A stretch of 44,427 nt of DNA from a virus, in IMG/VR virus record IMGVR_UViG_3300023172_000055, positions 1 to 44,427 of that record; one strand, given 5' to 3'. Shown one piece after another: positions 1 through 44,427 of this stretch (position 1 is the stretch's first letter; every line of letters starts with the position of its first letter). The notes under the pieces were generated by a model. It worked only from the letters and a program-made list of their open reading frames with translations. It did no database searches and was not told the DNA's origin. The position numbers were made by a program, and so were the translations under genes.

Positions 1-21
1 TACTAAATGGTTAAATAGAAA

Positions 22-72
22 ATGATGTTTCGTATACCGAGCATCAGTTCAAACCTTAAAACGAAGATATGA
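22..72 (+). CDS. possible 16-residue leader ORF
   Basis: A 16-codon reading frame starts with ATGATG inside the first copy of the 16-nt repeat. It ends in a TGA that overlaps the ATG of the next gene (ATATGA). A frame open from the window edge (ending TKWLNRK) stops at TGA 23-25, overlapping this ATG, which fits the stop-start coupling used all through this arm. No domain can be seen in so short a peptide. It may be a leader peptide or chance. Confidence 0.25.
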   Translation: MMFRIPSISSNLKTKI

Positions 73-308
73 AAACACCAATGCAAGAGTTGATTGAGCA
101 ACTCCAAAACAAATACGAACAACTACAACAGAGCGGAGACCTTGTAGCCGCTATGTATGTACAAGATGCAATTGAACTTGCACACTCTATGCTTGAAAAA
201 GAGAAAGAGGCAATATGTGAGTTTGCTGCAAACTATGCTACCGGATGCGATAGTGGAACAATAATCACATCAGACCAAGCATTTAACGAAACCTTTAATG
301 CCAAATAG
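69..308 (+). CDS. hypothetical protein, 79 aa
   Basis: This small acidic, mostly helical protein has a Q/E/K-rich N-terminal half (about residues 5-50) that looks like an amphipathic helix or coiled coil. The C-terminal tail is polar. No catalytic motif is visible and I do not recognise the family. The start overlaps the stop of a 16-codon ORF, and the stop lies just before the ATGATG of the following gene, so it belongs to the early operon. Proteins like this at the head of early phage operons are often host-takeover or DNA-metabolism accessory factors, but nothing here shows that directly. Confidence 0.65.
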   Translation: MKTPMQELIEQLQNKYEQLQQSGDLVAAMYVQDAIELAHSMLEKEKEAICEFAANYATGCDSGTIITSDQAFNETFNAK

Positions 309-311
309 AAA

Positions 312-473
312 ATGATGTATAAGTTGACCTTTGTCCCCACTCTGCGCAACACCCTCGCCGTTAAGACTTGCGTGTTGGTAAAGAGTGCCGGCTCCATTGA
401 GGAGTTGTCGAGAATGCAGTACGAAGCCCCCAATCCCTTGGAGTGGATGCTTGAATCTATTGAGGAGTTATGA
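312..473 (+). CDS. hypothetical protein, 53 aa
   Basis: The frame begins with ATGATG four bases after the previous stop and ends in TGA overlapping the ATG of the DUF1599 gene (TTATGA). Both junctions fit the coupled translation seen across this operon. The first half looks like two beta strands (YKLTFVPT, AVKTCVLVKSA). The second half is an acidic helix with the pattern SIEELSRMQYEA. The family is not recognised. The gene fills what would otherwise be a gap between two coding regions. Confidence 0.6.
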   Translation: MMYKLTFVPTLRNTLAVKTCVLVKSAGSIEELSRMQYEAPNPLEWMLESIEEL

Positions 474-799
474 AGAAGGTAGAAGAGATGTATCCCGAAA
501 CGACACAAGCGTTTAAGGAGAAGATGGAGGAGATGTATGAGACCTTCTGCAAGAAGATGTGGGACTACGGCAGTAATAACATCGCCCTTGGGCGTGACCT
601 ATCGGAAGACCACAACAAGAAGATGTCCCTGATGGGCATATGGTTCCGCAGTAATGACAAGATGTCACGCATCGAGAACATCCTTGAGCGAGGGGACTTG
701 GCGAGCACCGCCAATGAACCACTTGAGGATAGTTACCTTGACTTGGCCAACTATTCAATCATCGCAACCATCGTCCACAAAAATTTGTGGGGTAAATAA
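470..799 (+). CDS. DUF1599 / nucleotide modification associated domain 1 protein
   Basis: This 109-residue protein matches the family pattern as I know it. It has an N-terminal helix, then KKMWDYGSNNIALGRDLS, then GIWFRSNDKMSRIENI, and a C-terminal acidic helix NEPLEDSYLDLANYSIIA. The length is typical of a single DUF1599 domain. The family is all-alpha, occurs widely in phages and is thought to act on nucleotides, possibly linked to modified bases. The substrate here is unknown. It overlaps the upstream gene by 4 bases. A MazG-like enzyme at the end of the same operon supports a role in nucleotide metabolism. Confidence 0.8.
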   Translation: MKKVEEMYPETTQAFKEKMEEMYETFCKKMWDYGSNNIALGRDLSEDHNKKMSLMGIWFRSNDKMSRIENILERGDLASTANEPLEDSYLDLANYSIIATIVHKNLWGK

Positions 800-837
800 A
801 TTGTTCGTAAATTAGCAACGCAATCAAATCATAAACT

Positions 838-972
838 ATGAATCAACTACCTGACAATCAGGAAGATAGAGTCACTATCGTATCGAGCGACTCGCTCTCC
901 ACCATGGTGGACTTGTTCAAATCTTTTGGCGAATACTTTCAATTTGATAAAGGAGATGTACATGAAGAGTGA
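838..972 (+). CDS. hypothetical protein, 44 aa
   Basis: A 44-codon frame starts at an ATG after a 38-base gap and stops at TGA 970-972, overlapping the next gene by 11 bases. The product is acidic, with MNQLPDNQEDRVTI at the N terminus and an aromatic stretch (LFKSFGEYFQFD) near the C terminus. No known domain was recognised. Good packing between its neighbours is the main support. It is too short to assign further. Confidence 0.5.
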   Translation: MNQLPDNQEDRVTIVSSDSLSTMVDLFKSFGEYFQFDKGDVHEE

Positions 973-1339
973 GATATGGAAGCAGTCCATAGATGATGGG
1001 CTCTCCGCCCATATAGATTACGGCGAGACCGAGGCCACCATTCTTTATGGTGTGCGCCTCGAGAAGGCCGGCAACAACTACGATTTTTTTATTGCATACG
1101 AGGGAGACTTCTATAGGAAGATGCCCCCCAACTATGTAGACACCATCCTTGAGTTAGGGTGGCGCAAGGGGCTGTGTCAACTCCTTGTTGACCGATGTCA
1201 AAGAAACATCGATTCAAGGCAGTCATCTTTAGAAAAGCAACTAAATGCAGAGGCTCCCGACCAAAAAGAAATCGACCGACTCGGTGTAGTCATTAGTAAC
1301 CTTGAAGCCAAGCGTGATAAATACGCGGTTCAACTTTAA
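962..1339 (+). CDS. hypothetical protein, 125 aa
   Basis: The chosen start is the ATG at 962, because it follows an AAAGGAG sequence seven bases upstream, one of the few clear Shine-Dalgarno sites here. The frame also stays open back to 926, so a 137-residue version is possible. The first 65 residues look like a beta-rich domain (TILYGVRLEKAGNNYDFFIAY). The last 55 residues form a charged helix suited to a coiled coil (SSLEKQLNAEAP...VVISNLEAKRDKY). The gene lies directly upstream of the recombination pair, which may hint at a DNA-linked role, but no function can be assigned. Confidence 0.7.
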   Translation: MKSEIWKQSIDDGLSAHIDYGETEATILYGVRLEKAGNNYDFFIAYEGDFYRKMPPNYVDTILELGWRKGLCQLLVDRCQRNIDSRQSSLEKQLNAEAPDQKEIDRLGVVISNLEAKRDKYAVQL

Positions 1340-1353
1340 TCAATCAATCAATT

Positions 1354-1932
1354 ATGTCAAATTCCACTTTCAAAACCTTATCCGAGGTAAGTATCAAGGG
1401 TAAGACCGAACGCAAGGGTAATCTTGATTACCTCTCTTGGGCAACAGCATGGTCTATGCTCAAGCACCACTATCCCAATGCTCAACGCATTGTATATGAA
1501 GACCAAGCCACCGGCTTGAACTTCTTTACCGATGGCCGTAGTGCATATGTCAAGGTGGGTATTGTCGTTGATGAGTTAGAGCACATCGACTACTTGCCCA
1601 TTATGGACTACCGCAACAACGCCATTCCCATTGACAAGGTAACATCCTTCGATGTGAATAAAACCATTCAGCGGTCAACGGCTAAGGCTATTGCGCTCCA
1701 TGGTCTCGGCCTATCCTTGTGGATGGGTGAGGACATCGCCGATGTGGCTCCCGTAGTGCAGAGCGCACCCGAGCAACTACCACTAAAGGTTGGCGATGCC
1801 AATTGGGAGAAAGTCTCTAAATATATAGAGGCTAATAAGGGGCTTGGCTCCGATGCCATCATCAAGAACCTTGAGGTTAAGTATAAGATTACTGCCCAAG
1901 TGAAGACTGCCATCAATAAGGCTTGCGCGTGA
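1354..1932 (+). CDS. DUF1071/Sak-type single-strand annealing protein
   Basis: This 192-residue protein shows the DUF1071 hallmarks. These are LDYLSWATAWSMLKHHYP near residues 25-40, a beta-rich middle (AYVKVGIVVDELEHIDYLPIMDYRNNAI), and the signature QRSTAKAIALHGLGLSLWMGEDI near residues 107-130. The family belongs to the Rad52/Sak-like annealing proteins, which pair complementary single strands during phage recombination. The last 55 residues form a small helical tail that may contact partners. The stop overlaps the start of a PDDEXK exonuclease (GTGATG). An annealase plus exonuclease pair is the classic two-component phage recombination module. Confidence 0.87.
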   Translation: MSNSTFKTLSEVSIKGKTERKGNLDYLSWATAWSMLKHHYPNAQRIVYEDQATGLNFFTDGRSAYVKVGIVVDELEHIDYLPIMDYRNNAIPIDKVTSFDVNKTIQRSTAKAIALHGLGLSLWMGEDIADVAPVVQSAPEQLPLKVGDANWEKVSKYIEANKGLGSDAIIKNLEVKYKITAQVKTAINKACA

Positions 1933-2669
1933 TGCAGAACATCATCGAGAAACTCAACGATGATGCGAATTACTACGGAGAATTGGGGAGGCAGTTCCTC
2001 TCCAACTCCGACATTCGCTCACTACTAAAAGACCCGCGGTCTTTTAAGCAACCACAGCCCGAGAGCAAACCACTCATTGAGGGGCGCTACTTCCACACCC
2101 AACTCCTTGAGCCTGAGAAAGTTAAGGACATTGAGGTGGTGGATGCATCTACTCGCAACACCAACATCTACAAGGATGCTGTTGCGAAATCCAAATCGGA
2201 CATGCTATTATTAAGAAGCGAGGCTGATGAGATTGACGCCATCGTGTCTGCGATGAAGAGCAACTTCCGGTTTTACGAATTAATCTACGGAGACAACAAC
2301 GCCTATGAGGTTCCCAATGTGCAAGAAATAAAGGGCGCAATGTGGAAGGGCAAGGCTGATGTTGTCAATCACTCCGAGGGTCTTGTGATTGACCTCAAGA
2401 CCACACAAAATATCGATGACTTCCGTTGGTCGGCACGCAAGAATAACTACGATAGCCAAGCGTATATATATCAGATGCTCTTTGGTTACCCGGTGTTGTT
2501 CCTTGTTGCCGAGAAGGGAACCGGTCGCCTTGGAATCTATAATGTCAGCGAGGACTTTCTTCGTGGCGGGGAGGAAAAGGTCGAGCAGGCTCTTGATGTT
2601 TACCATAAGTTCTATGGCGAGCATGCTACTGAAGACATCGATAATTATTTCTTTTCCGAAACCCTTTAA
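1932..2669 (+). CDS. PDDEXK exonuclease (RecE/YqaJ-like)
   Basis: A 245-residue nuclease of the PD-(D/E)XK superfamily. Visible motifs are GKADVV near residue 139, IDLKTT near residue 154 carrying the D-x-K core, and the YDSQAYIYQ helix about 25 residues later. This arrangement is typical of RecE- and Cas4/YqaJ-like exonucleases that resect double-stranded ends. An upstream TTG at 1923 would give a longer protein. I chose ATG 1932 because it overlaps the stop of the annealing protein in a TGATG coupling. It should produce the single-stranded tails used by the neighbouring DUF1071 protein. Confidence 0.87.
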   Translation: MQNIIEKLNDDANYYGELGRQFLSNSDIRSLLKDPRSFKQPQPESKPLIEGRYFHTQLLEPEKVKDIEVVDASTRNTNIYKDAVAKSKSDMLLLRSEADEIDAIVSAMKSNFRFYELIYGDNNAYEVPNVQEIKGAMWKGKADVVNHSEGLVIDLKTTQNIDDFRWSARKNNYDSQAYIYQMLFGYPVLFLVAEKGTGRLGIYNVSEDFLRGGEEKVEQALDVYHKFYGEHATEDIDNYFFSETL

Positions 2670-2679
2670 TCCCTGAACT

Positions 2680-2961
2680 ATGGCTCAAGAAAAAATCTTC
2701 GCCGACGGCTTCATCTTGAAGCGCAGAGAAAAGGCTCCCGACTTTGTATTGGGTAGTCTCTCTATCAAACTTGAGGAGGCACTCCCCTTCTTGAACAGCA
2801 ACCAAAAGAATGGTTGGGTTAATCTTAATCTTATGATATCCAACACGGGTAAATACTATGTGGAATTGGATACATTTGTCCCTAAGAAACAAGAGGACAA
2901 TGCTCAACCTGCGGCGCCGACACCAAGTGTTGCCGTAGACACGGAGGACTTACCATTCTAA
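2680..2961 (+). CDS. short SSB-like protein with acidic C-terminal tip
   Basis: This 93-residue protein has three visible parts: an N-terminal beta-rich half (GFILKRR, FVLGSLSIKL, GWVNLNLMISNTGKYYVEL), a disordered Q/P/A-rich linker (residues 70-86), and a final DTEDLPF. The tip closely resembles the DDDIPF tail by which bacterial SSB recruits replication proteins. The body is shorter than a standard SSB OB-fold domain (about 110 residues), so it may be a minimal OB fold. Its place right after the annealase and exonuclease, and before the primase, supports a single-strand binding role. The tail is plain in the sequence; the SSB assignment is inference. Confidence 0.62.
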   Translation: MAQEKIFADGFILKRREKAPDFVLGSLSIKLEEALPFLNSNQKNGWVNLNLMISNTGKYYVELDTFVPKKQEDNAQPAAPTPSVAVDTEDLPF

Positions 2962-2965
2962 TTAG

Positions 2966-2990
2966 GGGAGGGCGAAAGCCCTCCCTTTAT
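2966..2990 (+). terminator. rho-independent terminator
   Basis: A perfect 8-bp stem GGGAGGGC/GCCCTCCC closes on a GAAA tetraloop and is followed by TTTAT. It sits 4 bases after the SSB-like gene and 15 bases before the primase start. It should reduce read-through into the replication genes or protect the 3' end. The U tract is short, so termination may be partial. Confidence 0.75.
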
Positions 2991-3003
2991 AATCTTTAAT
3001 CTA

Positions 3004-5433
3004 ATGAGCGAGAGTTTAGTAACCATTTTTAGGAACATCAAGGAGACCGAGCAGCCCTTCTATAGAGATGTGGACTTTATCCTTAATAGAATCAAAGAGG
3101 GCGCATCCAAAGAACTCGTAAAGAGAATCCGCTTGGAGAAAGAGAAGAGCGTCATCAATGAACTGAAGCAACAACTGCCTGCCGTCTGCTTTAGTGGCAC
3201 ATTCAACAAGAGGCAAGACAGCGCTATCCAAGAGCACAGCGGATTCCTCTGCCTTGACTTTGACGGCTACAAAAAACAAAAGGAATTACTCGAGGCCAAG
3301 GAGCGCTTGGCCAAGGACAAGTATGTATACTCGGTGTTCATTAGCCCGTCCGGCAAGGGACTCAAGGCTCTCGTGCGCATCCCGGCGGAGGTAGACAACC
3401 ACAAGAACTACTTCAATGCCCTTGAGAATTATTTCTCTGATGAGCACTTCGACAAGACAAGCAAGAACATTAGTCGTGTGTGCTACGAATCCTACGACCC
3501 ACTCATCTATATCAATCACAACTCAAGCGTATGGACAAGCCTTGAAGACCAACGCTACAATGAGATTGATAAAAAGAAAGACCGACCCACCATTCCAATC
3601 ACGGATGAGAACAAGATAGTTGACATCCTAATCCGTTGGTGGGAGAAGAAATATCCCATGGTGGAGGGGCAGCGCAATCACAATGTATATATCCTTGCCG
3701 CCGCATTCAATGACTTTGGCGTGAGCAAGTCTCTCGCTACCTATGTGCTGTCTCACTATCAAACCTCTGACTTTGGGGAGGGTGAGATTAAGAGAACGAT
3801 TGACTCAGCGTATTCAGCCACCGAGAAGTTCGGTACCCGATACTATGAGGACGAGGATAGGGTAACCCAAATCAAGAACAAGTTGAGAATGGGTGTGCCA
3901 AAAAAAGAAATCCGTCATCAACTTGAAGAGTCCAATGTTGATGGCGATACTATTGACTTGGTTATCTCTCGCATCGAAGAGGAGCAGGCCGGTCAAAAAT
4001 TTTGGACAAAGAGCGACAAGGGTGTGGTTAAGATTGTGCCTATTCAGTTCAAGATGTTCCTCGAGGACAACGGTTTTTATAAATACAATCCGGAGGGCAG
4101 TAAGAACTATGTGTTCGTAAGGGTAACCAATAACCTCATCGACCACACGAGCGAGAACGAAATTAAAGACTTTGTTCTTGACTATCTGCTTGACCTTCAG
4201 GATGCATTGGTGTACAATTACTTCGCTGACTTCACCCGATACTTCAAGGAAGATTTCCTTACGCTATTGGCGTCTATCGATGTGTACTTCATCGAGGACA
4301 CCAAGGATGCGGCCTACCTATATTATAAGAACTGCGCCGTAAAGATTACGCACGACCGGGTGGAGACTATCGACTACCTTGACCTCGGTGGATATGTGTG
4401 GAAGGACCACGTAATTGACCGGGTCTTTGAACCCGTCGATGAACCGACTACTGATTTTGAGAAGTTCATCTGCAACATCTGCAACAACGACACCAACCGG
4501 ATGAAGAGCATGGAGTCTACCATTGGGTTCCTGCTTCACGCCTACAAGGATTTGTCGTTCTGCCCCGCCGTCATCTTAAACGATGAGGTCATCAGCGATA
4601 ACCCTGAGGGTGGTACGGGTAAGGGCTTGCTCATGAATGGCATATCACAATTAAAGAAGTTGGTAGTCATCGACGGCAAGTCGTTCACCTTCGAGCGCTC
4701 GTTCGCATATCAGTTGGTATCGGCAGACACGCAGATACTATGTTTTGATGACGTTAGAAAGCACTTTGACTTTGAAAGGCTGTTCTCCGTGGTGACGGAG
4801 GGATTAACGCTTGAGAAGAAGAATAAGGACGCCATTAAGATTCCGTTCAGCAAGTCCCCCAAGATTACTATCACTACCAACTACGCCATCAAGGGCGCAG
4901 GCAACTCGTTTGCCCGGCGCAAGTGGGAGTTGGAGTTGCATCAGTATTATAACAAGCACTACACCCCGCTCGATGAGTTCGGTAAGTTGTTGTTCGGCGA
5001 TTGGGACGATGATGAGTGGTTGCAGTTCGACAACTACATGATTAACTGCCTTCGTGCTTACCTACGGACGGGATTGGTGCAGAGTTCGTTTGTTAACCTG
5101 AAGATTCGGCAGTTGTCAGCAGAGACATCACACGAGTTTATTGAGTGGTGCGGTCTCATCGACGGGAACATAGCATCGGAGGTGATGCTTGCTTTGATTG
5201 ATGGGCGCAAGGTTTACAAGCATGAGTTGTACATGGACTTTATCCAAGAGAACCCGGACTTCGCACCCAAGGCTAAGATGACTATCTCCCGAACGAGGTT
5301 CAATAAGTGGCTCACATCTTACTGCGTATTTAAATCAGAGGTTACGCCCGAAGAGGGGCGCGACTCGCAGGGCAGGTGGATGCGCATGAAGAGCAAGCAT
5401 GAGTTAGAGAAGAATGGAAAATTTGAATTCTAA
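3004..5433 (+). CDS. primase-helicase (BT4734/VirE-N primase fused to SF3/D5-like ATPase)
   Basis: An 809-residue fusion. Residues 1-180 match the BT4734-like VirE N-terminal archaeo-eukaryotic primase pattern: FLCLDFDGY near residue 82 gives the D-x-D metal pair, then SPSGKGLKALVRI near 117, and ISRVCYESYDP near 156. A helical PriCT-like middle follows. The C-terminal half is a P-loop ATPase with Walker A (EGGTGKGLLM near 536), a Walker B-like ILCFDDVRK near 579, and TITTNYAIKG with a trailing arginine pair (FARRKWEL) as sensor and arginine finger. It probably primes and unwinds the phage origin. The stop overlaps the helicase start (TAATG). No DNA polymerase gene is visible, so host polymerase is probably recruited. 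Confidence 0.88.
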   Translation: MSESLVTIFRNIKETEQPFYRDVDFILNRIKEGASKELVKRIRLEKEKSVINELKQQLPAVCFSGTFNKRQDSAIQEHSGFLCLDFDGYKKQKELLEAKERLAKDKYVYSVFISPSGKGLKALVRIPAEVDNHKNYFNALENYFSDEHFDKTSKNISRVCYESYDPLIYINHNSSVWTSLEDQRYNEIDKKKDRPTIPITDENKIVDILIRWWEKKYPMVEGQRNHNVYILAAAFNDFGVSKSLATYVLSHYQTSDFGEGEIKRTIDSAYSATEKFGTRYYEDEDRVTQIKNKLRMGVPKKEIRHQLEESNVDGDTIDLVISRIEEEQAGQKFWTKSDKGVVKIVPIQFKMFLEDNGFYKYNPEGSKNYVFVRVTNNLIDHTSENEIKDFVLDYLLDLQDALVYNYFADFTRYFKEDFLTLLASIDVYFIEDTKDAAYLYYKNCAVKITHDRVETIDYLDLGGYVWKDHVIDRVFEPVDEPTTDFEKFICNICNNDTNRMKSMESTIGFLLHAYKDLSFCPAVILNDEVISDNPEGGTGKGLLMNGISQLKKLVVIDGKSFTFERSFAYQLVSADTQILCFDDVRKHFDFERLFSVVTEGLTLEKKNKDAIKIPFSKSPKITITTNYAIKGAGNSFARRKWELELHQYYNKHYTPLDEFGKLLFGDWDDDEWLQFDNYMINCLRAYLRTGLVQSSFVNLKIRQLSAETSHEFIEWCGLIDGNIASEVMLALIDGRKVYKHELYMDFIQENPDFAPKAKMTISRTRFNKWLTSYCVFKSEVTPEEGRDSQGRWMRMKSKHELEKNGKFEF

Positions 5434-6704
5434 TGGTAGAGTATAGAGATTATCAAAAGGATATTATAAATAGGGGCAGTGACATCCTTGACAAGCATGG
5501 GTTCTTGTACCTCGCTATGGAGGTTCGCACCGGCAAGACACTCACCTCCCTCGGGATATGCGAGAAGGTTGGAGCGGACCACGTGTTGTTCCTTACCAAG
5601 AAGAAGGCGATATCTTCTATCACGGCAGACCTTGATAAGTTGTGCCCATCGTATGCCATCTTCGTTATTAATTACGAGAGCATACACAAGTTGCCCAATG
5701 TGAAGTGGGATATTATTATATGTGATGAGGCGCACTCCATGGGGGCATTCCCCAAGCCAAGCGGCAGAGCGAAGAAGGTGGCGTCTCTTATATATAAGAA
5801 CAAATCCAAGGTCATCCTGCTATCGGGGACACCAACCCCCGAGTCCTACTCGCAGATGTACCATCAGGTGTATGGCATCCCGAATAACCCATTCAGAAAA
5901 TATCGTAACTTCTATGCTTTTGCCGCCGACTATGTGCACATTACATCCAAGCGGATTAACGGCTACGAAATCAAAGACTATGGGGGTGGCCTCCGGCACA
6001 TCCTTGACATGATGTCACCCTATACCATATCCTTTACGCAGAAGGAGGCTGGGTTTATTGTGGAGACAACCGAGAGGATTCTTGAGGTGTCTCTACTGCC
6101 ATCCACCTATAAGATTATAAAGAAACTCAAGAAGGATGCTGTGGTTGAGGGCAACGACGAGGTTATCCTTGCAGACACGGGCGTCAAGATGATGAGCAAG
6201 GTGCATCAGTTGTGCTCGGGGACTATTAAGTTTGAGAGCGGTAACTCTATGGTGCTCGACCTATCGAAGGCTGAGTTTATCAAGAGTCATTTTGCAGGCA
6301 AGCGCATTGGTGTCTTCTATAAGTTCAAAGAGGAGCTCAATGCCATTAAGAAAGTATTCGGCAAGGATGTAACCGAAAGCCTCGACGAGTTCAACAAAGG
6401 GCGTCAGGTCATAGCCTTACAAATCATCAGCGGACGTGAGGGTATAAGCTTACGGGAGGCGGATGTGTTGGTGTACTACAACATTGACTTCAGCGCCACA
6501 AGTTATTGGCAGTCACGCGATAGGATGACCACGAAGGACCGACCCAAGAACGATGTCTATTGGATATTTTCAAAGGGTGGAATAGAGTCAGAGATATACA
6601 AAGCGGTAACCAAGAAGAAAGACTACACGCTGAATCACTTTAAACGAGACCTCGTAAATTTACTGAATGATGACGGAGCAGCAGATACAGGGCAAGAGGA
6701 TTAG
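5433..6704 (+). CDS. SF2 DEAH-box helicase
   Basis: This 423-residue SNF2/SF2-type helicase shows its motifs in order. They are a Q-like YRDYQK at residue 4, motif I EVRTGKTLTS near 31, motif Ia-like FLTKKKA, motif II CDEAHS near 97, motif III LSGTPTPES near 135, and motif VI-like WQSRDRMTTKDRP near 362. The length is typical of a compact phage SF2 helicase without accessory domains. It is translationally coupled to the primase-helicase upstream (TAATG) and overlaps a VRR-NUC nuclease downstream. This helicase plus VRR-NUC order is frequent in phage replication modules. The likely role is branch processing or origin remodelling. Confidence 0.9.
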   Translation: MVEYRDYQKDIINRGSDILDKHGFLYLAMEVRTGKTLTSLGICEKVGADHVLFLTKKKAISSITADLDKLCPSYAIFVINYESIHKLPNVKWDIIICDEAHSMGAFPKPSGRAKKVASLIYKNKSKVILLSGTPTPESYSQMYHQVYGIPNNPFRKYRNFYAFAADYVHITSKRINGYEIKDYGGGLRHILDMMSPYTISFTQKEAGFIVETTERILEVSLLPSTYKIIKKLKKDAVVEGNDEVILADTGVKMMSKVHQLCSGTIKFESGNSMVLDLSKAEFIKSHFAGKRIGVFYKFKEELNAIKKVFGKDVTESLDEFNKGRQVIALQIISGREGISLREADVLVYYNIDFSATSYWQSRDRMTTKDRPKNDVYWIFSKGGIESEIYKAVTKKKDYTLNHFKRDLVNLLNDDGAADTGQED

Positions 6705-6912
6705 GCAACTCGAGGCGCAGGGGTACTATGTCATTAAGTTAATAAAGACAAATAAGAACGGCATACCAGACCTCATTGCCATACCTCCAGACTGCGAAGT
6801 GCTTTTTTCCGAAGTCAAAAGGCCGACGGGAAAGCTGTCGGAGTTGCAGAAGTATAGATTAAAAGAATTAGATAAACATGGATGCAAGACAGAAGTATAC
6901 CGAGGCGAATGA
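6667..6912 (+). CDS. VRR-NUC domain nuclease
   Basis: An 81-residue stand-alone VRR-NUC domain. Visible motifs are an N-terminal helix with KRIRQLEAQGYYVIKL, then GIPDL at residues 32-36 (catalytic Asp35), SEVKRPTGKLSELQ at 48-61 (Glu49-x-Lys51 and Gln61), and a final strand. The spacing matches the minimal viral members of the family, which cut branched DNA. The gene overlaps the helicase end by 38 bases, starting at ATGATG, and overlaps the next gene by 35 bases. It probably resolves replication or recombination intermediates together with the helicase. Confidence 0.9.
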   Translation: MMTEQQIQGKRIRQLEAQGYYVIKLIKTNKNGIPDLIAIPPDCEVLFSEVKRPTGKLSELQKYRLKELDKHGCKTEVYRGE

Positions 6913-7216
6913 ATGTATCATATCGGAGGAGTTCTTAGAATCAATCCGAACATTCAGAAAGGGAGTAGCCATCAACATAGGTGCGCTATTAGATAAGACC
7001 ATCCATCAAGTCGACGACAACATGGAACTCCCACAACTTTGGGGCGGTGTTGTTGATAATGACGGCAGTGATTTTTATTTTAGCATAGAGGTTTGGTCGC
7101 AAGATGACGGAGAGAATACCGCCATCATAGGCATACAAGAGATAAGCCTTGACGACTACCTCGATTTAATTAACTCTAATAGATATCTACATGAACGAGT
7201 GGACGTATGTAATTAG
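6878..7216 (+). CDS. hypothetical protein, 112 aa
   Basis: This 112-residue protein is embedded between the VRR-NUC nuclease and the DnaA-like gene, overlapping both by 35 and 26 bases. It has a helical N terminus (residues 1-45), a tryptophan-containing beta segment (LPQLWGGVVDNDG, FYFSIEVWSQDDG) and an acidic C-terminal helix (SLDDYLDLINS). The fold resembles small phage proteins of unknown function, and no catalytic residues are evident. The long overlaps point to translational coupling with its neighbours and hence a replication-linked role, which is inference only. Confidence 0.75.
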   Translation: MDARQKYTEANECIISEEFLESIRTFRKGVAINIGALLDKTIHQVDDNMELPQLWGGVVDNDGSDFYFSIEVWSQDDGENTAIIGIQEISLDDYLDLINSNRYLHERVDVCN

Positions 7217-7724
7217 TACGATTAACGCAGTTCTTGGCGTTGATATACTGAATGGACGCCGCAACAGGGAATTAGTTGATGCGCGTACTATCTTCTATTA
7301 CATCATGAGAAATGATTTCAATAAGAAGGTGTCGGCCATAGGGAAGCATGTGTACAAGCACCATGCTACGGTCCTTCACTCGCTGAAAAGTTTTGATATT
7401 CTAGTTAAGTCTGATAGAAAGTTTAAGGAGGACTATCAAAAGGTTGTGTCTGCCCTCAATGGGGCAGAGGAAGTCGGAGTGCTATTGACCGAAGATGAGA
7501 TTAAAAAAATACAAGAAGAAAATTCTTACTTGCTGAGTCACAATGAATTACTAACTTTAGAATTAGAAAAGAAATCCAAGACAATAAAAAAGTTAGAAAA
7601 CGATATGCTCAAGTTTTCATTTTATATGCCATTGTTTGACAGGATTTCTTATGCCGCCCCTCAAGGAAAAGAAGAGGAGCTCATGAAGAAATTAAATACT
7701 TTTTTGAATGGATTACAACTATAA
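7191..7724 (+). CDS. DnaA domain IV-like DNA-binding protein with coiled-coil tail
   Basis: The first 75 residues follow the plan of the C-terminal DNA-binding domain of DnaA. There is a basic R23-R24-x-R26 start, an ARTIFYYIMRN helix at 31-41, an IGKHVYKHH helix at 50-58, and the signature-like HHATVLHSLKSF at 57-68, comparable to DnaA's DHTTVLHA. No AAA+ domain is present. Residues 95-140 form a leucine- and lysine-rich coiled coil (LLTLELEKKSKTIKKLENDM). Such a stand-alone protein could bind DnaA-box-like sites at the phage origin or recruit host factors. The domain match is fairly clear; its role is inferred. Confidence 0.72.
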   Translation: MNEWTYVISTINAVLGVDILNGRRNRELVDARTIFYYIMRNDFNKKVSAIGKHVYKHHATVLHSLKSFDILVKSDRKFKEDYQKVVSALNGAEEVGVLLTEDEIKKIQEENSYLLSHNELLTLELEKKSKTIKKLENDMLKFSFYMPLFDRISYAAPQGKEEELMKKLNTFLNGLQL

Positions 7725-7935
7725 CAACATGGAGGAAATCATCGCTAAGAAGTGGTGCAATAGATGCAAGGTTCATAAACTATTGGAGATAGATGCGCGC
7801 CTATATACTCAACTCGGGAAGACCTCCAGCAAGAAAGAGAAGCAAGAGGTTAAGCGCATGTCTAAAAAAATTTACACAAATATCAATAAGATAGACCCTG
7901 AAATTGGGAAGATATTGTTATCTTCAATGGATTAA
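7708..7935 (+). CDS. hypothetical basic protein, 75 aa
   Basis: A lysine-rich 75-residue protein with a CNRC pair near residues 17-20 and a helical remainder (KKEKQEVKRMSKKIYTNINK). Two cysteines alone are not enough for a zinc site, unless the protein dimerises or His23 takes part. The frame starts at 7708, overlapping the DnaA-like gene by 17 bases. A second ATG at 7729 lies after that stop and is equally plausible, giving 68 residues. The basic charge suggests a nucleic acid contact. The family is not recognised. Confidence 0.65.
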   Translation: MDYNYNNMEEIIAKKWCNRCKVHKLLEIDARLYTQLGKTSSKKEKQEVKRMSKKIYTNINKIDPEIGKILLSSMD

Positions 7936-7945
7936 ATAACTAAGG

Positions 7946-8143
7946 ATGCCCATACACCACATTCATAGTCAGAAAGTTTCAAGCATAAATCACCTAATGA
8001 GGGAGCTCAACTCCCTAACGGATGACATATATGAATCATTGATGGATGAGGACCACGAGTCCGCCGCCAATGCAATGACTATATTAATAGCGCAGGTGTC
8101 CGGCATCCTTGAAGCATTGAAGGATGGGCAGGAAAACGGTTAG
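7946..8143 (+). CDS. hypothetical helical protein, 65 aa
   Basis: A 65-residue, mostly helical protein: a histidine-containing N terminus (MPIHHIHSQK), then acidic helices (ELNSLTDDIYESLMDED and AANAMTILIAQVSGILEALKDG). It overlaps the start of the metallophosphoesterase by 20 bases, which ties the two genes together translationally. No family or catalytic residue was recognised. The second helix is hydrophobic on one face, so it may dimerise. Confidence 0.68.
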   Translation: MPIHHIHSQKVSSINHLMRELNSLTDDIYESLMDEDHESAANAMTILIAQVSGILEALKDGQENG

Positions 8144-9152
8144 GCTTAGGCTCAAGAACGAAGAGTATGAGTTAGTCCAAAGCCATAGGGCTCTAAAGGA
8201 AGAGTGCGAACGCCTCGGTATTCCGGTCGAAAGCATAAATCACTATTGGCATAAGGGGAAGCACTTCTCTATGCACTCCACCACGAACAACCCCTCCGTG
8301 TCGTGGGATGATATCAAAGATGGTATCATAAAGGAGATGAAGACGTACTCCCCGAAGTACGAACCCATCAAGCGCACCAAATCAAAAGACCCTCACTGCT
8401 TAGTCATAGACCCAGCGGATGTACACATAGGAAAGCTGGCTACATCATTTGAGACCGGAGAGGAGTACAACTCCCAGATTGCAGTATCCAGAGTCAAGGA
8501 GGGAGTGCAGGGAATCCTTGACAAGTCAAGCGGATTTAACATAGACAAGATTGTTCTCATCGGAGGCAACGACATCCTGCACATAGACACACCGCGTCGC
8601 ACCACAACATCAGGAACCCCACAAGATACGGATGGAATGTGGTATGATAACTTCTTGACTGCCAAGCAGTTGTACGTGGACATCATAGAACAGCTCGTTC
8701 AAATAGCTGACGTTCATTTCGTATACAACCCGTCAAACCACGACTATACCAATGGTTTCTTCTTGGCTGACGTTATCATGACGTGGTTCCGAAGCCATAA
8801 AAACATAACCTTCGACTGCTCCATAAGCCACCGCAAGTACTTTCAGTATAGCAATAACCTTATTGGAACTACGCACGGAGACGGAGCCAAGGCTCAGGAC
8901 TTACCGTTATTGATGGCGCAAGAGTCACCCGATATGTGGGCATCTACAAAGCATCGGTATGTATACACGCACCACATACACCATAAAACATCTAAGGATT
9001 TTATTGGTGTGACCGTAGAGAGTTTGCGTAGCCCAAGTGGCACGGACTCATGGCACCACCGAAATGGCTATCAGCATAACCCTAAGGCTATAGAAGGATA
9101 TATACACCACCCAGAACACGGCCAAGTGGCGAGATTAACTCACATATTTTAA
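8124..9152 (+). CDS. calcineurin-like metallophosphoesterase
   Basis: A 342-residue protein with all five metallophosphoesterase blocks: DVH at 99-101, GGND at 147-150, SNHD at 204-207, THGD at 250-253, and THHIHH at 282-287. Residues 1-80 form a separate N-terminal domain, with a charged helical start and a LGIPVESINHYWHKGK segment that reads like a helix-turn-helix. The family hydrolyses phosphodiesters, and Mre11/SbcD nucleases are relatives, but no SbcC-like partner is encoded nearby. The position in the replication operon makes a DNA nuclease or phosphatase role likely. Substrate unknown. Confidence 0.85.
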   Translation: MGRKTVRLRLKNEEYELVQSHRALKEECERLGIPVESINHYWHKGKHFSMHSTTNNPSVSWDDIKDGIIKEMKTYSPKYEPIKRTKSKDPHCLVIDPADVHIGKLATSFETGEEYNSQIAVSRVKEGVQGILDKSSGFNIDKIVLIGGNDILHIDTPRRTTTSGTPQDTDGMWYDNFLTAKQLYVDIIEQLVQIADVHFVYNPSNHDYTNGFFLADVIMTWFRSHKNITFDCSISHRKYFQYSNNLIGTTHGDGAKAQDLPLLMAQESPDMWASTKHRYVYTHHIHHKTSKDFIGVTVESLRSPSGTDSWHHRNGYQHNPKAIEGYIHHPEHGQVARLTHIF

Positions 9153-9155
9153 GGA

Positions 9156-9254
9156 ATGGACAAAGAGACGAGAGAAAAATATTTACAGTTTGCTTTGGTG
9201 GTTGCAATAGATATACTACTTTGGGTGTGGATTATTAAATTCCTTACACTCTAA
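9156..9254 (+). CDS. single-pass membrane mini-protein, 32 aa
   Basis: The 32-codon frame starts four bases after the metallophosphoesterase stop and ends in TAATG, shared with the next start. It has a charged N terminus (MDKETREKY) followed by one hydrophobic helix (FALVVAIDILLWVWIIKFL). It should insert in the inner membrane with the N terminus inside. Small phage membrane proteins in early operons can modulate host functions or superinfection, but there is no direct evidence here. Confidence 0.5.
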   Translation: MDKETREKYLQFALVVAIDILLWVWIIKFLTL

Positions 9255-9409
9255 TGAAATCAATCGAAACGTATAAGCTTGTTGGCAGCCTGCACCTGCT
9301 GCCCTATGTGACTATTTGTTATGATAGTTTAATTTGCGAAAAGGCAATCACAATTGGGTGGCTTTGGTGGGGTATATCCATTGTAAAAAAAGATTCCCTT
9401 CACCTATGA
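9254..9409 (+). CDS. hypothetical protein, 51 aa
   Basis: A 51-codon frame linked to its neighbours on both sides. Its ATG shares the A of the previous TAA, and its TGA overlaps the next ATG (CTATGA). The product has two cysteines and a tryptophan-rich hydrophobic stretch (TIGWLWWGISIV). The stretch is reminiscent of the DUF-like WGWWxxxI motif in phage membrane-associated peptides. No domain is recognised. The double coupling is the best argument that it is real. Confidence 0.45.
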   Translation: MKSIETYKLVGSLHLLPYVTICYDSLICEKAITIGWLWWGISIVKKDSLHL

Positions 9410-9573
9410 AATACCGCGTTCATTATACCTACTTTGACCAAGCCGTAAATAAGGCAGCGAAATGGGAGCAGAGAGAAAAGGACTTTGAGACAAAAGAAGA
9501 AGCTCGTAATTTTGTAAAGAAGATAGATTGGAACGTATCAGTTCGTAACGTAAACATTCAGCCAGTGCCATGA
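9406..9573 (+). CDS. hypothetical protein, 55 aa
   Basis: The start chosen is ATG 9406, which overlaps the previous stop. An in-frame start further upstream (9334) exists, but its translation before MKYRVHYTYF looks non-coding and lies inside the preceding gene. The protein has a beta strand (RVHYTYFD), a helix rich in charged residues (KWEQREKDFETKEEARNFVKKI) and a final strand. This beta-alpha-beta layout with a KEEARNFVK motif is common in small phage proteins of unknown function. It ends in TGA overlapping the next ATG. Confidence 0.65.
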   Translation: MKYRVHYTYFDQAVNKAAKWEQREKDFETKEEARNFVKKIDWNVSVRNVNIQPVP

Positions 9574-9725
9574 GCGACTATAAATTTCTCTACTGGGATG
9601 ACCCCGGGGATAGTCAAGATGATGTAGACAATCAGGAAGCCATCAAGCGTATGGAGATTATCATGCGCAACGGAAACTCGGGCGTCCATTACGACATCTA
9701 CGAGGACGAGGATGAAGATTCCTAA
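9570..9725 (+). CDS. hypothetical acidic protein, 51 aa
   Basis: A strongly acidic 51-residue protein (WDDPGDSQDDVDNQEA near the N terminus and YEDEDEDS at the C terminus) with one basic helix between (IKRMEIIMRNGNSG). It starts with an ATGA overlap and runs 14 bases into the next gene. The charge pattern recalls DNA-mimic or anti-repressor peptides, but that is only a resemblance in composition. Confidence 0.55.
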   Translation: MSDYKFLYWDDPGDSQDDVDNQEAIKRMEIIMRNGNSGVHYDIYEDEDEDS

Positions 9726-9936
9726 TCCTAAATATGTAGAGGGGGAAACCTTTATCGTTGATGGGAAGAAGTACTTAGTTCTTGATTACCTGATGGTCAC
9801 AAAAAAGTTTCAGGTGTCAGAGCAGTTCTCTTATTATACCATACAAGACCTACAAACAAACAAGGTGTACCAAATGCCTTGGTCCAAAATACAAAACACA
9901 GAATCACGCTACGCAGGAATCCTCCGATATGAATGA
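9712..9936 (+). CDS. hypothetical beta-rich protein, 74 aa
   Basis: This 74-residue protein is predicted to be all beta from its alternating pattern: YVEGETFIVDGKKYLVLDYLMVT, FQVSEQFSYYTIQDL and KVYQMPWSKI. The plan resembles a small SH3- or KOW-like barrel as found in many phage hypothetical proteins. It overlaps both neighbours, by 14 bases upstream and 8 downstream. Function unknown. Confidence 0.68.
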   Translation: MKIPNPKYVEGETFIVDGKKYLVLDYLMVTKKFQVSEQFSYYTIQDLQTNKVYQMPWSKIQNTESRYAGILRYE

Positions 9937-10297
9937 CCCAAAACACTTCGACTATTTCGCTGACCATCCATCATTAAGGGGTGAGGCTAAAATACCAATG
10001 AACGCAGACGAGCTCTTTCGCTCGGTCGAACAATGGGCAGTGGCCAGAGGCCTTGACGACCCAAAGAACAAAAGCAAGCAGGCGCTCAAGGTTATGGAGG
10101 AGGTTGGTGAGACCATGGCCGCCATGGCTCGAGGCAACAAGGCCGCACTCAAGGATGGCATCGGTGACTCTATGGTCACGCTAATCATATTGGCTATGCA
10201 GTGTGGACTATCTGCTAGGGATTGCCTGGCTTCTGCTTACGATGAAATCAAAGACAGGAAAGGCAAGACTGTCAATGGCGTATTTATAAAGGAGTAA
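9929..10297 (+). CDS. MazG-like nucleotide pyrophosphohydrolase
   Basis: A 122-residue all-alpha protein with the MazG-like core: a helix KQALKVMEEVGETMAAMARG carrying the acidic metal-binding EEVGE at 57-61, and a second helix LKDGIGDSMVTLIILAM with acidic residues at 76 and 80. The length fits a single-domain MazG-like enzyme. Family members hydrolyse nucleoside triphosphates to monophosphates. In phages they are thought to alter nucleotide pools or (p)ppGpp signalling during takeover. It is the last protein gene of the left operon, just ahead of the tRNA pair, and overlaps its upstream neighbour by 8 bases. Confidence 0.85.
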   Translation: MNDPKHFDYFADHPSLRGEAKIPMNADELFRSVEQWAVARGLDDPKNKSKQALKVMEEVGETMAAMARGNKAALKDGIGDSMVTLIILAMQCGLSARDCLASAYDEIKDRKGKTVNGVFIKE

Positions 10298-10304
10298 TCC
10301 TCCC

Positions 10305-10377
10305 GCGCCTTTAGCTCAGTGGTTAGAGCAGTGGACTCATAATCCATTGGTCGTAGGTTCAAATCCTTCAAGGCGCA
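10305..10377 (+). tRNA. tRNA with CAT anticodon (Ile2 or Met)
   Basis: A 73-nt cloverleaf. The acceptor stem is GCGCCTT/AAGGCGC, the D stem GCTC/GAGC, the anticodon stem GTGGA/TCCAT with loop CTCATAA, and the T arm GTAGG-TTCAAAT-CCTTC has one T-T mismatch. The discriminator is A and CCA is not encoded. The text around the anticodon and D loop is closer to bacterial tRNA-Ile2, which reads AUA after lysidine modification, than to elongator Met. Ile2 is therefore my first choice. Confidence 0.85.
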
Positions 10378-10381
10378 CACC

Positions 10382-10454
10382 GCCCCCATAGCTTAATGGA
10401 TAGAGCAACGCACTTCTAATGCGTAGGTTGCTGGTTCGACTCCAGCTGGGGGTA
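10382..10454 (+). tRNA. tRNA-Arg (TCT anticodon)
   Basis: A 73-nt cloverleaf four bases after the first tRNA. The acceptor stem GCCCCCA/TGGGGGT has one G-T wobble, the anticodon stem ACGCA/TGCGT holds the loop CTTCTAA, and the T loop is TTCGACT. The anticodon TCT reads AGA. AGA and AUA are codons that phages often support with their own tRNAs. CCA is not encoded. Confidence 0.88.
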
Positions 10455-10488
10455 CAAAGTGTAAAATAAAAACACCACAAAGTGTAAA
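10454..10488. repeat. 12-bp direct repeat at the convergent junction
   Basis: ACAAAGTGTAAA occurs at 10454-10465 and 10477-10488, between the second tRNA (+) and the stop of the giant gene (-). No stem-loop terminator is visible in this 36-base gap, although transcription converges here. The repeat may bind a protein or be a relic of rearrangement. Confidence 0.55.
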
Positions 10489-10490
10489 GT

Positions 10491-13400
10491 CTACTCTCCA
10501 AGCATAGCCTTTCGGTACGCCTCAATCTCCTTATCGCTTTTCTTCTTATCTCCTCCTTCTATAACATAGTCAGAGTAGTTGAAGAGCCTGAGCAACGCCT
10601 CGCCCGGGTCCTTTGAATCGGGGATGGCTTCGATATTCTTAACCATCTTGTGGATGTTAGAAGCAGGGATGCCCGTCAGTTCTGTGATGTGATTAATCAT
10701 TCTCCACATGTACTTATCCTTCTTCACTGGGTCAGTAGCCTTGGTGAATGATTTGATATCCTTAAATACCAATCCAATCTGCTCGAATACAGGGAGCGTA
10801 GTAAATTCTCCAGCCCACGGAGCGCCACTAACGAGGTCCTTGACTGCCGTAAGAATATCTCCAACAATAAACAAGGCGTTGAGGTTGCCAAGCAATGCCG
10901 CACGGCCAAGTGCCTGCTCATCCTCCTCATCCCAATCGGAAAGTAATCCGGGAAGGCCGAGGGCAACCCATTGGAACACCATAGGAACAAGGATGTGATA
11001 TGTCACTACTCGTCTTGCGATATCACCATATCCGTCCTGTGTTGGTAGACCCTTCATCTTTCTACTTAGGCTCATGAAGGCGCTCATCTCTCTGCGAAGC
11101 AACGCCTTTGGTGAAGATAAGAACACATTCAAGAATCGGTATGCAGGGCCGCCAGTTTGGAACCAGTCCTTGTTGGTAATGCCACTATCTTGCTGCGTTC
11201 TGAGTGCCTGTTTAGTCGCCTTTTCGCTCGCATACTTCTGAGCCCCAGCCTCGTCACCGGGATTCTTCTCCAAGTACTGCTGCTTGTAGTACAAGTAGTT
11301 AGCAAGACCACCCATGATACCACCCTTGTCACCCTGCTTAACCAAGTACATGAGTGAGTTCATTAGGTTTCTCGTCTGCTCTTTTGTGACTGTAATATCC
11401 TTGCCACCTACCTTTTTATTTACAAGGATTGGAGACTCATTGAGAGAACCCTCATAGCTGTATCCTTCTAGGATATCTCCAATGTTTGAGTTCTCATATC
11501 TCTCCTGAAACAGGGGCGAGTTAGCATACCACTCCTTCCATAGTTTGCGAGCCTGAGGAAGAGCGAGGGCAGTGTACTTACTCCAGTTTGTGTAGCCGAT
11601 ATAGTCAGCAAAGGCAAATGCAGAAGTGAGCTGCTTCAGGAATACCGTTGGGTTGATGGCAAGCTTAGACTTGATATACATACCCATCATAGCATTGGCA
11701 AGCTGAGATTCGTTTTGAGAGATTCCCTTTCTTGCAACCTTTTGCATCATGTCCTTCAGAGCGTCGTATGTATTCTTACCACCGAGCTCTATGATTGCTG
11801 CCTTTACGTTCGCATTGTCAAGAACCTTGCTCAGGTCTCTCATGGCCTCAGCATAGGCACGGAAGTATTCCATGTCTTTGAGGTATGAGTTGAGCACCGA
11901 GTTGCCATCGACACTTTGAATGGGACGAGAGTTCTTTACCCTCGCCTTGGTAGACTGGCCACCAACGCTGGTCTGGTATTCAGAAGAGCCGGCCAGTAAG
12001 TCGAACTGAAGGTCGCCCTCTTCGCCCTCTCTAAAAATTCTGCCTGCATAGAACTGATTCCATGGCATGTTGGTTCTATAGATGGCCTTGTATACCTCGT
12101 TGTATTTTTCATACAGGCTGGGATACAGCTCGTTAACCTGCCAGTCTGCCCACTCTTTTGTCTTGGCATCAAGTCTGTCGGTAATCTGCTGCATGATTCT
12201 AGCATACTGGTTCTTACCAAACTTCTTCTCAAAGGATGCCACATTAGCGGGGTCCTTGTATTGATTATACAAGTAGTAAGCTTGGTTATTACTGAGAACA
12301 ACCTCAAGCTTTTCAAGCTGTCTAATTATCTGCGCCTTACGTTTGTTGGTGGCAGAGTCGTATTCCTTCTTCAGCTCATTAGCCTTCTCCTCGTTAAGCC
12401 ATATGACATTCTTGTCATTGATGAGGTCTTTACTCACAACAGGCACAGCATTACGCTGCATCTCAAGCTTGTAGTTATCGCCCCATATCTCCTTGGCTTT
12501 GTTGCTGATGATATCAAACACTTGTTTCTTGCCAGAGACAAAAGAAACTCGAGCCTTGAAGAGCCTGTCATCAAAGATTTCCATGAGCTTGTTGCCGCCC
12601 ATGGCCTCAGACAGTCCGCTTGATATTCTTTGAAGCAATAGAGCGAGGTCCATTTGCTTGGTGAAGAACTCATCCACGCTGTTCTTTATCTTACCAACAA
12701 AGGACTTAATACCTCCATCAAAGGTCTTCCTTCTCTGCTCCTTGTTCTTAAGTTCTATAAGCTTCTCCTTGTTAGCCTCTTCACCCTCCTCGGAAAGGTC
12801 GAGCTCCTCACCCGTGATGCCATTGTAGGCGTCAGATATAAGATGCTCATAGTAAGCACGTTGAGCATCAATCTCTCCGCGCATCTGCGAGCGACCCGTA
12901 GATATAAGAGTACGGAGGTTGTCTCTCACGGCAGCAAGGGCGTCTACCTTATGCGGGTTGTTATCCTCCATAAGCATCGCCTCGTTGTACATAAGAGCAA
13001 TAGAGAGCGCGTTCATCTCGTCGCTCTCTTCCTGCGTCAGCGCGGTCTTTACAGACAGCTTATTGAATCTCTTCTCCTGCTTCTGCATTAGGTCCTCAAT
13101 GTTCTGAGCAGACATACCCTCATCTACGAGCATTGGGCTCTTCTTATTGGTAAGGGAACCAAGGATGTTCTGCAAGGACACGCTTACTCTGCCCACTCTA
13201 CGACCCGATACCATTCTAGTGGTGGGGGTCTTCAGGAGTTTGTCAATAGCAGCACTTAGGTCACGCACATAGAACTCGTTGACGAATCCAGTGACGCGCT
13301 CCATCACTGCGGGCAGTGAGTCTGGAGTGGCGTCTGTGATAGCCTTCATCAGCTTGTTGACATCAGCCTTATTGAATACGGTCTTAGGCAAGTTCTTGCG

Positions 13401-16400
13401 GATGAACATGCGCATAGCGCGCTTAGCTTTTTCAAGTTCAGCCGCGCCCTTCTTCATGTTGGAAAGCATCGCACGCAACGCCTTGAAGTCCGCTTGGAAC
13501 TTCTTGTTGGCGGCGGGGATGTTCAATGCCTTGTCCAATCCAATCTGCATCTCCGCCTGAATGGTTGGGCTCTGCGCTTTAAAGAAATCAGAGTTAACCA
13601 ACAGCTCCTGAGCCTTGGCTCTTACATCCGCAGCGTTGTGTAGCAACACGCCCAATCTCTTGGCATTAGCATAGCGCTTAATCTTCTTGGTCAACTCGTT
13701 GAAGAACGCCTGACCCTGAGCAACACCGCCCTCCGCATTGGCGAAGCCATCGGGGAGCATAGTGCCCATCACATCGATAGGCACAGCGAGTGCTGACTTA
13801 ATCTCGGTGGCGCTGTATCCCTGCTCCTTCAAGAAAGCAGCTATAACTCTATCGGTGTAGCCCCTCTCGCGCACATCATTGATGAACTCGTAGATGCTCT
13901 GCGTTCCGGCGCCATAGCCTTGGCGGCGTAGTGAGTTGGCGCTTCCGCCCCCGCCAATAACTCTAAGGAATGGGTTGAAGAACTTCCCATCCAGCGTCAT
14001 GTGGTAACCGGAGACCTCACCGGTGCGCTCATCACGTCTAGGCTTTGTGCCGAGCCTGTCATCAAGCTTGCGCACAGCGATTCTAAACTGAGCGGGGTCG
14101 GTAGTAGCGGGAACAAATCCCTTATGGTTCATATTAAAGCGGTGACCTAGCTCCTGAGCCTGACTCTGAGGCTTAGCGCTCCAGTTCTGGTATGCAGTGG
14201 CGTCGCCCCTCTTCTGACGGATAGCGGGAGGTGGTTCAACGCCAGCCTCTGCCCTTAGGTATTCACCGTGGAGTCTCTGTATATCATTAAAGAGCTCTTG
14301 ACTTATAAATCCGTCTTTAAGCTCTTTGCGTGCTAAAGAATATCTTTCTGGGTCAACGCTCTTAGCCAAGAGATTGCCAGAGCTTTCCAGATACACACTG
14401 CTAATAAATTCACCATGGTCATCCCCGGCTATTTCCTCAATACTTCCGAGCGATTTCACTCTACTTGAAGTTGAAAAAAACGAACCGCCAACCGTAACTA
14501 GATTTGATATGACAATGGGAGTCGAGCCGGGACCCTCTTCTGAGCCTTCCCAAATAAGTAGGCCTGAAGCAACAGTCTTGAGCTTTCCGGTATCCTTGAA
14601 ATTTTCTGACGGCTTAAACTGTAACCCGCCACCCACATATTCAAGGTCGCCAAAAGAATCTACTTCTACATTAATGCTAACTTCTCCGGAGACGCTTCTT
14701 AAAGACCCAAGATTTATAGCGTGACCCGCGTAATCGTCTGACGCCGAAATGGTCAAATAATTTACAGTTTCTAAAGCCCCCAAGTCAAACCCTGAATCAC
14801 CTAAGCGGACTCTAAGAGAACCGACAATTTCTTTTAAGTGTGGACCAAGGGTTCTTAGTGTTTTATTGTCAGTTATTTGTAACGACCCTTCAAGTTTTTT
14901 TAATTTACCTAGGTCCCTCAGTCTTGATTTCTCTCCTATCACAATTGGGCTTGACCTAACAATTTCCTCAAGTTCTCCAAAGCTTTCTAAAGTATCCGGA
15001 ACCCCGTATTCAAAACGTCCAAGACGCTTCATCTTGCCAAGCGTTATTATTGAAGGCGGTAAATTTAAATCCCCTTCAACAACCTTCAACTCCCCAAGAG
15101 ACATTAATTTTTGTGCATATGACAAATCAAGATTGTCACCTACACGCTCTAATTTACCAAGAGACTCAAGCTGCCCTGCGCTATACAAGTTAACATTATC
15201 TTGGACAGTGGTTAAATTGCCAAGGCTTCTTATGTCGTTTACTATATGCACACCTTGGTCGACACTTGTTACTCCTATATGAAAATCTAAGGAGTTTTCT
15301 TGTATGAATAAATCACCGCCAACTAACTCAATATTACCGGTGCTGTTTTTATCATATATGGTTGCGTCCCCTTCAACAGTTTTTAAATTAGCGGGGATGA
15401 GCTGTGACTGTTGGTTGTAATGTCCCGCGATGACCCTCAAGCTTTTAGCACTATTGGAGATAGCGTTTGAAACCATTCGGACGGCCCCCTCTTCGCCATA
15501 CGCCTCAACGAGGCTTGCAAAAATGTCAAACGATGTAAAGCTCCCTCCCGAATAGAGCACTACATAGTCTGTAGCATGCGACACATAATCGGATGGGTCC
15601 TCGTTATTTATCGCTTCACCGAATAACTCAAACACCCTAGCTTTTCCTTTTATCTCAAGCCTGCTGCCAATTTGCTTCCCATCTCTCATGGCCTCTATCG
15701 CCGCAGCTTTTAAGCCCATACGAATTAAATTGTCGCCATAAAAGTTTCCAATAAGAACCTCGGTCTCCGGGGTTAATTCTTCCATGCCTCGGGCAACTTT
15801 TCCTTTTATCTCAGGAGCAACATCGTTAGCATCAATCTTTAAATTAAAGTCCTCATTGAGTCGCTCGACGAAACCATTTCCCCCATACTGCATGAAGCTG
15901 TATCGGTTTGCTTCAGCAGTAAGGCTAGATACCGTTCTAAAGTCCTGCAAGGTTAAAGGGCGCTTCGATATCTCCTCCCTAAACATCCTTATCTTTTCGT
16001 TGAAGCGCTGCCCCTCTGCCCATTTCTCACCGCCCGGAACGGCGCCACTTTCCAAGAACTGCTCAGCTACAGGGCGCATCTTTGGCTCCATCTGTTGTCC
16101 TTCAAGGATACCTCGCACCTCTTCAATGCTTCCTCTTCTTGTTCTTACGGCAATACGGGCTTTTGGCACGCCGCCTTTATCCGTTGTTACAAAGACATAG
16201 AAATCGCCGCCCCTAAGCTGCCCTTCGGCTCCGGTCTTTGTGCACCATGGCGTATCCTGAACAAGCTGACTTAAGGCGTCTGCGTTGTCATTAATATCTT
16301 GCTCACTAACACCGTCGCCACCGGGGAACTTAAGCCACGTGCCCTCAGCGGTATCGTACATCTTAAATGCCTTAACAACATTGGGCGCGTTGGCCATCAT

Positions 16401-19400
16401 CGTCTCAACGTATTCTTTTAATACTGCGTCTGATGATATGGTCTGCTCGCCAACCATTCTACTAATGGTGCCCTCGTCGTATGGCGTGTAGTTACGAAGA
16501 GTTTGGCGATTTCTCTTTTTGTAGCTCCCTGTTCTAGCGTCGTAGTTATGTGTGACGACAGCATCGAAAAGCATCAAGCGAATGGCGGGGGGTATACCGA
16601 TTTCATGTTGTAGAAAGGCTGCCCATTTCTTTATAGTGTCATCTTGAGTGACTTGATATTCGTTTAGCACACGCATTCTGTGATAATCACTTTCTGCCTT
16701 CTCTTCAATTTCCGCAACCGTTTTCCTACTGAGACCCATCCGGTCTGCTTCTTTTGCCTGACCAAGAATATCTTTGGTGATGTTATCGCCATCGTATATT
16801 TTAAGAAAGTCAATTATATAACTATCAGTTTGGTTAACCTGTGCGCCTATAGCAAACGCTATAGATTCTAGAAATCTATATACAGCCTGTGCTGGAGAGC
16901 TGCTTTTTGGGAATAGGCGGTTGGCCAATAGGATGACAGCATTAACATCTTTGAGATTTGTTTTTTTAACGTCTGCCCTATTAACATCGGCGGATGTATC
17001 TGAATCAAATAATAGGCTATCTAAAACCCTTTCAACAATGCCTTCGGCTCTACTCGCTTGAAGGATTTCTTCGCTGGTGGGCTCTACTCCATCTTTTTTA
17101 TAGCCCATTGCCGTGAAAAAGCGACCGCTATCTTCAAGAACTGGAAGTATCTCCCCCAGCATCTTAATGGCTTCCTGCTGGTACTTCTCTTGGATACCAG
17201 CCTTCTGATACTTAATGCCTTCAGTCGGAGTGATGGTAATCAATCCCTTCTTCTGACGCATAGCGTTCTTAGTTTCAAGGGTCTGAGGTGAGCGCTTCAT
17301 GCTTTGCGCACCATCATAAGCTACTCGAGTAACAGAGAATCCAAACTTCTCATAGAACTTAGTCAAGTCCTTGGCCATCTTTGCGAGCTTGGCTTCAGAA
17401 TACTCTTTACGAGTTACCGGGTCTCCTTGATATCGCTTTGTTGGATACGCATCAAGTTTAATAGTCAGGCCAAGTTTATCGGCGGCTGCCGTAATACGAT
17501 TCATTAACCTAGTGCCAGCTCCAGTTCCAGCAAGCCTTGGGTCAAATAATTCAATGCCATCTATGTATATAACATTACCCTCTTTAGGGCTGATACGTAT
17601 GTTCATTTCAAGCTCCGGATTCTCAACCGAAGTGTCCATAGTCATAAATCCACCCCGCATAATAATGCTTGGGAATATGTGGAAGTCTGGGTCGTTTGCC
17701 ATTTCGGCAAACAAGTTGGCTACATTGTTGTAAGGCTGATAGAATTCTCTACGCCAATTGAAATCCTCATCCATGAAGTACACCCTCACTTCGTCCGCGG
17801 TAAGAGCATCATCGGTACTTGTTGGATATGGTTTTCTTCCCTTTCTGTTCAGGCTTTCACGAGCCTCCTCGTTGGTCATCGCCTTCTTCTGACGAAGTGC
17901 TGGCTTCTTGACCTTGATGTTCTCGATAGCCATCTGCTGCTCTCCCGTAAGCTGAGCTGCTGGGAGGGCATCTTCTAGAGTAATGACCGTGGGCTCCTCA
18001 ACTATATCGGTAGGAATCTCAGCGACATACTGAGCGCCCATGGCGGAGCGTGCAGCCTGAGGCTTCGCTCTTTCTCCAATCTCTATCTGAGGACCGGTTA
18101 CTGGCTTGGCCTTGGGATATACTTTGCGCACATCCACGGCCTTATCGAACACCATTATGGGTGTCCCCTCAATAACAAACGGATAAGAGGGGTGGGTATC
18201 CATTCCCTCCTTGCGGGTATCGATTACCTTGCTGTCCTTATTGAACTGAATAGCAGATATAATATCTCCATATTGTACCTTCTCAAGAGATGGGTCGTTG
18301 ACATAGTCAAGAACGCCCGTCTTCATCTTTGCCGTTGGCATCAATGGCGGTATCCCAAAGCGCTCATAAGAGGTGGCAGAGAAGAACGACTTAGTGAATG
18401 CACCACGAGTGTCATATGAGATTACTCCCTTGCCTTCAATGGGCATAAGGTCTCTCAGGTCTTCCAAGGTTTCTATTTGTCCCTTGTGTCCTTTCTTCTC
18501 TAGCTGTTCGGCAATAGTAACGCCGGGAGTTCTTGATGCTGTTCTAAGTTTGGCGTTGACATAGTCAATCAATTCCTGTGGAGACGCGCCCTTCATGACG
18601 GCGTTCTGAATTTCCGCCATTAGATATTCATAAAAGGAAAGGCTACCAGCAATACCATCAGAAGCCTGAGACATCACCAATCCTACACCATCGCTCTCTT
18701 TTACTTTCTTTAGAATCTTGTTGGCTGCCGTCTCGCTAGTAAACGCCCAGCCCATACCGCTACCATAGGGGTATAGGTATCCACCCTTGAAGAAGTATCT
18801 CGTTCCAGATGGGCTCTCAATTTCACCATAGGTTGCTTGGTCGGCTGCAAATACAAACGCATTAGCGCCCGACAAGTCGTTGATGCTACCGCGCTTGATA
18901 GCCTCTATGTCGATGCCACCTCGGTTAAGCTGCTGCTTGCGTGTGGCGTTTATGTTTATAGAATCTGAGCCCTTCTCATTAATGTTCTCAGCAACAGTGC
19001 CAGATGCGACTGTTGAGCCGGGCTCCGCAGCGCTATCAAGAACAACGAGGTCAGCCGCTACAATCGCCTTGCCTCTCGCAACCTTGCGGGCGAGGACGTC
19101 AAGCATAGCGGTTACGCTCTCGTCGGTTTTACCAAACTCAGAAGGAAGAGACACATTGAATGCTCTCGCCAATCGCTTAATAAACTCTACAATCTGTCCC
19201 TTAACCGTCGACGTTGCGTTGACGTACTCTCTAGACAGCGCACCCATGAGCTGAGCGAGGCGCTCCTCATTCTGGAAGTTCTCGTCGTAGTTCTGTGCGA
19301 AGGCATCAATCTCTTTTGCTAGGGCACTGTCATCCGCAAGAGTCTTGCGGACATTCTCCATCATGGTCTTGGCCACAGCCTGAGCCTTGGAGTCCGTTCT

Positions 19401-21881
19401 AACCTTGTTCAAGAATATAGCATGGAACACCTCGTGCGCTACCGTGCTTGCGTCCGCTGTCGCAAGGTTGATATGGATTACGCCATCGTTGTAGGCGCCC
19501 TCATCTGTCGCTGCTGTTCCGGTGTTCTTAGAGAACTCCTCGCCTGTGGCGTGAAGTATAATCTTCACATCGGGCAACAGCTTTTGAATGGCCTTAGCTC
19601 CACGAACGGCGAGCTTCTCAATGCGAGTCTGCTCCTTAGTGAGTGGCTGTGCGCCCGTCTCATTAACGACCAGATTGTCGGAGAGCTTTCTACCCCCCTC
19701 GAATACGGCAGCAACCTCTTCATTTGTGGCGGCAGCTACTGGTGCTTGACCAAGCGCTTCAGCCTTGAGGTCTTCGAGTTGTTGTTGCTCCTCCTCAGTG
19801 AGGGTTACTTCTTCTTCGACACGCGCTTCGGGAGCGACTTCAGGTTCTGCTTGGGGTGCTCCTTCCGCCACTTCTTCGCCAACTCTGGCTTCTGGCTGAA
19901 CAGGAACTTCACTTGTTGCTTGCTCTTGAATGGCATCTTCTTGTGATTTTGTATATAGTTCTTTTATCTTCTCATCAATCTTAGCGACCTTTTCTTTTGC
20001 TATAGACTGAACCGCATCGTCCTTACCGGCGACCTTTTCTAAAGTTAACTGCTTTTCTCTTACGAGATTAAACATCTCTGCCTGAGCTTCCTCCGGCATA
20101 TCCTCGGGGATTTTACCAAGAACGTCAATGAACTCATCAACATTGGCAATCACCCTATCACCTTCGGCTCGTTCCATCTTACCAGCAGCAACCTGTTGGT
20201 CGATGTACTCAGATACTTTTTCTCTTTTAATTGCGCCAACAAATTCCTTGGCCTGCTTGAAGTCTTCTGATGTAACACCCTCAGGTCTAGAGAATGCACC
20301 GACTGTTCCAGCTATAATGCCACCGCCAATAGCTTCTTGAGCTCCGGCATATAGCACGTCCATCACAATTTCTTGTGCGGTCTTTGGCTTGAAAATATTC
20401 TTGCCTTGAGAGTCGGTTACATATTGATTAATCAAATCATTTGACAACTCCTGAAGAGCACCCGTCTCAAATTCAGAGAGGCCACCCTTTGTAATCTTAC
20501 TGGCGTATCCCCTTAATCCCTTGGCTTCTTGGCGAACAACTCTTTCAAAAGCCTCGGCTCCCACGTCTTCGCCCATTCCAGCAAGTCGGGTAAGAACCTT
20601 ACCCGCCAAAATTCTTTTCACCATGGGCATCCCATTCAGGGTGTTTCTCAAACCAACTCTTTCAAGTATTCCCTCAATGCCAGCGGTGGCGAGTAAGTAT
20701 GTTTGTCTTTGAGCCTCAGTCATTTGAAGGTCTGGATTCGCAGCAAGCTCATTTGCTAATTGCTCTTCCGCCGCCTGATAAGACATGTCCATAAAAGATA
20801 AGCCCATCGTAGAAGCAGATGTTGCCATCGCGGGCAACGAGGTCATTAGTCCACGAACGGCACCCGAAAAGAATCTATCCTGAAGCTCTCTCTCTTTTCT
20901 TTTATCAATGGCGTATCCAGCCTTTTTGATAATTTCCTCTCGGCCCGCTTCCTTTATATATGGTAGAACTTCATTCTCAATACCCTTGTCTACCGTGGCA
21001 AAGTATTCCATGTATGCCGCATTGGCCGCAAGGGCATCTGAGTAGCCATCATCAATGGCCTTCTTATACATAACATATAAGTCGGGGTGCTTATCTTTTT
21101 TGTCCTCAATAAAGCGAGCAATCACCTGACCGTTCAGTGAGTTCTCTTCTCGGATATTGTTAACCCAGTTTCCAAATCCCTCAATGAGACCGTTCCACTT
21201 GTCGCCAACCCACTCTCCAGCAGTAACTTCTACTGGCTCAAGTAATTCTGATTTATCCTCTTTGGGTTTTACTAAACCTTTTACTACTTGGTTAAATGCA
21301 ACAAATGGGGCGGCAAGCGTTGGAACCTCTGGAGCCTTTATCTCCTCGGGTTGCGGCATCTCAACGGCGCCCTCTTCAATGCGACCCTCCATAACTGCCT
21401 GAGCCTCTGGAGATATCCCTTCTTCGCCAGCAATAGCGCCGGTCTCAAGGTCCATAGTAATGCCCTCCTCGGTAACAACCTCGGTTGGTCTAGTCTCATA
21501 TGGCACAGGAATGGGCTGCTCTTGTGGAGCAACACCGCCCGCCTCTTGGATAGCCTGCTGCGTCTGTGGCGCTAAGCGTGGAGACGGGGGGAGTGTAAGG
21601 TCACGCCCGGGTAAAGAAGCCAAAGTAGGCGTCTCCATAGGAGAAGCCAACTGCTCTTCTTGAAAAGAAACCTCTGAAGGTTCTTCTTTTTTTTTTAATG
21701 GAGCATACTTTACATCGAACTCTTCACGCCCTTTGGTATATAAGCCGTCTCTAGTTACAACACCAAATACTTTATCTCTATATTGTGGGTCTTCGTACTT
21801 AACTATAAACTCTTCATATGAGTTGGTATAGTAACCCTTAGATACGAGGGTGTCGTATAACTTTTTGAGCTCGTCATTCAT
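10491..21881 (-). CDS. giant polyvalent / internal virion-type protein, 3796 aa
   Basis: A single uninterrupted frame of 3796 residues. N to C: two short repeats (KLYDTLVSKGYYTNS..., residues 1-60); low-complexity P/E linkers; glycine/alanine-rich membrane-active stretches near 340-360 and 510-530; a zincin motif HEVFH at 816-820 with NEERLAQL at 871 as a likely third ligand; a GNAT-like segment near 1400-1525 (LAGTGAGTRLMNRI); a PWCTKTG...FYVFVTTD domain near 1875; LRR-like repeats about 2170-2495; and a helical C-terminal third with a hydrophobic stretch near 3630-3655. This matches the polyvalent proteins described by Iyer and colleagues, which are packaged and delivered with phage DNA. 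It lies last in the virion operon, after the internal virion proteins. The short motif RQK[K/R] recurs at domain borders. Individual catalytic activities are inferred, not shown. Confidence 0.85.
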   Translation of the reverse strand: MNDELKKLYDTLVSKGYYTNSYEEFIVKYEDPQYRDKVFGVVTRDGLYTKGREEFDVKYAPLKKKEEPSEVSFQEEQLASPMETPTLASLPGRDLTLPPSPRLAPQTQQAIQEAGGVAPQEQPIPVPYETRPTEVVTEEGITMDLETGAIAGEEGISPEAQAVMEGRIEEGAVEMPQPEEIKAPEVPTLAAPFVAFNQVVKGLVKPKEDKSELLEPVEVTAGEWVGDKWNGLIEGFGNWVNNIREENSLNGQVIARFIEDKKDKHPDLYVMYKKAIDDGYSDALAANAAYMEYFATVDKGIENEVLPYIKEAGREEIIKKAGYAIDKRKERELQDRFFSGAVRGLMTSLPAMATSASTMGLSFMDMSYQAAEEQLANELAANPDLQMTEAQRQTYLLATAGIEGILERVGLRNTLNGMPMVKRILAGKVLTRLAGMGEDVGAEAFERVVRQEAKGLRGYASKITKGGLSEFETGALQELSNDLINQYVTDSQGKNIFKPKTAQEIVMDVLYAGAQEAIGGGIIAGTVGAFSRPEGVTSEDFKQAKEFVGAIKREKVSEYIDQQVAAGKMERAEGDRVIANVDEFIDVLGKIPEDMPEEAQAEMFNLVREKQLTLEKVAGKDDAVQSIAKEKVAKIDEKIKELYTKSQEDAIQEQATSEVPVQPEARVGEEVAEGAPQAEPEVAPEARVEEEVTLTEEEQQQLEDLKAEALGQAPVAAATNEEVAAVFEGGRKLSDNLVVNETGAQPLTKEQTRIEKLAVRGAKAIQKLLPDVKIILHATGEEFSKNTGTAATDEGAYNDGVIHINLATADASTVAHEVFHAIFLNKVRTDSKAQAVAKTMMENVRKTLADDSALAKEIDAFAQNYDENFQNEERLAQLMGALSREYVNATSTVKGQIVEFIKRLARAFNVSLPSEFGKTDESVTAMLDVLARKVARGKAIVAADLVVLDSAAEPGSTVASGTVAENINEKGSDSININATRKQQLNRGGIDIEAIKRGSINDLSGANAFVFAADQATYGEIESPSGTRYFFKGGYLYPYGSGMGWAFTSETAANKILKKVKESDGVGLVMSQASDGIAGSLSFYEYLMAEIQNAVMKGASPQELIDYVNAKLRTASRTPGVTIAEQLEKKGHKGQIETLEDLRDLMPIEGKGVISYDTRGAFTKSFFSATSYERFGIPPLMPTAKMKTGVLDYVNDPSLEKVQYGDIISAIQFNKDSKVIDTRKEGMDTHPSYPFVIEGTPIMVFDKAVDVRKVYPKAKPVTGPQIEIGERAKPQAARSAMGAQYVAEIPTDIVEEPTVITLEDALPAAQLTGEQQMAIENIKVKKPALRQKKAMTNEEARESLNRKGRKPYPTSTDDALTADEVRVYFMDEDFNWRREFYQPYNNVANLFAEMANDPDFHIFPSIIMRGGFMTMDTSVENPELEMNIRISPKEGNVIYIDGIELFDPRLAGTGAGTRLMNRITAAADKLGLTIKLDAYPTKRYQGDPVTRKEYSEAKLAKMAKDLTKFYEKFGFSVTRVAYDGAQSMKRSPQTLETKNAMRQKKGLITITPTEGIKYQKAGIQEKYQQEAIKMLGEILPVLEDSGRFFTAMGYKKDGVEPTSEEILQASRAEGIVERVLDSLLFDSDTSADVNRADVKKTNLKDVNAVILLANRLFPKSSSPAQAVYRFLESIAFAIGAQVNQTDSYIIDFLKIYDGDNITKDILGQAKEADRMGLSRKTVAEIEEKAESDYHRMRVLNEYQVTQDDTIKKWAAFLQHEIGIPPAIRLMLFDAVVTHNYDARTGSYKKRNRQTLRNYTPYDEGTISRMVGEQTISSDAVLKEYVETMMANAPNVVKAFKMYDTAEGTWLKFPGGDGVSEQDINDNADALSQLVQDTPWCTKTGAEGQLRGGDFYVFVTTDKGGVPKARIAVRTRRGSIEEVRGILEGQQMEPKMRPVAEQFLESGAVPGGEKWAEGQRFNEKIRMFREEISKRPLTLQDFRTVSSLTAEANRYSFMQYGGNGFVERLNEDFNLKIDANDVAPEIKGKVARGMEELTPETEVLIGNFYGDNLIRMGLKAAAIEAMRDGKQIGSRLEIKGKARVFELFGEAINNEDPSDYVSHATDYVVLYSGGSFTSFDIFASLVEAYGEEGAVRMVSNAISNSAKSLRVIAGHYNQQSQLIPANLKTVEGDATIYDKNSTGNIELVGGDLFIQENSLDFHIGVTSVDQGVHIVNDIRSLGNLTTVQDNVNLYSAGQLESLGKLERVGDNLDLSYAQKLMSLGELKVVEGDLNLPPSIITLGKMKRLGRFEYGVPDTLESFGELEEIVRSSPIVIGEKSRLRDLGKLKKLEGSLQITDNKTLRTLGPHLKEIVGSLRVRLGDSGFDLGALETVNYLTISASDDYAGHAINLGSLRSVSGEVSINVEVDSFGDLEYVGGGLQFKPSENFKDTGKLKTVASGLLIWEGSEEGPGSTPIVISNLVTVGGSFFSTSSRVKSLGSIEEIAGDDHGEFISSVYLESSGNLLAKSVDPERYSLARKELKDGFISQELFNDIQRLHGEYLRAEAGVEPPPAIRQKRGDATAYQNWSAKPQSQAQELGHRFNMNHKGFVPATTDPAQFRIAVRKLDDRLGTKPRRDERTGEVSGYHMTLDGKFFNPFLRVIGGGGSANSLRRQGYGAGTQSIYEFINDVRERGYTDRVIAAFLKEQGYSATEIKSALAVPIDVMGTMLPDGFANAEGGVAQGQAFFNELTKKIKRYANAKRLGVLLHNAADVRAKAQELLVNSDFFKAQSPTIQAEMQIGLDKALNIPAANKKFQADFKALRAMLSNMKKGAAELEKAKRAMRMFIRKNLPKTVFNKADVNKLMKAITDATPDSLPAVMERVTGFVNEFYVRDLSAAIDKLLKTPTTRMVSGRRVGRVSVSLQNILGSLTNKKSPMLVDEGMSAQNIEDLMQKQEKRFNKLSVKTALTQEESDEMNALSIALMYNEAMLMEDNNPHKVDALAAVRDNLRTLISTGRSQMRGEIDAQRAYYEHLISDAYNGITGEELDLSEEGEEANKEKLIELKNKEQRRKTFDGGIKSFVGKIKNSVDEFFTKQMDLALLLQRISSGLSEAMGGNKLMEIFDDRLFKARVSFVSGKKQVFDIISNKAKEIWGDNYKLEMQRNAVPVVSKDLINDKNVIWLNEEKANELKKEYDSATNKRKAQIIRQLEKLEVVLSNNQAYYLYNQYKDPANVASFEKKFGKNQYARIMQQITDRLDAKTKEWADWQVNELYPSLYEKYNEVYKAIYRTNMPWNQFYAGRIFREGEEGDLQFDLLAGSSEYQTSVGGQSTKARVKNSRPIQSVDGNSVLNSYLKDMEYFRAYAEAMRDLSKVLDNANVKAAIIELGGKNTYDALKDMMQKVARKGISQNESQLANAMMGMYIKSKLAINPTVFLKQLTSAFAFADYIGYTNWSKYTALALPQARKLWKEWYANSPLFQERYENSNIGDILEGYSYEGSLNESPILVNKKVGGKDITVTKEQTRNLMNSLMYLVKQGDKGGIMGGLANYLYYKQQYLEKNPGDEAGAQKYASEKATKQALRTQQDSGITNKDWFQTGGPAYRFLNVFLSSPKALLRREMSAFMSLSRKMKGLPTQDGYGDIARRVVTYHILVPMVFQWVALGLPGLLSDWDEEDEQALGRAALLGNLNALFIVGDILTAVKDLVSGAPWAGEFTTLPVFEQIGLVFKDIKSFTKATDPVKKDKYMWRMINHITELTGIPASNIHKMVKNIEAIPDSKDPGEALLRLFNYSDYVIEGGDKKKSDKEIEAYRKAMLGE
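14205..14225 (-). repeat. RQKR linker motif, copy 3 (AIRQKRG)
   Basis: Residues 2553-2559 of the giant protein read AIRQKRG. The copy lies between the end of the LRR-like block and the helical C-terminal third, after a PPPAI turn. It matches the copies at residues 1328-1334 and 1540-1546. Confidence 0.7.
14400..15370 (-). repeat. LRR-like repeat block inside the giant gene
   Basis: About residues 2170-2495 of the giant protein consist of tandem units of roughly 19-24 residues, with the pattern SLGxLxxVxGxLxLxxS (for example SLGNLTTVQDNVNLYSAG, SLGKLERVGDNLDLSYA, SLGELKVVEGDLNL). This is a leucine-rich-repeat-like solenoid, usually used for protein binding. The DNA here is visibly richer in A+T than the rest of the gene: 38% G+C in bases 14881-14940 against 58% in 13441-13500. 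Confidence 0.75.
17244..17264 (-). repeat. RQKK linker motif, copy 2 (AMRQKKG)
   Basis: Residues 1540-1546 of the giant protein read AMRQKKG, just after the GNAT-like segment. A degenerate relative, KYQKAG, follows at 1557-1562. Confidence 0.7.
17880..17900 (-). repeat. RQKK linker motif, copy 1 (ALRQKKA)
   Basis: Residues 1328-1334 of the giant protein read ALRQKKA, just before the GNAT-like segment. Together with copy 2 it brackets a piece of about 205 residues. Confidence 0.7.
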
Positions 21882-21914
21882 GCTCCAAATTTAATAAATT
21901 ATTAGCTATGCTTC

Positions 21915-23627
21915 TTAATCGAGCTCGCCAGTAACCGTGGTTGTTTGGGTTGTTGTTTGAGTTGATTGTTTTTTCTTAAGCTCATCTTCAATAAACGTCT
22001 TAAGCTTAGTCATCTCAGCAATTCGGTCAGCCTCATCTGTGTAGTCAAACTCAACAACAAATTCTTTACCTTCTGGAGTTGTGATAGTTATCTCATCACC
22101 AGCCAATGTGCCAGTGGTTTTAGCTGAATACCCGGCTCCAAGAGCCTTAGCGACTCTGTCCATAATTGGTAGTGCCTCTTCTTGAAATAATCCAAACACA
22201 CTTGGGTCAGCGATATTAGACTCTGTGAGTATCTTGGTTGATTCAGCCCTTGGGTCAAGCGCTCCAGCCGATGTGAATCCTTGACCCGCATAATCTTCGC
22301 TGCGCCCCTTGTATGGACTCTTCTGCCAATCAATGAAGGTCTGCTCAATAGGCAATCCCGGAATCAAGAAGCCACCGGCTCTAGTTGCAAACTGCTCAAA
22401 ACCACTTGAGGCACCAGTTGGAGCCTTTGGCATGGCAAGTCTTTCAATTCTTCCATCCGTAAACGTGATGTTCATATTGCCATCAGCAGTCTTATTAATA
22501 GACTTAATGGCTGGGTTCAGTGCGCGTATGGCATCAGCAGCAACGGCTGCTTCATTAGCGCTTCCTGAGTAGAGCTTACGAACGAGCTCGAGGTGTGCGA
22601 GGTTCTGCTTCTTTTGCTCTCCCCTTCCAAGTTCTGCTTCCGTCGGACGCTGAATAGGCATGGGAGTTTCAGCGCGGTCAAGCTGTACTCTGAGCTGAGC
22701 GCGAACCGCCTCTGCGGCTGCCTTGCGCTGCTCTTCCGTAGGTTTGGGTTGGTATAAACCAGAGCTGTCCTGCTCTACCAATATCTTCTTTGGGTCGGAT
22801 GCCGCCTCTTTTGGGTCTACGGTAAACGTATAATCTAAATAGTCTGTAAGAATACCACCGATGTTTCTAGGAGACGTCATCATGGACGCTATGATATCGT
22901 TCTCTGCCTGAACATATTCCTTTCGCTGCATGATGTCCTTCAACGCCATGACGCCTCCCGCTCTGATTGAACGGGTGTAGTCCCCAAGAACCTTCACTCT
23001 CTTAGATACTTCTGCCGGAACATCGTACTTATTAATCTGGTCTTTTGATTGGGCCGTCATTGCGGCAATACCCATATACTTAGATGGGTCTGCAATCACG
23101 TTTCCGTCTTTATCTTTTTCCGCAATAACAACACTATAACCTAGTGGGTCAACAAAGATGGCTGTACTAGCTGGGTCTCGATACTTGTCCAGCATTTCGT
23201 TTTTAAATTGCTCAAGCGCTCCCGCCTCGCCATTCTGCAAGCGCTCCATAGCCTTAGCGTAAAGGTCTCTATCCTGCTGAGCCGCATCAGCCAACAGGTT
23301 AACGCCATCCATAATGTTCTGACGCTTCTTTAAATATTCATTTGGGTCTAGAAGACCGGCCTTCATCTGCTTCTCCGCTAGCAATAATGCTTCGCGGATG
23401 TTTGACGCGCCATCCATGAAATAATCACTAGATGTCGGCGGCAAATTCTGCTGCATTTTTTCAGCAGCAACAAGAGTCTCTCTAGTTTTATCGTCAATAG
23501 CCTGACGCTTCTGCTTTCTCTCTTCTGAGATTTGTATCAAATCATCAGATAACGTTTTACCTATGGACGCCCAATCAACAAACGCCTCATCGCCCCGCTT
23601 AACGTATCCTAAATAACTCTTAGCCAT
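21915..23627 (-). CDS. putative internal virion protein, 570 aa
   Basis: A 570-residue, largely helical and strongly charged protein. Residues 1-60 are basic and helical (LSDDLIQISEERKQKRQAIDDKTRE). A long region rich in Q/A/E follows, and the C-terminal part (about 400-555) contains mixed alpha/beta sequence ending in a low-complexity TQTTTQTTT tail. No enzymatic motif is evident. It sits between the alanine-rich 286-residue protein and the giant protein, the position held by internal core proteins in T7-like and Bacteroidota short-tailed phages. The role is inferred from position and composition. It starts 5 bases from the stop of the upstream gene. Confidence 0.68.
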   Translation of the reverse strand: MAKSYLGYVKRGDEAFVDWASIGKTLSDDLIQISEERKQKRQAIDDKTRETLVAAEKMQQNLPPTSSDYFMDGASNIREALLLAEKQMKAGLLDPNEYLKKRQNIMDGVNLLADAAQQDRDLYAKAMERLQNGEAGALEQFKNEMLDKYRDPASTAIFVDPLGYSVVIAEKDKDGNVIADPSKYMGIAAMTAQSKDQINKYDVPAEVSKRVKVLGDYTRSIRAGGVMALKDIMQRKEYVQAENDIIASMMTSPRNIGGILTDYLDYTFTVDPKEAASDPKKILVEQDSSGLYQPKPTEEQRKAAAEAVRAQLRVQLDRAETPMPIQRPTEAELGRGEQKKQNLAHLELVRKLYSGSANEAAVAADAIRALNPAIKSINKTADGNMNITFTDGRIERLAMPKAPTGASSGFEQFATRAGGFLIPGLPIEQTFIDWQKSPYKGRSEDYAGQGFTSAGALDPRAESTKILTESNIADPSVFGLFQEEALPIMDRVAKALGAGYSAKTTGTLAGDEITITTPEGKEFVVEFDYTDEADRIAEMTKLKTFIEDELKKKQSTQTTTQTTTVTGELD

Positions 23628-23632
23628 TGGTC

Positions 23633-24493
23633 TTACTTATTGTATTGGCCCATTAGGAACATCATATATGGGTCTACGGATTGAGAAACTTGATTCAAAA
23701 ACACATTTGGATAACCCGATTGTCCTCTTTGGGTATCCATTACATATCCTTCATATCCAGTAGGATAGTTCTTATCCATGTACTCCTTCAGCTTTTGCTG
23801 TTGAGACTGGAATTGATTGAACATATCAGACTCTCCGGGCATTAATCCCTGACCAATCTGACTTCCTGCCTGACCGCCTATCTCACCAAGCGATTGACCA
23901 ATTCCCTCTGCCGCCTCCATTCCAGCTGCGGCCTCTCTGGCCTTTTTATATAAGGGCATCCCAGTGGCTAGTGTGCCAGCGGCATTAACCAATCCCATTG
24001 TTCCGCTCGTCATTGCTTTGCCAGCGGCTTCCTCAGCCTGCGCTGCTGCCACCTGAGCGCCGAAGGCTTCCCTTACGTCAAGATTTGATAGCAAGCCAAG
24101 TCTTCTGGCTTCATCCTCAGCGACAGCTAAATCTCTTTTATAAATATCTTGAGCCATTGCTTCGCGCTGCTTTTCAGCGGCAGTGAGGCCAAGGGCGCCA
24201 ACTCTTCCAACACTGGCAGCGAGTTCCCTAGCTCCCGCTTCTCTTGCAGCCTCTATGGCCTGCATAGACTGTGCCGTTATCTCGCGCTGAGCCGTCTCAT
24301 ATGCTTCAGTGGGAACCTGAAGTCTTTCAAGCGGAGCCTGCGTAAGCTTAGCCCTAGCATCTGCAACCGCCTTAGCGGCAGCAGCTTCAGCCTCTTTCAT
24401 GTATTTTTTTTGCTGGGCCGCTTGGGTATAGCTCATCAAAGAACCTCCAACCTGAGCTCCAACTGATATTAATACGGGTAATGGTATTGGCAT
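23633..24493 (-). CDS. alanine-rich internal virion protein (T7 gp14-like in style), 286 aa
   Basis: The N terminus (PIPLPVLISVGAQVGGSLMSYTQA) is a hydrophobic segment. It is followed by a very alanine-rich helical rod (residues 30-180, for example KEAEAAAAKAVADARAKL) and a second glycine-rich hydrophobic stretch near residue 170 (GTMGLVNAAGTLATGM). The C-terminal 90 residues are Q/G-rich and probably flexible. This layout is typical of small internal virion proteins ejected to help DNA cross the envelope. It comes directly before the other internal virion genes. A TATCTTTG sequence lies 7 bases upstream of the ATG. Confidence 0.72.
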   Translation of the reverse strand: MPIPLPVLISVGAQVGGSLMSYTQAAQQKKYMKEAEAAAAKAVADARAKLTQAPLERLQVPTEAYETAQREITAQSMQAIEAAREAGARELAASVGRVGALGLTAAEKQREAMAQDIYKRDLAVAEDEARRLGLLSNLDVREAFGAQVAAAQAEEAAGKAMTSGTMGLVNAAGTLATGMPLYKKAREAAAGMEAAEGIGQSLGEIGGQAGSQIGQGLMPGESDMFNQFQSQQQKLKEYMDKNYPTGYEGYVMDTQRGQSGYPNVFLNQVSQSVDPYMMFLMGQYNK

Positions 24494-24500
24494 AACTTTA

Positions 24501-24508
24501 CAAAGATA
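24501..24508 (-). promoter_or_regulatory. possible Bacteroidota -7 element (TATCTTTG)
   Basis: On the minus strand the sequence reads TATCTTTG, matching TAnnTTTG. It lies 7 bases before the ATG of the 286-residue protein, so a transcript from it would be almost leaderless. No clear TTG -33 element is visible. Confidence 0.35.
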
Positions 24509-24510
24509 GT

Positions 24511-25266
24511 TTAAGGATATGACTTAAATATGCCAGCCTCAGCGCTAAAGAGCTCCACAGGCTGTGTGTTTTCATTCGTTAATGTAACCTCGCAGAAATA
24601 ACCCAGTGTTCCATGTGATTCTGCTTGAGGATTTTTAACATAAAATATATAGTTTCCCGGAGATGGAACGGGCCCGGCTGTGGCATCCACTGTTACGGTT
24701 GTATAATCTGACGATACACTAACAACATCGCCGACCAACAACTCTTGGGGCGTTGAATAAAAGTAGATAGCATCTCCATTGCTAATCATCGTTCCGACAT
24801 TGAATCCGAAATCAATTTCATACAGGCTTCCGCCAACATTGGTAACGCTAACCGCAGTTCCAATGCCATTGACGGAACGCTGCTTTAGATTAACTACATT
24901 CTCATGCGCCCTAATAAAAGCAAAGTATGAGCCTTCTTTAAGTTCAAACCATCCGCTCTCAATAACACCAGTCTGCAAATCGGTAACCGCCTCGGCTTTC
25001 CATGAGTCGTCAGACTCAAGGGATATAGTCTTGAATACTTTATTCTCTGTTGGCGATTGATTGAACACCGTAGTTATTGAGCAGTTTGGAGAATTGTGAA
25101 CGCCATAAAACTCACCGCGACTTTCATTGGTGTGGTGTTTAAATATATTACCGCCATTGAACGTATACAGATTATCACTCATTCCAATAATATATTCTGG
25201 AATGTAGGAATAAAATGTGGGAAATCCCTTTACGGATGGGCTATAAGATAGTGTTTTATCGCTCAT
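24511..25266 (-). CDS. hypothetical virion-associated protein, 251 aa
   Basis: A 251-residue beta-rich protein. The N terminus (SPSVKGFPTFYSYIPEYIIGMSDNLYTFNGGNIFKH) resembles proteins found next to the stabilisation/nozzle protein in Bacteroidota short-tailed phages. The middle contains short strand-turn repeats (SRGEFYGVHN, FELKEGSYFAFIRAH), and the C terminus (FCEVTLTNENTQPVELFSAEAGIFKSY) ends in an Ig-like strand pattern. The stop-start junction with the 1097-residue protein is TAATG, so the two are probably made in fixed ratio and may form part of the tail tip. Precise role unknown. Confidence 0.7.
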   Translation of the reverse strand: MSDKTLSYSPSVKGFPTFYSYIPEYIIGMSDNLYTFNGGNIFKHHTNESRGEFYGVHNSPNCSITTVFNQSPTENKVFKTISLESDDSWKAEAVTDLQTGVIESGWFELKEGSYFAFIRAHENVVNLKQRSVNGIGTAVSVTNVGGSLYEIDFGFNVGTMISNGDAIYFYSTPQELLVGDVVSVSSDYTTVTVDATAGPVPSPGNYIFYVKNPQAESHGTLGYFCEVTLTNENTQPVELFSAEAGIFKSYP

Positions 25267-28200
25267 TATAGACAGGTTATTTCTAGTTGATACTGAGCAC
25301 CAGCTCCCACTGATATAATTCTAACGGTTGCATTTTCTGGGAAGGCTGTAGATTTACTTACGGCCATACTTCCAGATGTAGTGACAGCACCGCTAGATGT
25401 TGTGGTTCCATTGTATATAACTTGGAACTCAATGGTTCCAGCAATAGGACCAATCGTCCACACAAGATTAAATGAGCCTGTGGCATCACCAAGGGCAAGC
25501 GTGAACTCAGTCACCTCGTCAGCTCCGATGTTTGTATTAATAAGAGTGCCACATGGGACTACCGTTGGAGTCCACTCAACAGCGTCATCCGCTTTAATTG
25601 AAAGGACATATTCATCTAGGTATGGGTCATATCCACCGAGCTTCTGTGAGCGCGGAGAGTTGTTAAACTCATCTCTAAACCAAGAGCCCATTCCGTATTC
25701 GGATACAACCTCAAGTGTTTCATTATTATAGCTAGAGCCACTGAGCTTAAGGACTGCCCCTCTGGTCACGTCGGTGAAGAACTTATCCTTACCAAATGAG
25801 GCAAAGCTTTCGGGGTTCTGACTGATGCCATACTCCTCGAGTCTAGCAATCTGAGTACCAAGAACTTCCGGAACAGAAGTGATGGCTCCGCCCGCAGCGG
25901 CATCAGACAATAAGTTCTTGCCCGCAAGTACATAAGATATCTTATCCTCCTGAAGAACAAGGATGTCTGTCTGTCTTCCGTGAAGCTTTTGAATAGAGGC
26001 GAATGAGCGCTCCAAATCCTTATAGTTGACAAGGGCTGTGTTGAACTCGTTAAGCTTATTGACGTTGGTGTCAGCGTTATAGATGCCACTGTATATGACG
26101 GACGCAAAACGATGCGCCTCTATGTAGTCCTCTTCTGCAACAGCGCTGAATCTGTTTCCTATAACAACAGCGCTAGATGTTATTCCATCTGAATACCTAT
26201 ACCCTTCTACGCCATTTCCAAAAGTATAGCAATTGAAGAAGTCCAAATTAGATATTGCTGGCTGCGATGGTCCTTGGTTCAAGACATTACCCCTATGATA
26301 TCCTCCAACAATTTGAAATGATTGAGAGCTCTCATAGTACAGTTCATCATTCACTGCCTCCGCTTCCGTTTCAAAAGCTATGAACGTATTAACGGAGCCT
26401 CCGAGTGAAAACTTGCCAGCGTTTATCTTCATATATAAACCATCGGGAGCTCCAGAAATAAAGCCATCTGGTTGATACTGAACATCAAGAACGTCAACAG
26501 TTACCAATGACGAAACTGGTCCGTTGGTGTCAGTCTTTACTGTCAAACTATCCCCGGGCTTTGGAAGCAACTGGTTCTGGCCCTCAAGAAGAAACCAGTA
26601 CTCATTGCCCATCGCTACCGTATTATAAAACTCACGGCTATATACAATGTTGTAATTGCCTTTGGATGGCTTTATAGTGTACTTATATGTCGTTGCCCAC
26701 TTGGGGGGGAGGTGGTTTATTCTAGTCCTAATAAAGTTTTTGCTTGATGATGTATTAGGTCCGAAGAATGTGCTGTTGGTTTCACAAATAACAGACGTTG
26801 AGTTTCGTCCAAACTCATCCATGTATATGATTCCAATATCGTATCCCGTATTGCTGTGCAAACTGTTAGCTTGGTCTTTCTTGTAAAAAACAGAAGAGAC
26901 GGATGTGGCTGAAAAATACTGAGCGATATATCTAGTGTATGGCGCCGTATCGTTCGCCCGAACAAACTTAGTTACAGGAAACTGGAATGATATAACATCA
27001 CTAGCGGCAACTGAAGCTGTAATTATCGGAGTCGATGCTGCCGTAGTGCCATACTCTTCTTTTACCCATGGTCCACCGGGAGGGGTTGCGGTATCCACTG
27101 GGTTTGGTACAGCACACTCAAATATGTCCGTCCAAGTCAAGCCCGTGCATATAGTATCTACTGGCTGTATGTTTACAGCTGTCCCTATGGTATCCTGAAA
27201 ATGCGTTGAATTCCAGAAGTCATACGCTGTAGCATAATTTGCGTCAGCCGTTATAACAAACCTTATACTAAATGGAGTCATGGGGTTCAACGTTACCGAT
27301 GTTCCCACGGCCGTTGTTGCCCCTAAGTCAAAATTTATATCCATGTAGAAAACGTCTCCCTCTTCTATGGATACATTACTAAAGTCTACCTCAATGATTG
27401 AGTCTGGAACGGGTACTGGAGGTGCAATATAATATGCGCCTCCATTATTCGTTGAATCAGTAAGGCCATCGGCAAGGATGGATTCACTAATTGGCTCTAC
27501 GGTATAGTCAATGGTTATTGGCTGATTATCAGAATCAACAATATCGTATCCATCTACATAGTTTCCAAATGTGACGCGATTCCCCATAATGGTTTGCGCC
27601 TTTGCTAAACGCGGCACATTGTCATACACCCTTAGCAACTCACTTTCTGGAAGCGTAGTGTATATTTTGTTTGCCGAAAACTTGACAGACACACTGGCGT
27701 TATCTGCCCATCCCTGCTCATCCTTATCAAACTTCTCAATTACATTAACAATGTTTGAGTCATTAAGCTTAAAGCAAACATCTATGCCAACTACTAGGTC
27801 GGAGCCAGTATTTATTGTAATCTCAGCAGCGTTAAATAAGCTAGACATTCCCGTATTGGTTACGGTGTCGTCATCAAGCTCAAAAACACCGGGCACAAAT
27901 GCAGCATTAGAAAATTGAGACAATGCGCTATACTCCCCATCTTTATACTTATATCTGTACGCAAAACATACAAATCTGGTATCTATAAAATTCTCAAATC
28001 CCCCTGCGGTAAGTGTTGTTACTACAGGAGAGGCCGACGGAGGTGCGGTTATCAATGCAATATCTGCCTCAGATATTTGGTCAACGCCAGCCACGGGAAA
28101 GGGGTAGTGTCTATTGACGTTAATCTTTCTTGGCTGATTGTAGTTGTCGGTCCACAAAAGCAGGTCATCTACAATATTGACCCCCGTGATTAAGTATTGT

Positions 28201-28559
28201 GGGTTGAAGTTTAAAACAGACGTAGATATAACGTGGTATGTCAGTGCATCAATAACCTCATTATAGGATACAATCATATCAACGCCATCTACCGGAGAGT
28301 GAACAAACCAGTAAATAGTCTCAGTTGAATCGTTTTGAATAGCGCCAATACACACAGCGCTGCTGCTTAGTGCCGAGCCGTTATACTCGAGGGTAGTTAG
28401 TTGGGTGTTACCCCTTACGTTTTTTACAGAACCAACATTGGTGCCCTCAACAGAAGATACCTCCACGTTGAGTGCATCAACGTACTCTCCGTTGGGTATG
28501 AGCCTCTCATCAAGGCTCTTGTTCATGCGACCCTTTATAAAGTTGTTCTGTACGTTCAT
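25266..28559 (-). CDS. tail stabilisation / nozzle-like protein, 1097 aa
   Basis: A 1097-residue beta-rich protein. The start (VQNNFIKGRMNKSLDERLIPNGEYVDALNVEV) is the hallmark N terminus of the stabilisation-type proteins of Bacteroidota short-tailed phages, which correspond in function to P22 gp10 and T7 gp12. The middle holds beta-propeller-like blades with AGKxIYxxxxxD style turns (LLLWTDNYNQPRKINVNRHYP near residue 140). The C-terminal 80 residues (TNIGADEVTEFTLALGDATG...) look like a small Ig-like domain added to the core. It should form the tail nozzle below the ring proteins encoded just upstream in transcription order. Assignment rests on N-terminal pattern and position. Confidence 0.75.
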   Translation of the reverse strand: MNVQNNFIKGRMNKSLDERLIPNGEYVDALNVEVSSVEGTNVGSVKNVRGNTQLTTLEYNGSALSSSAVCIGAIQNDSTETIYWFVHSPVDGVDMIVSYNEVIDALTYHVISTSVLNFNPQYLITGVNIVDDLLLWTDNYNQPRKINVNRHYPFPVAGVDQISEADIALITAPPSASPVVTTLTAGGFENFIDTRFVCFAYRYKYKDGEYSALSQFSNAAFVPGVFELDDDTVTNTGMSSLFNAAEITINTGSDLVVGIDVCFKLNDSNIVNVIEKFDKDEQGWADNASVSVKFSANKIYTTLPESELLRVYDNVPRLAKAQTIMGNRVTFGNYVDGYDIVDSDNQPITIDYTVEPISESILADGLTDSTNNGGAYYIAPPVPVPDSIIEVDFSNVSIEEGDVFYMDINFDLGATTAVGTSVTLNPMTPFSIRFVITADANYATAYDFWNSTHFQDTIGTAVNIQPVDTICTGLTWTDIFECAVPNPVDTATPPGGPWVKEEYGTTAASTPIITASVAASDVISFQFPVTKFVRANDTAPYTRYIAQYFSATSVSSVFYKKDQANSLHSNTGYDIGIIYMDEFGRNSTSVICETNSTFFGPNTSSSKNFIRTRINHLPPKWATTYKYTIKPSKGNYNIVYSREFYNTVAMGNEYWFLLEGQNQLLPKPGDSLTVKTDTNGPVSSLVTVDVLDVQYQPDGFISGAPDGLYMKINAGKFSLGGSVNTFIAFETEAEAVNDELYYESSQSFQIVGGYHRGNVLNQGPSQPAISNLDFFNCYTFGNGVEGYRYSDGITSSAVVIGNRFSAVAEEDYIEAHRFASVIYSGIYNADTNVNKLNEFNTALVNYKDLERSFASIQKLHGRQTDILVLQEDKISYVLAGKNLLSDAAAGGAITSVPEVLGTQIARLEEYGISQNPESFASFGKDKFFTDVTRGAVLKLSGSSYNNETLEVVSEYGMGSWFRDEFNNSPRSQKLGGYDPYLDEYVLSIKADDAVEWTPTVVPCGTLINTNIGADEVTEFTLALGDATGSFNLVWTIGPIAGTIEFQVIYNGTTTSSGAVTTSGSMAVSKSTAFPENATVRIISVGAGAQYQLEITCL

Positions 28560-28560
28560 G

Positions 28561-29484
28561 TTACTTTATCCACTTATCTTGACCACGCAAATTCATAAGC
28601 AATCTTCCGGGGTGGATGTTGCTAATTCTAATCTTGGCATTGCGCAACAACGCCGTCTTTTCCTTGCGAGCTCTATTGACAATGTATTCTTGCACTCCAA
28701 GCTTGGAGGACAGGATGGCATATCTAATGTATGCGTAGATGTAATCTTCGAATAGCTTGTTGACCGTAATCAAAGAGGCGTCACCGCCCTCCATGCCATC
28801 AGAAACATACTCAAGGATACAAACCTTGTTGTCCATTCCTGAGCTGAAGTTTATAACGCCAGCCTTCTTGTCTATTCTAAATGTGGGATTAGCGTTTGCC
28901 GTCTCCGTGTTAAGACCATACCACCCTCCAATGCCGTATTCAAAATACCAAGAGCCATTATAGAACCAACCTTCCTGCCCATCAAAAGGACTTCCCTCAT
29001 TGAGGTATATGCTCTTCTGCTGTCCCGTAATTCTATCGTAGTCGATGTTTGAAAAAGTGGGCTCAATAATGTTGCCGCTTTGGTCAAACAATATCTTGCC
29101 GCTTCCGTCCTGAAGGTATGCCTTTGCGCTATTGAGCTGGATATTTTCTGTTAGCGGGAATATGACGCCATCTTTGTACATAGAGATGCGCACCCAGTTT
29201 ACGTAATCGGAAGGCAGAACAAACCTAAGTTGACTATCTACGCTCAGTTCAAGAACCTTAATTTCTTTAAATGCGTCATAGTTGAGTTCCTGAATGCCGC
29301 GCTTGGCGTGAAACAAAACCTGATATCTATTTGTATTATTCACGAGCTCGTGATTACCCGCATAGATAAGCATGAAGTTGTTTACAATATCCTCAAGGCT
29401 AACATACTGATAGGTGCCCCAGTTGGCATCATCAGGAGAAGAGCCACTGTTCGCATAATATTGATACTCGGTTAGGTATGCCAT
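28561..29484 (-). CDS. ring/adaptor protein of the short tail, 307 aa
   Basis: A 307-residue protein starting MAYLTEYQYYANSG with NWGTYQYVSLEDIVNNFMLIYAGN, a sequence typical of the conserved neck/ring proteins near the stabilisation protein in crAss-like and related Bacteroidota phages. Residues 35-75 are helical, as in gp4/gp11-type adaptors. A beta domain follows (LRFVLPSDYVNWVRISMYKDG), and the C-terminal helix (YIVNRARKEKTALLRNAKIRI) is basic. It probably joins the portal to the nozzle. It is followed after one base by the 1097-residue gene. Confidence 0.78.
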   Translation of the reverse strand: MAYLTEYQYYANSGSSPDDANWGTYQYVSLEDIVNNFMLIYAGNHELVNNTNRYQVLFHAKRGIQELNYDAFKEIKVLELSVDSQLRFVLPSDYVNWVRISMYKDGVIFPLTENIQLNSAKAYLQDGSGKILFDQSGNIIEPTFSNIDYDRITGQQKSIYLNEGSPFDGQEGWFYNGSWYFEYGIGGWYGLNTETANANPTFRIDKKAGVINFSSGMDNKVCILEYVSDGMEGGDASLITVNKLFEDYIYAYIRYAILSSKLGVQEYIVNRARKEKTALLRNAKIRISNIHPGRLLMNLRGQDKWIK

Positions 29485-29487
29485 GGT

Positions 29488-30189
29488 TTATTGTTCGCTA
29501 GCGTTTTCTTTTTGTTCCTCTGCGTTTCCAAATGTATAGATATCGCCCTCTCTTACTGAGATGCCAGCGTATTGCAAAATCAAATTGACCAACTCAGGTT
29601 CATCCGTGGCTGGCAACTCAAAGTCTTGATAATCAAGGGCTGACTGGTTGAATACAGGCTCGCCATTTACGAGTGTGAAATAAGTCCACTTGGGGTCCTG
29701 AGGATATCTTATGTAAAACGCAGTGATGTCCGTTGCTCCATTGATTGTAGATGGCTGAATTTCAATATTGTTGCCACGCTGCACATACAATGGGAATGTT
29801 TGCGTAGGCGCCATAAGCGTAGAGGACATATATCGCAACTTGCTCTCAGCGATAGGCTCAACAATCTTTGTTGTTGGATTGTATTGTACTACATCTAAAA
29901 GGTAATAATCAGCTGGAAGCGCGTAAGAGTTTCCAGATACCTGAGTAAGTTGGGCTGATTCAGAAAAGGTAGATATGACCTCCTCATACTGTTTGGTTAT
30001 ATCGGCCAATCCAGTACCAGACATACGGGCGTTCTCCTTGTTAATCTGATTGTTATACTTTTGAAAGTACTGCTCAAAAATATCTAACTGAGCCTGCTTT
30101 GCAAACTGGTTAAAATCAGCCGGAGAGATGTATCCGTAGTTATTTTTATTTATTACCGACAGCACGGTATTGCGCACTGAATCTATCAT
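29488..30189 (-). CDS. ring/adaptor-like protein, 233 aa
   Basis: A 233-residue protein with a helical N-terminal part (SVRNTVLSVINKNNYGYISPADFNQFAKQAQLDIFEQYFQKY) and a beta domain containing YALPADYYLLDVVQYNPTTK and PLYVQRGNNIEIQPSTI. This helix-then-beta layout with a LPADYY motif occurs in a paralogous position to the 307-residue protein, whose equivalent text is LPSDYVNWVRI. The two may be distant relatives that stack as successive rings. The acidic tail (EEQKENASEQ) is probably disordered. It begins the tail operon, just after a terminator and a possible promoter. Confidence 0.75.
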   Translation of the reverse strand: MIDSVRNTVLSVINKNNYGYISPADFNQFAKQAQLDIFEQYFQKYNNQINKENARMSGTGLADITKQYEEVISTFSESAQLTQVSGNSYALPADYYLLDVVQYNPTTKIVEPIAESKLRYMSSTLMAPTQTFPLYVQRGNNIEIQPSTINGATDITAFYIRYPQDPKWTYFTLVNGEPVFNQSALDYQDFELPATDEPELVNLILQYAGISVREGDIYTFGNAEEQKENASEQ

Positions 30190-30204
30190 ATGCCAACTTT
30201 TTCA

Positions 30205-30212
30205 CAAAGATA
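30205..30212 (-). promoter_or_regulatory. possible Bacteroidota -7 element (TATCTTTG)
   Basis: TATCTTTG on the minus strand lies 15 bases before the ATG of the 233-residue ring gene and immediately after a strong terminator. This is where a new tail-module transcript would have to begin. No clear TTG is seen 19-21 bases upstream, where the terminator sits. Confidence 0.5.
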
Positions 30213-30215
30213 GAT

Positions 30216-30244
30216 AAAAAAAAGGGGCCGCTATTCGCAGCCCC
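30216..30244 (-). terminator. rho-independent terminator
   Basis: On the minus strand an 8-bp stem GGGGCTGC/GCGGCCCC, with one T-G wobble and loop GAATA, is followed by eight T. It lies 26 bases after the stop of the 247-residue gene and directly before the tail module. Confidence 0.88.
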
Positions 30245-30270
30245 TCTCCAACACTAAAACACAAAACAAC

Positions 30271-31014
30271 TTACTCTAGGTTTCTATCCAATAGCTTGAT
30301 AGTCTCAATACCCTCGTCACTTTGTAAATATGAAGATACAATAAACTGGGGGGACTCTCCGTGTGGAATGGTCAACATTTTAGATTTGTTGCCGGGTAAA
30401 TTAAAGTAAACGTCTCTGTTGTTATTACGGAGTCGCAACAATCCAGAATCGAAATACTTAATAACCTTGCCCTGAAGGGACAGCAATGGGTCATTTAAGA
30501 CATCCAAAAAGTCCATTGGTCTGGTCTTGGCATACACAAGGACATCGCGCTTAAGTTCTGCGGTCGTCATCTTATCAACGCTAGAGCCAATCAACACTCT
30601 AGCAACAAGCTCGAGCATTTCAATATCCATAGACTTAGCCTGAATCAAGGCCTCAACCTCCATGTCAAGTCTTTCCATTTCTTGTATCGCATCCTTTTCA
30701 TTGTCTAGCTCAACGTAAATAGAGCCGTTGCTAGGATGCAATTCTAAGAAATGCTGCAAGACCGGGTTGGTTTTGGGGACGTGAAGAAAGCCATTCTCAA
30801 AGATAATGGGTTCCAATACCGCATTGCCATCCTGCTCATCCTCAAACGGAGAGCGTTGGTTGCTGGCATACCGAAGTGGTCGGTTGCTTTGTCCATCAAA
30901 ATAAAGGAGTGGTTTTCTTCTCGTATTACGAGATGCCAACATCAAGGTTAGCGGTGCGTTCTTACGCTTGAGAACATACGACTTGTCTTTAGTCGCTACA
31001 TATTCTTTTGACAT
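30271..31014 (-). CDS. hypothetical protein downstream of the capsid gene, 247 aa
   Basis: A 247-residue mixed alpha/beta protein. The N-terminal half has KNAPLTLMLASRNTRRKPLLYFDGQSNRPLRYASNQ and a strand-rich segment. The middle is an acidic helix (ELDNEKDAIQEMERLDMEVEALIQAKSMD), and the C terminus (LLRLRNNNRDVYFNLPGNKSKMLTIPHGES) is beta. It is a stand-alone cistron between two strong terminators, right after the major capsid gene. This suggests a head component or head-completion factor made in its own amount. I recognise the style from related phages but not a named family. Confidence 0.7.
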   Translation of the reverse strand: MSKEYVATKDKSYVLKRKNAPLTLMLASRNTRRKPLLYFDGQSNRPLRYASNQRSPFEDEQDGNAVLEPIIFENGFLHVPKTNPVLQHFLELHPSNGSIYVELDNEKDAIQEMERLDMEVEALIQAKSMDIEMLELVARVLIGSSVDKMTTAELKRDVLVYAKTRPMDFLDVLNDPLLSLQGKVIKYFDSGLLRLRNNNRDVYFNLPGNKSKMLTIPHGESPQFIVSSYLQSDEGIETIKLLDRNLE

Positions 31015-31033
31015 TTGATATGATTTAAGTTTT

Positions 31034-31065
31034 AAAAAAAAAGGGGGAGGGAAGAACCCTCCCCC
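31034..31065 (-). terminator. strong rho-independent terminator after the capsid gene
   Basis: On the minus strand a perfect 9-bp stem GGGGGAGGG/CCCTCCCCC with loop TTCTT is followed by nine T. It lies 19 bases after the major capsid protein stop. It is the strongest terminator in the window, as expected behind a highly expressed gene. Confidence 0.93.
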
Positions 31066-31084
31066 ATTGGAATCCGATTAAGGA

Positions 31085-32497
31085 TTAGTCTTCGAACAAT
31101 ACGAAGTTGTTAGCACCCAAGGTACAAACAGCACGCTCAGACAAGAAGTGAACCTCCATGGCATCCAAGCTAGAGGTAGCAGCACCACCAGCAGAGCCAG
31201 TCATCCAAGTCTTGTAGCGACGGTCTTCCGTTTCAGAAGCACGATAGCGAACGTGCAAGAAAGGACGCTTAGCGTTCTTGCCAAGGATTTGGTCGTAAAC
31301 GGTCGTAGAACCAGCAGGAACCAACAAGCCGTTAATCTTACCACCATACAATCCACCGCGCATCGTGGGGTCGTTCAAGTATTTCCAGTCGGTCTTGTAG
31401 AAGTCATAACCGCGACGGAAGCCTTTGAAGCCGAGGTTCAAAGCCATAGTCTCGTCGTTGTCAAACAAACCGTAAGAAGTACCGCCCGTACCGTAGCTGT
31501 TTTGAGCAGCCAACATATCGTCAACGTCAAAGCCAAACTGACGGTTCAAGAAGATTACGTTCTCCTCGATAGCGCCTTGCTTGTCCAAACGCTCGATGAT
31601 GGTATCAAACTCAGCAAGAGTGGAGGGGTTACCACCTGACCATACGTTACCACGCTGGCCTACAACATAGAAGATACCTTCAGAGCCCTTGTTACCAACG
31701 TCGCCGGTAGCAGCAATAGCACCTGAACCAGTCTCAGCAGGAACTGCTTCAACCATAGCGGTCTCCAAGTAGTCTTCAAAGCGCAAGCGAGTCTCGTGCT
31801 CAGACTTCAAATACCACAAGTAACCAGCAGCGCCGTTCTCCGTGGTAACCTCAACCCACCCGATTTGAGCCATGTCAGAACCAGATACAGCGTACTTGTC
31901 CTTGATGATGATGGGGCTGTTCTCGAAGATTTCGTCGTCAGCCTCGAGGCTTCCGCTCATGCCTTCGGTGCCCTTCTTGAACTCAGAACCGTAAACAAAC
32001 AAAGAACAAGCCGTAGCAGCAGCAAAAGTCTGACCGCCTGCCTCGTAGTATGCAACGTCAATAGTTCCAGCGCCAGTGTCTACAGCAGTAACAATAGCCT
32101 TGTTGGAGTTGTTGGCCGTAGCGTTCTGAGAAACCATGATGGTTTGTCCAACGCGAATCGCAATGCTACCGGAGCCGGGAACAAGCGTGTCGTTGATGGT
32201 CAACGTAGCCGTGTCAGCCGCAGCAGATGCAGCAGAAGTTACGTTGGTGTACTTGGTGTGCAAACGACCCTGCTCTGCCCATTTGATAAGGTCAGAGTTA
32301 GAGGGCATTTCTGCACCTACCATGCGCAAGAAAGATGCTATAGTACGGTTACCATAGCGCTCGAACTCCTTCTCGTAGGTATCGGGAAGATACTGGTTCA
32401 AGAAGTCGAAGTTCGTGATGTAGTTGGTGCTAAGAAGCACCTGCTCAGCACTGGGCTGTAAAGCGTAGCCGGGTACTGATTGTAATGAACCTGCCAT
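31085..32497 (-). CDS. major capsid protein
   Basis: A 470-residue protein in the classical position after portal and scaffold, with a strong terminator behind it. The N terminus contains LLSTNYITNFDFLNQYLPDTYEKEFERYGNRTIASFLRMVGAEM, as in capsid proteins of crAss-like and related Bacteroidota phages. An alanine/threonine-rich insertion near residues 90-165 (SAASAAADTATLTINDTLVPGSG...) looks like an added beta domain. The main body (residues 180-470) has helices and strands compatible with an HK97 fold. Codon use is markedly GC-biased and regular, as expected for a highly expressed gene. Long antisense frames here follow from that bias. Confidence 0.85.
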   Translation of the reverse strand: MAGSLQSVPGYALQPSAEQVLLSTNYITNFDFLNQYLPDTYEKEFERYGNRTIASFLRMVGAEMPSNSDLIKWAEQGRLHTKYTNVTSAASAAADTATLTINDTLVPGSGSIAIRVGQTIMVSQNATANNSNKAIVTAVDTGAGTIDVAYYEAGGQTFAAATACSLFVYGSEFKKGTEGMSGSLEADDEIFENSPIIIKDKYAVSGSDMAQIGWVEVTTENGAAGYLWYLKSEHETRLRFEDYLETAMVEAVPAETGSGAIAATGDVGNKGSEGIFYVVGQRGNVWSGGNPSTLAEFDTIIERLDKQGAIEENVIFLNRQFGFDVDDMLAAQNSYGTGGTSYGLFDNDETMALNLGFKGFRRGYDFYKTDWKYLNDPTMRGGLYGGKINGLLVPAGSTTVYDQILGKNAKRPFLHVRYRASETEDRRYKTWMTGSAGGAATSSLDAMEVHFLSERAVCTLGANNFVLFED

Positions 32498-32517
32498 TTT
32501 TTGTCAGATTTAAAGGG

Positions 32518-33594
32518 TTATTTTTTTCTTATTTTAAGACCTCTTCCAGAATCTGGAGAGAGGGATGCAACCTTGAATCCGCCTTTGCTAACGGTTTGTG
32601 GAGATTGTCTAACGTCCATATTAATGTTCTTAGACTTTCTAGACAAATCGTCAACAGCGTCAGACATGCCCTGTTCGTAGAAGAACTTGGCAAATCTTTC
32701 TGGATTCATGGCTACGGCCAAAGCCTTGTGGTATGCGCCGGCGTTTTCAATTAGACCATCTTCATTAGTAAACTTCTTAAAGAAATTCATAATATCAGAT
32801 TGCGCCTTCTTTAGTTCCGCAGCTTCAGCTGGAGAAAAGTTGAACGTCTTATCGTTGACATTAAATTCAAAACCTTTGAACCCGTCACCGAAGACCTCAT
32901 CTGTCTTTCGCTGAAACCATTCGTATCGTTTCTGATTCTCCTCCTCGACACCCTTGGCATTTGACATATATTCTCTATAAGCTTCGAGCTCTTCTTGGCT
33001 GACTCCAGAAGTGGCATCCGTACTTGACTCAAGTGGCGCTTTATACTTCTCTCGTTGTTCCTTAAAGTGCTGCTTAGCTTTTGCGAGCTCTTTTTTCTTG
33101 GCTAATTTTTTACGCTTAACATCAGCCTCATCGTCCAAGTCCTCATCGTAATGAAACTTTTCGTTTAGCATGAACTCAATATCTTCCGAGTCTAAGTCGG
33201 ATTCAATTGCGGCGTAATAGTTAGCCAATAATTCGTCTGGGTCTTTGTCATCTATGTTCTCGTTTAGTCTAACGAAATCATTGATACCTCGACCCGTTTC
33301 CTTTTTGTACTTAAGATAGGCTGCGACATCCTCGGGAAGTTCTGAAGATTCTTGTCTGACTTCAATTAAATCGTCTAGCGATTTAATCTCTCTGCCGTAT
33401 CTGTTTCCAATAAATGAAAGAACGTCTTCCTCTTTTAATTCTTGCGTTGACTCTGTCGTTGTCTCTTGTGGTTCAACAACTTCGTCTTGTTGTGATTGAT
33501 TCAGCTCAGCTTCATGCTTATCCAAAAGTTCTTGCTCGACCTCTTGGACAGACTTGGCTTCAATAGAACCAACCTCTTTTACCTTAAATTCCAT
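32518..33594 (-). CDS. putative scaffold protein
   Basis: A 358-residue very acidic and charged protein (E/D/K/Q rich), with helix-forming stretches such as EVEQELLDKHEAELNQSQQDEV near the N terminus and KRKKLAKKKELAKAKQHFKEQREKYK in the middle. The C terminus is basic (SLSPDSGRGLKIRKK), typical of scaffold proteins that bind the inner surface of the capsid. It lies between portal and major capsid genes, the usual scaffold position. No protease motif is visible. Assignment is by composition and position. Confidence 0.75.
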   Translation of the reverse strand: MEFKVKEVGSIEAKSVQEVEQELLDKHEAELNQSQQDEVVEPQETTTESTQELKEEDVLSFIGNRYGREIKSLDDLIEVRQESSELPEDVAAYLKYKKETGRGINDFVRLNENIDDKDPDELLANYYAAIESDLDSEDIEFMLNEKFHYDEDLDDEADVKRKKLAKKKELAKAKQHFKEQREKYKAPLESSTDATSGVSQEELEAYREYMSNAKGVEEENQKRYEWFQRKTDEVFGDGFKGFEFNVNDKTFNFSPAEAAELKKAQSDIMNFFKKFTNEDGLIENAGAYHKALAVAMNPERFAKFFYEQGMSDAVDDLSRKSKNINMDVRQSPQTVSKGGFKVASLSPDSGRGLKIRKK

Positions 33595-33610
33595 AGATTT
33601 GATTTTGATA

Positions 33611-33618
33611 CAAAATTA
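33611..33618 (-). promoter_or_regulatory. possible Bacteroidota -7 element (TAATTTTG)
   Basis: TAATTTTG on the minus strand matches TAnnTTTG and lies 16 bases before the scaffold start, between a terminator-like hairpin overlapping the portal stop and the scaffold ATG. It could give the scaffold and capsid genes their own strong transcript. No clear -33 element is seen. Confidence 0.45.
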
Positions 33619-33622
33619 TAAC

Positions 33623-33648
33623 AAAAAAATGAACCCTTATCTGGGCTC
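33623..33648 (-). terminator. terminator-like hairpin overlapping the portal stop codon
   Basis: The minus strand reads GAGCCC-AGATAA-GGGTTC-A followed by seven T. The 6-bp stem contains one G-T pair. The TAA stop of the portal gene lies within the loop. A ribosome finishing the portal would cover the stem, so translation could influence termination. Confidence 0.65.
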
Positions 33649-36072
33649 AAATTCTGCAAAGTCAAAGCCATCCAACGAGTCTTCGTTTGATTCAAAGTTG
33701 ATGGAGGGCAATGTTTTTTGGCGCTGCTCTATGAGCTTAGACTGCTGAGTATTTTGTCGGTCAATTCTCTTGGCCTTCTCGTCCTCTTTCATCTTGTCTC
33801 TCTCCGTCAAGGCCCCAACCTCTACGCCCTTAATGCGCATCTGGTATGAGAACTCTTCGGCCATCAAAGACTTCTTCAGTTCTGCCTCATTGCGCATCTT
33901 TTCAATTTCGAATGCAATCTCGGCCTGCTTAACCTGCATCTTAGATTGAGACTCGAGTTGTATTTTTTGAGCAGCAATCTCAGCAGCCATCTGTTGTGAC
34001 TGCATATTTATCTGAGCCTGAGCTTGTTGCTTCTGCATCTCTGCCATTTGCATTTGCTCAAAGTTCTTAGCCCTCTTAACCTTTAGAAGCTGGTTTGCAA
34101 GCTTCAAGTTTTTAACCTCGCGAATATCAATGGCATCCTCAAGACTAATATCTCCCTTCGACAATGCCATCTGGATATTTGCTTCAAGCTGCGCCTTCTG
34201 CTCTTCGTCTGGAGAAACCTCAATAAAGATTCCGAAGTCGTAAATGTAGAGGTCTTTAATCTGGTCAAGTATTCTAACGTTGTACTTGCCAATCTGCATC
34301 GTGAACTCTTCCTTAAAGTCTGAGTACTGCAAGATGTCCGCAACACGACAAGACAAAGCCTCGGCGAGCGAGCGAGTCATAAATAGGCTCCCCTCCAAAA
34401 TGTGTCGGGTCGCCGTATTTGAGTTAAGAGCAGCAAGCTTCTGCACGCCAACGAGAGCGTTGGGGTCTGGTGTAGAACCATCCCTCGCTTCATTAAGGCC
34501 AGTCACCGCACGAATCATATCCATGTAGTGGTTGTAATTCCCAATGAGAGCCGCCATCTTGGATTGCCCAGAGCTGGCTGTCAACTGCTGAATCGGTACG
34601 CGAGCATTATTAAACTCACCATCCTGAGTATAGGAACGACCAACCACGCTACCGGTTTGGAAATATAGGCGTAGTGCGTCCTCTGGGTTGTATGCTGCCC
34701 CCGTTCCGAGGTCAACCTCATTCAGGCCATCTGCATCAATGAAGACGCCATCAGGGACAACCTTCGATATTACTTGCTGTAGCTTGAGGTGTGTGAGCTG
34801 AATCAAGTCAGCGAATGGAATCATTCTTCTAACCAAAGACTCGATGTTACCCTTGTACATTCTGGGAGCAACAGCAATATAATTTGGAAGGGCATTCTGC
34901 GTAGCTGACTTTGGACGAACCATGTTCTCCATCATCTGCCACTTGAGCATGATGTTTGTTCCCATCACCATGACGCCCTCATACCATACATCGATGGTTT
35001 TTTCCACCTTTTCGAACTTTCCGTCCTGCATCATTTCTACAGGTGGGTTAAAGGTGTCATCCTTCTCAATGACTCTAGAGCCGCCGGTTTCGTTTATCTT
35101 TTTCTTGTAGACAAACTTCTTAGTTGTCTTGTAATTGAAATACAACAACGTTGCCGTGTCCTTGTAGAAGATGTCGTTCTCATAGAACTGTGCAACATTA
35201 TAATAATCATACCAGCTTTGGCTATACTGAGAAATTTCTTCAAGGTCCTTGTTTGTGAGCGATGGGTCAATCTTAATTAATTCCGTAATTGGAAGTGTTT
35301 TAATCTCTCCCCAGTAGAAGCAATCTCTAAAGTATGGGTCCTCTGTATAACTATAAACCACATTAGCTGGGTCTACATAGCTAACTCTAACGCCATCCCC
35401 CGCAAGGAACTCGTGCTTGATTGTTCCAACGCCAATGGTTGCAATGTCATAGTCCACCCGTCTGCGTGTGTCATCGTAATGATTTTCCGCAAGCAATGTG
35501 TTGATGGCTTCCTCTTCAGCTATCTCAATGGATGGCTTATACTTTAACTGCATGTGCAGCTTAAGCTCGTCCTCATCTCTGGGGAGTTCCATTGGGTTAA
35601 CATTAAATGGATTGATGCCAAACGCTTCAGACATTTTTGTCAAAGCATCTTTCGCAACCATATCGCCTTCTACGACATCTTGATATTGGTTTCTCTTCTC
35701 TGCCGATACCGCATCCTGAGCGTATGCTTTTACCGTGAATAGTCTGTCAGACATACCGTTTACAACGATGTCTACAAACTTTGGAAGGATTGGAACTGGC
35801 GTCCAGTCTAGGTTCAAATAACTAAGGTCACCGTCAATAGCCAGCTCATTTTTGTATTTAGCAACCGACTGCTCTCCCCTAGCATATAGTCTCAAGCGAT
35901 TGAAGTCTCTCCACTGGTTGTAGTACCTACAGCCGTTTCCATCTTTACGGAACCATTCGTATTGAATGGCTTGGCCTATCTGTAGGCCGAACTCATCCGT
36001 GGCTTTCTCTGAATCAGAAACAAATTGACTTGGAAACCCAGTGGCTGATATATTTACTTTAACTTCTTTCAT
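33637..36072 (-). CDS. portal protein
   Basis: An 811-residue portal protein, larger than most (usual range 450-750). It lies directly after the large terminase and shares the ATGA overlap with it. Residues 60-230 give the mixed N-terminal wing (WFRKDGNGCRYYNQWRDFNRLRLYARGEQ). The middle contains LIQLTHLKLQQVISKVVPDGVFIDADGLNEVDLGTGAAYNPEDALRLYF and the stem-like ALIGNYNHYMDMIRAVTGLNEARDGS. The last 150 residues (QMAEMQKQQAQAQINMQSQQMAAEIAAQKIQ...) form a long glutamine-rich coiled coil, probably the barrel reaching into the head. Position and pattern fit Bacteroidota short-tailed phages. Confidence 0.87.
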   Translation of the reverse strand: MKEVKVNISATGFPSQFVSDSEKATDEFGLQIGQAIQYEWFRKDGNGCRYYNQWRDFNRLRLYARGEQSVAKYKNELAIDGDLSYLNLDWTPVPILPKFVDIVVNGMSDRLFTVKAYAQDAVSAEKRNQYQDVVEGDMVAKDALTKMSEAFGINPFNVNPMELPRDEDELKLHMQLKYKPSIEIAEEEAINTLLAENHYDDTRRRVDYDIATIGVGTIKHEFLAGDGVRVSYVDPANVVYSYTEDPYFRDCFYWGEIKTLPITELIKIDPSLTNKDLEEISQYSQSWYDYYNVAQFYENDIFYKDTATLLYFNYKTTKKFVYKKKINETGGSRVIEKDDTFNPPVEMMQDGKFEKVEKTIDVWYEGVMVMGTNIMLKWQMMENMVRPKSATQNALPNYIAVAPRMYKGNIESLVRRMIPFADLIQLTHLKLQQVISKVVPDGVFIDADGLNEVDLGTGAAYNPEDALRLYFQTGSVVGRSYTQDGEFNNARVPIQQLTASSGQSKMAALIGNYNHYMDMIRAVTGLNEARDGSTPDPNALVGVQKLAALNSNTATRHILEGSLFMTRSLAEALSCRVADILQYSDFKEEFTMQIGKYNVRILDQIKDLYIYDFGIFIEVSPDEEQKAQLEANIQMALSKGDISLEDAIDIREVKNLKLANQLLKVKRAKNFEQMQMAEMQKQQAQAQINMQSQQMAAEIAAQKIQLESQSKMQVKQAEIAFEIEKMRNEAELKKSLMAEEFSYQMRIKGVEVGALTERDKMKEDEKAKRIDRQNTQQSKLIEQRQKTLPSINFESNEDSLDGFDFAEFEPR

Positions 36073-38351
36073 CTGTTGACAAGTTCACTTTGGAAGCCCT
36101 TGTTATTATATCTAGCAAAGTTAATGCTTATTTTAGTTTCCTTTTTCTCAGGCTGATATAGATGCTTTTGGTTTGCCATAATTGCCAATCCAGAACTAAT
36201 CGTAGCGTCAAACTTTGTTCTATTGTTTATATCGAAGCGAGCCCAGTCCTCCAGTGTCCTGTTAAAATACATAGAGCCAACCTCCTCCGAGTCCCTATAT
36301 GTGCCCTCTAAATCTAAGCCAACATATTTTTCTATATAAGACTCTATAGCAGACGCGTGCGCCTGTTTTACCTCTTCGCTTGAGTTGGGTATACCCCCAA
36401 GTTCGCGCTCAGATTTTGATAATTTAGTGAAGTGCTTGTCAGGTCTGTTCATGCTAAAATTTCTATACCCCCTATTCTTAAAGTGATATAAAAGCCTTGG
36501 CTTGTTGTTTTCTGCCAACACGGGCATACCATAAAACACACACGCCATAAGAACATCTTCAAAAAATATTTCTGCTGTCTGCGGTCTGGCAACATACTCT
36601 AGGAAAAACTCATTAGAGGGGGCGTCGTCCATGTTGAACTTAGTCATCCCGTGCAGAGCCCCATTAGAACCCCCGCCGCCTACTACTCCAGATATATCAT
36701 AGGAGTCACAGCCAAACGAACCAATGTGTTCGTTGCCGGGGAAACGTACTCCATTACGCATCAGTACATTGTTTTGCATTCTGGCTGATGGTATCCAGCT
36801 AACTTTAAACCTCCCCCTCGGGTCTGGAGTCCATATGACCTTCGTGTCCTTTATGCCATCCTTCCAATGAAACGAGCCAACGGTTATAAAGTGCTCTTTG
36901 ATTGTGGCGTCATTAAAGTCAATCTGCTGATATATCTTGGTTAGATTGAATATAGACTGCTTACTCTCGTCCCTGAAGGCGTGAGACTCCGTTCTGGGGA
37001 ACTGACGGTAGAATTCGTTTAGCGCATCTGGGTCTGACTTTAGTGAGGCTACCTCATTTTCCCAGTAGTCAATAGCTCCTATTTTTATCATGTCCCCATC
37101 TATGCCCACAATGGGGTTATCTGGTGTCTGTAAAACAGGCATGCCGTGCTTATCTATGTACCCCTCGAAGTTCCACTCCATTGGGATGAATAGAGAATAG
37201 AGCCCACTCTTTGTCTGCCCATTCGGGCTGCGCTTTGTTGTATCCGAATCGTAATACAGTTTCTTAAAGTTATCACCGCCCTTATCCAGTGCGTTAGACG
37301 TAGAGCCCATCATGCACTTACCAATAACTTTTGAGCCCAACCGCAAACAAGTTTTAGTGACCCGCCAATTGTTAAGGATGTTGTCTGGCTTCATCCACTT
37401 ACCTGATTCGTCGTGAACAAGGAGCTGTAGCTTCTCGCCGTCATAACTGTTGTCTGCCGTATTGCGCCAGTCGATAGTAGTATTAAGGCCCTCCACATCA
37501 TCCACCTCCGTGTTGGACATGTTCTTCTTGGTAATTTTAGATGCCGGTATTCTGTATGCAAGCTCTGTCTTCGGCTTGTCCATGCCATCCATAATCGGGC
37601 GAAAGAAGAACGGAAGGTTGCTGTTGATGGGAACAACCTTGTCGGTAAACATCTTTTTGGCGTCGGTACCAGTCTTTGACAGGATGCCAATCCTTGAGTC
37701 TTTTGCGACTGTTGCCATGTTCACGCACTCCGACGAGCCCATAAATGAAAATCCAGAACGACGAATCTTCAGATAGCACATTCCAAATGCCCTAGGGTCA
37801 GCCTTAACAGCTTCCCAGAAAATAAAGAATATCCTGTTGGCCTCTCGAAAGTCTGGATTACCAACGTCAATCTTTGTCCACTGCAAGTACATATAGTGGG
37901 AGCCCGTTATATACGTCGGCTCTCCGTCATTCATAAACCAGAAACCCTGCTCGCGTCTATCGAACTCTCCCTCAATGTAGTCTACCCATTTAGACTTGAA
38001 CTCGTTTGACTTTTCGTGCCATTGGAATATGGACTTTATCTTGTTGAGTTCTGCTGGGTAATCAAACGCCTCCCAGTATTGCTCATCCGCTTTTTTGTCT
38101 CTAGCATAAACCTCCTTAGGTACCGCCGGAAGGGCGACTGCCAGATTTGATATCAGATATATATCACCAATAGTCCCGTCCTTCGAGATGACCACCATGT
38201 CGTTCTTCTCGTCATAACCATACTGCCAAGAACGCGCCTTATTTTTTTTATTCCTTAAAGCGGTGGGTATATAGTCCGGTAGGATGTAATAGATGCTATT
38301 TTGCTCTTCGTTCTGCAAAGCCCTGCTTACTTTGAGTTGTTTGTTCACCAA
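36069..38351 (-). CDS. terL: terminase large subunit
   Basis: A 760-residue packaging ATPase-nuclease. Near residues 205-220 lies IRRSGFSFMGSSECVNM, the atypical Walker A region of this group. LLVHDESGKWMK near residue 309 is the Walker B with catalytic glutamate. The nuclease half has GCDSYDISGVVGGGGS near residue 545 as the first acidic metal site. The length is at the upper end for TerL. There is no ATG at the beginning: the frame opens at TTG 38351 with a GTG one codon later, and both overlap the end of the small-subunit candidate. The stop overlaps the portal start (ATGA). Confidence 0.9.
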   Translation of the reverse strand: MVNKQLKVSRALQNEEQNSIYYILPDYIPTALRNKKNKARSWQYGYDEKNDMVVISKDGTIGDIYLISNLAVALPAVPKEVYARDKKADEQYWEAFDYPAELNKIKSIFQWHEKSNEFKSKWVDYIEGEFDRREQGFWFMNDGEPTYITGSHYMYLQWTKIDVGNPDFREANRIFFIFWEAVKADPRAFGMCYLKIRRSGFSFMGSSECVNMATVAKDSRIGILSKTGTDAKKMFTDKVVPINSNLPFFFRPIMDGMDKPKTELAYRIPASKITKKNMSNTEVDDVEGLNTTIDWRNTADNSYDGEKLQLLVHDESGKWMKPDNILNNWRVTKTCLRLGSKVIGKCMMGSTSNALDKGGDNFKKLYYDSDTTKRSPNGQTKSGLYSLFIPMEWNFEGYIDKHGMPVLQTPDNPIVGIDGDMIKIGAIDYWENEVASLKSDPDALNEFYRQFPRTESHAFRDESKQSIFNLTKIYQQIDFNDATIKEHFITVGSFHWKDGIKDTKVIWTPDPRGRFKVSWIPSARMQNNVLMRNGVRFPGNEHIGSFGCDSYDISGVVGGGGSNGALHGMTKFNMDDAPSNEFFLEYVARPQTAEIFFEDVLMACVFYGMPVLAENNKPRLLYHFKNRGYRNFSMNRPDKHFTKLSKSERELGGIPNSSEEVKQAHASAIESYIEKYVGLDLEGTYRDSEEVGSMYFNRTLEDWARFDINNRTKFDATISSGLAIMANQKHLYQPEKKETKISINFARYNNKGFQSELVNR

Positions 38352-38580
38352 TAGAATCTCCGCTTAACGCGGCCTTCTCTTGTTCTATTCTTGATAAAAT
38401 TTCAAACGCATCAAAGATTGCCAGCTTCTTTGTTGCTGCGGCATTCTTTAGTCGGTCCGCAGCCAGCTCGCTGTCCGGGTCATCGTGAACAATGATTCCC
38501 TCCTCAGCAACCTTAATAAGCTCTTCTACAGCCCGCTGGCCAGCCCTTATGATTCGCTCTTTAATTTCATTTGAATTCAT
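38296..38580 (-). CDS. candidate terminase small subunit
   Basis: A 94-residue helical protein from the ATG at 38580. A longer version would use a TTG five codons upstream, but ATG 38580 shares the A of the previous TAA (TAATG), as elsewhere in this operon. The N-terminal helix (SNEIKERIIRAGQRAVEELIKVAEEG) and the helix AADRLKNAAATKKLAIFDAFEILSRIEQEK are joined by an acidic turn. The gene ends inside the terL start region, overlapping by 56 bases. Position and helical make-up suggest TerS, but no HTH is obvious. Confidence 0.62.
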   Translation of the reverse strand: MNSNEIKERIIRAGQRAVEELIKVAEEGIIVHDDPDSELAADRLKNAAATKKLAIFDAFEILSRIEQEKAALSGDSIGEQTTQSKQGFAERRAK

Positions 38581-39143
38581 TACAGCAAGATACAAATGTT
38601 TTTGCTGTTCATCCTATAGAGCTTTTCTCCGTCTATCTCAAACTCATACTCCGTCCCCGGCGTATAGACCACCTCGTCACCAACTGACAGTCCCATTTGA
38701 GACAGGTCTTGAGTTATGTATTTTATACGCCCAACTAGCGGTTCCTTTGATGAGGTCTTGTGTAAGTAGTAGTCTTTCTTGTCTGATGGAGACAAAAAAC
38801 AATACTTACCCATAGACTTCCACTCTTCTCCATTGTGAAACATAAAGAACTGGTCCTCGTCTACAAAAAACAAATCGCCACCAAGGAAGCTTCTTCCGCT
38901 TCGCTCTCTGCCGCGCATATCATTGTAAAACTTAAACACATTGTGGTGCACCAGCAATGTGTCACCAACCTTTATCTCTCCAGAATAATGAGCAGGAACC
39001 TCAACAACTTCAGCGAACCTATTCGATACCCTGTGGTCTTCCTTTGATGAGCTAATAATAAATTCAATTCCGCCAAAATCACGGACGTTGTCGTATCTGC
39101 GTCCGCTTACTGGCTTAACAATAAAGTAGAATGGAGAGCGCAT
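38580..39143 (-). CDS. duplicated GroES-like (co-chaperonin) protein, 187 aa
   Basis: The protein carries two GroES-like halves. In the first, FAEVVEVP...GEIKVGDTLLVHHNVF (43-70) and FFVDEDQFFMF (92-102) match the GroES beta-barrel and its closing strand. In the second, GRIKYITQDL...LSVGDEVVYTPGTEYEFEIDGEKLYRMNSKNICIL (138-186) matches again. Family GroES is about 95 residues, so 187 fits a tandem duplication. Co-chaperonins of phages (T4 gp31, for example) adapt host GroEL to fold the capsid protein. Its place just ahead of packaging and capsid genes fits that. No phage GroEL is present, so it would have to cap the host chaperonin. Confidence 0.7.
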   Translation of the reverse strand: MRSPFYFIVKPVSGRRYDNVRDFGGIEFIISSSKEDHRVSNRFAEVVEVPAHYSGEIKVGDTLLVHHNVFKFYNDMRGRERSGRSFLGGDLFFVDEDQFFMFHNGEEWKSMGKYCFLSPSDKKDYYLHKTSSKEPLVGRIKYITQDLSQMGLSVGDEVVYTPGTEYEFEIDGEKLYRMNSKNICILL

Positions 39144-39244
39144 CAGCTACCACATGAATCGCATTCGGGGTTGTCAATACTGCAAGCAGGAGTAACGGGT
39201 TCTTGTGCCAACTCTCCGAGCCAGCTGTCGAATGAATCTTTCAT
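39143..39244 (-). CDS. cysteine-containing mini-protein, 33 aa
   Basis: A 33-codon frame ending in TGATG, overlapping the start of the GroES-like gene. The N-terminal part is a short amphipathic helix (KDSFDSWLGELAQE). The C-terminal part contains three cysteines in ACSIDNPECDSCGS. Such a cysteine cluster could bind a metal as a dimer. I do not recognise the family. It starts four bases after the stop of the 74-residue gene upstream. Confidence 0.5.
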   Translation of the reverse strand: MKDSFDSWLGELAQEPVTPACSIDNPECDSCGS

Positions 39245-39248
39245 GTGT

Positions 39249-39473
39249 TTAAAAATTGATGTTATACTCTATAGATATGGGCATGTTTTCATTGAACTCC
39301 TTCCAAAGAAAGACCTCATTGTCCGCTTCCACCCAAACTTTTATGCTGCCTGTTGAGCTATCTCTTTTTATCAGATGTATCTTGTGTGAGCCACCCAGAA
39401 CCTCTTGCTCAACAATATAATGCATGGCGCCAGACTTATAATCGGCGCCAACCGATATCTTGCGAATGTCCAT
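39249..39473 (-). CDS. hypothetical protein, 74 aa
   Basis: A 74-residue beta-rich protein with alternating strands: SGAMHYIVEQEVLGG, KIHLIKRDS, SIKVWVEADNEVFLWKEF and ISIEYNINF. Several small virion-associated proteins of Bacteroidota phages show this plan. There is no catalytic motif. It sits between the appendage protein and the GroES-like protein in one transcript, which would fit a small structural or assembly factor. Confidence 0.68.
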   Translation of the reverse strand: MDIRKISVGADYKSGAMHYIVEQEVLGGSHKIHLIKRDSSTGSIKVWVEADNEVFLWKEFNENMPISIEYNINF

Positions 39474-39486
39474 TATTTAATTAAAA

Positions 39487-40500
39487 TTAAGCGTATGCTG
39501 GGAACCTATACGTCGTTCCCTCAATATTTATATCAATCCAAGCATCGGGTTCGCCAAGAATATTTGCCGGGTCTCCATTGGTAAATACTCCAGCAACAGT
39601 AGTTGGAGCCACTTGAGCGGGCGCGCCCCCCACAGAGCCAACCTGACCCTCAACAATATAATCCGGGGTCCAGTTCTCCCATACGGAAAGTGTGCTGTTA
39701 TAGCGTAGAAGCTGACCGTTTGTAGCCGTGGCAATACGAACATTGTGAAGCTCCTCAAGCTCGTAGCCATTATCAATCTTCACATAGATTGAACCAACGG
39801 ATGCGTTTGCGTTTACGACAAACCCAACAATGACCGTATGCTGTGGAGCGGTTGGTTTTACATTAGTTATGCCACCCATAACAGTGGGGGACAAATAAAG
39901 AACATCTCCATCTGCCCACGTCTCTCCCTGAAGAGCCCCCGTAGTGTTTATATCGCGCACCAATCCGGAGCTGGTAACATACCCCTCTGCATTGTTAGCT
40001 ATATTCTCGGTGACAATGCCAAGTGTGTTGGCGCTGTTTGCATCTGAGTCTGCCATTGCGCGAGATACGGAGAGGCGGTTTCCCTGAGCGCCAAGAATTT
40101 TTACTACCTGATATGCGGCCTGAGTAAAGTTGACTCCCGACTTATTGACTACGCGAGTAACCTGCTCCTGGCCAACCTGGAGAGTGACGTTACCGCCCAT
40201 AAGGCGCAGGTCAACAGTTCCGTCAGTAGAGTTCCAAGCCATCTGGCCTACGTCCGAGACGGGAGTTGTACCCATAAAAGTAAGCCTGTCAAGTTCCATA
40301 TCGCCATCAAGCACAACATCTTGAGTGGCAGAGTTGCCAGCATCAAGAACCTGCTGAAGGGTATTAGGAACTTCTACATAAAGGTCAGCGATGCTTTGCG
40401 CTGTGAAATTTTTTGTAGCATTGGAATCGCTTCCGTCTGTTCCAACAACAATATCTGAACCTTGTGGGCTTACCGTAGGATATGAATCAATCTTGGCCAT
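39487..40500 (-). CDS. appendage or head-fibre-like protein, 337 aa
   Basis: A 337-residue beta-rich protein. The N terminus (MAKIDSYPTVSPQGSDIVVGTDG) is an anchor pattern often seen at the start of fibre-like proteins. A central segment with NVTLQVGQEQVTRVVNKSGVNFTQAAYQVVKILGAQGNRLSVSRA occurs in head- and tail-fibre proteins of many phages. The C-terminal part contains NGQLLRYNSTLSVWENWTPDY, a common adhesin-like repeat. It is encoded away from the tail module, right after the lysis genes, so it may decorate the capsid or join the tail. A TATCTTTG site precedes it. Confidence 0.7.
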   Translation of the reverse strand: MAKIDSYPTVSPQGSDIVVGTDGSDSNATKNFTAQSIADLYVEVPNTLQQVLDAGNSATQDVVLDGDMELDRLTFMGTTPVSDVGQMAWNSTDGTVDLRLMGGNVTLQVGQEQVTRVVNKSGVNFTQAAYQVVKILGAQGNRLSVSRAMADSDANSANTLGIVTENIANNAEGYVTSSGLVRDINTTGALQGETWADGDVLYLSPTVMGGITNVKPTAPQHTVIVGFVVNANASVGSIYVKIDNGYELEELHNVRIATATNGQLLRYNSTLSVWENWTPDYIVEGQVGSVGGAPAQVAPTTVAGVFTNGDPANILGEPDAWIDINIEGTTYRFPAYA

Positions 40501-40522
40501 TTGAGAATCTTTACTTGAATAA

Positions 40523-40530
40523 CAAAGATA
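40523..40530 (-). promoter_or_regulatory. possible Bacteroidota -7 element (TATCTTTG)
   Basis: TATCTTTG on the minus strand lies 22 bases before the ATG of the 337-residue appendage protein, in the 35-base gap after the spanin gene. No clear -33 element was found. It may start the appendage-to-packaging transcript. Confidence 0.5.
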
Positions 40531-40535
40531 CTAAA

Positions 40536-40952
40536 TTAGTTTATGATGAATACCCGTGCTAAGTAGCGCACAAGCAGCACCAGTGCGCCACCAATAACAA
40601 GAAGCGCAAGCGCATCAAAGACTCTTTCTTTTATGCTCGTTGGCTTTTTAAGCTCGGTAGTAGTAATTGATTTCGTAACAACAATAGTGTCACTTGGGCA
40701 GTCAGCCTCTATATTGACAAAGTTGTCGCGGTATTCAATCTTTAATTTGACGCGGTCCTGATATATAACCGTATCCTTGAACAATTCTAGTGTGTCACGA
40801 ATAGTTCTCTCTTTTGTGACAATGACCGTGTCCTTCTTTACAACAACCGTCTGCTGTATGCTTGGGTCCTTGCGTATCGCCTGCTTTAGATGCCATTGTG
40901 CTGAGCACCCATAGAGCATAAGGGTGAGGGTTGCTATAGTAAGCCATCTCAT
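40536..40952 (-). CDS. u-spanin-like lipoprotein
   Basis: A 138-residue protein with a lipoprotein signal (RWLTIATLTLMLYGC, lipidated Cys16), a periplasmic middle rich in charged beta strands (DTVIVTKERTIRDTLELFKDTVIYQD), and one C-terminal transmembrane helix at about 111-132 (VFDALALLVIGGALVLLV). An outer-membrane lipid anchor and an inner-membrane helix in one chain is the defining plan of unimolecular spanins, as in phage T1 gp11, which fuse the two membranes at lysis. It lies directly after the M15 endolysin and overlaps it (ATGA). The plan is seen in sequence; the activity is inferred. Confidence 0.75.
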   Translation of the reverse strand: MRWLTIATLTLMLYGCSAQWHLKQAIRKDPSIQQTVVVKKDTVIVTKERTIRDTLELFKDTVIYQDRVKLKIEYRDNFVNIEADCPSDTIVVTKSITTTELKKPTSIKERVFDALALLVIGGALVLLVRYLARVFIIN

Positions 40953-41398
40953 TTATAGGGGACGTATTTAGTTTTGCCGTCTTTCTTTATAGCCTTAAGA
41001 ACCTGACCGCGATTATGGCCATAGTGATAGGATACGTGCACCCAGTCGGGTTGTTTCTCGTTTCCAAATTCCCAGATGAGCTGGTCGAACTGAAGATTGT
41101 TCTTGATGTATTCAAATACTTCTTTATTGTCGTCGATGTCAATGTCCGCAGCAGCCCCATTGATTGCGCAGTGCTGAGAGGTGGTACTCCCGCCAATAGC
41201 CTTGTTGAGTTCCGGAACGCGCAGCCCGCTAGATATTCTAATAGGCCCAATGGCATCACGAAGCGGCTGGAGAACCTTGTGGCACAGCTCTACAAGATTC
41301 TCAAGCTGCTCTGGGTTTGGCGTATTGTCTATGCCTAATCTTTTTGCGGTAGAACTTTTAGTTAGCTCTGCAAGTGTGAAGTTCTCAGATAGTTTCAT
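40949..41398 (-). CDS. M15 family peptidase, endolysin
   Basis: A 149-residue single-domain M15 peptidase (Peptidase_M15_3/VanY-like). The zinc ligands are in SQHCAINGAAAD at residues 74-85 (His76, Asp85) and WVHVSY at 119-124 (His121). A Glu in LIWEFG (residue 110) probably acts as catalytic base. SGLRVPELNKAIGG before the first ligand is also typical. There is no signal peptide and no cell wall-binding domain, so it depends on a holin to reach the wall. It probably cuts peptide crosslinks of peptidoglycan. It overlaps both neighbours by 4 bases. Confidence 0.92.
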   Translation of the reverse strand: MKLSENFTLAELTKSSTAKRLGIDNTPNPEQLENLVELCHKVLQPLRDAIGPIRISSGLRVPELNKAIGGSTTSQHCAINGAAADIDIDDNKEVFEYIKNNLQFDQLIWEFGNEKQPDWVHVSYHYGHNRGQVLKAIKKDGKTKYVPYK

Positions 41399-41529
41399 CG
41401 TCCCTGACCTCTGTATTTCTTTTTATAGTTCCTGCTTGACTTGAGCGCGGACCCTTTCTTGCTATGCTTCTTAAGCTTTTTAGACTTGCTAACATAAGAA
41501 CCTATGGTTTGAGCTTTAATCTTTGCCAT
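41395..41529 (-). CDS. highly basic 44-aa peptide
   Basis: A 44-residue protein with about 40% Lys and Arg, for example SKSKKLKKHSKKGSALKSS and NYKKKYRGQGR at its end. It contains no acidic residue. It starts by sharing the A of the TAA stop of the thioredoxin-like gene (TAATG) and ends in an ATGA overlap with the endolysin, so it is locked into the lysis operon. Its composition suggests binding to DNA, RNA or acidic membranes. Function unknown. Confidence 0.7.
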   Translation of the reverse strand: MAKIKAQTIGSYVSKSKKLKKHSKKGSALKSSRNYKKKYRGQGR

Positions 41530-41852
41530 TAGTATCTGCTTACTACGTCGTTAATCTCAGAGAAGTGCATATGAAGCTTCATATCAATGCCCGCCTCCCA
41601 GCGGTAGCGCTCTTGGCCATCGTTGAAATAGATGATGGTAGGAACAGATTTGATATTGTATTTCTTTTTTACCTCTGGCTTAGCCTCAATGTCAATGCGG
41701 TATAGCTTTGCTCCGCTGACGCGCCCCAGGTCTTTGTATCCATTGCTCTTATTAAAACCAGCGTTAAATTCTATCACGCTCTTTCCCTCGGGCTGCTTGT
41801 GGCTTACTGCAACGGAAAACAATAAGAAAGATGCAAGCAAAAATGGTTTCAT
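41529..41852 (-). CDS. secreted thioredoxin-fold protein lacking CxxC
   Basis: A 107-residue protein with an N-terminal signal peptide (KPFLLASFLLFSVAVS, cleaved near residue 17). A thioredoxin-like core follows: VIEFNAGF at 26-33, YRIDIEAKPEVKKKYNIKSVPTIIYF at 51-76 including the cis-proline motif SVPT, and a final strand with ERYRWEAGID. The usual WCGPC active site is replaced by GFNKS, and no cysteine remains in the whole protein. It therefore cannot be a redox enzyme. A binding or chaperone-like role in the periplasm during lysis is possible. Overlaps on both sides tie it to the lysis cassette. Confidence 0.78.
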   Translation of the reverse strand: MKPFLLASFLLFSVAVSHKQPEGKSVIEFNAGFNKSNGYKDLGRVSGAKLYRIDIEAKPEVKKKYNIKSVPTIIYFNDGQERYRWEAGIDMKLHMHFSEINDVVSRY

Positions 41853-42139
41853 TTTATCTCGTATAGACGGGTTTCAATCTTATCAAGTTGCGTCTTAATG
41901 TCCTCAATATTCTTGGCGTTGGTCATAATGGTTTCACGCACCAGATTGTCTTTGAGGTCAAACTCTATGCGGGATACGGCTGGCTCAGGCAATTGCTTGG
42001 CGATGTCAATTTCTGCTTTTACATCGTAGTACATACCAACAGCTACTGAAAGACCAATAGCCAACGCAATCAGTGTCTTGATGCTTACTCCTAGAACGGT
42101 GTCCTCCCCAATCTCCTTGAGGTTTTTGTTGTCGCTCAT
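41849..42139 (-). CDS. one-TM coiled-coil protein of the lysis cassette
   Basis: A 96-residue membrane protein. A short charged N terminus (SDNKNLKEIGED) is followed by one hydrophobic helix at about 17-38 (VSIKTLIALAIGLSVAVGMYY) and a long helical domain (IEFDLKDNLVRE...NAKNIEDIKTQLDKIETRLYEIK) that should form a coiled coil. Similar proteins in related phages sit next to the holin and may act as antiholin, pinholin partner or tether. The exact role is unknown. It overlaps the holin candidate and the thioredoxin-like gene by 4 bases each. Confidence 0.72.
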   Translation of the reverse strand: MSDNKNLKEIGEDTVLGVSIKTLIALAIGLSVAVGMYYDVKAEIDIAKQLPEPAVSRIEFDLKDNLVRETIMTNAKNIEDIKTQLDKIETRLYEIK

Positions 42140-42390
42140 TTCTTTGCAAATTTCTCAAGCCCAGCAATACCGAAGCTTCCAAGTGTAACGATAACAAAAG
42201 AGTTGTAGGTGAACTCATTGATTACCAAATCTTTACCCACAAAGCCACTTACTACATCGGCAATCATTACGAGTACCATAACGGCAAACGACAAAAAGCC
42301 AATGATGGTCTTCTCATTGTAATCGTTCGTATCCTTGAAGATATCGGCAAATGCCATAAACTTATTCTTTATAGTTTTTATAATTACCAT
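42136..42390 (-). CDS. holin candidate, two transmembrane helices
   Basis: The frame is open further upstream, but the first ATG is at 42390, giving 84 residues. A second ATG at 42357 would give a 73-residue version starting MAFADIFKD, so a dual-start holin/antiholin pair is conceivable. After an amphipathic N terminus comes TIIGFLSFAVMVLVMIADVVSGF (TM1), a short polar loop (VGKDLVINEF), and SFVIVTLGSFGIAGL (TM2), followed by a basic tail (EKFAKK). Size, topology and the downstream endolysin and spanin make a class II holin likely. Confidence 0.75.
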   Translation of the reverse strand: MVIIKTIKNKFMAFADIFKDTNDYNEKTIIGFLSFAVMVLVMIADVVSGFVGKDLVINEFTYNSFVIVTLGSFGIAGLEKFAKK

Positions 42391-42418
42391 AATTGAATTT
42401 GAATGAGTTCTCTTGTCG

Positions 42419-42426
42419 CAAAGATA
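42419..42426 (-). promoter_or_regulatory. possible Bacteroidota -7 element (TATCTTTG)
   Basis: TATCTTTG on the minus strand lies 28 bases before the holin ATG (42390) and right after a terminator. It would start a lysis transcript. No clear -33 element is visible, because the position is occupied by the terminator U tract. Confidence 0.5.
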
Positions 42427-42430
42427 ATTC

Positions 42431-42453
42431 AAAAAAAAACCCCCTTTCGGGGG
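42431..42453 (-). terminator. rho-independent terminator
   Basis: The minus strand reads CCCCC-GAAA-GGGGG followed by nine T. A 5-bp all-GC stem with a GAAA loop and long U tract should terminate well. It lies 6 bases after the stop of the 77-residue gene and separates it from the lysis cassette. Confidence 0.88.
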
Positions 42454-42459
42454 ATTCCT

Positions 42460-42693
42460 TTATTCTGCCGGGGTAAACTCCCCGGTCGATAGGTCTAGCG
42501 TTCCGTCGCCCATCTCATCAGAAATTTCTTTTCGGGTCTCTTGAAGCTTAGCCTCAAGTTCTTTGTGGATGGCAAGAAGTTCGTTCTTACGGTTTTCCAT
42601 CAGAGCGATTGCTCCGATTTCAAGCTGGACAGTCTGCATGTCCTTCTGTATTTCGCGGATAGTCTCTACCAGCTTTTCATCTACTTTGGCCAT
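42460..42693 (-). CDS. coiled-coil protein, 77 aa
   Basis: A 77-residue helical protein: EKLVETIREIQKDMQTVQLEIGAIALMENRKNELLAIHKELEAKLQETRKEISDEMG has regular heptads over most of its length, and the tail (GTLDLSTGEFTPAE) is short and beta-like. Small coiled-coil proteins of this kind are found next to fibre genes in many Bacteroidota phages, where they may chaperone fibre trimerisation. That role is inferred from position. The gene is a stand-alone cistron with a -7-like element before it and a terminator after it. Confidence 0.75.
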   Translation of the reverse strand: MAKVDEKLVETIREIQKDMQTVQLEIGAIALMENRKNELLAIHKELEAKLQETRKEISDEMGDGTLDLSTGEFTPAE

Positions 42694-42717
42694 AGTAAAT
42701 TGGTTTTAATTAGATAA

Positions 42718-42725
42718 CAAATATA
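42718..42725 (-). promoter_or_regulatory. possible Bacteroidota -7 element (TATATTTG)
   Basis: TATATTTG on the minus strand matches TAnnTTTG and lies 24 bases before the ATG of the 77-residue coiled-coil gene, in a short A+T-rich gap after the fibre gene. A -33 TTG is not obvious. Confidence 0.5.
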
Positions 42726-42732
42726 CAACAGA

Positions 42733-44133
42733 CTATCGTGAATCTAAAATGTACCACTGCCCCGCAATGCCAATAACGCTTACTACGGCACGTGCGGCAG
42801 CAAGCTCAACGTAGGCGAGGCCGTTGATGTTCGTACCTGTATCGGCGGCATTCGGATAGATGCGTACAATATTGCTTGCGCTTACGTTTGCGCTCGCCAA
42901 AAAGCGGAAGATGGGATTGTAGGTTCCATAGCCATAGATGCTTGGAAGGTATACGGTTCCTGTTCCTGCGCCCCCCGTCCAGTCGTTGAAGATAATGTGC
43001 GACTGGGTGGCTACCGTGTTTGAGGAGCCGGAGGAGCTTGTAATGGTCTTTGCGTCTGGGCGGTATCCACCCTCAAGCTCAATAGCCTCTTGGAACGTAG
43101 CGTCGTTTTCAATCAGGGCATCTCCAGCAACATGCAGATTGGCCGATGGACTGACGGTCTTAATACCAATCGCGCCCCCAAGCGCCTTGCTTATTACCGC
43201 GTAGTTATCGTATGGAACACCGCCCCCCGTAGAAAAAGCAAGGTATGTGCCCGTGATTCCATCAATACCAATGCGCCAAAAAGACGCTGTAGACGTTGAG
43301 TCCGTCATTACTATCTGCGTCTCAAAGGCGTCGCTGGATATCTGGAGGGAGTTGTTTGTTTTAATCTCGTTGTCAAACGTCGCGGTCCCCGAAGAGTTGA
43401 TACTTATGGTAGTGCCTGCCGTTCCTACGTCAGAGATAGAGCTGTTGCCAAGCGTTGTTCCTGATACCCACTTAGCAATCTGGTTTGTTGTTCCACTACC
43501 TGCCGTACTTCCCGTTGAGTTGATGGTGATGGAATCTGTCGCGTCGTCTGTAGTGATGGTGATATTGCTACCTGCAACAAGGGTCAGCGTATCGGTAGCG
43601 CTATCGGCCACAACATCGCTCTGTCCGCTAACAGCAATTGTCTTAAAGGCATCCGATGCCTTGCTGTTAAATGTGTTCCAGTCCGTAGAGGATAGGTACC
43701 CGTCCGTAGAGGCGCCCGACTGGGTGATGCTTATGGTGCCTGAAGTTGTTATGGTTCCCCCCTGAATAGGCGCCGTTGTGGCGATGCTCGTCACTGTTCC
43801 GGTGCCTCCAGTGGCGGCTATTGTAAAGGTGGGGTAGGTGCCCGTTACATTTATTCCTGTGCCAGAGTTGAGCACAACTACTTGGTCGGGTGCTGTGTTT
43901 GTAACGGTGATGCTTCCCGCCGTAGTGATGGGTCCGCCGGAGACACTTATGCCCGTGCCGGCGGTAAGGTCAACGGAGGTCACTGTGCCTCCGCTGCTTG
44001 CCGTTAGATTAAGGTCCGCCCTTAATCTATTTAAAAGAGTCAGGTAGGTAACGCCCTTATTTAAAGACTCCCTCGGGTCGTATATTAAGAACTGGTCTCC
44101 GGGAGAGATTTGATTGATTACCCTTACTGACAT
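42733..44133 (-). CDS. tail fibre / appendage protein, 466 aa
   Basis: A 466-residue repetitive beta protein. The N terminus (VRVINQISPGDQFLIYDPRESLNKGVTYLTLLNRLRADL) is an anchor domain. Residues 45-160 consist of glycine/threonine-rich repeats of the type GTVTSVDLTAGTGISVSGGPIT, GTGINVTGTYPTFTIAATGG and GTVTSIATTAPIQGG. GYLSSTDWNTFNSK near 145-158 is a widespread fibre motif. The C-terminal part contains SANLHVAGDALIEN and a beta domain (AGQWYILDSR). This is a typical phage adhesin that assembles as a trimer for host recognition. No peptidase S74 domain was seen. Confidence 0.82.
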   Translation of the reverse strand: MSVRVINQISPGDQFLIYDPRESLNKGVTYLTLLNRLRADLNLTASSGGTVTSVDLTAGTGISVSGGPITTAGSITVTNTAPDQVVVLNSGTGINVTGTYPTFTIAATGGTGTVTSIATTAPIQGGTITTSGTISITQSGASTDGYLSSTDWNTFNSKASDAFKTIAVSGQSDVVADSATDTLTLVAGSNITITTDDATDSITINSTGSTAGSGTTNQIAKWVSGTTLGNSSISDVGTAGTTISINSSGTATFDNEIKTNNSLQISSDAFETQIVMTDSTSTASFWRIGIDGITGTYLAFSTGGGVPYDNYAVISKALGGAIGIKTVSPSANLHVAGDALIENDATFQEAIELEGGYRPDAKTITSSSGSSNTVATQSHIIFNDWTGGAGTGTVYLPSIYGYGTYNPIFRFLASANVSASNIVRIYPNAADTGTNINGLAYVELAAARAVVSVIGIAGQWYILDSR

Positions 44134-44142
44134 GCTTTGCCA

Positions 44143-44427
44143 TTAATCAGCGAGCGTGATGGTAACGCTGGTGGGGTTAACCTGTGCCTCAATCTGGGCA
44201 TCCAGAGAAGCCTTCTTTTCAGCAACAACCTCTTCGCCCATAGCGCTCTCTACCCATCCCGTAACAATCTCATTGGTGAGCTGGTCAACGGGGATAAAGG
44301 TATCGGGGGAGATGTCCTCCAAGCTGATGGCGATAGTGCCGTAGCAAGAAGAGGAGTAGGTGTCTTCGCCCTCTACGCGCTCAGCAGCGAGGTTCCAGTG
44401 CACGTTATAGACGACATCTGTGAGCTC
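44143..44427 (-). CDS. partial small phage protein, cut by the window end
   Basis: The frame stays open to the right edge: before the GTG at 44403 come ELTDVVYNV, then HWNLAAERVEG. The start is therefore outside the window. An apparent 86-residue version using that GTG is less likely. The visible part has a WNLAAE...GTIAISLEDISP beta region, a FIPVDQLTNEIVTGWVESAMG helix and an alanine-rich helix (KKASLDAQIEAQ). The DVxxNVHWxL pattern is shared with small virion-associated proteins of cyanophages and others. It precedes the fibre gene in the transcript by 9 bases. Confidence 0.75.
   Translation of the reverse strand, partial: ELTDVVYNVHWNLAAERVEGEDTYSSSCYGTIAISLEDISPDTFIPVDQLTNEIVTGWVESAMGEEVVAEKKASLDAQIEAQVNPTSVTITLAD

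Follow-up and report, generated by a model that had tools for sequence, protein, structure and literature searches.

Polyvalent proteins, as portrayed by Iyer et al. (2017; PMC5512222), belong to phages and conjugative elements, are encoded alongside virion or late genes or in a conjugation operon, and join many unrelated domains, GNAT effectors among them, in architectures that are shuffled between relatives; they enter the host together with the DNA. In that study, as far as its main text goes, zincins are named as the hub of these proteins and autoprocessing is proposed, with P1 DdrB cited as processed and the N4 virion RNA polymerase, TraC1 and ArdC cited as not processed; the zincins of these proteins are sorted there into 12 clades. 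No cleavage site appears in the main text as searched, where the phrase occurs only in the title of a reference. The N4 virion RNA polymerase is a virion-packaged protein of about 3500 residues, in which a large helical C-terminal domain comes after an HExxH (zincin-like) domain (PMC12633501). In the Bacteroidota podovirus PhicrAss001, the large cargo proteins gp45-gp50 are stored in the virion and ejected (PMC10172136), and the main text of the paper describing them contains neither protease nor proteolysis nor any word in cleav-. A survey of the literature on phage polyproteins with zincins or cleavage motifs, covering papers readable without subscription, found nothing closer.

Here we describe W, a giant polyvalent protein encoded in a 44,427-nucleotide window that comprises the whole of a single IMG/VR record (IMGVR_UViG_3300023172_000055). 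W resembles the proteins of Iyer et al. in its many unrelated domains, zincin hub, GNAT effector, virion operon and shuffling, but its family differs from those described in the main text of that study in possessing a recurrent motif at domain borders, with concerted variants. The PhicrAss001 cargo proteins are comparable with W by their description. W also shares with the N4 polymerase the succession of an HExxH domain and a large helical C-terminal domain, and a Pfam search at E values up to 10 matched no T7-like RNA polymerase domain in W; the N4 protein is reported as unprocessed (PMC5512222), unlike what we propose for W. On balance we think it fairly probable that the border motifs are processing sites of the resident zincin and that W is a virion-borne, self-cleaving effector polyprotein.

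Genomic context of W

The W frame occupies positions 10491..21881 on the minus strand, begins with ATG and encodes 3796 residues with no internal stop, in agreement with the single uninterrupted frame of the first-pass annotation, which had given no strand. An intact and 100% identical copy in a separately assembled contig, IMGVR_UViG_3300023173_000034 (L003), indicates that this ORF is not an assembly artefact. W had been placed at the end of the virion operon, a position that proves to be conserved. The minus-strand block runs from terminase (36069-38351) and portal (33637-36072) through virion structural families, including PHROGs 13704, 14543, 13977 and 14478, and three more genes to W. 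The same order is found in Caudoviricetes sp. MW202828, whose portal is 73% identical to that of the phage encoding W, in Flavobacterium phage elemo and, by position, in Cellulophaga phi38:1. The last gene of the operon is also large in these relatives (3859, 3694 and 1691 residues, respectively), and in elemo and phi38:1 its product carries a structural annotation. Comparison of W with phi38:1 gp101 and phi19:3 gp129 detected no homology in sequence, the relationship being one of synteny only.

The elemo counterpart, gp18, is like W in its place in the syntenic operon and in having a zincin and the Z2 domain described below, but its cargo differs; it contains TRQQK, a form of the border motif described below, at about residue 2079. 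The laboratory host of elemo is Flavobacterium sp. BAL314. The MW202828 giant holds the same syntenic place and shares the N1, Z2 and C-terminal parts of W, but carries HEFGH zincin-like motifs and different cargo. Tenacibaculum phage Gundel_1 (Pachyviridae) encodes a 2482-residue structural protein, gp74, with a homologous C-terminal part and a GNAT, but with an HEFGH zincin-like motif, no R[QK]QK and a different gene order around it. Because of the syntenic operon end and the structural annotation of its counterparts, W very probably serves as virion cargo in a phage that infects Flavobacteriia or other Bacteroidota, the host being that suggested by the relatives; the phage itself is read as lytic and podovirus-like, and is probably one of Bacteroidota.

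Two tRNA genes, tRNA-Met (CAT) and tRNA-Arg (TCT), are located on the plus strand at 10305-10455, in the interval that separates the 3′ end of W from the early genes converging on it. A gene for a GroES-like co-chaperonin (38580-39143) adjoins the terminase gene, likewise in elemo and phi38:1, and MW202828 also encodes GroEL.

Modular architecture of W

The polyvalent character proposed in the first-pass annotation, with a zincin, a GNAT and an LRR in one polypeptide, stands and is extended by two further modules, WCT and Z2; whole W gives no significant match in Pfam or PHROGs. All modules are given below with their minus-strand coordinates. The N-terminal tag N1 (residues 1-75; 21657..21881) opens the giant ORF in each of the 20 matches inspected, has 46 matches in a larger, redundant set and is also matched on the MW202828 giant (E 4e-6); it could be a packaging signal. 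It is followed by a conserved N-terminal region, N2 (residues 330-660; 19902..20894), which is weakly hydrophobic near residue 510.

The zincin metalloprotease domain (residues 735-940; 19062..19679) is delineated by conservation, profile and model. It contains HEVFH (residues 816-820; 19422..19436), the predicted zinc-binding and catalytic motif, and NEE (residues 871-873; 19263..19271), the probable third zinc ligand; both lie where they had first been read, as do LAGTGAGTRLMNRI at 1450, PWCT at 1878 and FYVF at 1894. HE, FH, Glu 872 and Glu 873 are invariant across 63-70 aligned zincin relatives. The best PDB matches of the zincin profile are two IrrE proteins (E 0.011 and 0.062), so that IrrE/peptidase M78 is the best match of solved structure, albeit a local one: the alignment spans the strand and the HExxH helix only (GxYxP..IHIN..AHExxHA), with the third-ligand region unaligned. 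IrrE is a site-specific HExxH protease. Weak matches to DUF5700, a putative zinc peptidase, are given by 24 of 63 zincin members. In the AF2 model, zincin blocks have pLDDT values mostly of 70-90, with an HExxH helix and the downstream Glu in the following helix. The invariant residues, the IrrE-like profile match and the modelled helices together bear out the zincin suspected in the first-pass annotation, and the prediction of a metalloprotease that is intact by motif is well supported. The zincin alignment retrieved 126 relatives in viral contigs (80 of them fetched), nearly all in ORFs of about 2000-4500 residues. Among GTDB genomes, a single zincin relative (L113; E 3e-5, 72 residues matched) is located on a contig of a Bacillota MAG, possibly a misbinned phage contig.

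The zincin is often followed by Z2 (residues 940-1296; 17994..19064), an alpha/beta domain of unassigned function with a degenerate border site before it, RKQQ (residues 981-984; 18930..18941), at pLDDT under 50. Border site 1, PALRQKK (residues 1327-1333; 17883..17903), lies in a predicted disordered linker, beyond which comes a GNAT acetyltransferase-like domain (residues about 1366-1530; 17292..17786). The GNAT reading gains support from the fold: all 50 listed PDB matches are GNATs, the best among those listed by Foldseek being 3efa (E 2.7e-3, probability 1.0), for a part of the model that is of middling confidence (blocks of about 33 to 80 pLDDT). Pfam alone reaches E 0.11 on this region. 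A G-x-G-A-G loop and FYxxFGF are common to W and a homolog, L052; the acetyl-CoA loop (R/Q-x-x-G-x-G/A) reads LAGTGAGTRL in W, where the leading basic residue is absent, and DRGSGAGTRL in the homolog. GNATs occur at differing places in the giants, with three copies in one of them (L098), as well as in Gundel_1 gp74.

Border site 2, NAMRQKK followed by G (residues 1539-1545; 17247..17267), stands immediately ahead of the WCT module (residues 1545-2110; 15552..17249). This segment, first singled out by its PWCT and FYVF motifs, is a recurrent module in whose alignment the WCTK, GDFYV and RG columns are invariant, and it is followed by an LRR in nine of the nine giants of the module scan. WCT has no convincing Pfam match beyond the LRR at the module end and was found in no prokaryote genome; a fold search in the PDB also returned no match, a null that is not conclusive given the model pLDDT of 63. 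By these comparisons WCT appears to be a novel, phage-only domain that is always coupled to an LRR. The LRR solenoid itself, of receptor-L/EndoS-LRR type (residues 2141-2505; 14367..15461), includes the repeats recognised earlier at about residues 2165-2500; homology was confirmed through relatives of the module, which match Recep_L_domain (PF01030, 1.1e-8) and EndoS LRR (PF23952, 2.6e-8), the LRR of W having on its own only a match to LRR_14 at 0.0012, below the cut-off.

Border site 3, PAIRQKR (residues 2552-2558; 14208..14228), is found ahead of the conserved C-terminal part. The first portion of this part, C1 (residues 2570-2900; 13182..14174), begins with a small FNMN domain, which is bracketed by border sites in many relatives, and the second, C2 (residues 2900-3796; 10494..13184), includes the last 642 residues, relatives of which are encoded by 180 viral stretches. 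Hydrophobic stretches had been noted near residues 340, 520 and 3640. Only the C-terminal pair is convincing, with neighbouring helices at 3630-3648 and 3662-3680 (Kyte-Doolittle means of 1.76 and 1.72) that may form a membrane hairpin (residues 3630-3680; 10842..10994), whereas the stretch near 520 is weak (1.27) and that near 340 falls outside the ten best.

A constant frame with an exchangeable slot

The giants share a common frame consisting of N1, N2, zincin, often Z2, a variable slot, C1 and C2, and its N-terminal, zincin and C-terminal parts were found in more than 100 giant ORFs. In W the slot measures 1.27 kaa and is occupied by GNAT, WCT and LRR. It is empty in some giants, as seen in L021, where the segments matching W up to residue 1296 and from residue 2570 touch each other (1556/1564). 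The architecture is shuffled between the relatives of W: in pairwise comparison the match between W and elemo gp18 is essentially confined to the zincin region and that between W and Gundel gp74 to the C terminus, a pattern that already shows mosaicism. The domain set of W is one deal among many shuffled ones in a large family, a point that the first-pass annotation had missed.

An alignment of 12 C-terminal members gave 180 matches in viral contigs (80 fetched); queries of viral contigs with whole W, or with an alignment of three distant C-termini, returned the identical copy only. Against these 180 C-terminal and 126 zincin matches in viral contigs, 84,980 prokaryote genomes yielded one doubtful match. 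Neither the constant frame nor the WCT module has a convincing match in Pfam or the PDB. That the polyvalent proteins gain a member with a motif-intact zincin and a GNAT fold is the ordinary part of the finding; the family frame with its cargo slot and the WCT module are a new part.

A short motif at the module borders

The three joints of W read by eye, PALRQKK (1327), NAMRQKK (1539) and PAIRQKR (2552), have the common form A-[LMI]-R-Q-K-[KR]. W contains three copies of A[LIMV]RQK[KR], all at module borders, against 0.0016 expected from shuffles of W. The joints of relatives read RKQK, RQQK or RQQR, and the family-wide motif is roughly [RK]-x-[QK]-[KR], the W form RQKK differing from the commonest one, RQQK. 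Among 65 non-redundant giants, R[QK]QK was observed 49 times versus 5.1 +/- 2.3 in shuffles, and R[QK]Q[KR] is found in 35 independent sequence contexts. By comparison, a non-redundant control set of 370 further ORFs from the contigs that carry the giants, which at 188 kaa amounts to about the same quantity of sequence, contains two copies of R[QK]QK versus 2.1 expected, and the permuted motifs K[QR]QK and R[QK]EK are not enriched in the 65 giants. None of the motif forms tested is present in 28 of 95 zincin giants.

The sites are depleted within modules, 13 of 82 lying deep inside versus a module coverage of 34% (25-residue margin); a simple inside/outside split of R[QK]Q[KR] is not significant (13/55, P 0.2) because many sites fall on the first residues of module matches. 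The modelled sites of W (981, 1327 and 1539) are in, or at the edge of, stretches with pLDDT under 50 that are probably disordered. The processing hypothesis was examined on the data that suggested it, and the control ORFs, the zincin-less giants and the WCT copies provide partly independent checks of the border motif.

These counts bear on another reading, in which W remains a single chain in the manner of the N4 virion RNA polymerase or T7 gp16: an ejection channel would be formed by the C-terminal helices and hairpin, the tethered zincin and GNAT would act on the host, and the motif would be a flexible basic linker. The N4 polymerase, packaged unprocessed with its HExxH domain (PMC5512222), sets a precedent, and the strong conservation of the C-terminal part with its hydrophobic hairpin agrees with such a role. 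A basic linker would, however, leave unexplained why one specific 4-mer is enriched and its permuted versions are not, why control proteins lack it and why its copies change in concert (see below), and we regard this reading as unlikely.

Concerted variation of the motif

The form of the motif varies from giant to giant, and its copies vary together. Giants with an HE[VI]FH zincin contain 67 R[QK]QK (5.7 expected), those with HEAFH contain 12 REQK (0.7 expected) and no R[QK]QK, and those with HEVMH contain 18 EK[AN]Q[KR] (0.2 expected). In giants lacking the VAHExFH zincin, most of which have an unrelated HE[MFY]GH, the motif is near chance level. Members of within-giant pairs are of the same type in 69 of 83 cases versus 37.6 +/- 3.9 after permutation; HEAFH occurs with REQ[KR] in 8/8 cases and HE[VI]FH with R[QK]Q[KR] in 40/44, all such motif counts being inflated by kinship among the giants. 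Homologous places show the same variation: at the site preceding Z2, W has RKQQ, L153 has REQK and L134 has EKNQK, and the joint ahead of WCT reads KSQK, KAQK, RKQK, RKRK, RQQK, REQK or RQKK, depending on the giant. When the 4-mer that a giant carries ahead of WCT is sought elsewhere in that giant, exact further copies total eight over seven giants (shuffles predict about 0.5), and the 42 cross comparisons between giants give three copies. This exact-match count replaces an initial six-protein permutation of the WCT sites (1/720), for which partner sites had been picked by hand.

The motif type changes six times on the zincin tree and eight times on the C-terminal tree, with only two independent contrasts or pairs on well-supported branches, which makes a tree-based test of the coupling underpowered. 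A coupling of the motif to the third letter of HExxH was dropped on account of L172, whose zincin reads HEIFH, falls in the EK[AN]QK clade and is accompanied by the motif of that clade. Judged from these sequences, a given protein tends to keep to one variant of the motif, and the variant tends to go with the clade of the zincin. The concerted sites look like sites recognised by one common, protein-specific factor, and the factor at hand would be the zincin in cis.

Two groups of giants deserve mention. In the giant ORF of L134 (residues 1959-2042), and also in L148, L155 and L162, three EK[AN]Q[KR] sites flank a small FNMN-like domain, the final pair being spaced eight residues apart. In L123, L139, L132, L149, L130, L141, L120 and L002, giants of the C-terminal family, an unrelated HE[MFY]GH replaces the VAHExFH zincin and the border motif is absent.

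Concerted change requires only some shared recognising factor, and the motif might therefore be a signal for something other than the zincin, either a tag by which every module docks to capsid or portal or the target of some other protease, from phage or host; further proteases may sit among the unannotated genes of the phage. The motif type nevertheless tends to follow the zincin type, which a capsid tag need not do, and it is missing from giants with the unrelated HE[MFY]GH zincin, so that we give this reading a slight chance. Recombination seams, that is, short DNA repeats for cargo exchange with no role at the protein level, are very improbable: the modules are clearly shuffled and the three sites of W share a 10-mer, CGTCAGAAGA, in a gene where CGT makes up only 17% of Arg codons, but the 70 R[QK]QK sites of the family are encoded by 31 different 12-mers and only 5 of 38 within-giant pairs are DNA-identical, which argues that the motif is kept as protein and not as DNA. 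In W itself all three border sites use CGT CAG AAG, which keeps an explanation at the level of DNA in play to some extent; such sharing of codons is not a feature of the whole family. The common codons of these sites (17883-17903, 17247-17267 and 14208-14228) are also a hint of intragenic duplication.

Proposed processing of W

The computations show the modules and how they are shuffled, the presence of the motif at the joints, its absence from other proteins and its concerted variation within each giant; that the motif is cut, that the zincin in cis does the cutting and that W is packaged and injected are our inferences. In the proposed scheme, a constant frame, made of the N-terminal tag and region, the zincin and the C-terminal part with its hydrophobic hairpin, would carry an exchangeable cargo slot, filled in W by GNAT, WCT and LRR. 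Within the disordered linkers that join the modules, the built-in zincin would recognise a short motif of basic residues and Gln (A-[LMI]-R-Q-K-[KR] in the case of W) and cut at it. The GNAT, the WCT-LRR unit and the C-terminal part would each be freed in this way, in the assembling virion or after injection, as a protein of its own. As the recurrent border motif points to processing, the zincin may act first on its own chain and need not be solely host-directed.

A broader form of this proposal, to which we assign an even chance, is that a large group of lytic phages, probably of Bacteroidota, uses self-cleaving effector polyproteins with a private cleavage code, in which each protein has one type of site at all its joints, differing by zincin clade, and imported cargo is re-tagged to match the protease. 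Such proteins would be a bacteriophage counterpart of the polyproteins of RNA viruses.

Until now, processing of polyvalent proteins by their zincins has been proposed with no site to go with it. The border motif with its concerted variants appears to be new and, at the level of sequence, gives site-level support to the processing proposed in the main text of Iyer et al. (2017), making that proposal directly testable. The motif at the joints would allow the borders of cargo modules to be recognised in the sequences of metagenomic phages, and the set of zincins would be a natural library of site-specific proteases. If the processing reading is true, host-takeover sets, including WCT-LRR and injected acetyltransferases, would be delivered through one gene with a swappable slot.

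Follow-up and report, generated by a model that had tools for sequence, protein, structure and literature searches.

In the polyproteins of RNA viruses, a single chain carries an embedded protease, with a short motif at the domain borders and a site right behind the protease. A comparison with these systems accompanied the autoproteolytic release suggested by Iyer et al. in 2017 for the polyvalent proteins encoded by phages and conjugative elements (PMC5512222). The available part of that paper gives no cleavage site or common linker motif (the word 'linker' is absent from its main text), our literature search, outside which lay preprints and most subscription papers, returned no site code for these proteins, and term searches of PMC10172136 and PMC10136315 showed nothing on their processing. 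The self-processing of polyvalent proteins has thus already been proposed (PMC5512222), but a site code does not appear to be in print. According to the same paper, DdrB of phage P1, which bears a metallopeptidase, is reported to be processed to about 76 kDa before packaging; its peptidase differs from the one described here in being of the HELGHH type, and none of its candidates under a loose pattern (RQSK at 340, RFSY at 756, RWQM at 764) clearly gives 76 kDa by our estimate. The virion RNA polymerase of phage N4, also giant and endowed with a metallopeptidase domain, and compared here by domain only, is packaged unprocessed (PMC5512222), which counts against a self-processing reading. The 'structural protein' of Flavobacterium phage elemo (MT497075) shows 34% identity over residues 739-1071, the sole stretch clearly aligned, and contains the border-like RFQA, RQQK and RMQK (at 1656, 2052 and 2275 in L005:2-11005), a spelling R-x-Q-K that differs from the R-Q-K-K found here; the host of elemo is Flavobacterium sp. 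BAL314.

The window, i.e. the whole stretch of 44,427 nucleotides of IMG/VR record IMGVR_UViG_3300023172_000055 that was analysed, encodes a giant polyvalent-type protein of 3,796 amino acids (P0001; 10491..21881, minus strand, from the ORF listing and translation), inside which fall all the sites and domains listed below. Its phage origin is indicated by the virus record and by neighbour genes matching portal and virion structural families. It resembles the polyvalent proteins (PMC5512222) in being a giant phage chain whose several domains include a zincin-like metallopeptidase and a GNAT-like one: as in that class, a single ORF holds unrelated effector-like domains, here the metallopeptidase, the GNAT-like fold and an LRR-like block, and the zincin-like HExxH with a downstream glutamate, a common but not universal trait, is present. 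Delivery into the host along with the phage DNA is a further trait of that class; the elemo homologue carries the annotation 'structural protein'. In contrast to the RNA-virus polyproteins, its protease is of another type and it belongs to a double-stranded DNA phage; no common domains are claimed. No match to the giant protein rose above the cut-off in Pfam, and none was convincing in PHROGs.

The metallopeptidase domain (residues 740-939; 19065..19664, minus strand) was delimited by an HMM match of 7e-69 to its copy in L004, a near-identical contig of the window where numbering from stop to stop gives residue numbers 3 higher. It contains HEVFH at residues 816-820 (19422-19436, minus strand); in alignment A3 (37 rows, all but one covering the domain), HExxH is nearly invariant and two downstream glutamates (EE) are invariant. 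This domain is the likely reader of the sites. It is followed by a well-modelled domain (residues about 985-1254; 18120..18929, minus strand) covered by about 19 to 38 BLAST hits, then by the GNAT-like domain (residues about 1363-1534; 17280..17795, minus strand), whose fold was predicted at moderate confidence in a model of residues 735-1560, with some stretches below pLDDT 50, and whose best PDB matches in Foldseek are nearly all GNAT acetyltransferases, the best E being 0.008 and none reaching 0.001. The LRR-like beta-repeat block (residues about 2154-2484; 14430..15422, minus strand) corresponds to residues 615-945 of a structure model built on an alignment of 4 rows; its pLDDT is mostly high, and the rest of this model (residues 1540-2620) is poor, so that disorder at site 3 is not readable from it. 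The chain ends with a conserved C-terminal module (residues about 2570-3796; 10494..14174, minus strand), delimited by BLAST, alignment A5 and a scan; about 25 relatives, some being near-copies, align with it.

The initial annotation had noticed ALRQKKA (1328-1334), AMRQKKG (1540-1546) and AIRQKRG (2553-2559), whose positions the ORF translation confirms and which hold the only RQK[KR] of the giant protein. Site 1 (RQKK, residues 1330-1333; 17883..17894, minus strand), at which the homologue L031 reads KKPAVRKQKAVSNEEARESL, lies about 33 residues ahead of the GNAT-like fold in a stretch below pLDDT 50 of the 735-1560 model; site 2 (RQKK, residues 1542-1545; 17247..17258, minus strand), aligned with APRKQKGLI in L076 and SVREQKGLI in L080, lies about 8 residues past it. 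The two copies therefore bracket the GNAT-like piece as had been described, but not exactly. Site 3 (RQKR, residues 2555-2558; 14208..14219, minus strand) does follow the LRR-like block, about 70 residues downstream, and stands directly ahead of the C-terminal module, a border at which relatives read RKQK, RRQK, RQQR or REQK. KYQKAG (residues 1557-1562; 17196..17213, minus strand), formerly taken for a degenerate copy, was rejected: L076 and L080 have KYARAG there, inside a domain. A further copy had been overlooked, RKQQ at residues 981-984 (site 0; 18930..18941, minus strand), at the C-terminal border of the metallopeptidase. Its aligned counterparts are REQQ (L014) and RESQ (L018), and L263 reads TEKNQKDRGGID at this border; in contrast to sites 1 and 2, the model places it with moderate confidence (block mean pLDDT 75), about 26 residues past a disordered segment. 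The window phage thus has three sites spelled RQK[K/R] and a fourth spelled RKQQ. Among 20,000 whole-protein shuffles, run on a motif picked after being seen, A[LMI]RQK[KR] occurred once in 23 and twice in none, and RQK[KR] twice in 53 and three times in none.

As read from the alignments, the family-wide border motif is R-x-[Q/S], most often in the form R-[K/Q]-Q-[K/L/I/V], and RQKK is a local spelling. Direct homologues have RKQK at site 1 and RKQK or REQK at site 2, and the motif is therefore not specifically basic. What had been described as a short basic motif, expected to be kept as RQK at the borders of relatives, keeps its border location and loses both its basic nature and its RQKK spelling; RQK[KR] was rejected as a family motif, with 4 occurrences against 4.0 expected and 4 against 3.8 in wider sets, 3 of 4 in the wider set being the window's own copies. 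When 7,076 patterns were ranked without bias by their enrichment at the borders of 49 relatives, RKQ, R.QK and R.Q came first, second and third. The 83 sites of 49 nonredundant giant proteins fall within 15 residues of a homology-block edge in 84% of cases, against 36% of the other arginines of the same proteins, and none of 1,000 resamplings reaches the former value. The sets behind these counts, and behind the R[QK]Q[KLVI] counts given below, are nearly all selected by the peptidase: 80 loci (the best 80 of 126 confirmed stretches), L004 and three named phages. Filtering at 70% identity over 30% of length left 49 of the 84 giants. Later sets went from 280 to 184 at 60% identity and from 290 to 179 at 70%, and the related loci per search were the best 80 of 126, 345, 144 and 164 confirmed stretches. 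Across this diverse family, the sites precede unrelated domains.

Most of the sites lie downstream of the metallopeptidase. In 38 proteins, observed and expected counts were 9 and 8.1 in the N-terminal part, 2 and 0.5 at the N border of the peptidase, 0 and 1.2 inside it, 34 and 2.9 in the middle, 16 and 1.8 at the C-module border, and 33 and 19.4 in the C module. The enrichment runs from the end of the metallopeptidase to the C-terminal module, with none upstream, and one short motif thus recurs at the domain borders of the putatively processed part, as in polyproteins, the N-terminal third being devoid of enrichment. The peptidase is flanked by a site on its C side across relatives and weakly on its N side, where 5 sites were counted among 49 proteins, 66-79 residues before HExxH; the protein of the window itself showed none ahead of its peptidase. 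Under the labelling patterns, 8 of 58 peptidase proteins are without a site, and all 8 display, by eye, a looser [RK]-x-[QS] behind the peptidase, a form that also occurs in about 30% of random windows. Homologues lacking the motif at their borders, which the initial annotation had named as an observation that would speak against processing, were looked for and are not the rule: of 38 nonredundant relatives bearing this type of peptidase, 22 have a C-module border site against 3.0 expected, and the other 16 have no recognised site, although in several of them the alignment begins too late to place the border. Among relatives without this peptidase, 3 of 11 have a C-module border site (REQ forms, possibly by chance); some loci stop at contig ends, and 'no peptidase' may mean absent from the sequenced piece. 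These counts omit proteins under 1,500 residues or with a module starting before residue 250.

The spelling of the sites tends to be protein-wide, more than expected. When proteins were grouped by the linker ahead of one ART-like domain, the same spelling class recurred elsewhere in the protein (observed/expected: RKQ 12/1.4, RQQ 10/0.1, [KR][FY]S 16/4.6, [KR][FY]Q 6/1.4). Together with the tags of relatives at the same borders, this suggests that the tag is read. One clade of five proteins (SH-aLRT 99, peptidase tree) spells E-K-x-Q at several borders where its relatives have R-x-Q, and does so before different domains. This switch happened once, and since the C-module tree likewise groups these five proteins in one clade, the peptidase cannot be singled out as its cause; L302 combines the E-K spelling with an ordinary HEIFH. 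Spelling tracks the peptidase tree weakly: 25 changes against 31.1 shuffled for six spelling labels (1 of 200 as low), 14 against 18.3 for RKQ (18 of 500) and 11 against 11.9 for RQQ (154 of 500).

The model we propose, which we hold to be probable on these sequence comparisons, is that the motif is a recognition site for the cutting of a phage polyvalent polyprotein into its domains, most likely by the zincin-like metallopeptidase that it contains. The embedded metallopeptidase would read the R-x-[Q/S] sites of the same chain and the chain would be cut at these sites, thereby releasing the middle, effector-like domains, which would part from the uncut N-terminal part and from the C-terminal module. 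The cutting would take place in the particle or after ejection. The earlier interpretation of the motif as a processing site is in part supported, as both placement and spelling fit processing better than passive linkers.

The sites could also be cut by another protease, either a phage head-maturation protease or a host protease, which we judge unlikely. In favour of such a protease, the association of the border motif with the peptidase type is not significant when relatedness is controlled, in a small set of 6 independent pairs (p from 0.25 to 1, with a median of 1). Two further points are the P1 internal head protein DarA, annotated as proteolytically processed in head maturation, and the enrichment of [KR][FY]S in proteins without this peptidase (82 against 45.3). 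However, the enrichment begins at the end of the peptidase and the spelling switches by clade. A general head-protease site was rejected, since R[QK]Q[KLVI] reaches 73 against 10.5 shuffled in the giants and barely rises in the remaining ORFs of these loci (10 against 5.5; one conserved site in one protein family accounts for 7 of the 10). An OmpT-like host protease, which we take to require a dibasic pair, fits poorly with RQQL, RQQV and RFQA, and a dibasic host-protease site is improbable from the spellings.

A docking or packaging tag on each domain, bound by a partner without cutting, would likewise leave every domain with one tag and the tags with a common spelling, but seems to us more doubtful still: such a tag would have no need to keep to the borders, and R-K-Q stands ahead of the SPETS/SPEVS domain when this comes after the peptidase (e.g. 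L054, L046, L039), whereas it is missing when the same domain lies upstream (L044, L069, L083, L087). Passive flexible linkers spread with shuffled domains, or DNA recombination sites, are very improbable, for although the model has low confidence around site 1 and the window's three RQK copies have CGT CAG AAG in common, a DNA-level repeat was rejected on the synonymous codons, which differ among motif copies even within proteins and indicate conservation as protein rather than as DNA, E-K-x-Q replaces the motif ahead of different domains, and R.[QS] is found directly behind the peptidase in 54 of 81 proteins against 21.7 expected when the controls R.[DEN] (17/32.6) and R.[AG] (24/29.7) are not enriched and D.[QS] gives 37/29.1.

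The cutting of the chain at R-x-[Q/S] sites is our preferred reading. A more general version can be put forward only tentatively: the double-stranded DNA phages of this group would make and deliver true polyproteins with a readable code, in which every effector domain would be preceded by an R-x-[Q/S] cut by the embedded metallopeptidase, protease and spelling would co-evolve by clade, and the code, with its variants [KR]-[FY]-S, [KR]-[FY]-Q and E-K-x-Q, would be general to polyvalent proteins.

Giant phage proteins hold many unknown domains, which are thought to serve in counter-defence and in the takeover of the host. If the proposal is true, the site code would show where each of these domains begins and ends, and the site would by itself suffice to mark out the effector domains of polyvalent proteins in a sequence. 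Such a code would predict the termini to be expected in infected cells, and would make the self-processing suggested in 2017 directly testable.

The giant protein encoded at window 10491-21881 on the minus strand (3,796 residues by ORF listing and translation) contains, as the initial annotation had reported, RQKK starting at residues 1330 and 1542 and RQKR at 2555 (sites 1 to 3); pattern search gave no further RQK[KR]. A fourth site, RKQQ at 981 (site 0, behind the embedded HExxH metallopeptidase), keeps the usual motif order. Neither two A[LMI]RQK[KR] nor three RQK[KR] arose in 20,000 shuffles of the giant protein, figures that overstate the case since the pattern was picked after having been seen; the main argument rests on relatives. 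A model based on 37 alignment rows places a GNAT-like domain at about residues 1363-1534, with GNAT enzymes as top Foldseek matches, none below E 0.001. Site 1 lies in a stretch below pLDDT 50, site 2 just behind this domain and site 0 in a stretch of moderate confidence; a second model, on 4 rows, gives no measure of disorder at site 3. In the structure model a repeat block LGxLxxVGGxLxL (window 14430-15422, minus strand) forms a regular beta repeat; its similarity to LRR_14 is weak and stays below the cut-off. The C-terminal module (C module; about 1,200 residues, window 10494-14174, minus strand) recurs in many metagenomic phages; Pfam and PHROGs scans gave no convincing match for the whole protein, C module included.

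The whole-ORF search returned a near-identical contig as sole match, and DNA similarity search of the phage collection with the window returned none. Related loci (L-numbers) came from IMG/VR via the peptidase (best 80 of 126), the C module (best 80 of 164) and an ART-like domain found in some peptidase-set loci (79, from the best 80 of 345), and from genome contigs via the ART-like domain (79, from the best 80 of 144). Matches to annotated phages are few. Flavobacterium phage elemo aligns with the metallopeptidase (68 records, 34% identity), whereas the C-terminal part is matched by Tenacibaculum phage Gundel_1, MW202828 and, more weakly, by two cyanophages. Genes next to the giant one belong by similarity to portal and virion structural families; the Flavobacterium and Tenacibaculum matches, with the BT4734-like primase domain matched by a plus-strand gene, suggest a Bacteroidota host.

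The expected conservation of RQK at the borders of homologues held for the border motif R-x-Q, which recurs, but not for the RQKK spelling. In alignments, direct homologues of sites 1 and 2 read RKQK or REQK at unchanged length (site 1, KKPAVRKQKAVSNEEARESL in L031; site 2, APRKQKGLI in L076 and SVREQKGLI in L080), and site 3, at the C-module border, reads RKQK, RRQK, RQQR, REQK, RQQK and similar in relatives, LEQRS in L051 and TRES in L082. Because of these forms, RQKK, present at three of the four window sites, is a local spelling of R-x-Q.

Among 49 nonredundant giants (reduced from 84), 84% of the 83 sites are no more than 15 residues away from a homology-block edge, against 36% of other arginines, a proximity reached in 0 of 1000 resamplings; alignments extending 25 residues to either side span 67% of sites, compared with 84% of other arginines. 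When 7,076 patterns were ranked with no motif assumed (border background 0.232), RKQ (49 of 63 at borders), R.QK (44/59) and R.Q (146/335) took the first three places in this order, ahead of the peptidase domain start (PNV, LP.V) and of compositions typical of linkers, for instance T.E. The domains downstream vary: GENANLSQNVR, SPEVS..KLTEDG, APNGKPSNLN, the peptidase itself, the GNAT-like piece and the C module. The clearest example of the pattern is an L050 protein (ORF from base 6818), where RQQ[KLVR] occurs eight times and RMQV twice within residues 1326-3280, in several cases immediately ahead of pieces resembling, by eye, ADP-ribosyltransferases. IR[FY][DE].GG, before the APNG domain in large proteins of L104, L138, L142 and L155, is perhaps a further spelling. 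A separate protein of 311-494 residues, encoded by ORFs other than the giant one in L014, L033, L047, L049, L070, L082 and L086, conserves R-Q-Q-[LI] around residue 42, within a DG[YFW]YS context.

Motif codons differ among copies within one protein (arginine is AGA, AGG and CGT in L054), an argument against a DNA recombination site. The window's three RQK copies share CGT CAG AAG, and since CGT makes up 32 of 189 arginine codons, recent copying among them is possible.

In 38 proteins carrying both peptidase and C module, sites (observed/expected) fall in the N-terminal part (9/8.1), peptidase N border (2/0.5), peptidase interior (0/1.2), middle (34/2.9), C-module border (16/1.8) and C module (33/19.4). 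R.[QS] stands directly behind the peptidase in 54 of 81 proteins against 21.7 expected, and three control patterns there gave 17/32.6, 24/29.7 and 37/29.1. The motif precedes the SPETS/SPEVS domain where this lies downstream of the peptidase; no motif precedes it where it lies upstream (L044, L069, L083, L087). In the ART-selected set R-x-Q reaches 19/4.3 in 13 ORFs with this peptidase type, and shows weaker enrichment, 36/23.9, in 93 ORFs without it, some incomplete; a C-module border site occurs in 22 of 38 proteins with the peptidase (3.0 expected) versus 3 of 11 without (0.9 expected). The relatedness-controlled comparison of peptidase type and border site, on 6 pairs only, gave no significance. 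A link between motif and peptidase is therefore likely, not proven. Another peptidase, HE[FMY]GH[IV]W, lies shortly before the C module in L262, L281, L250, L259, L264, L268 and L278; in six of the eight nonredundant proteins with this peptidase the C-module border lacks a recognised site.

Sites within one protein tend to share a spelling, judging by proteins grouped by their linker before the APNG domain, with that linker masked and the same class counted elsewhere: RKQ 12/1.4 (7 proteins), RQQ 10/0.1 (3), [KR][FY]S 16/4.6 (7) and [KR][FY]Q 6/1.4 (4). Other classes occur as well: RKQ (3/0.4) and RMQ (2/0.0) in the RQQ group, and L[FY]Q (5/1.1) in the [KR][FY]Q group. With two members the L[FY]Q group is too small, and 42 other proteins carry no spelling class at this linker. 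Four nonredundant proteins with peptidase HEVMHAV hold between three and seven copies of E-K-[A/N/S]-Q each; L263 and L267 both reach seven. EK.Q[KI] and R.Q number 15/1.0 and 3/3.9 in the HExMH group (n=6, including L116 and L269 without the switch) versus 7/15.1 and 168/44.2 in HExFH proteins (n=73). Orthologous borders differ accordingly: PRQQI in L009 and EKKQI in L277 before DFKESY, and TRKQQLNRGGID in the window protein versus TEKNQKDRGGID in L263. The peptidase methionine itself is ruled out as cause of the switch by L302, which has HEIFHAI yet also E-K-N-Q. The peptidase tree (SH-aLRT 99) and the C-module tree (100) each unite L302 and the four other E-K proteins in one clade, so that the switch is, by both phylogenies, a single event.

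Iyer et al. 2017 (PMC5512222) describe polyvalent proteins, with the metallopeptidase as their commonest domain type, and had already proposed autoproteolytic release. The literature searched on motif and processing, as far as its text was accessible, contained no site code for such proteins; a candidate site code is what the border motif would add to that account.
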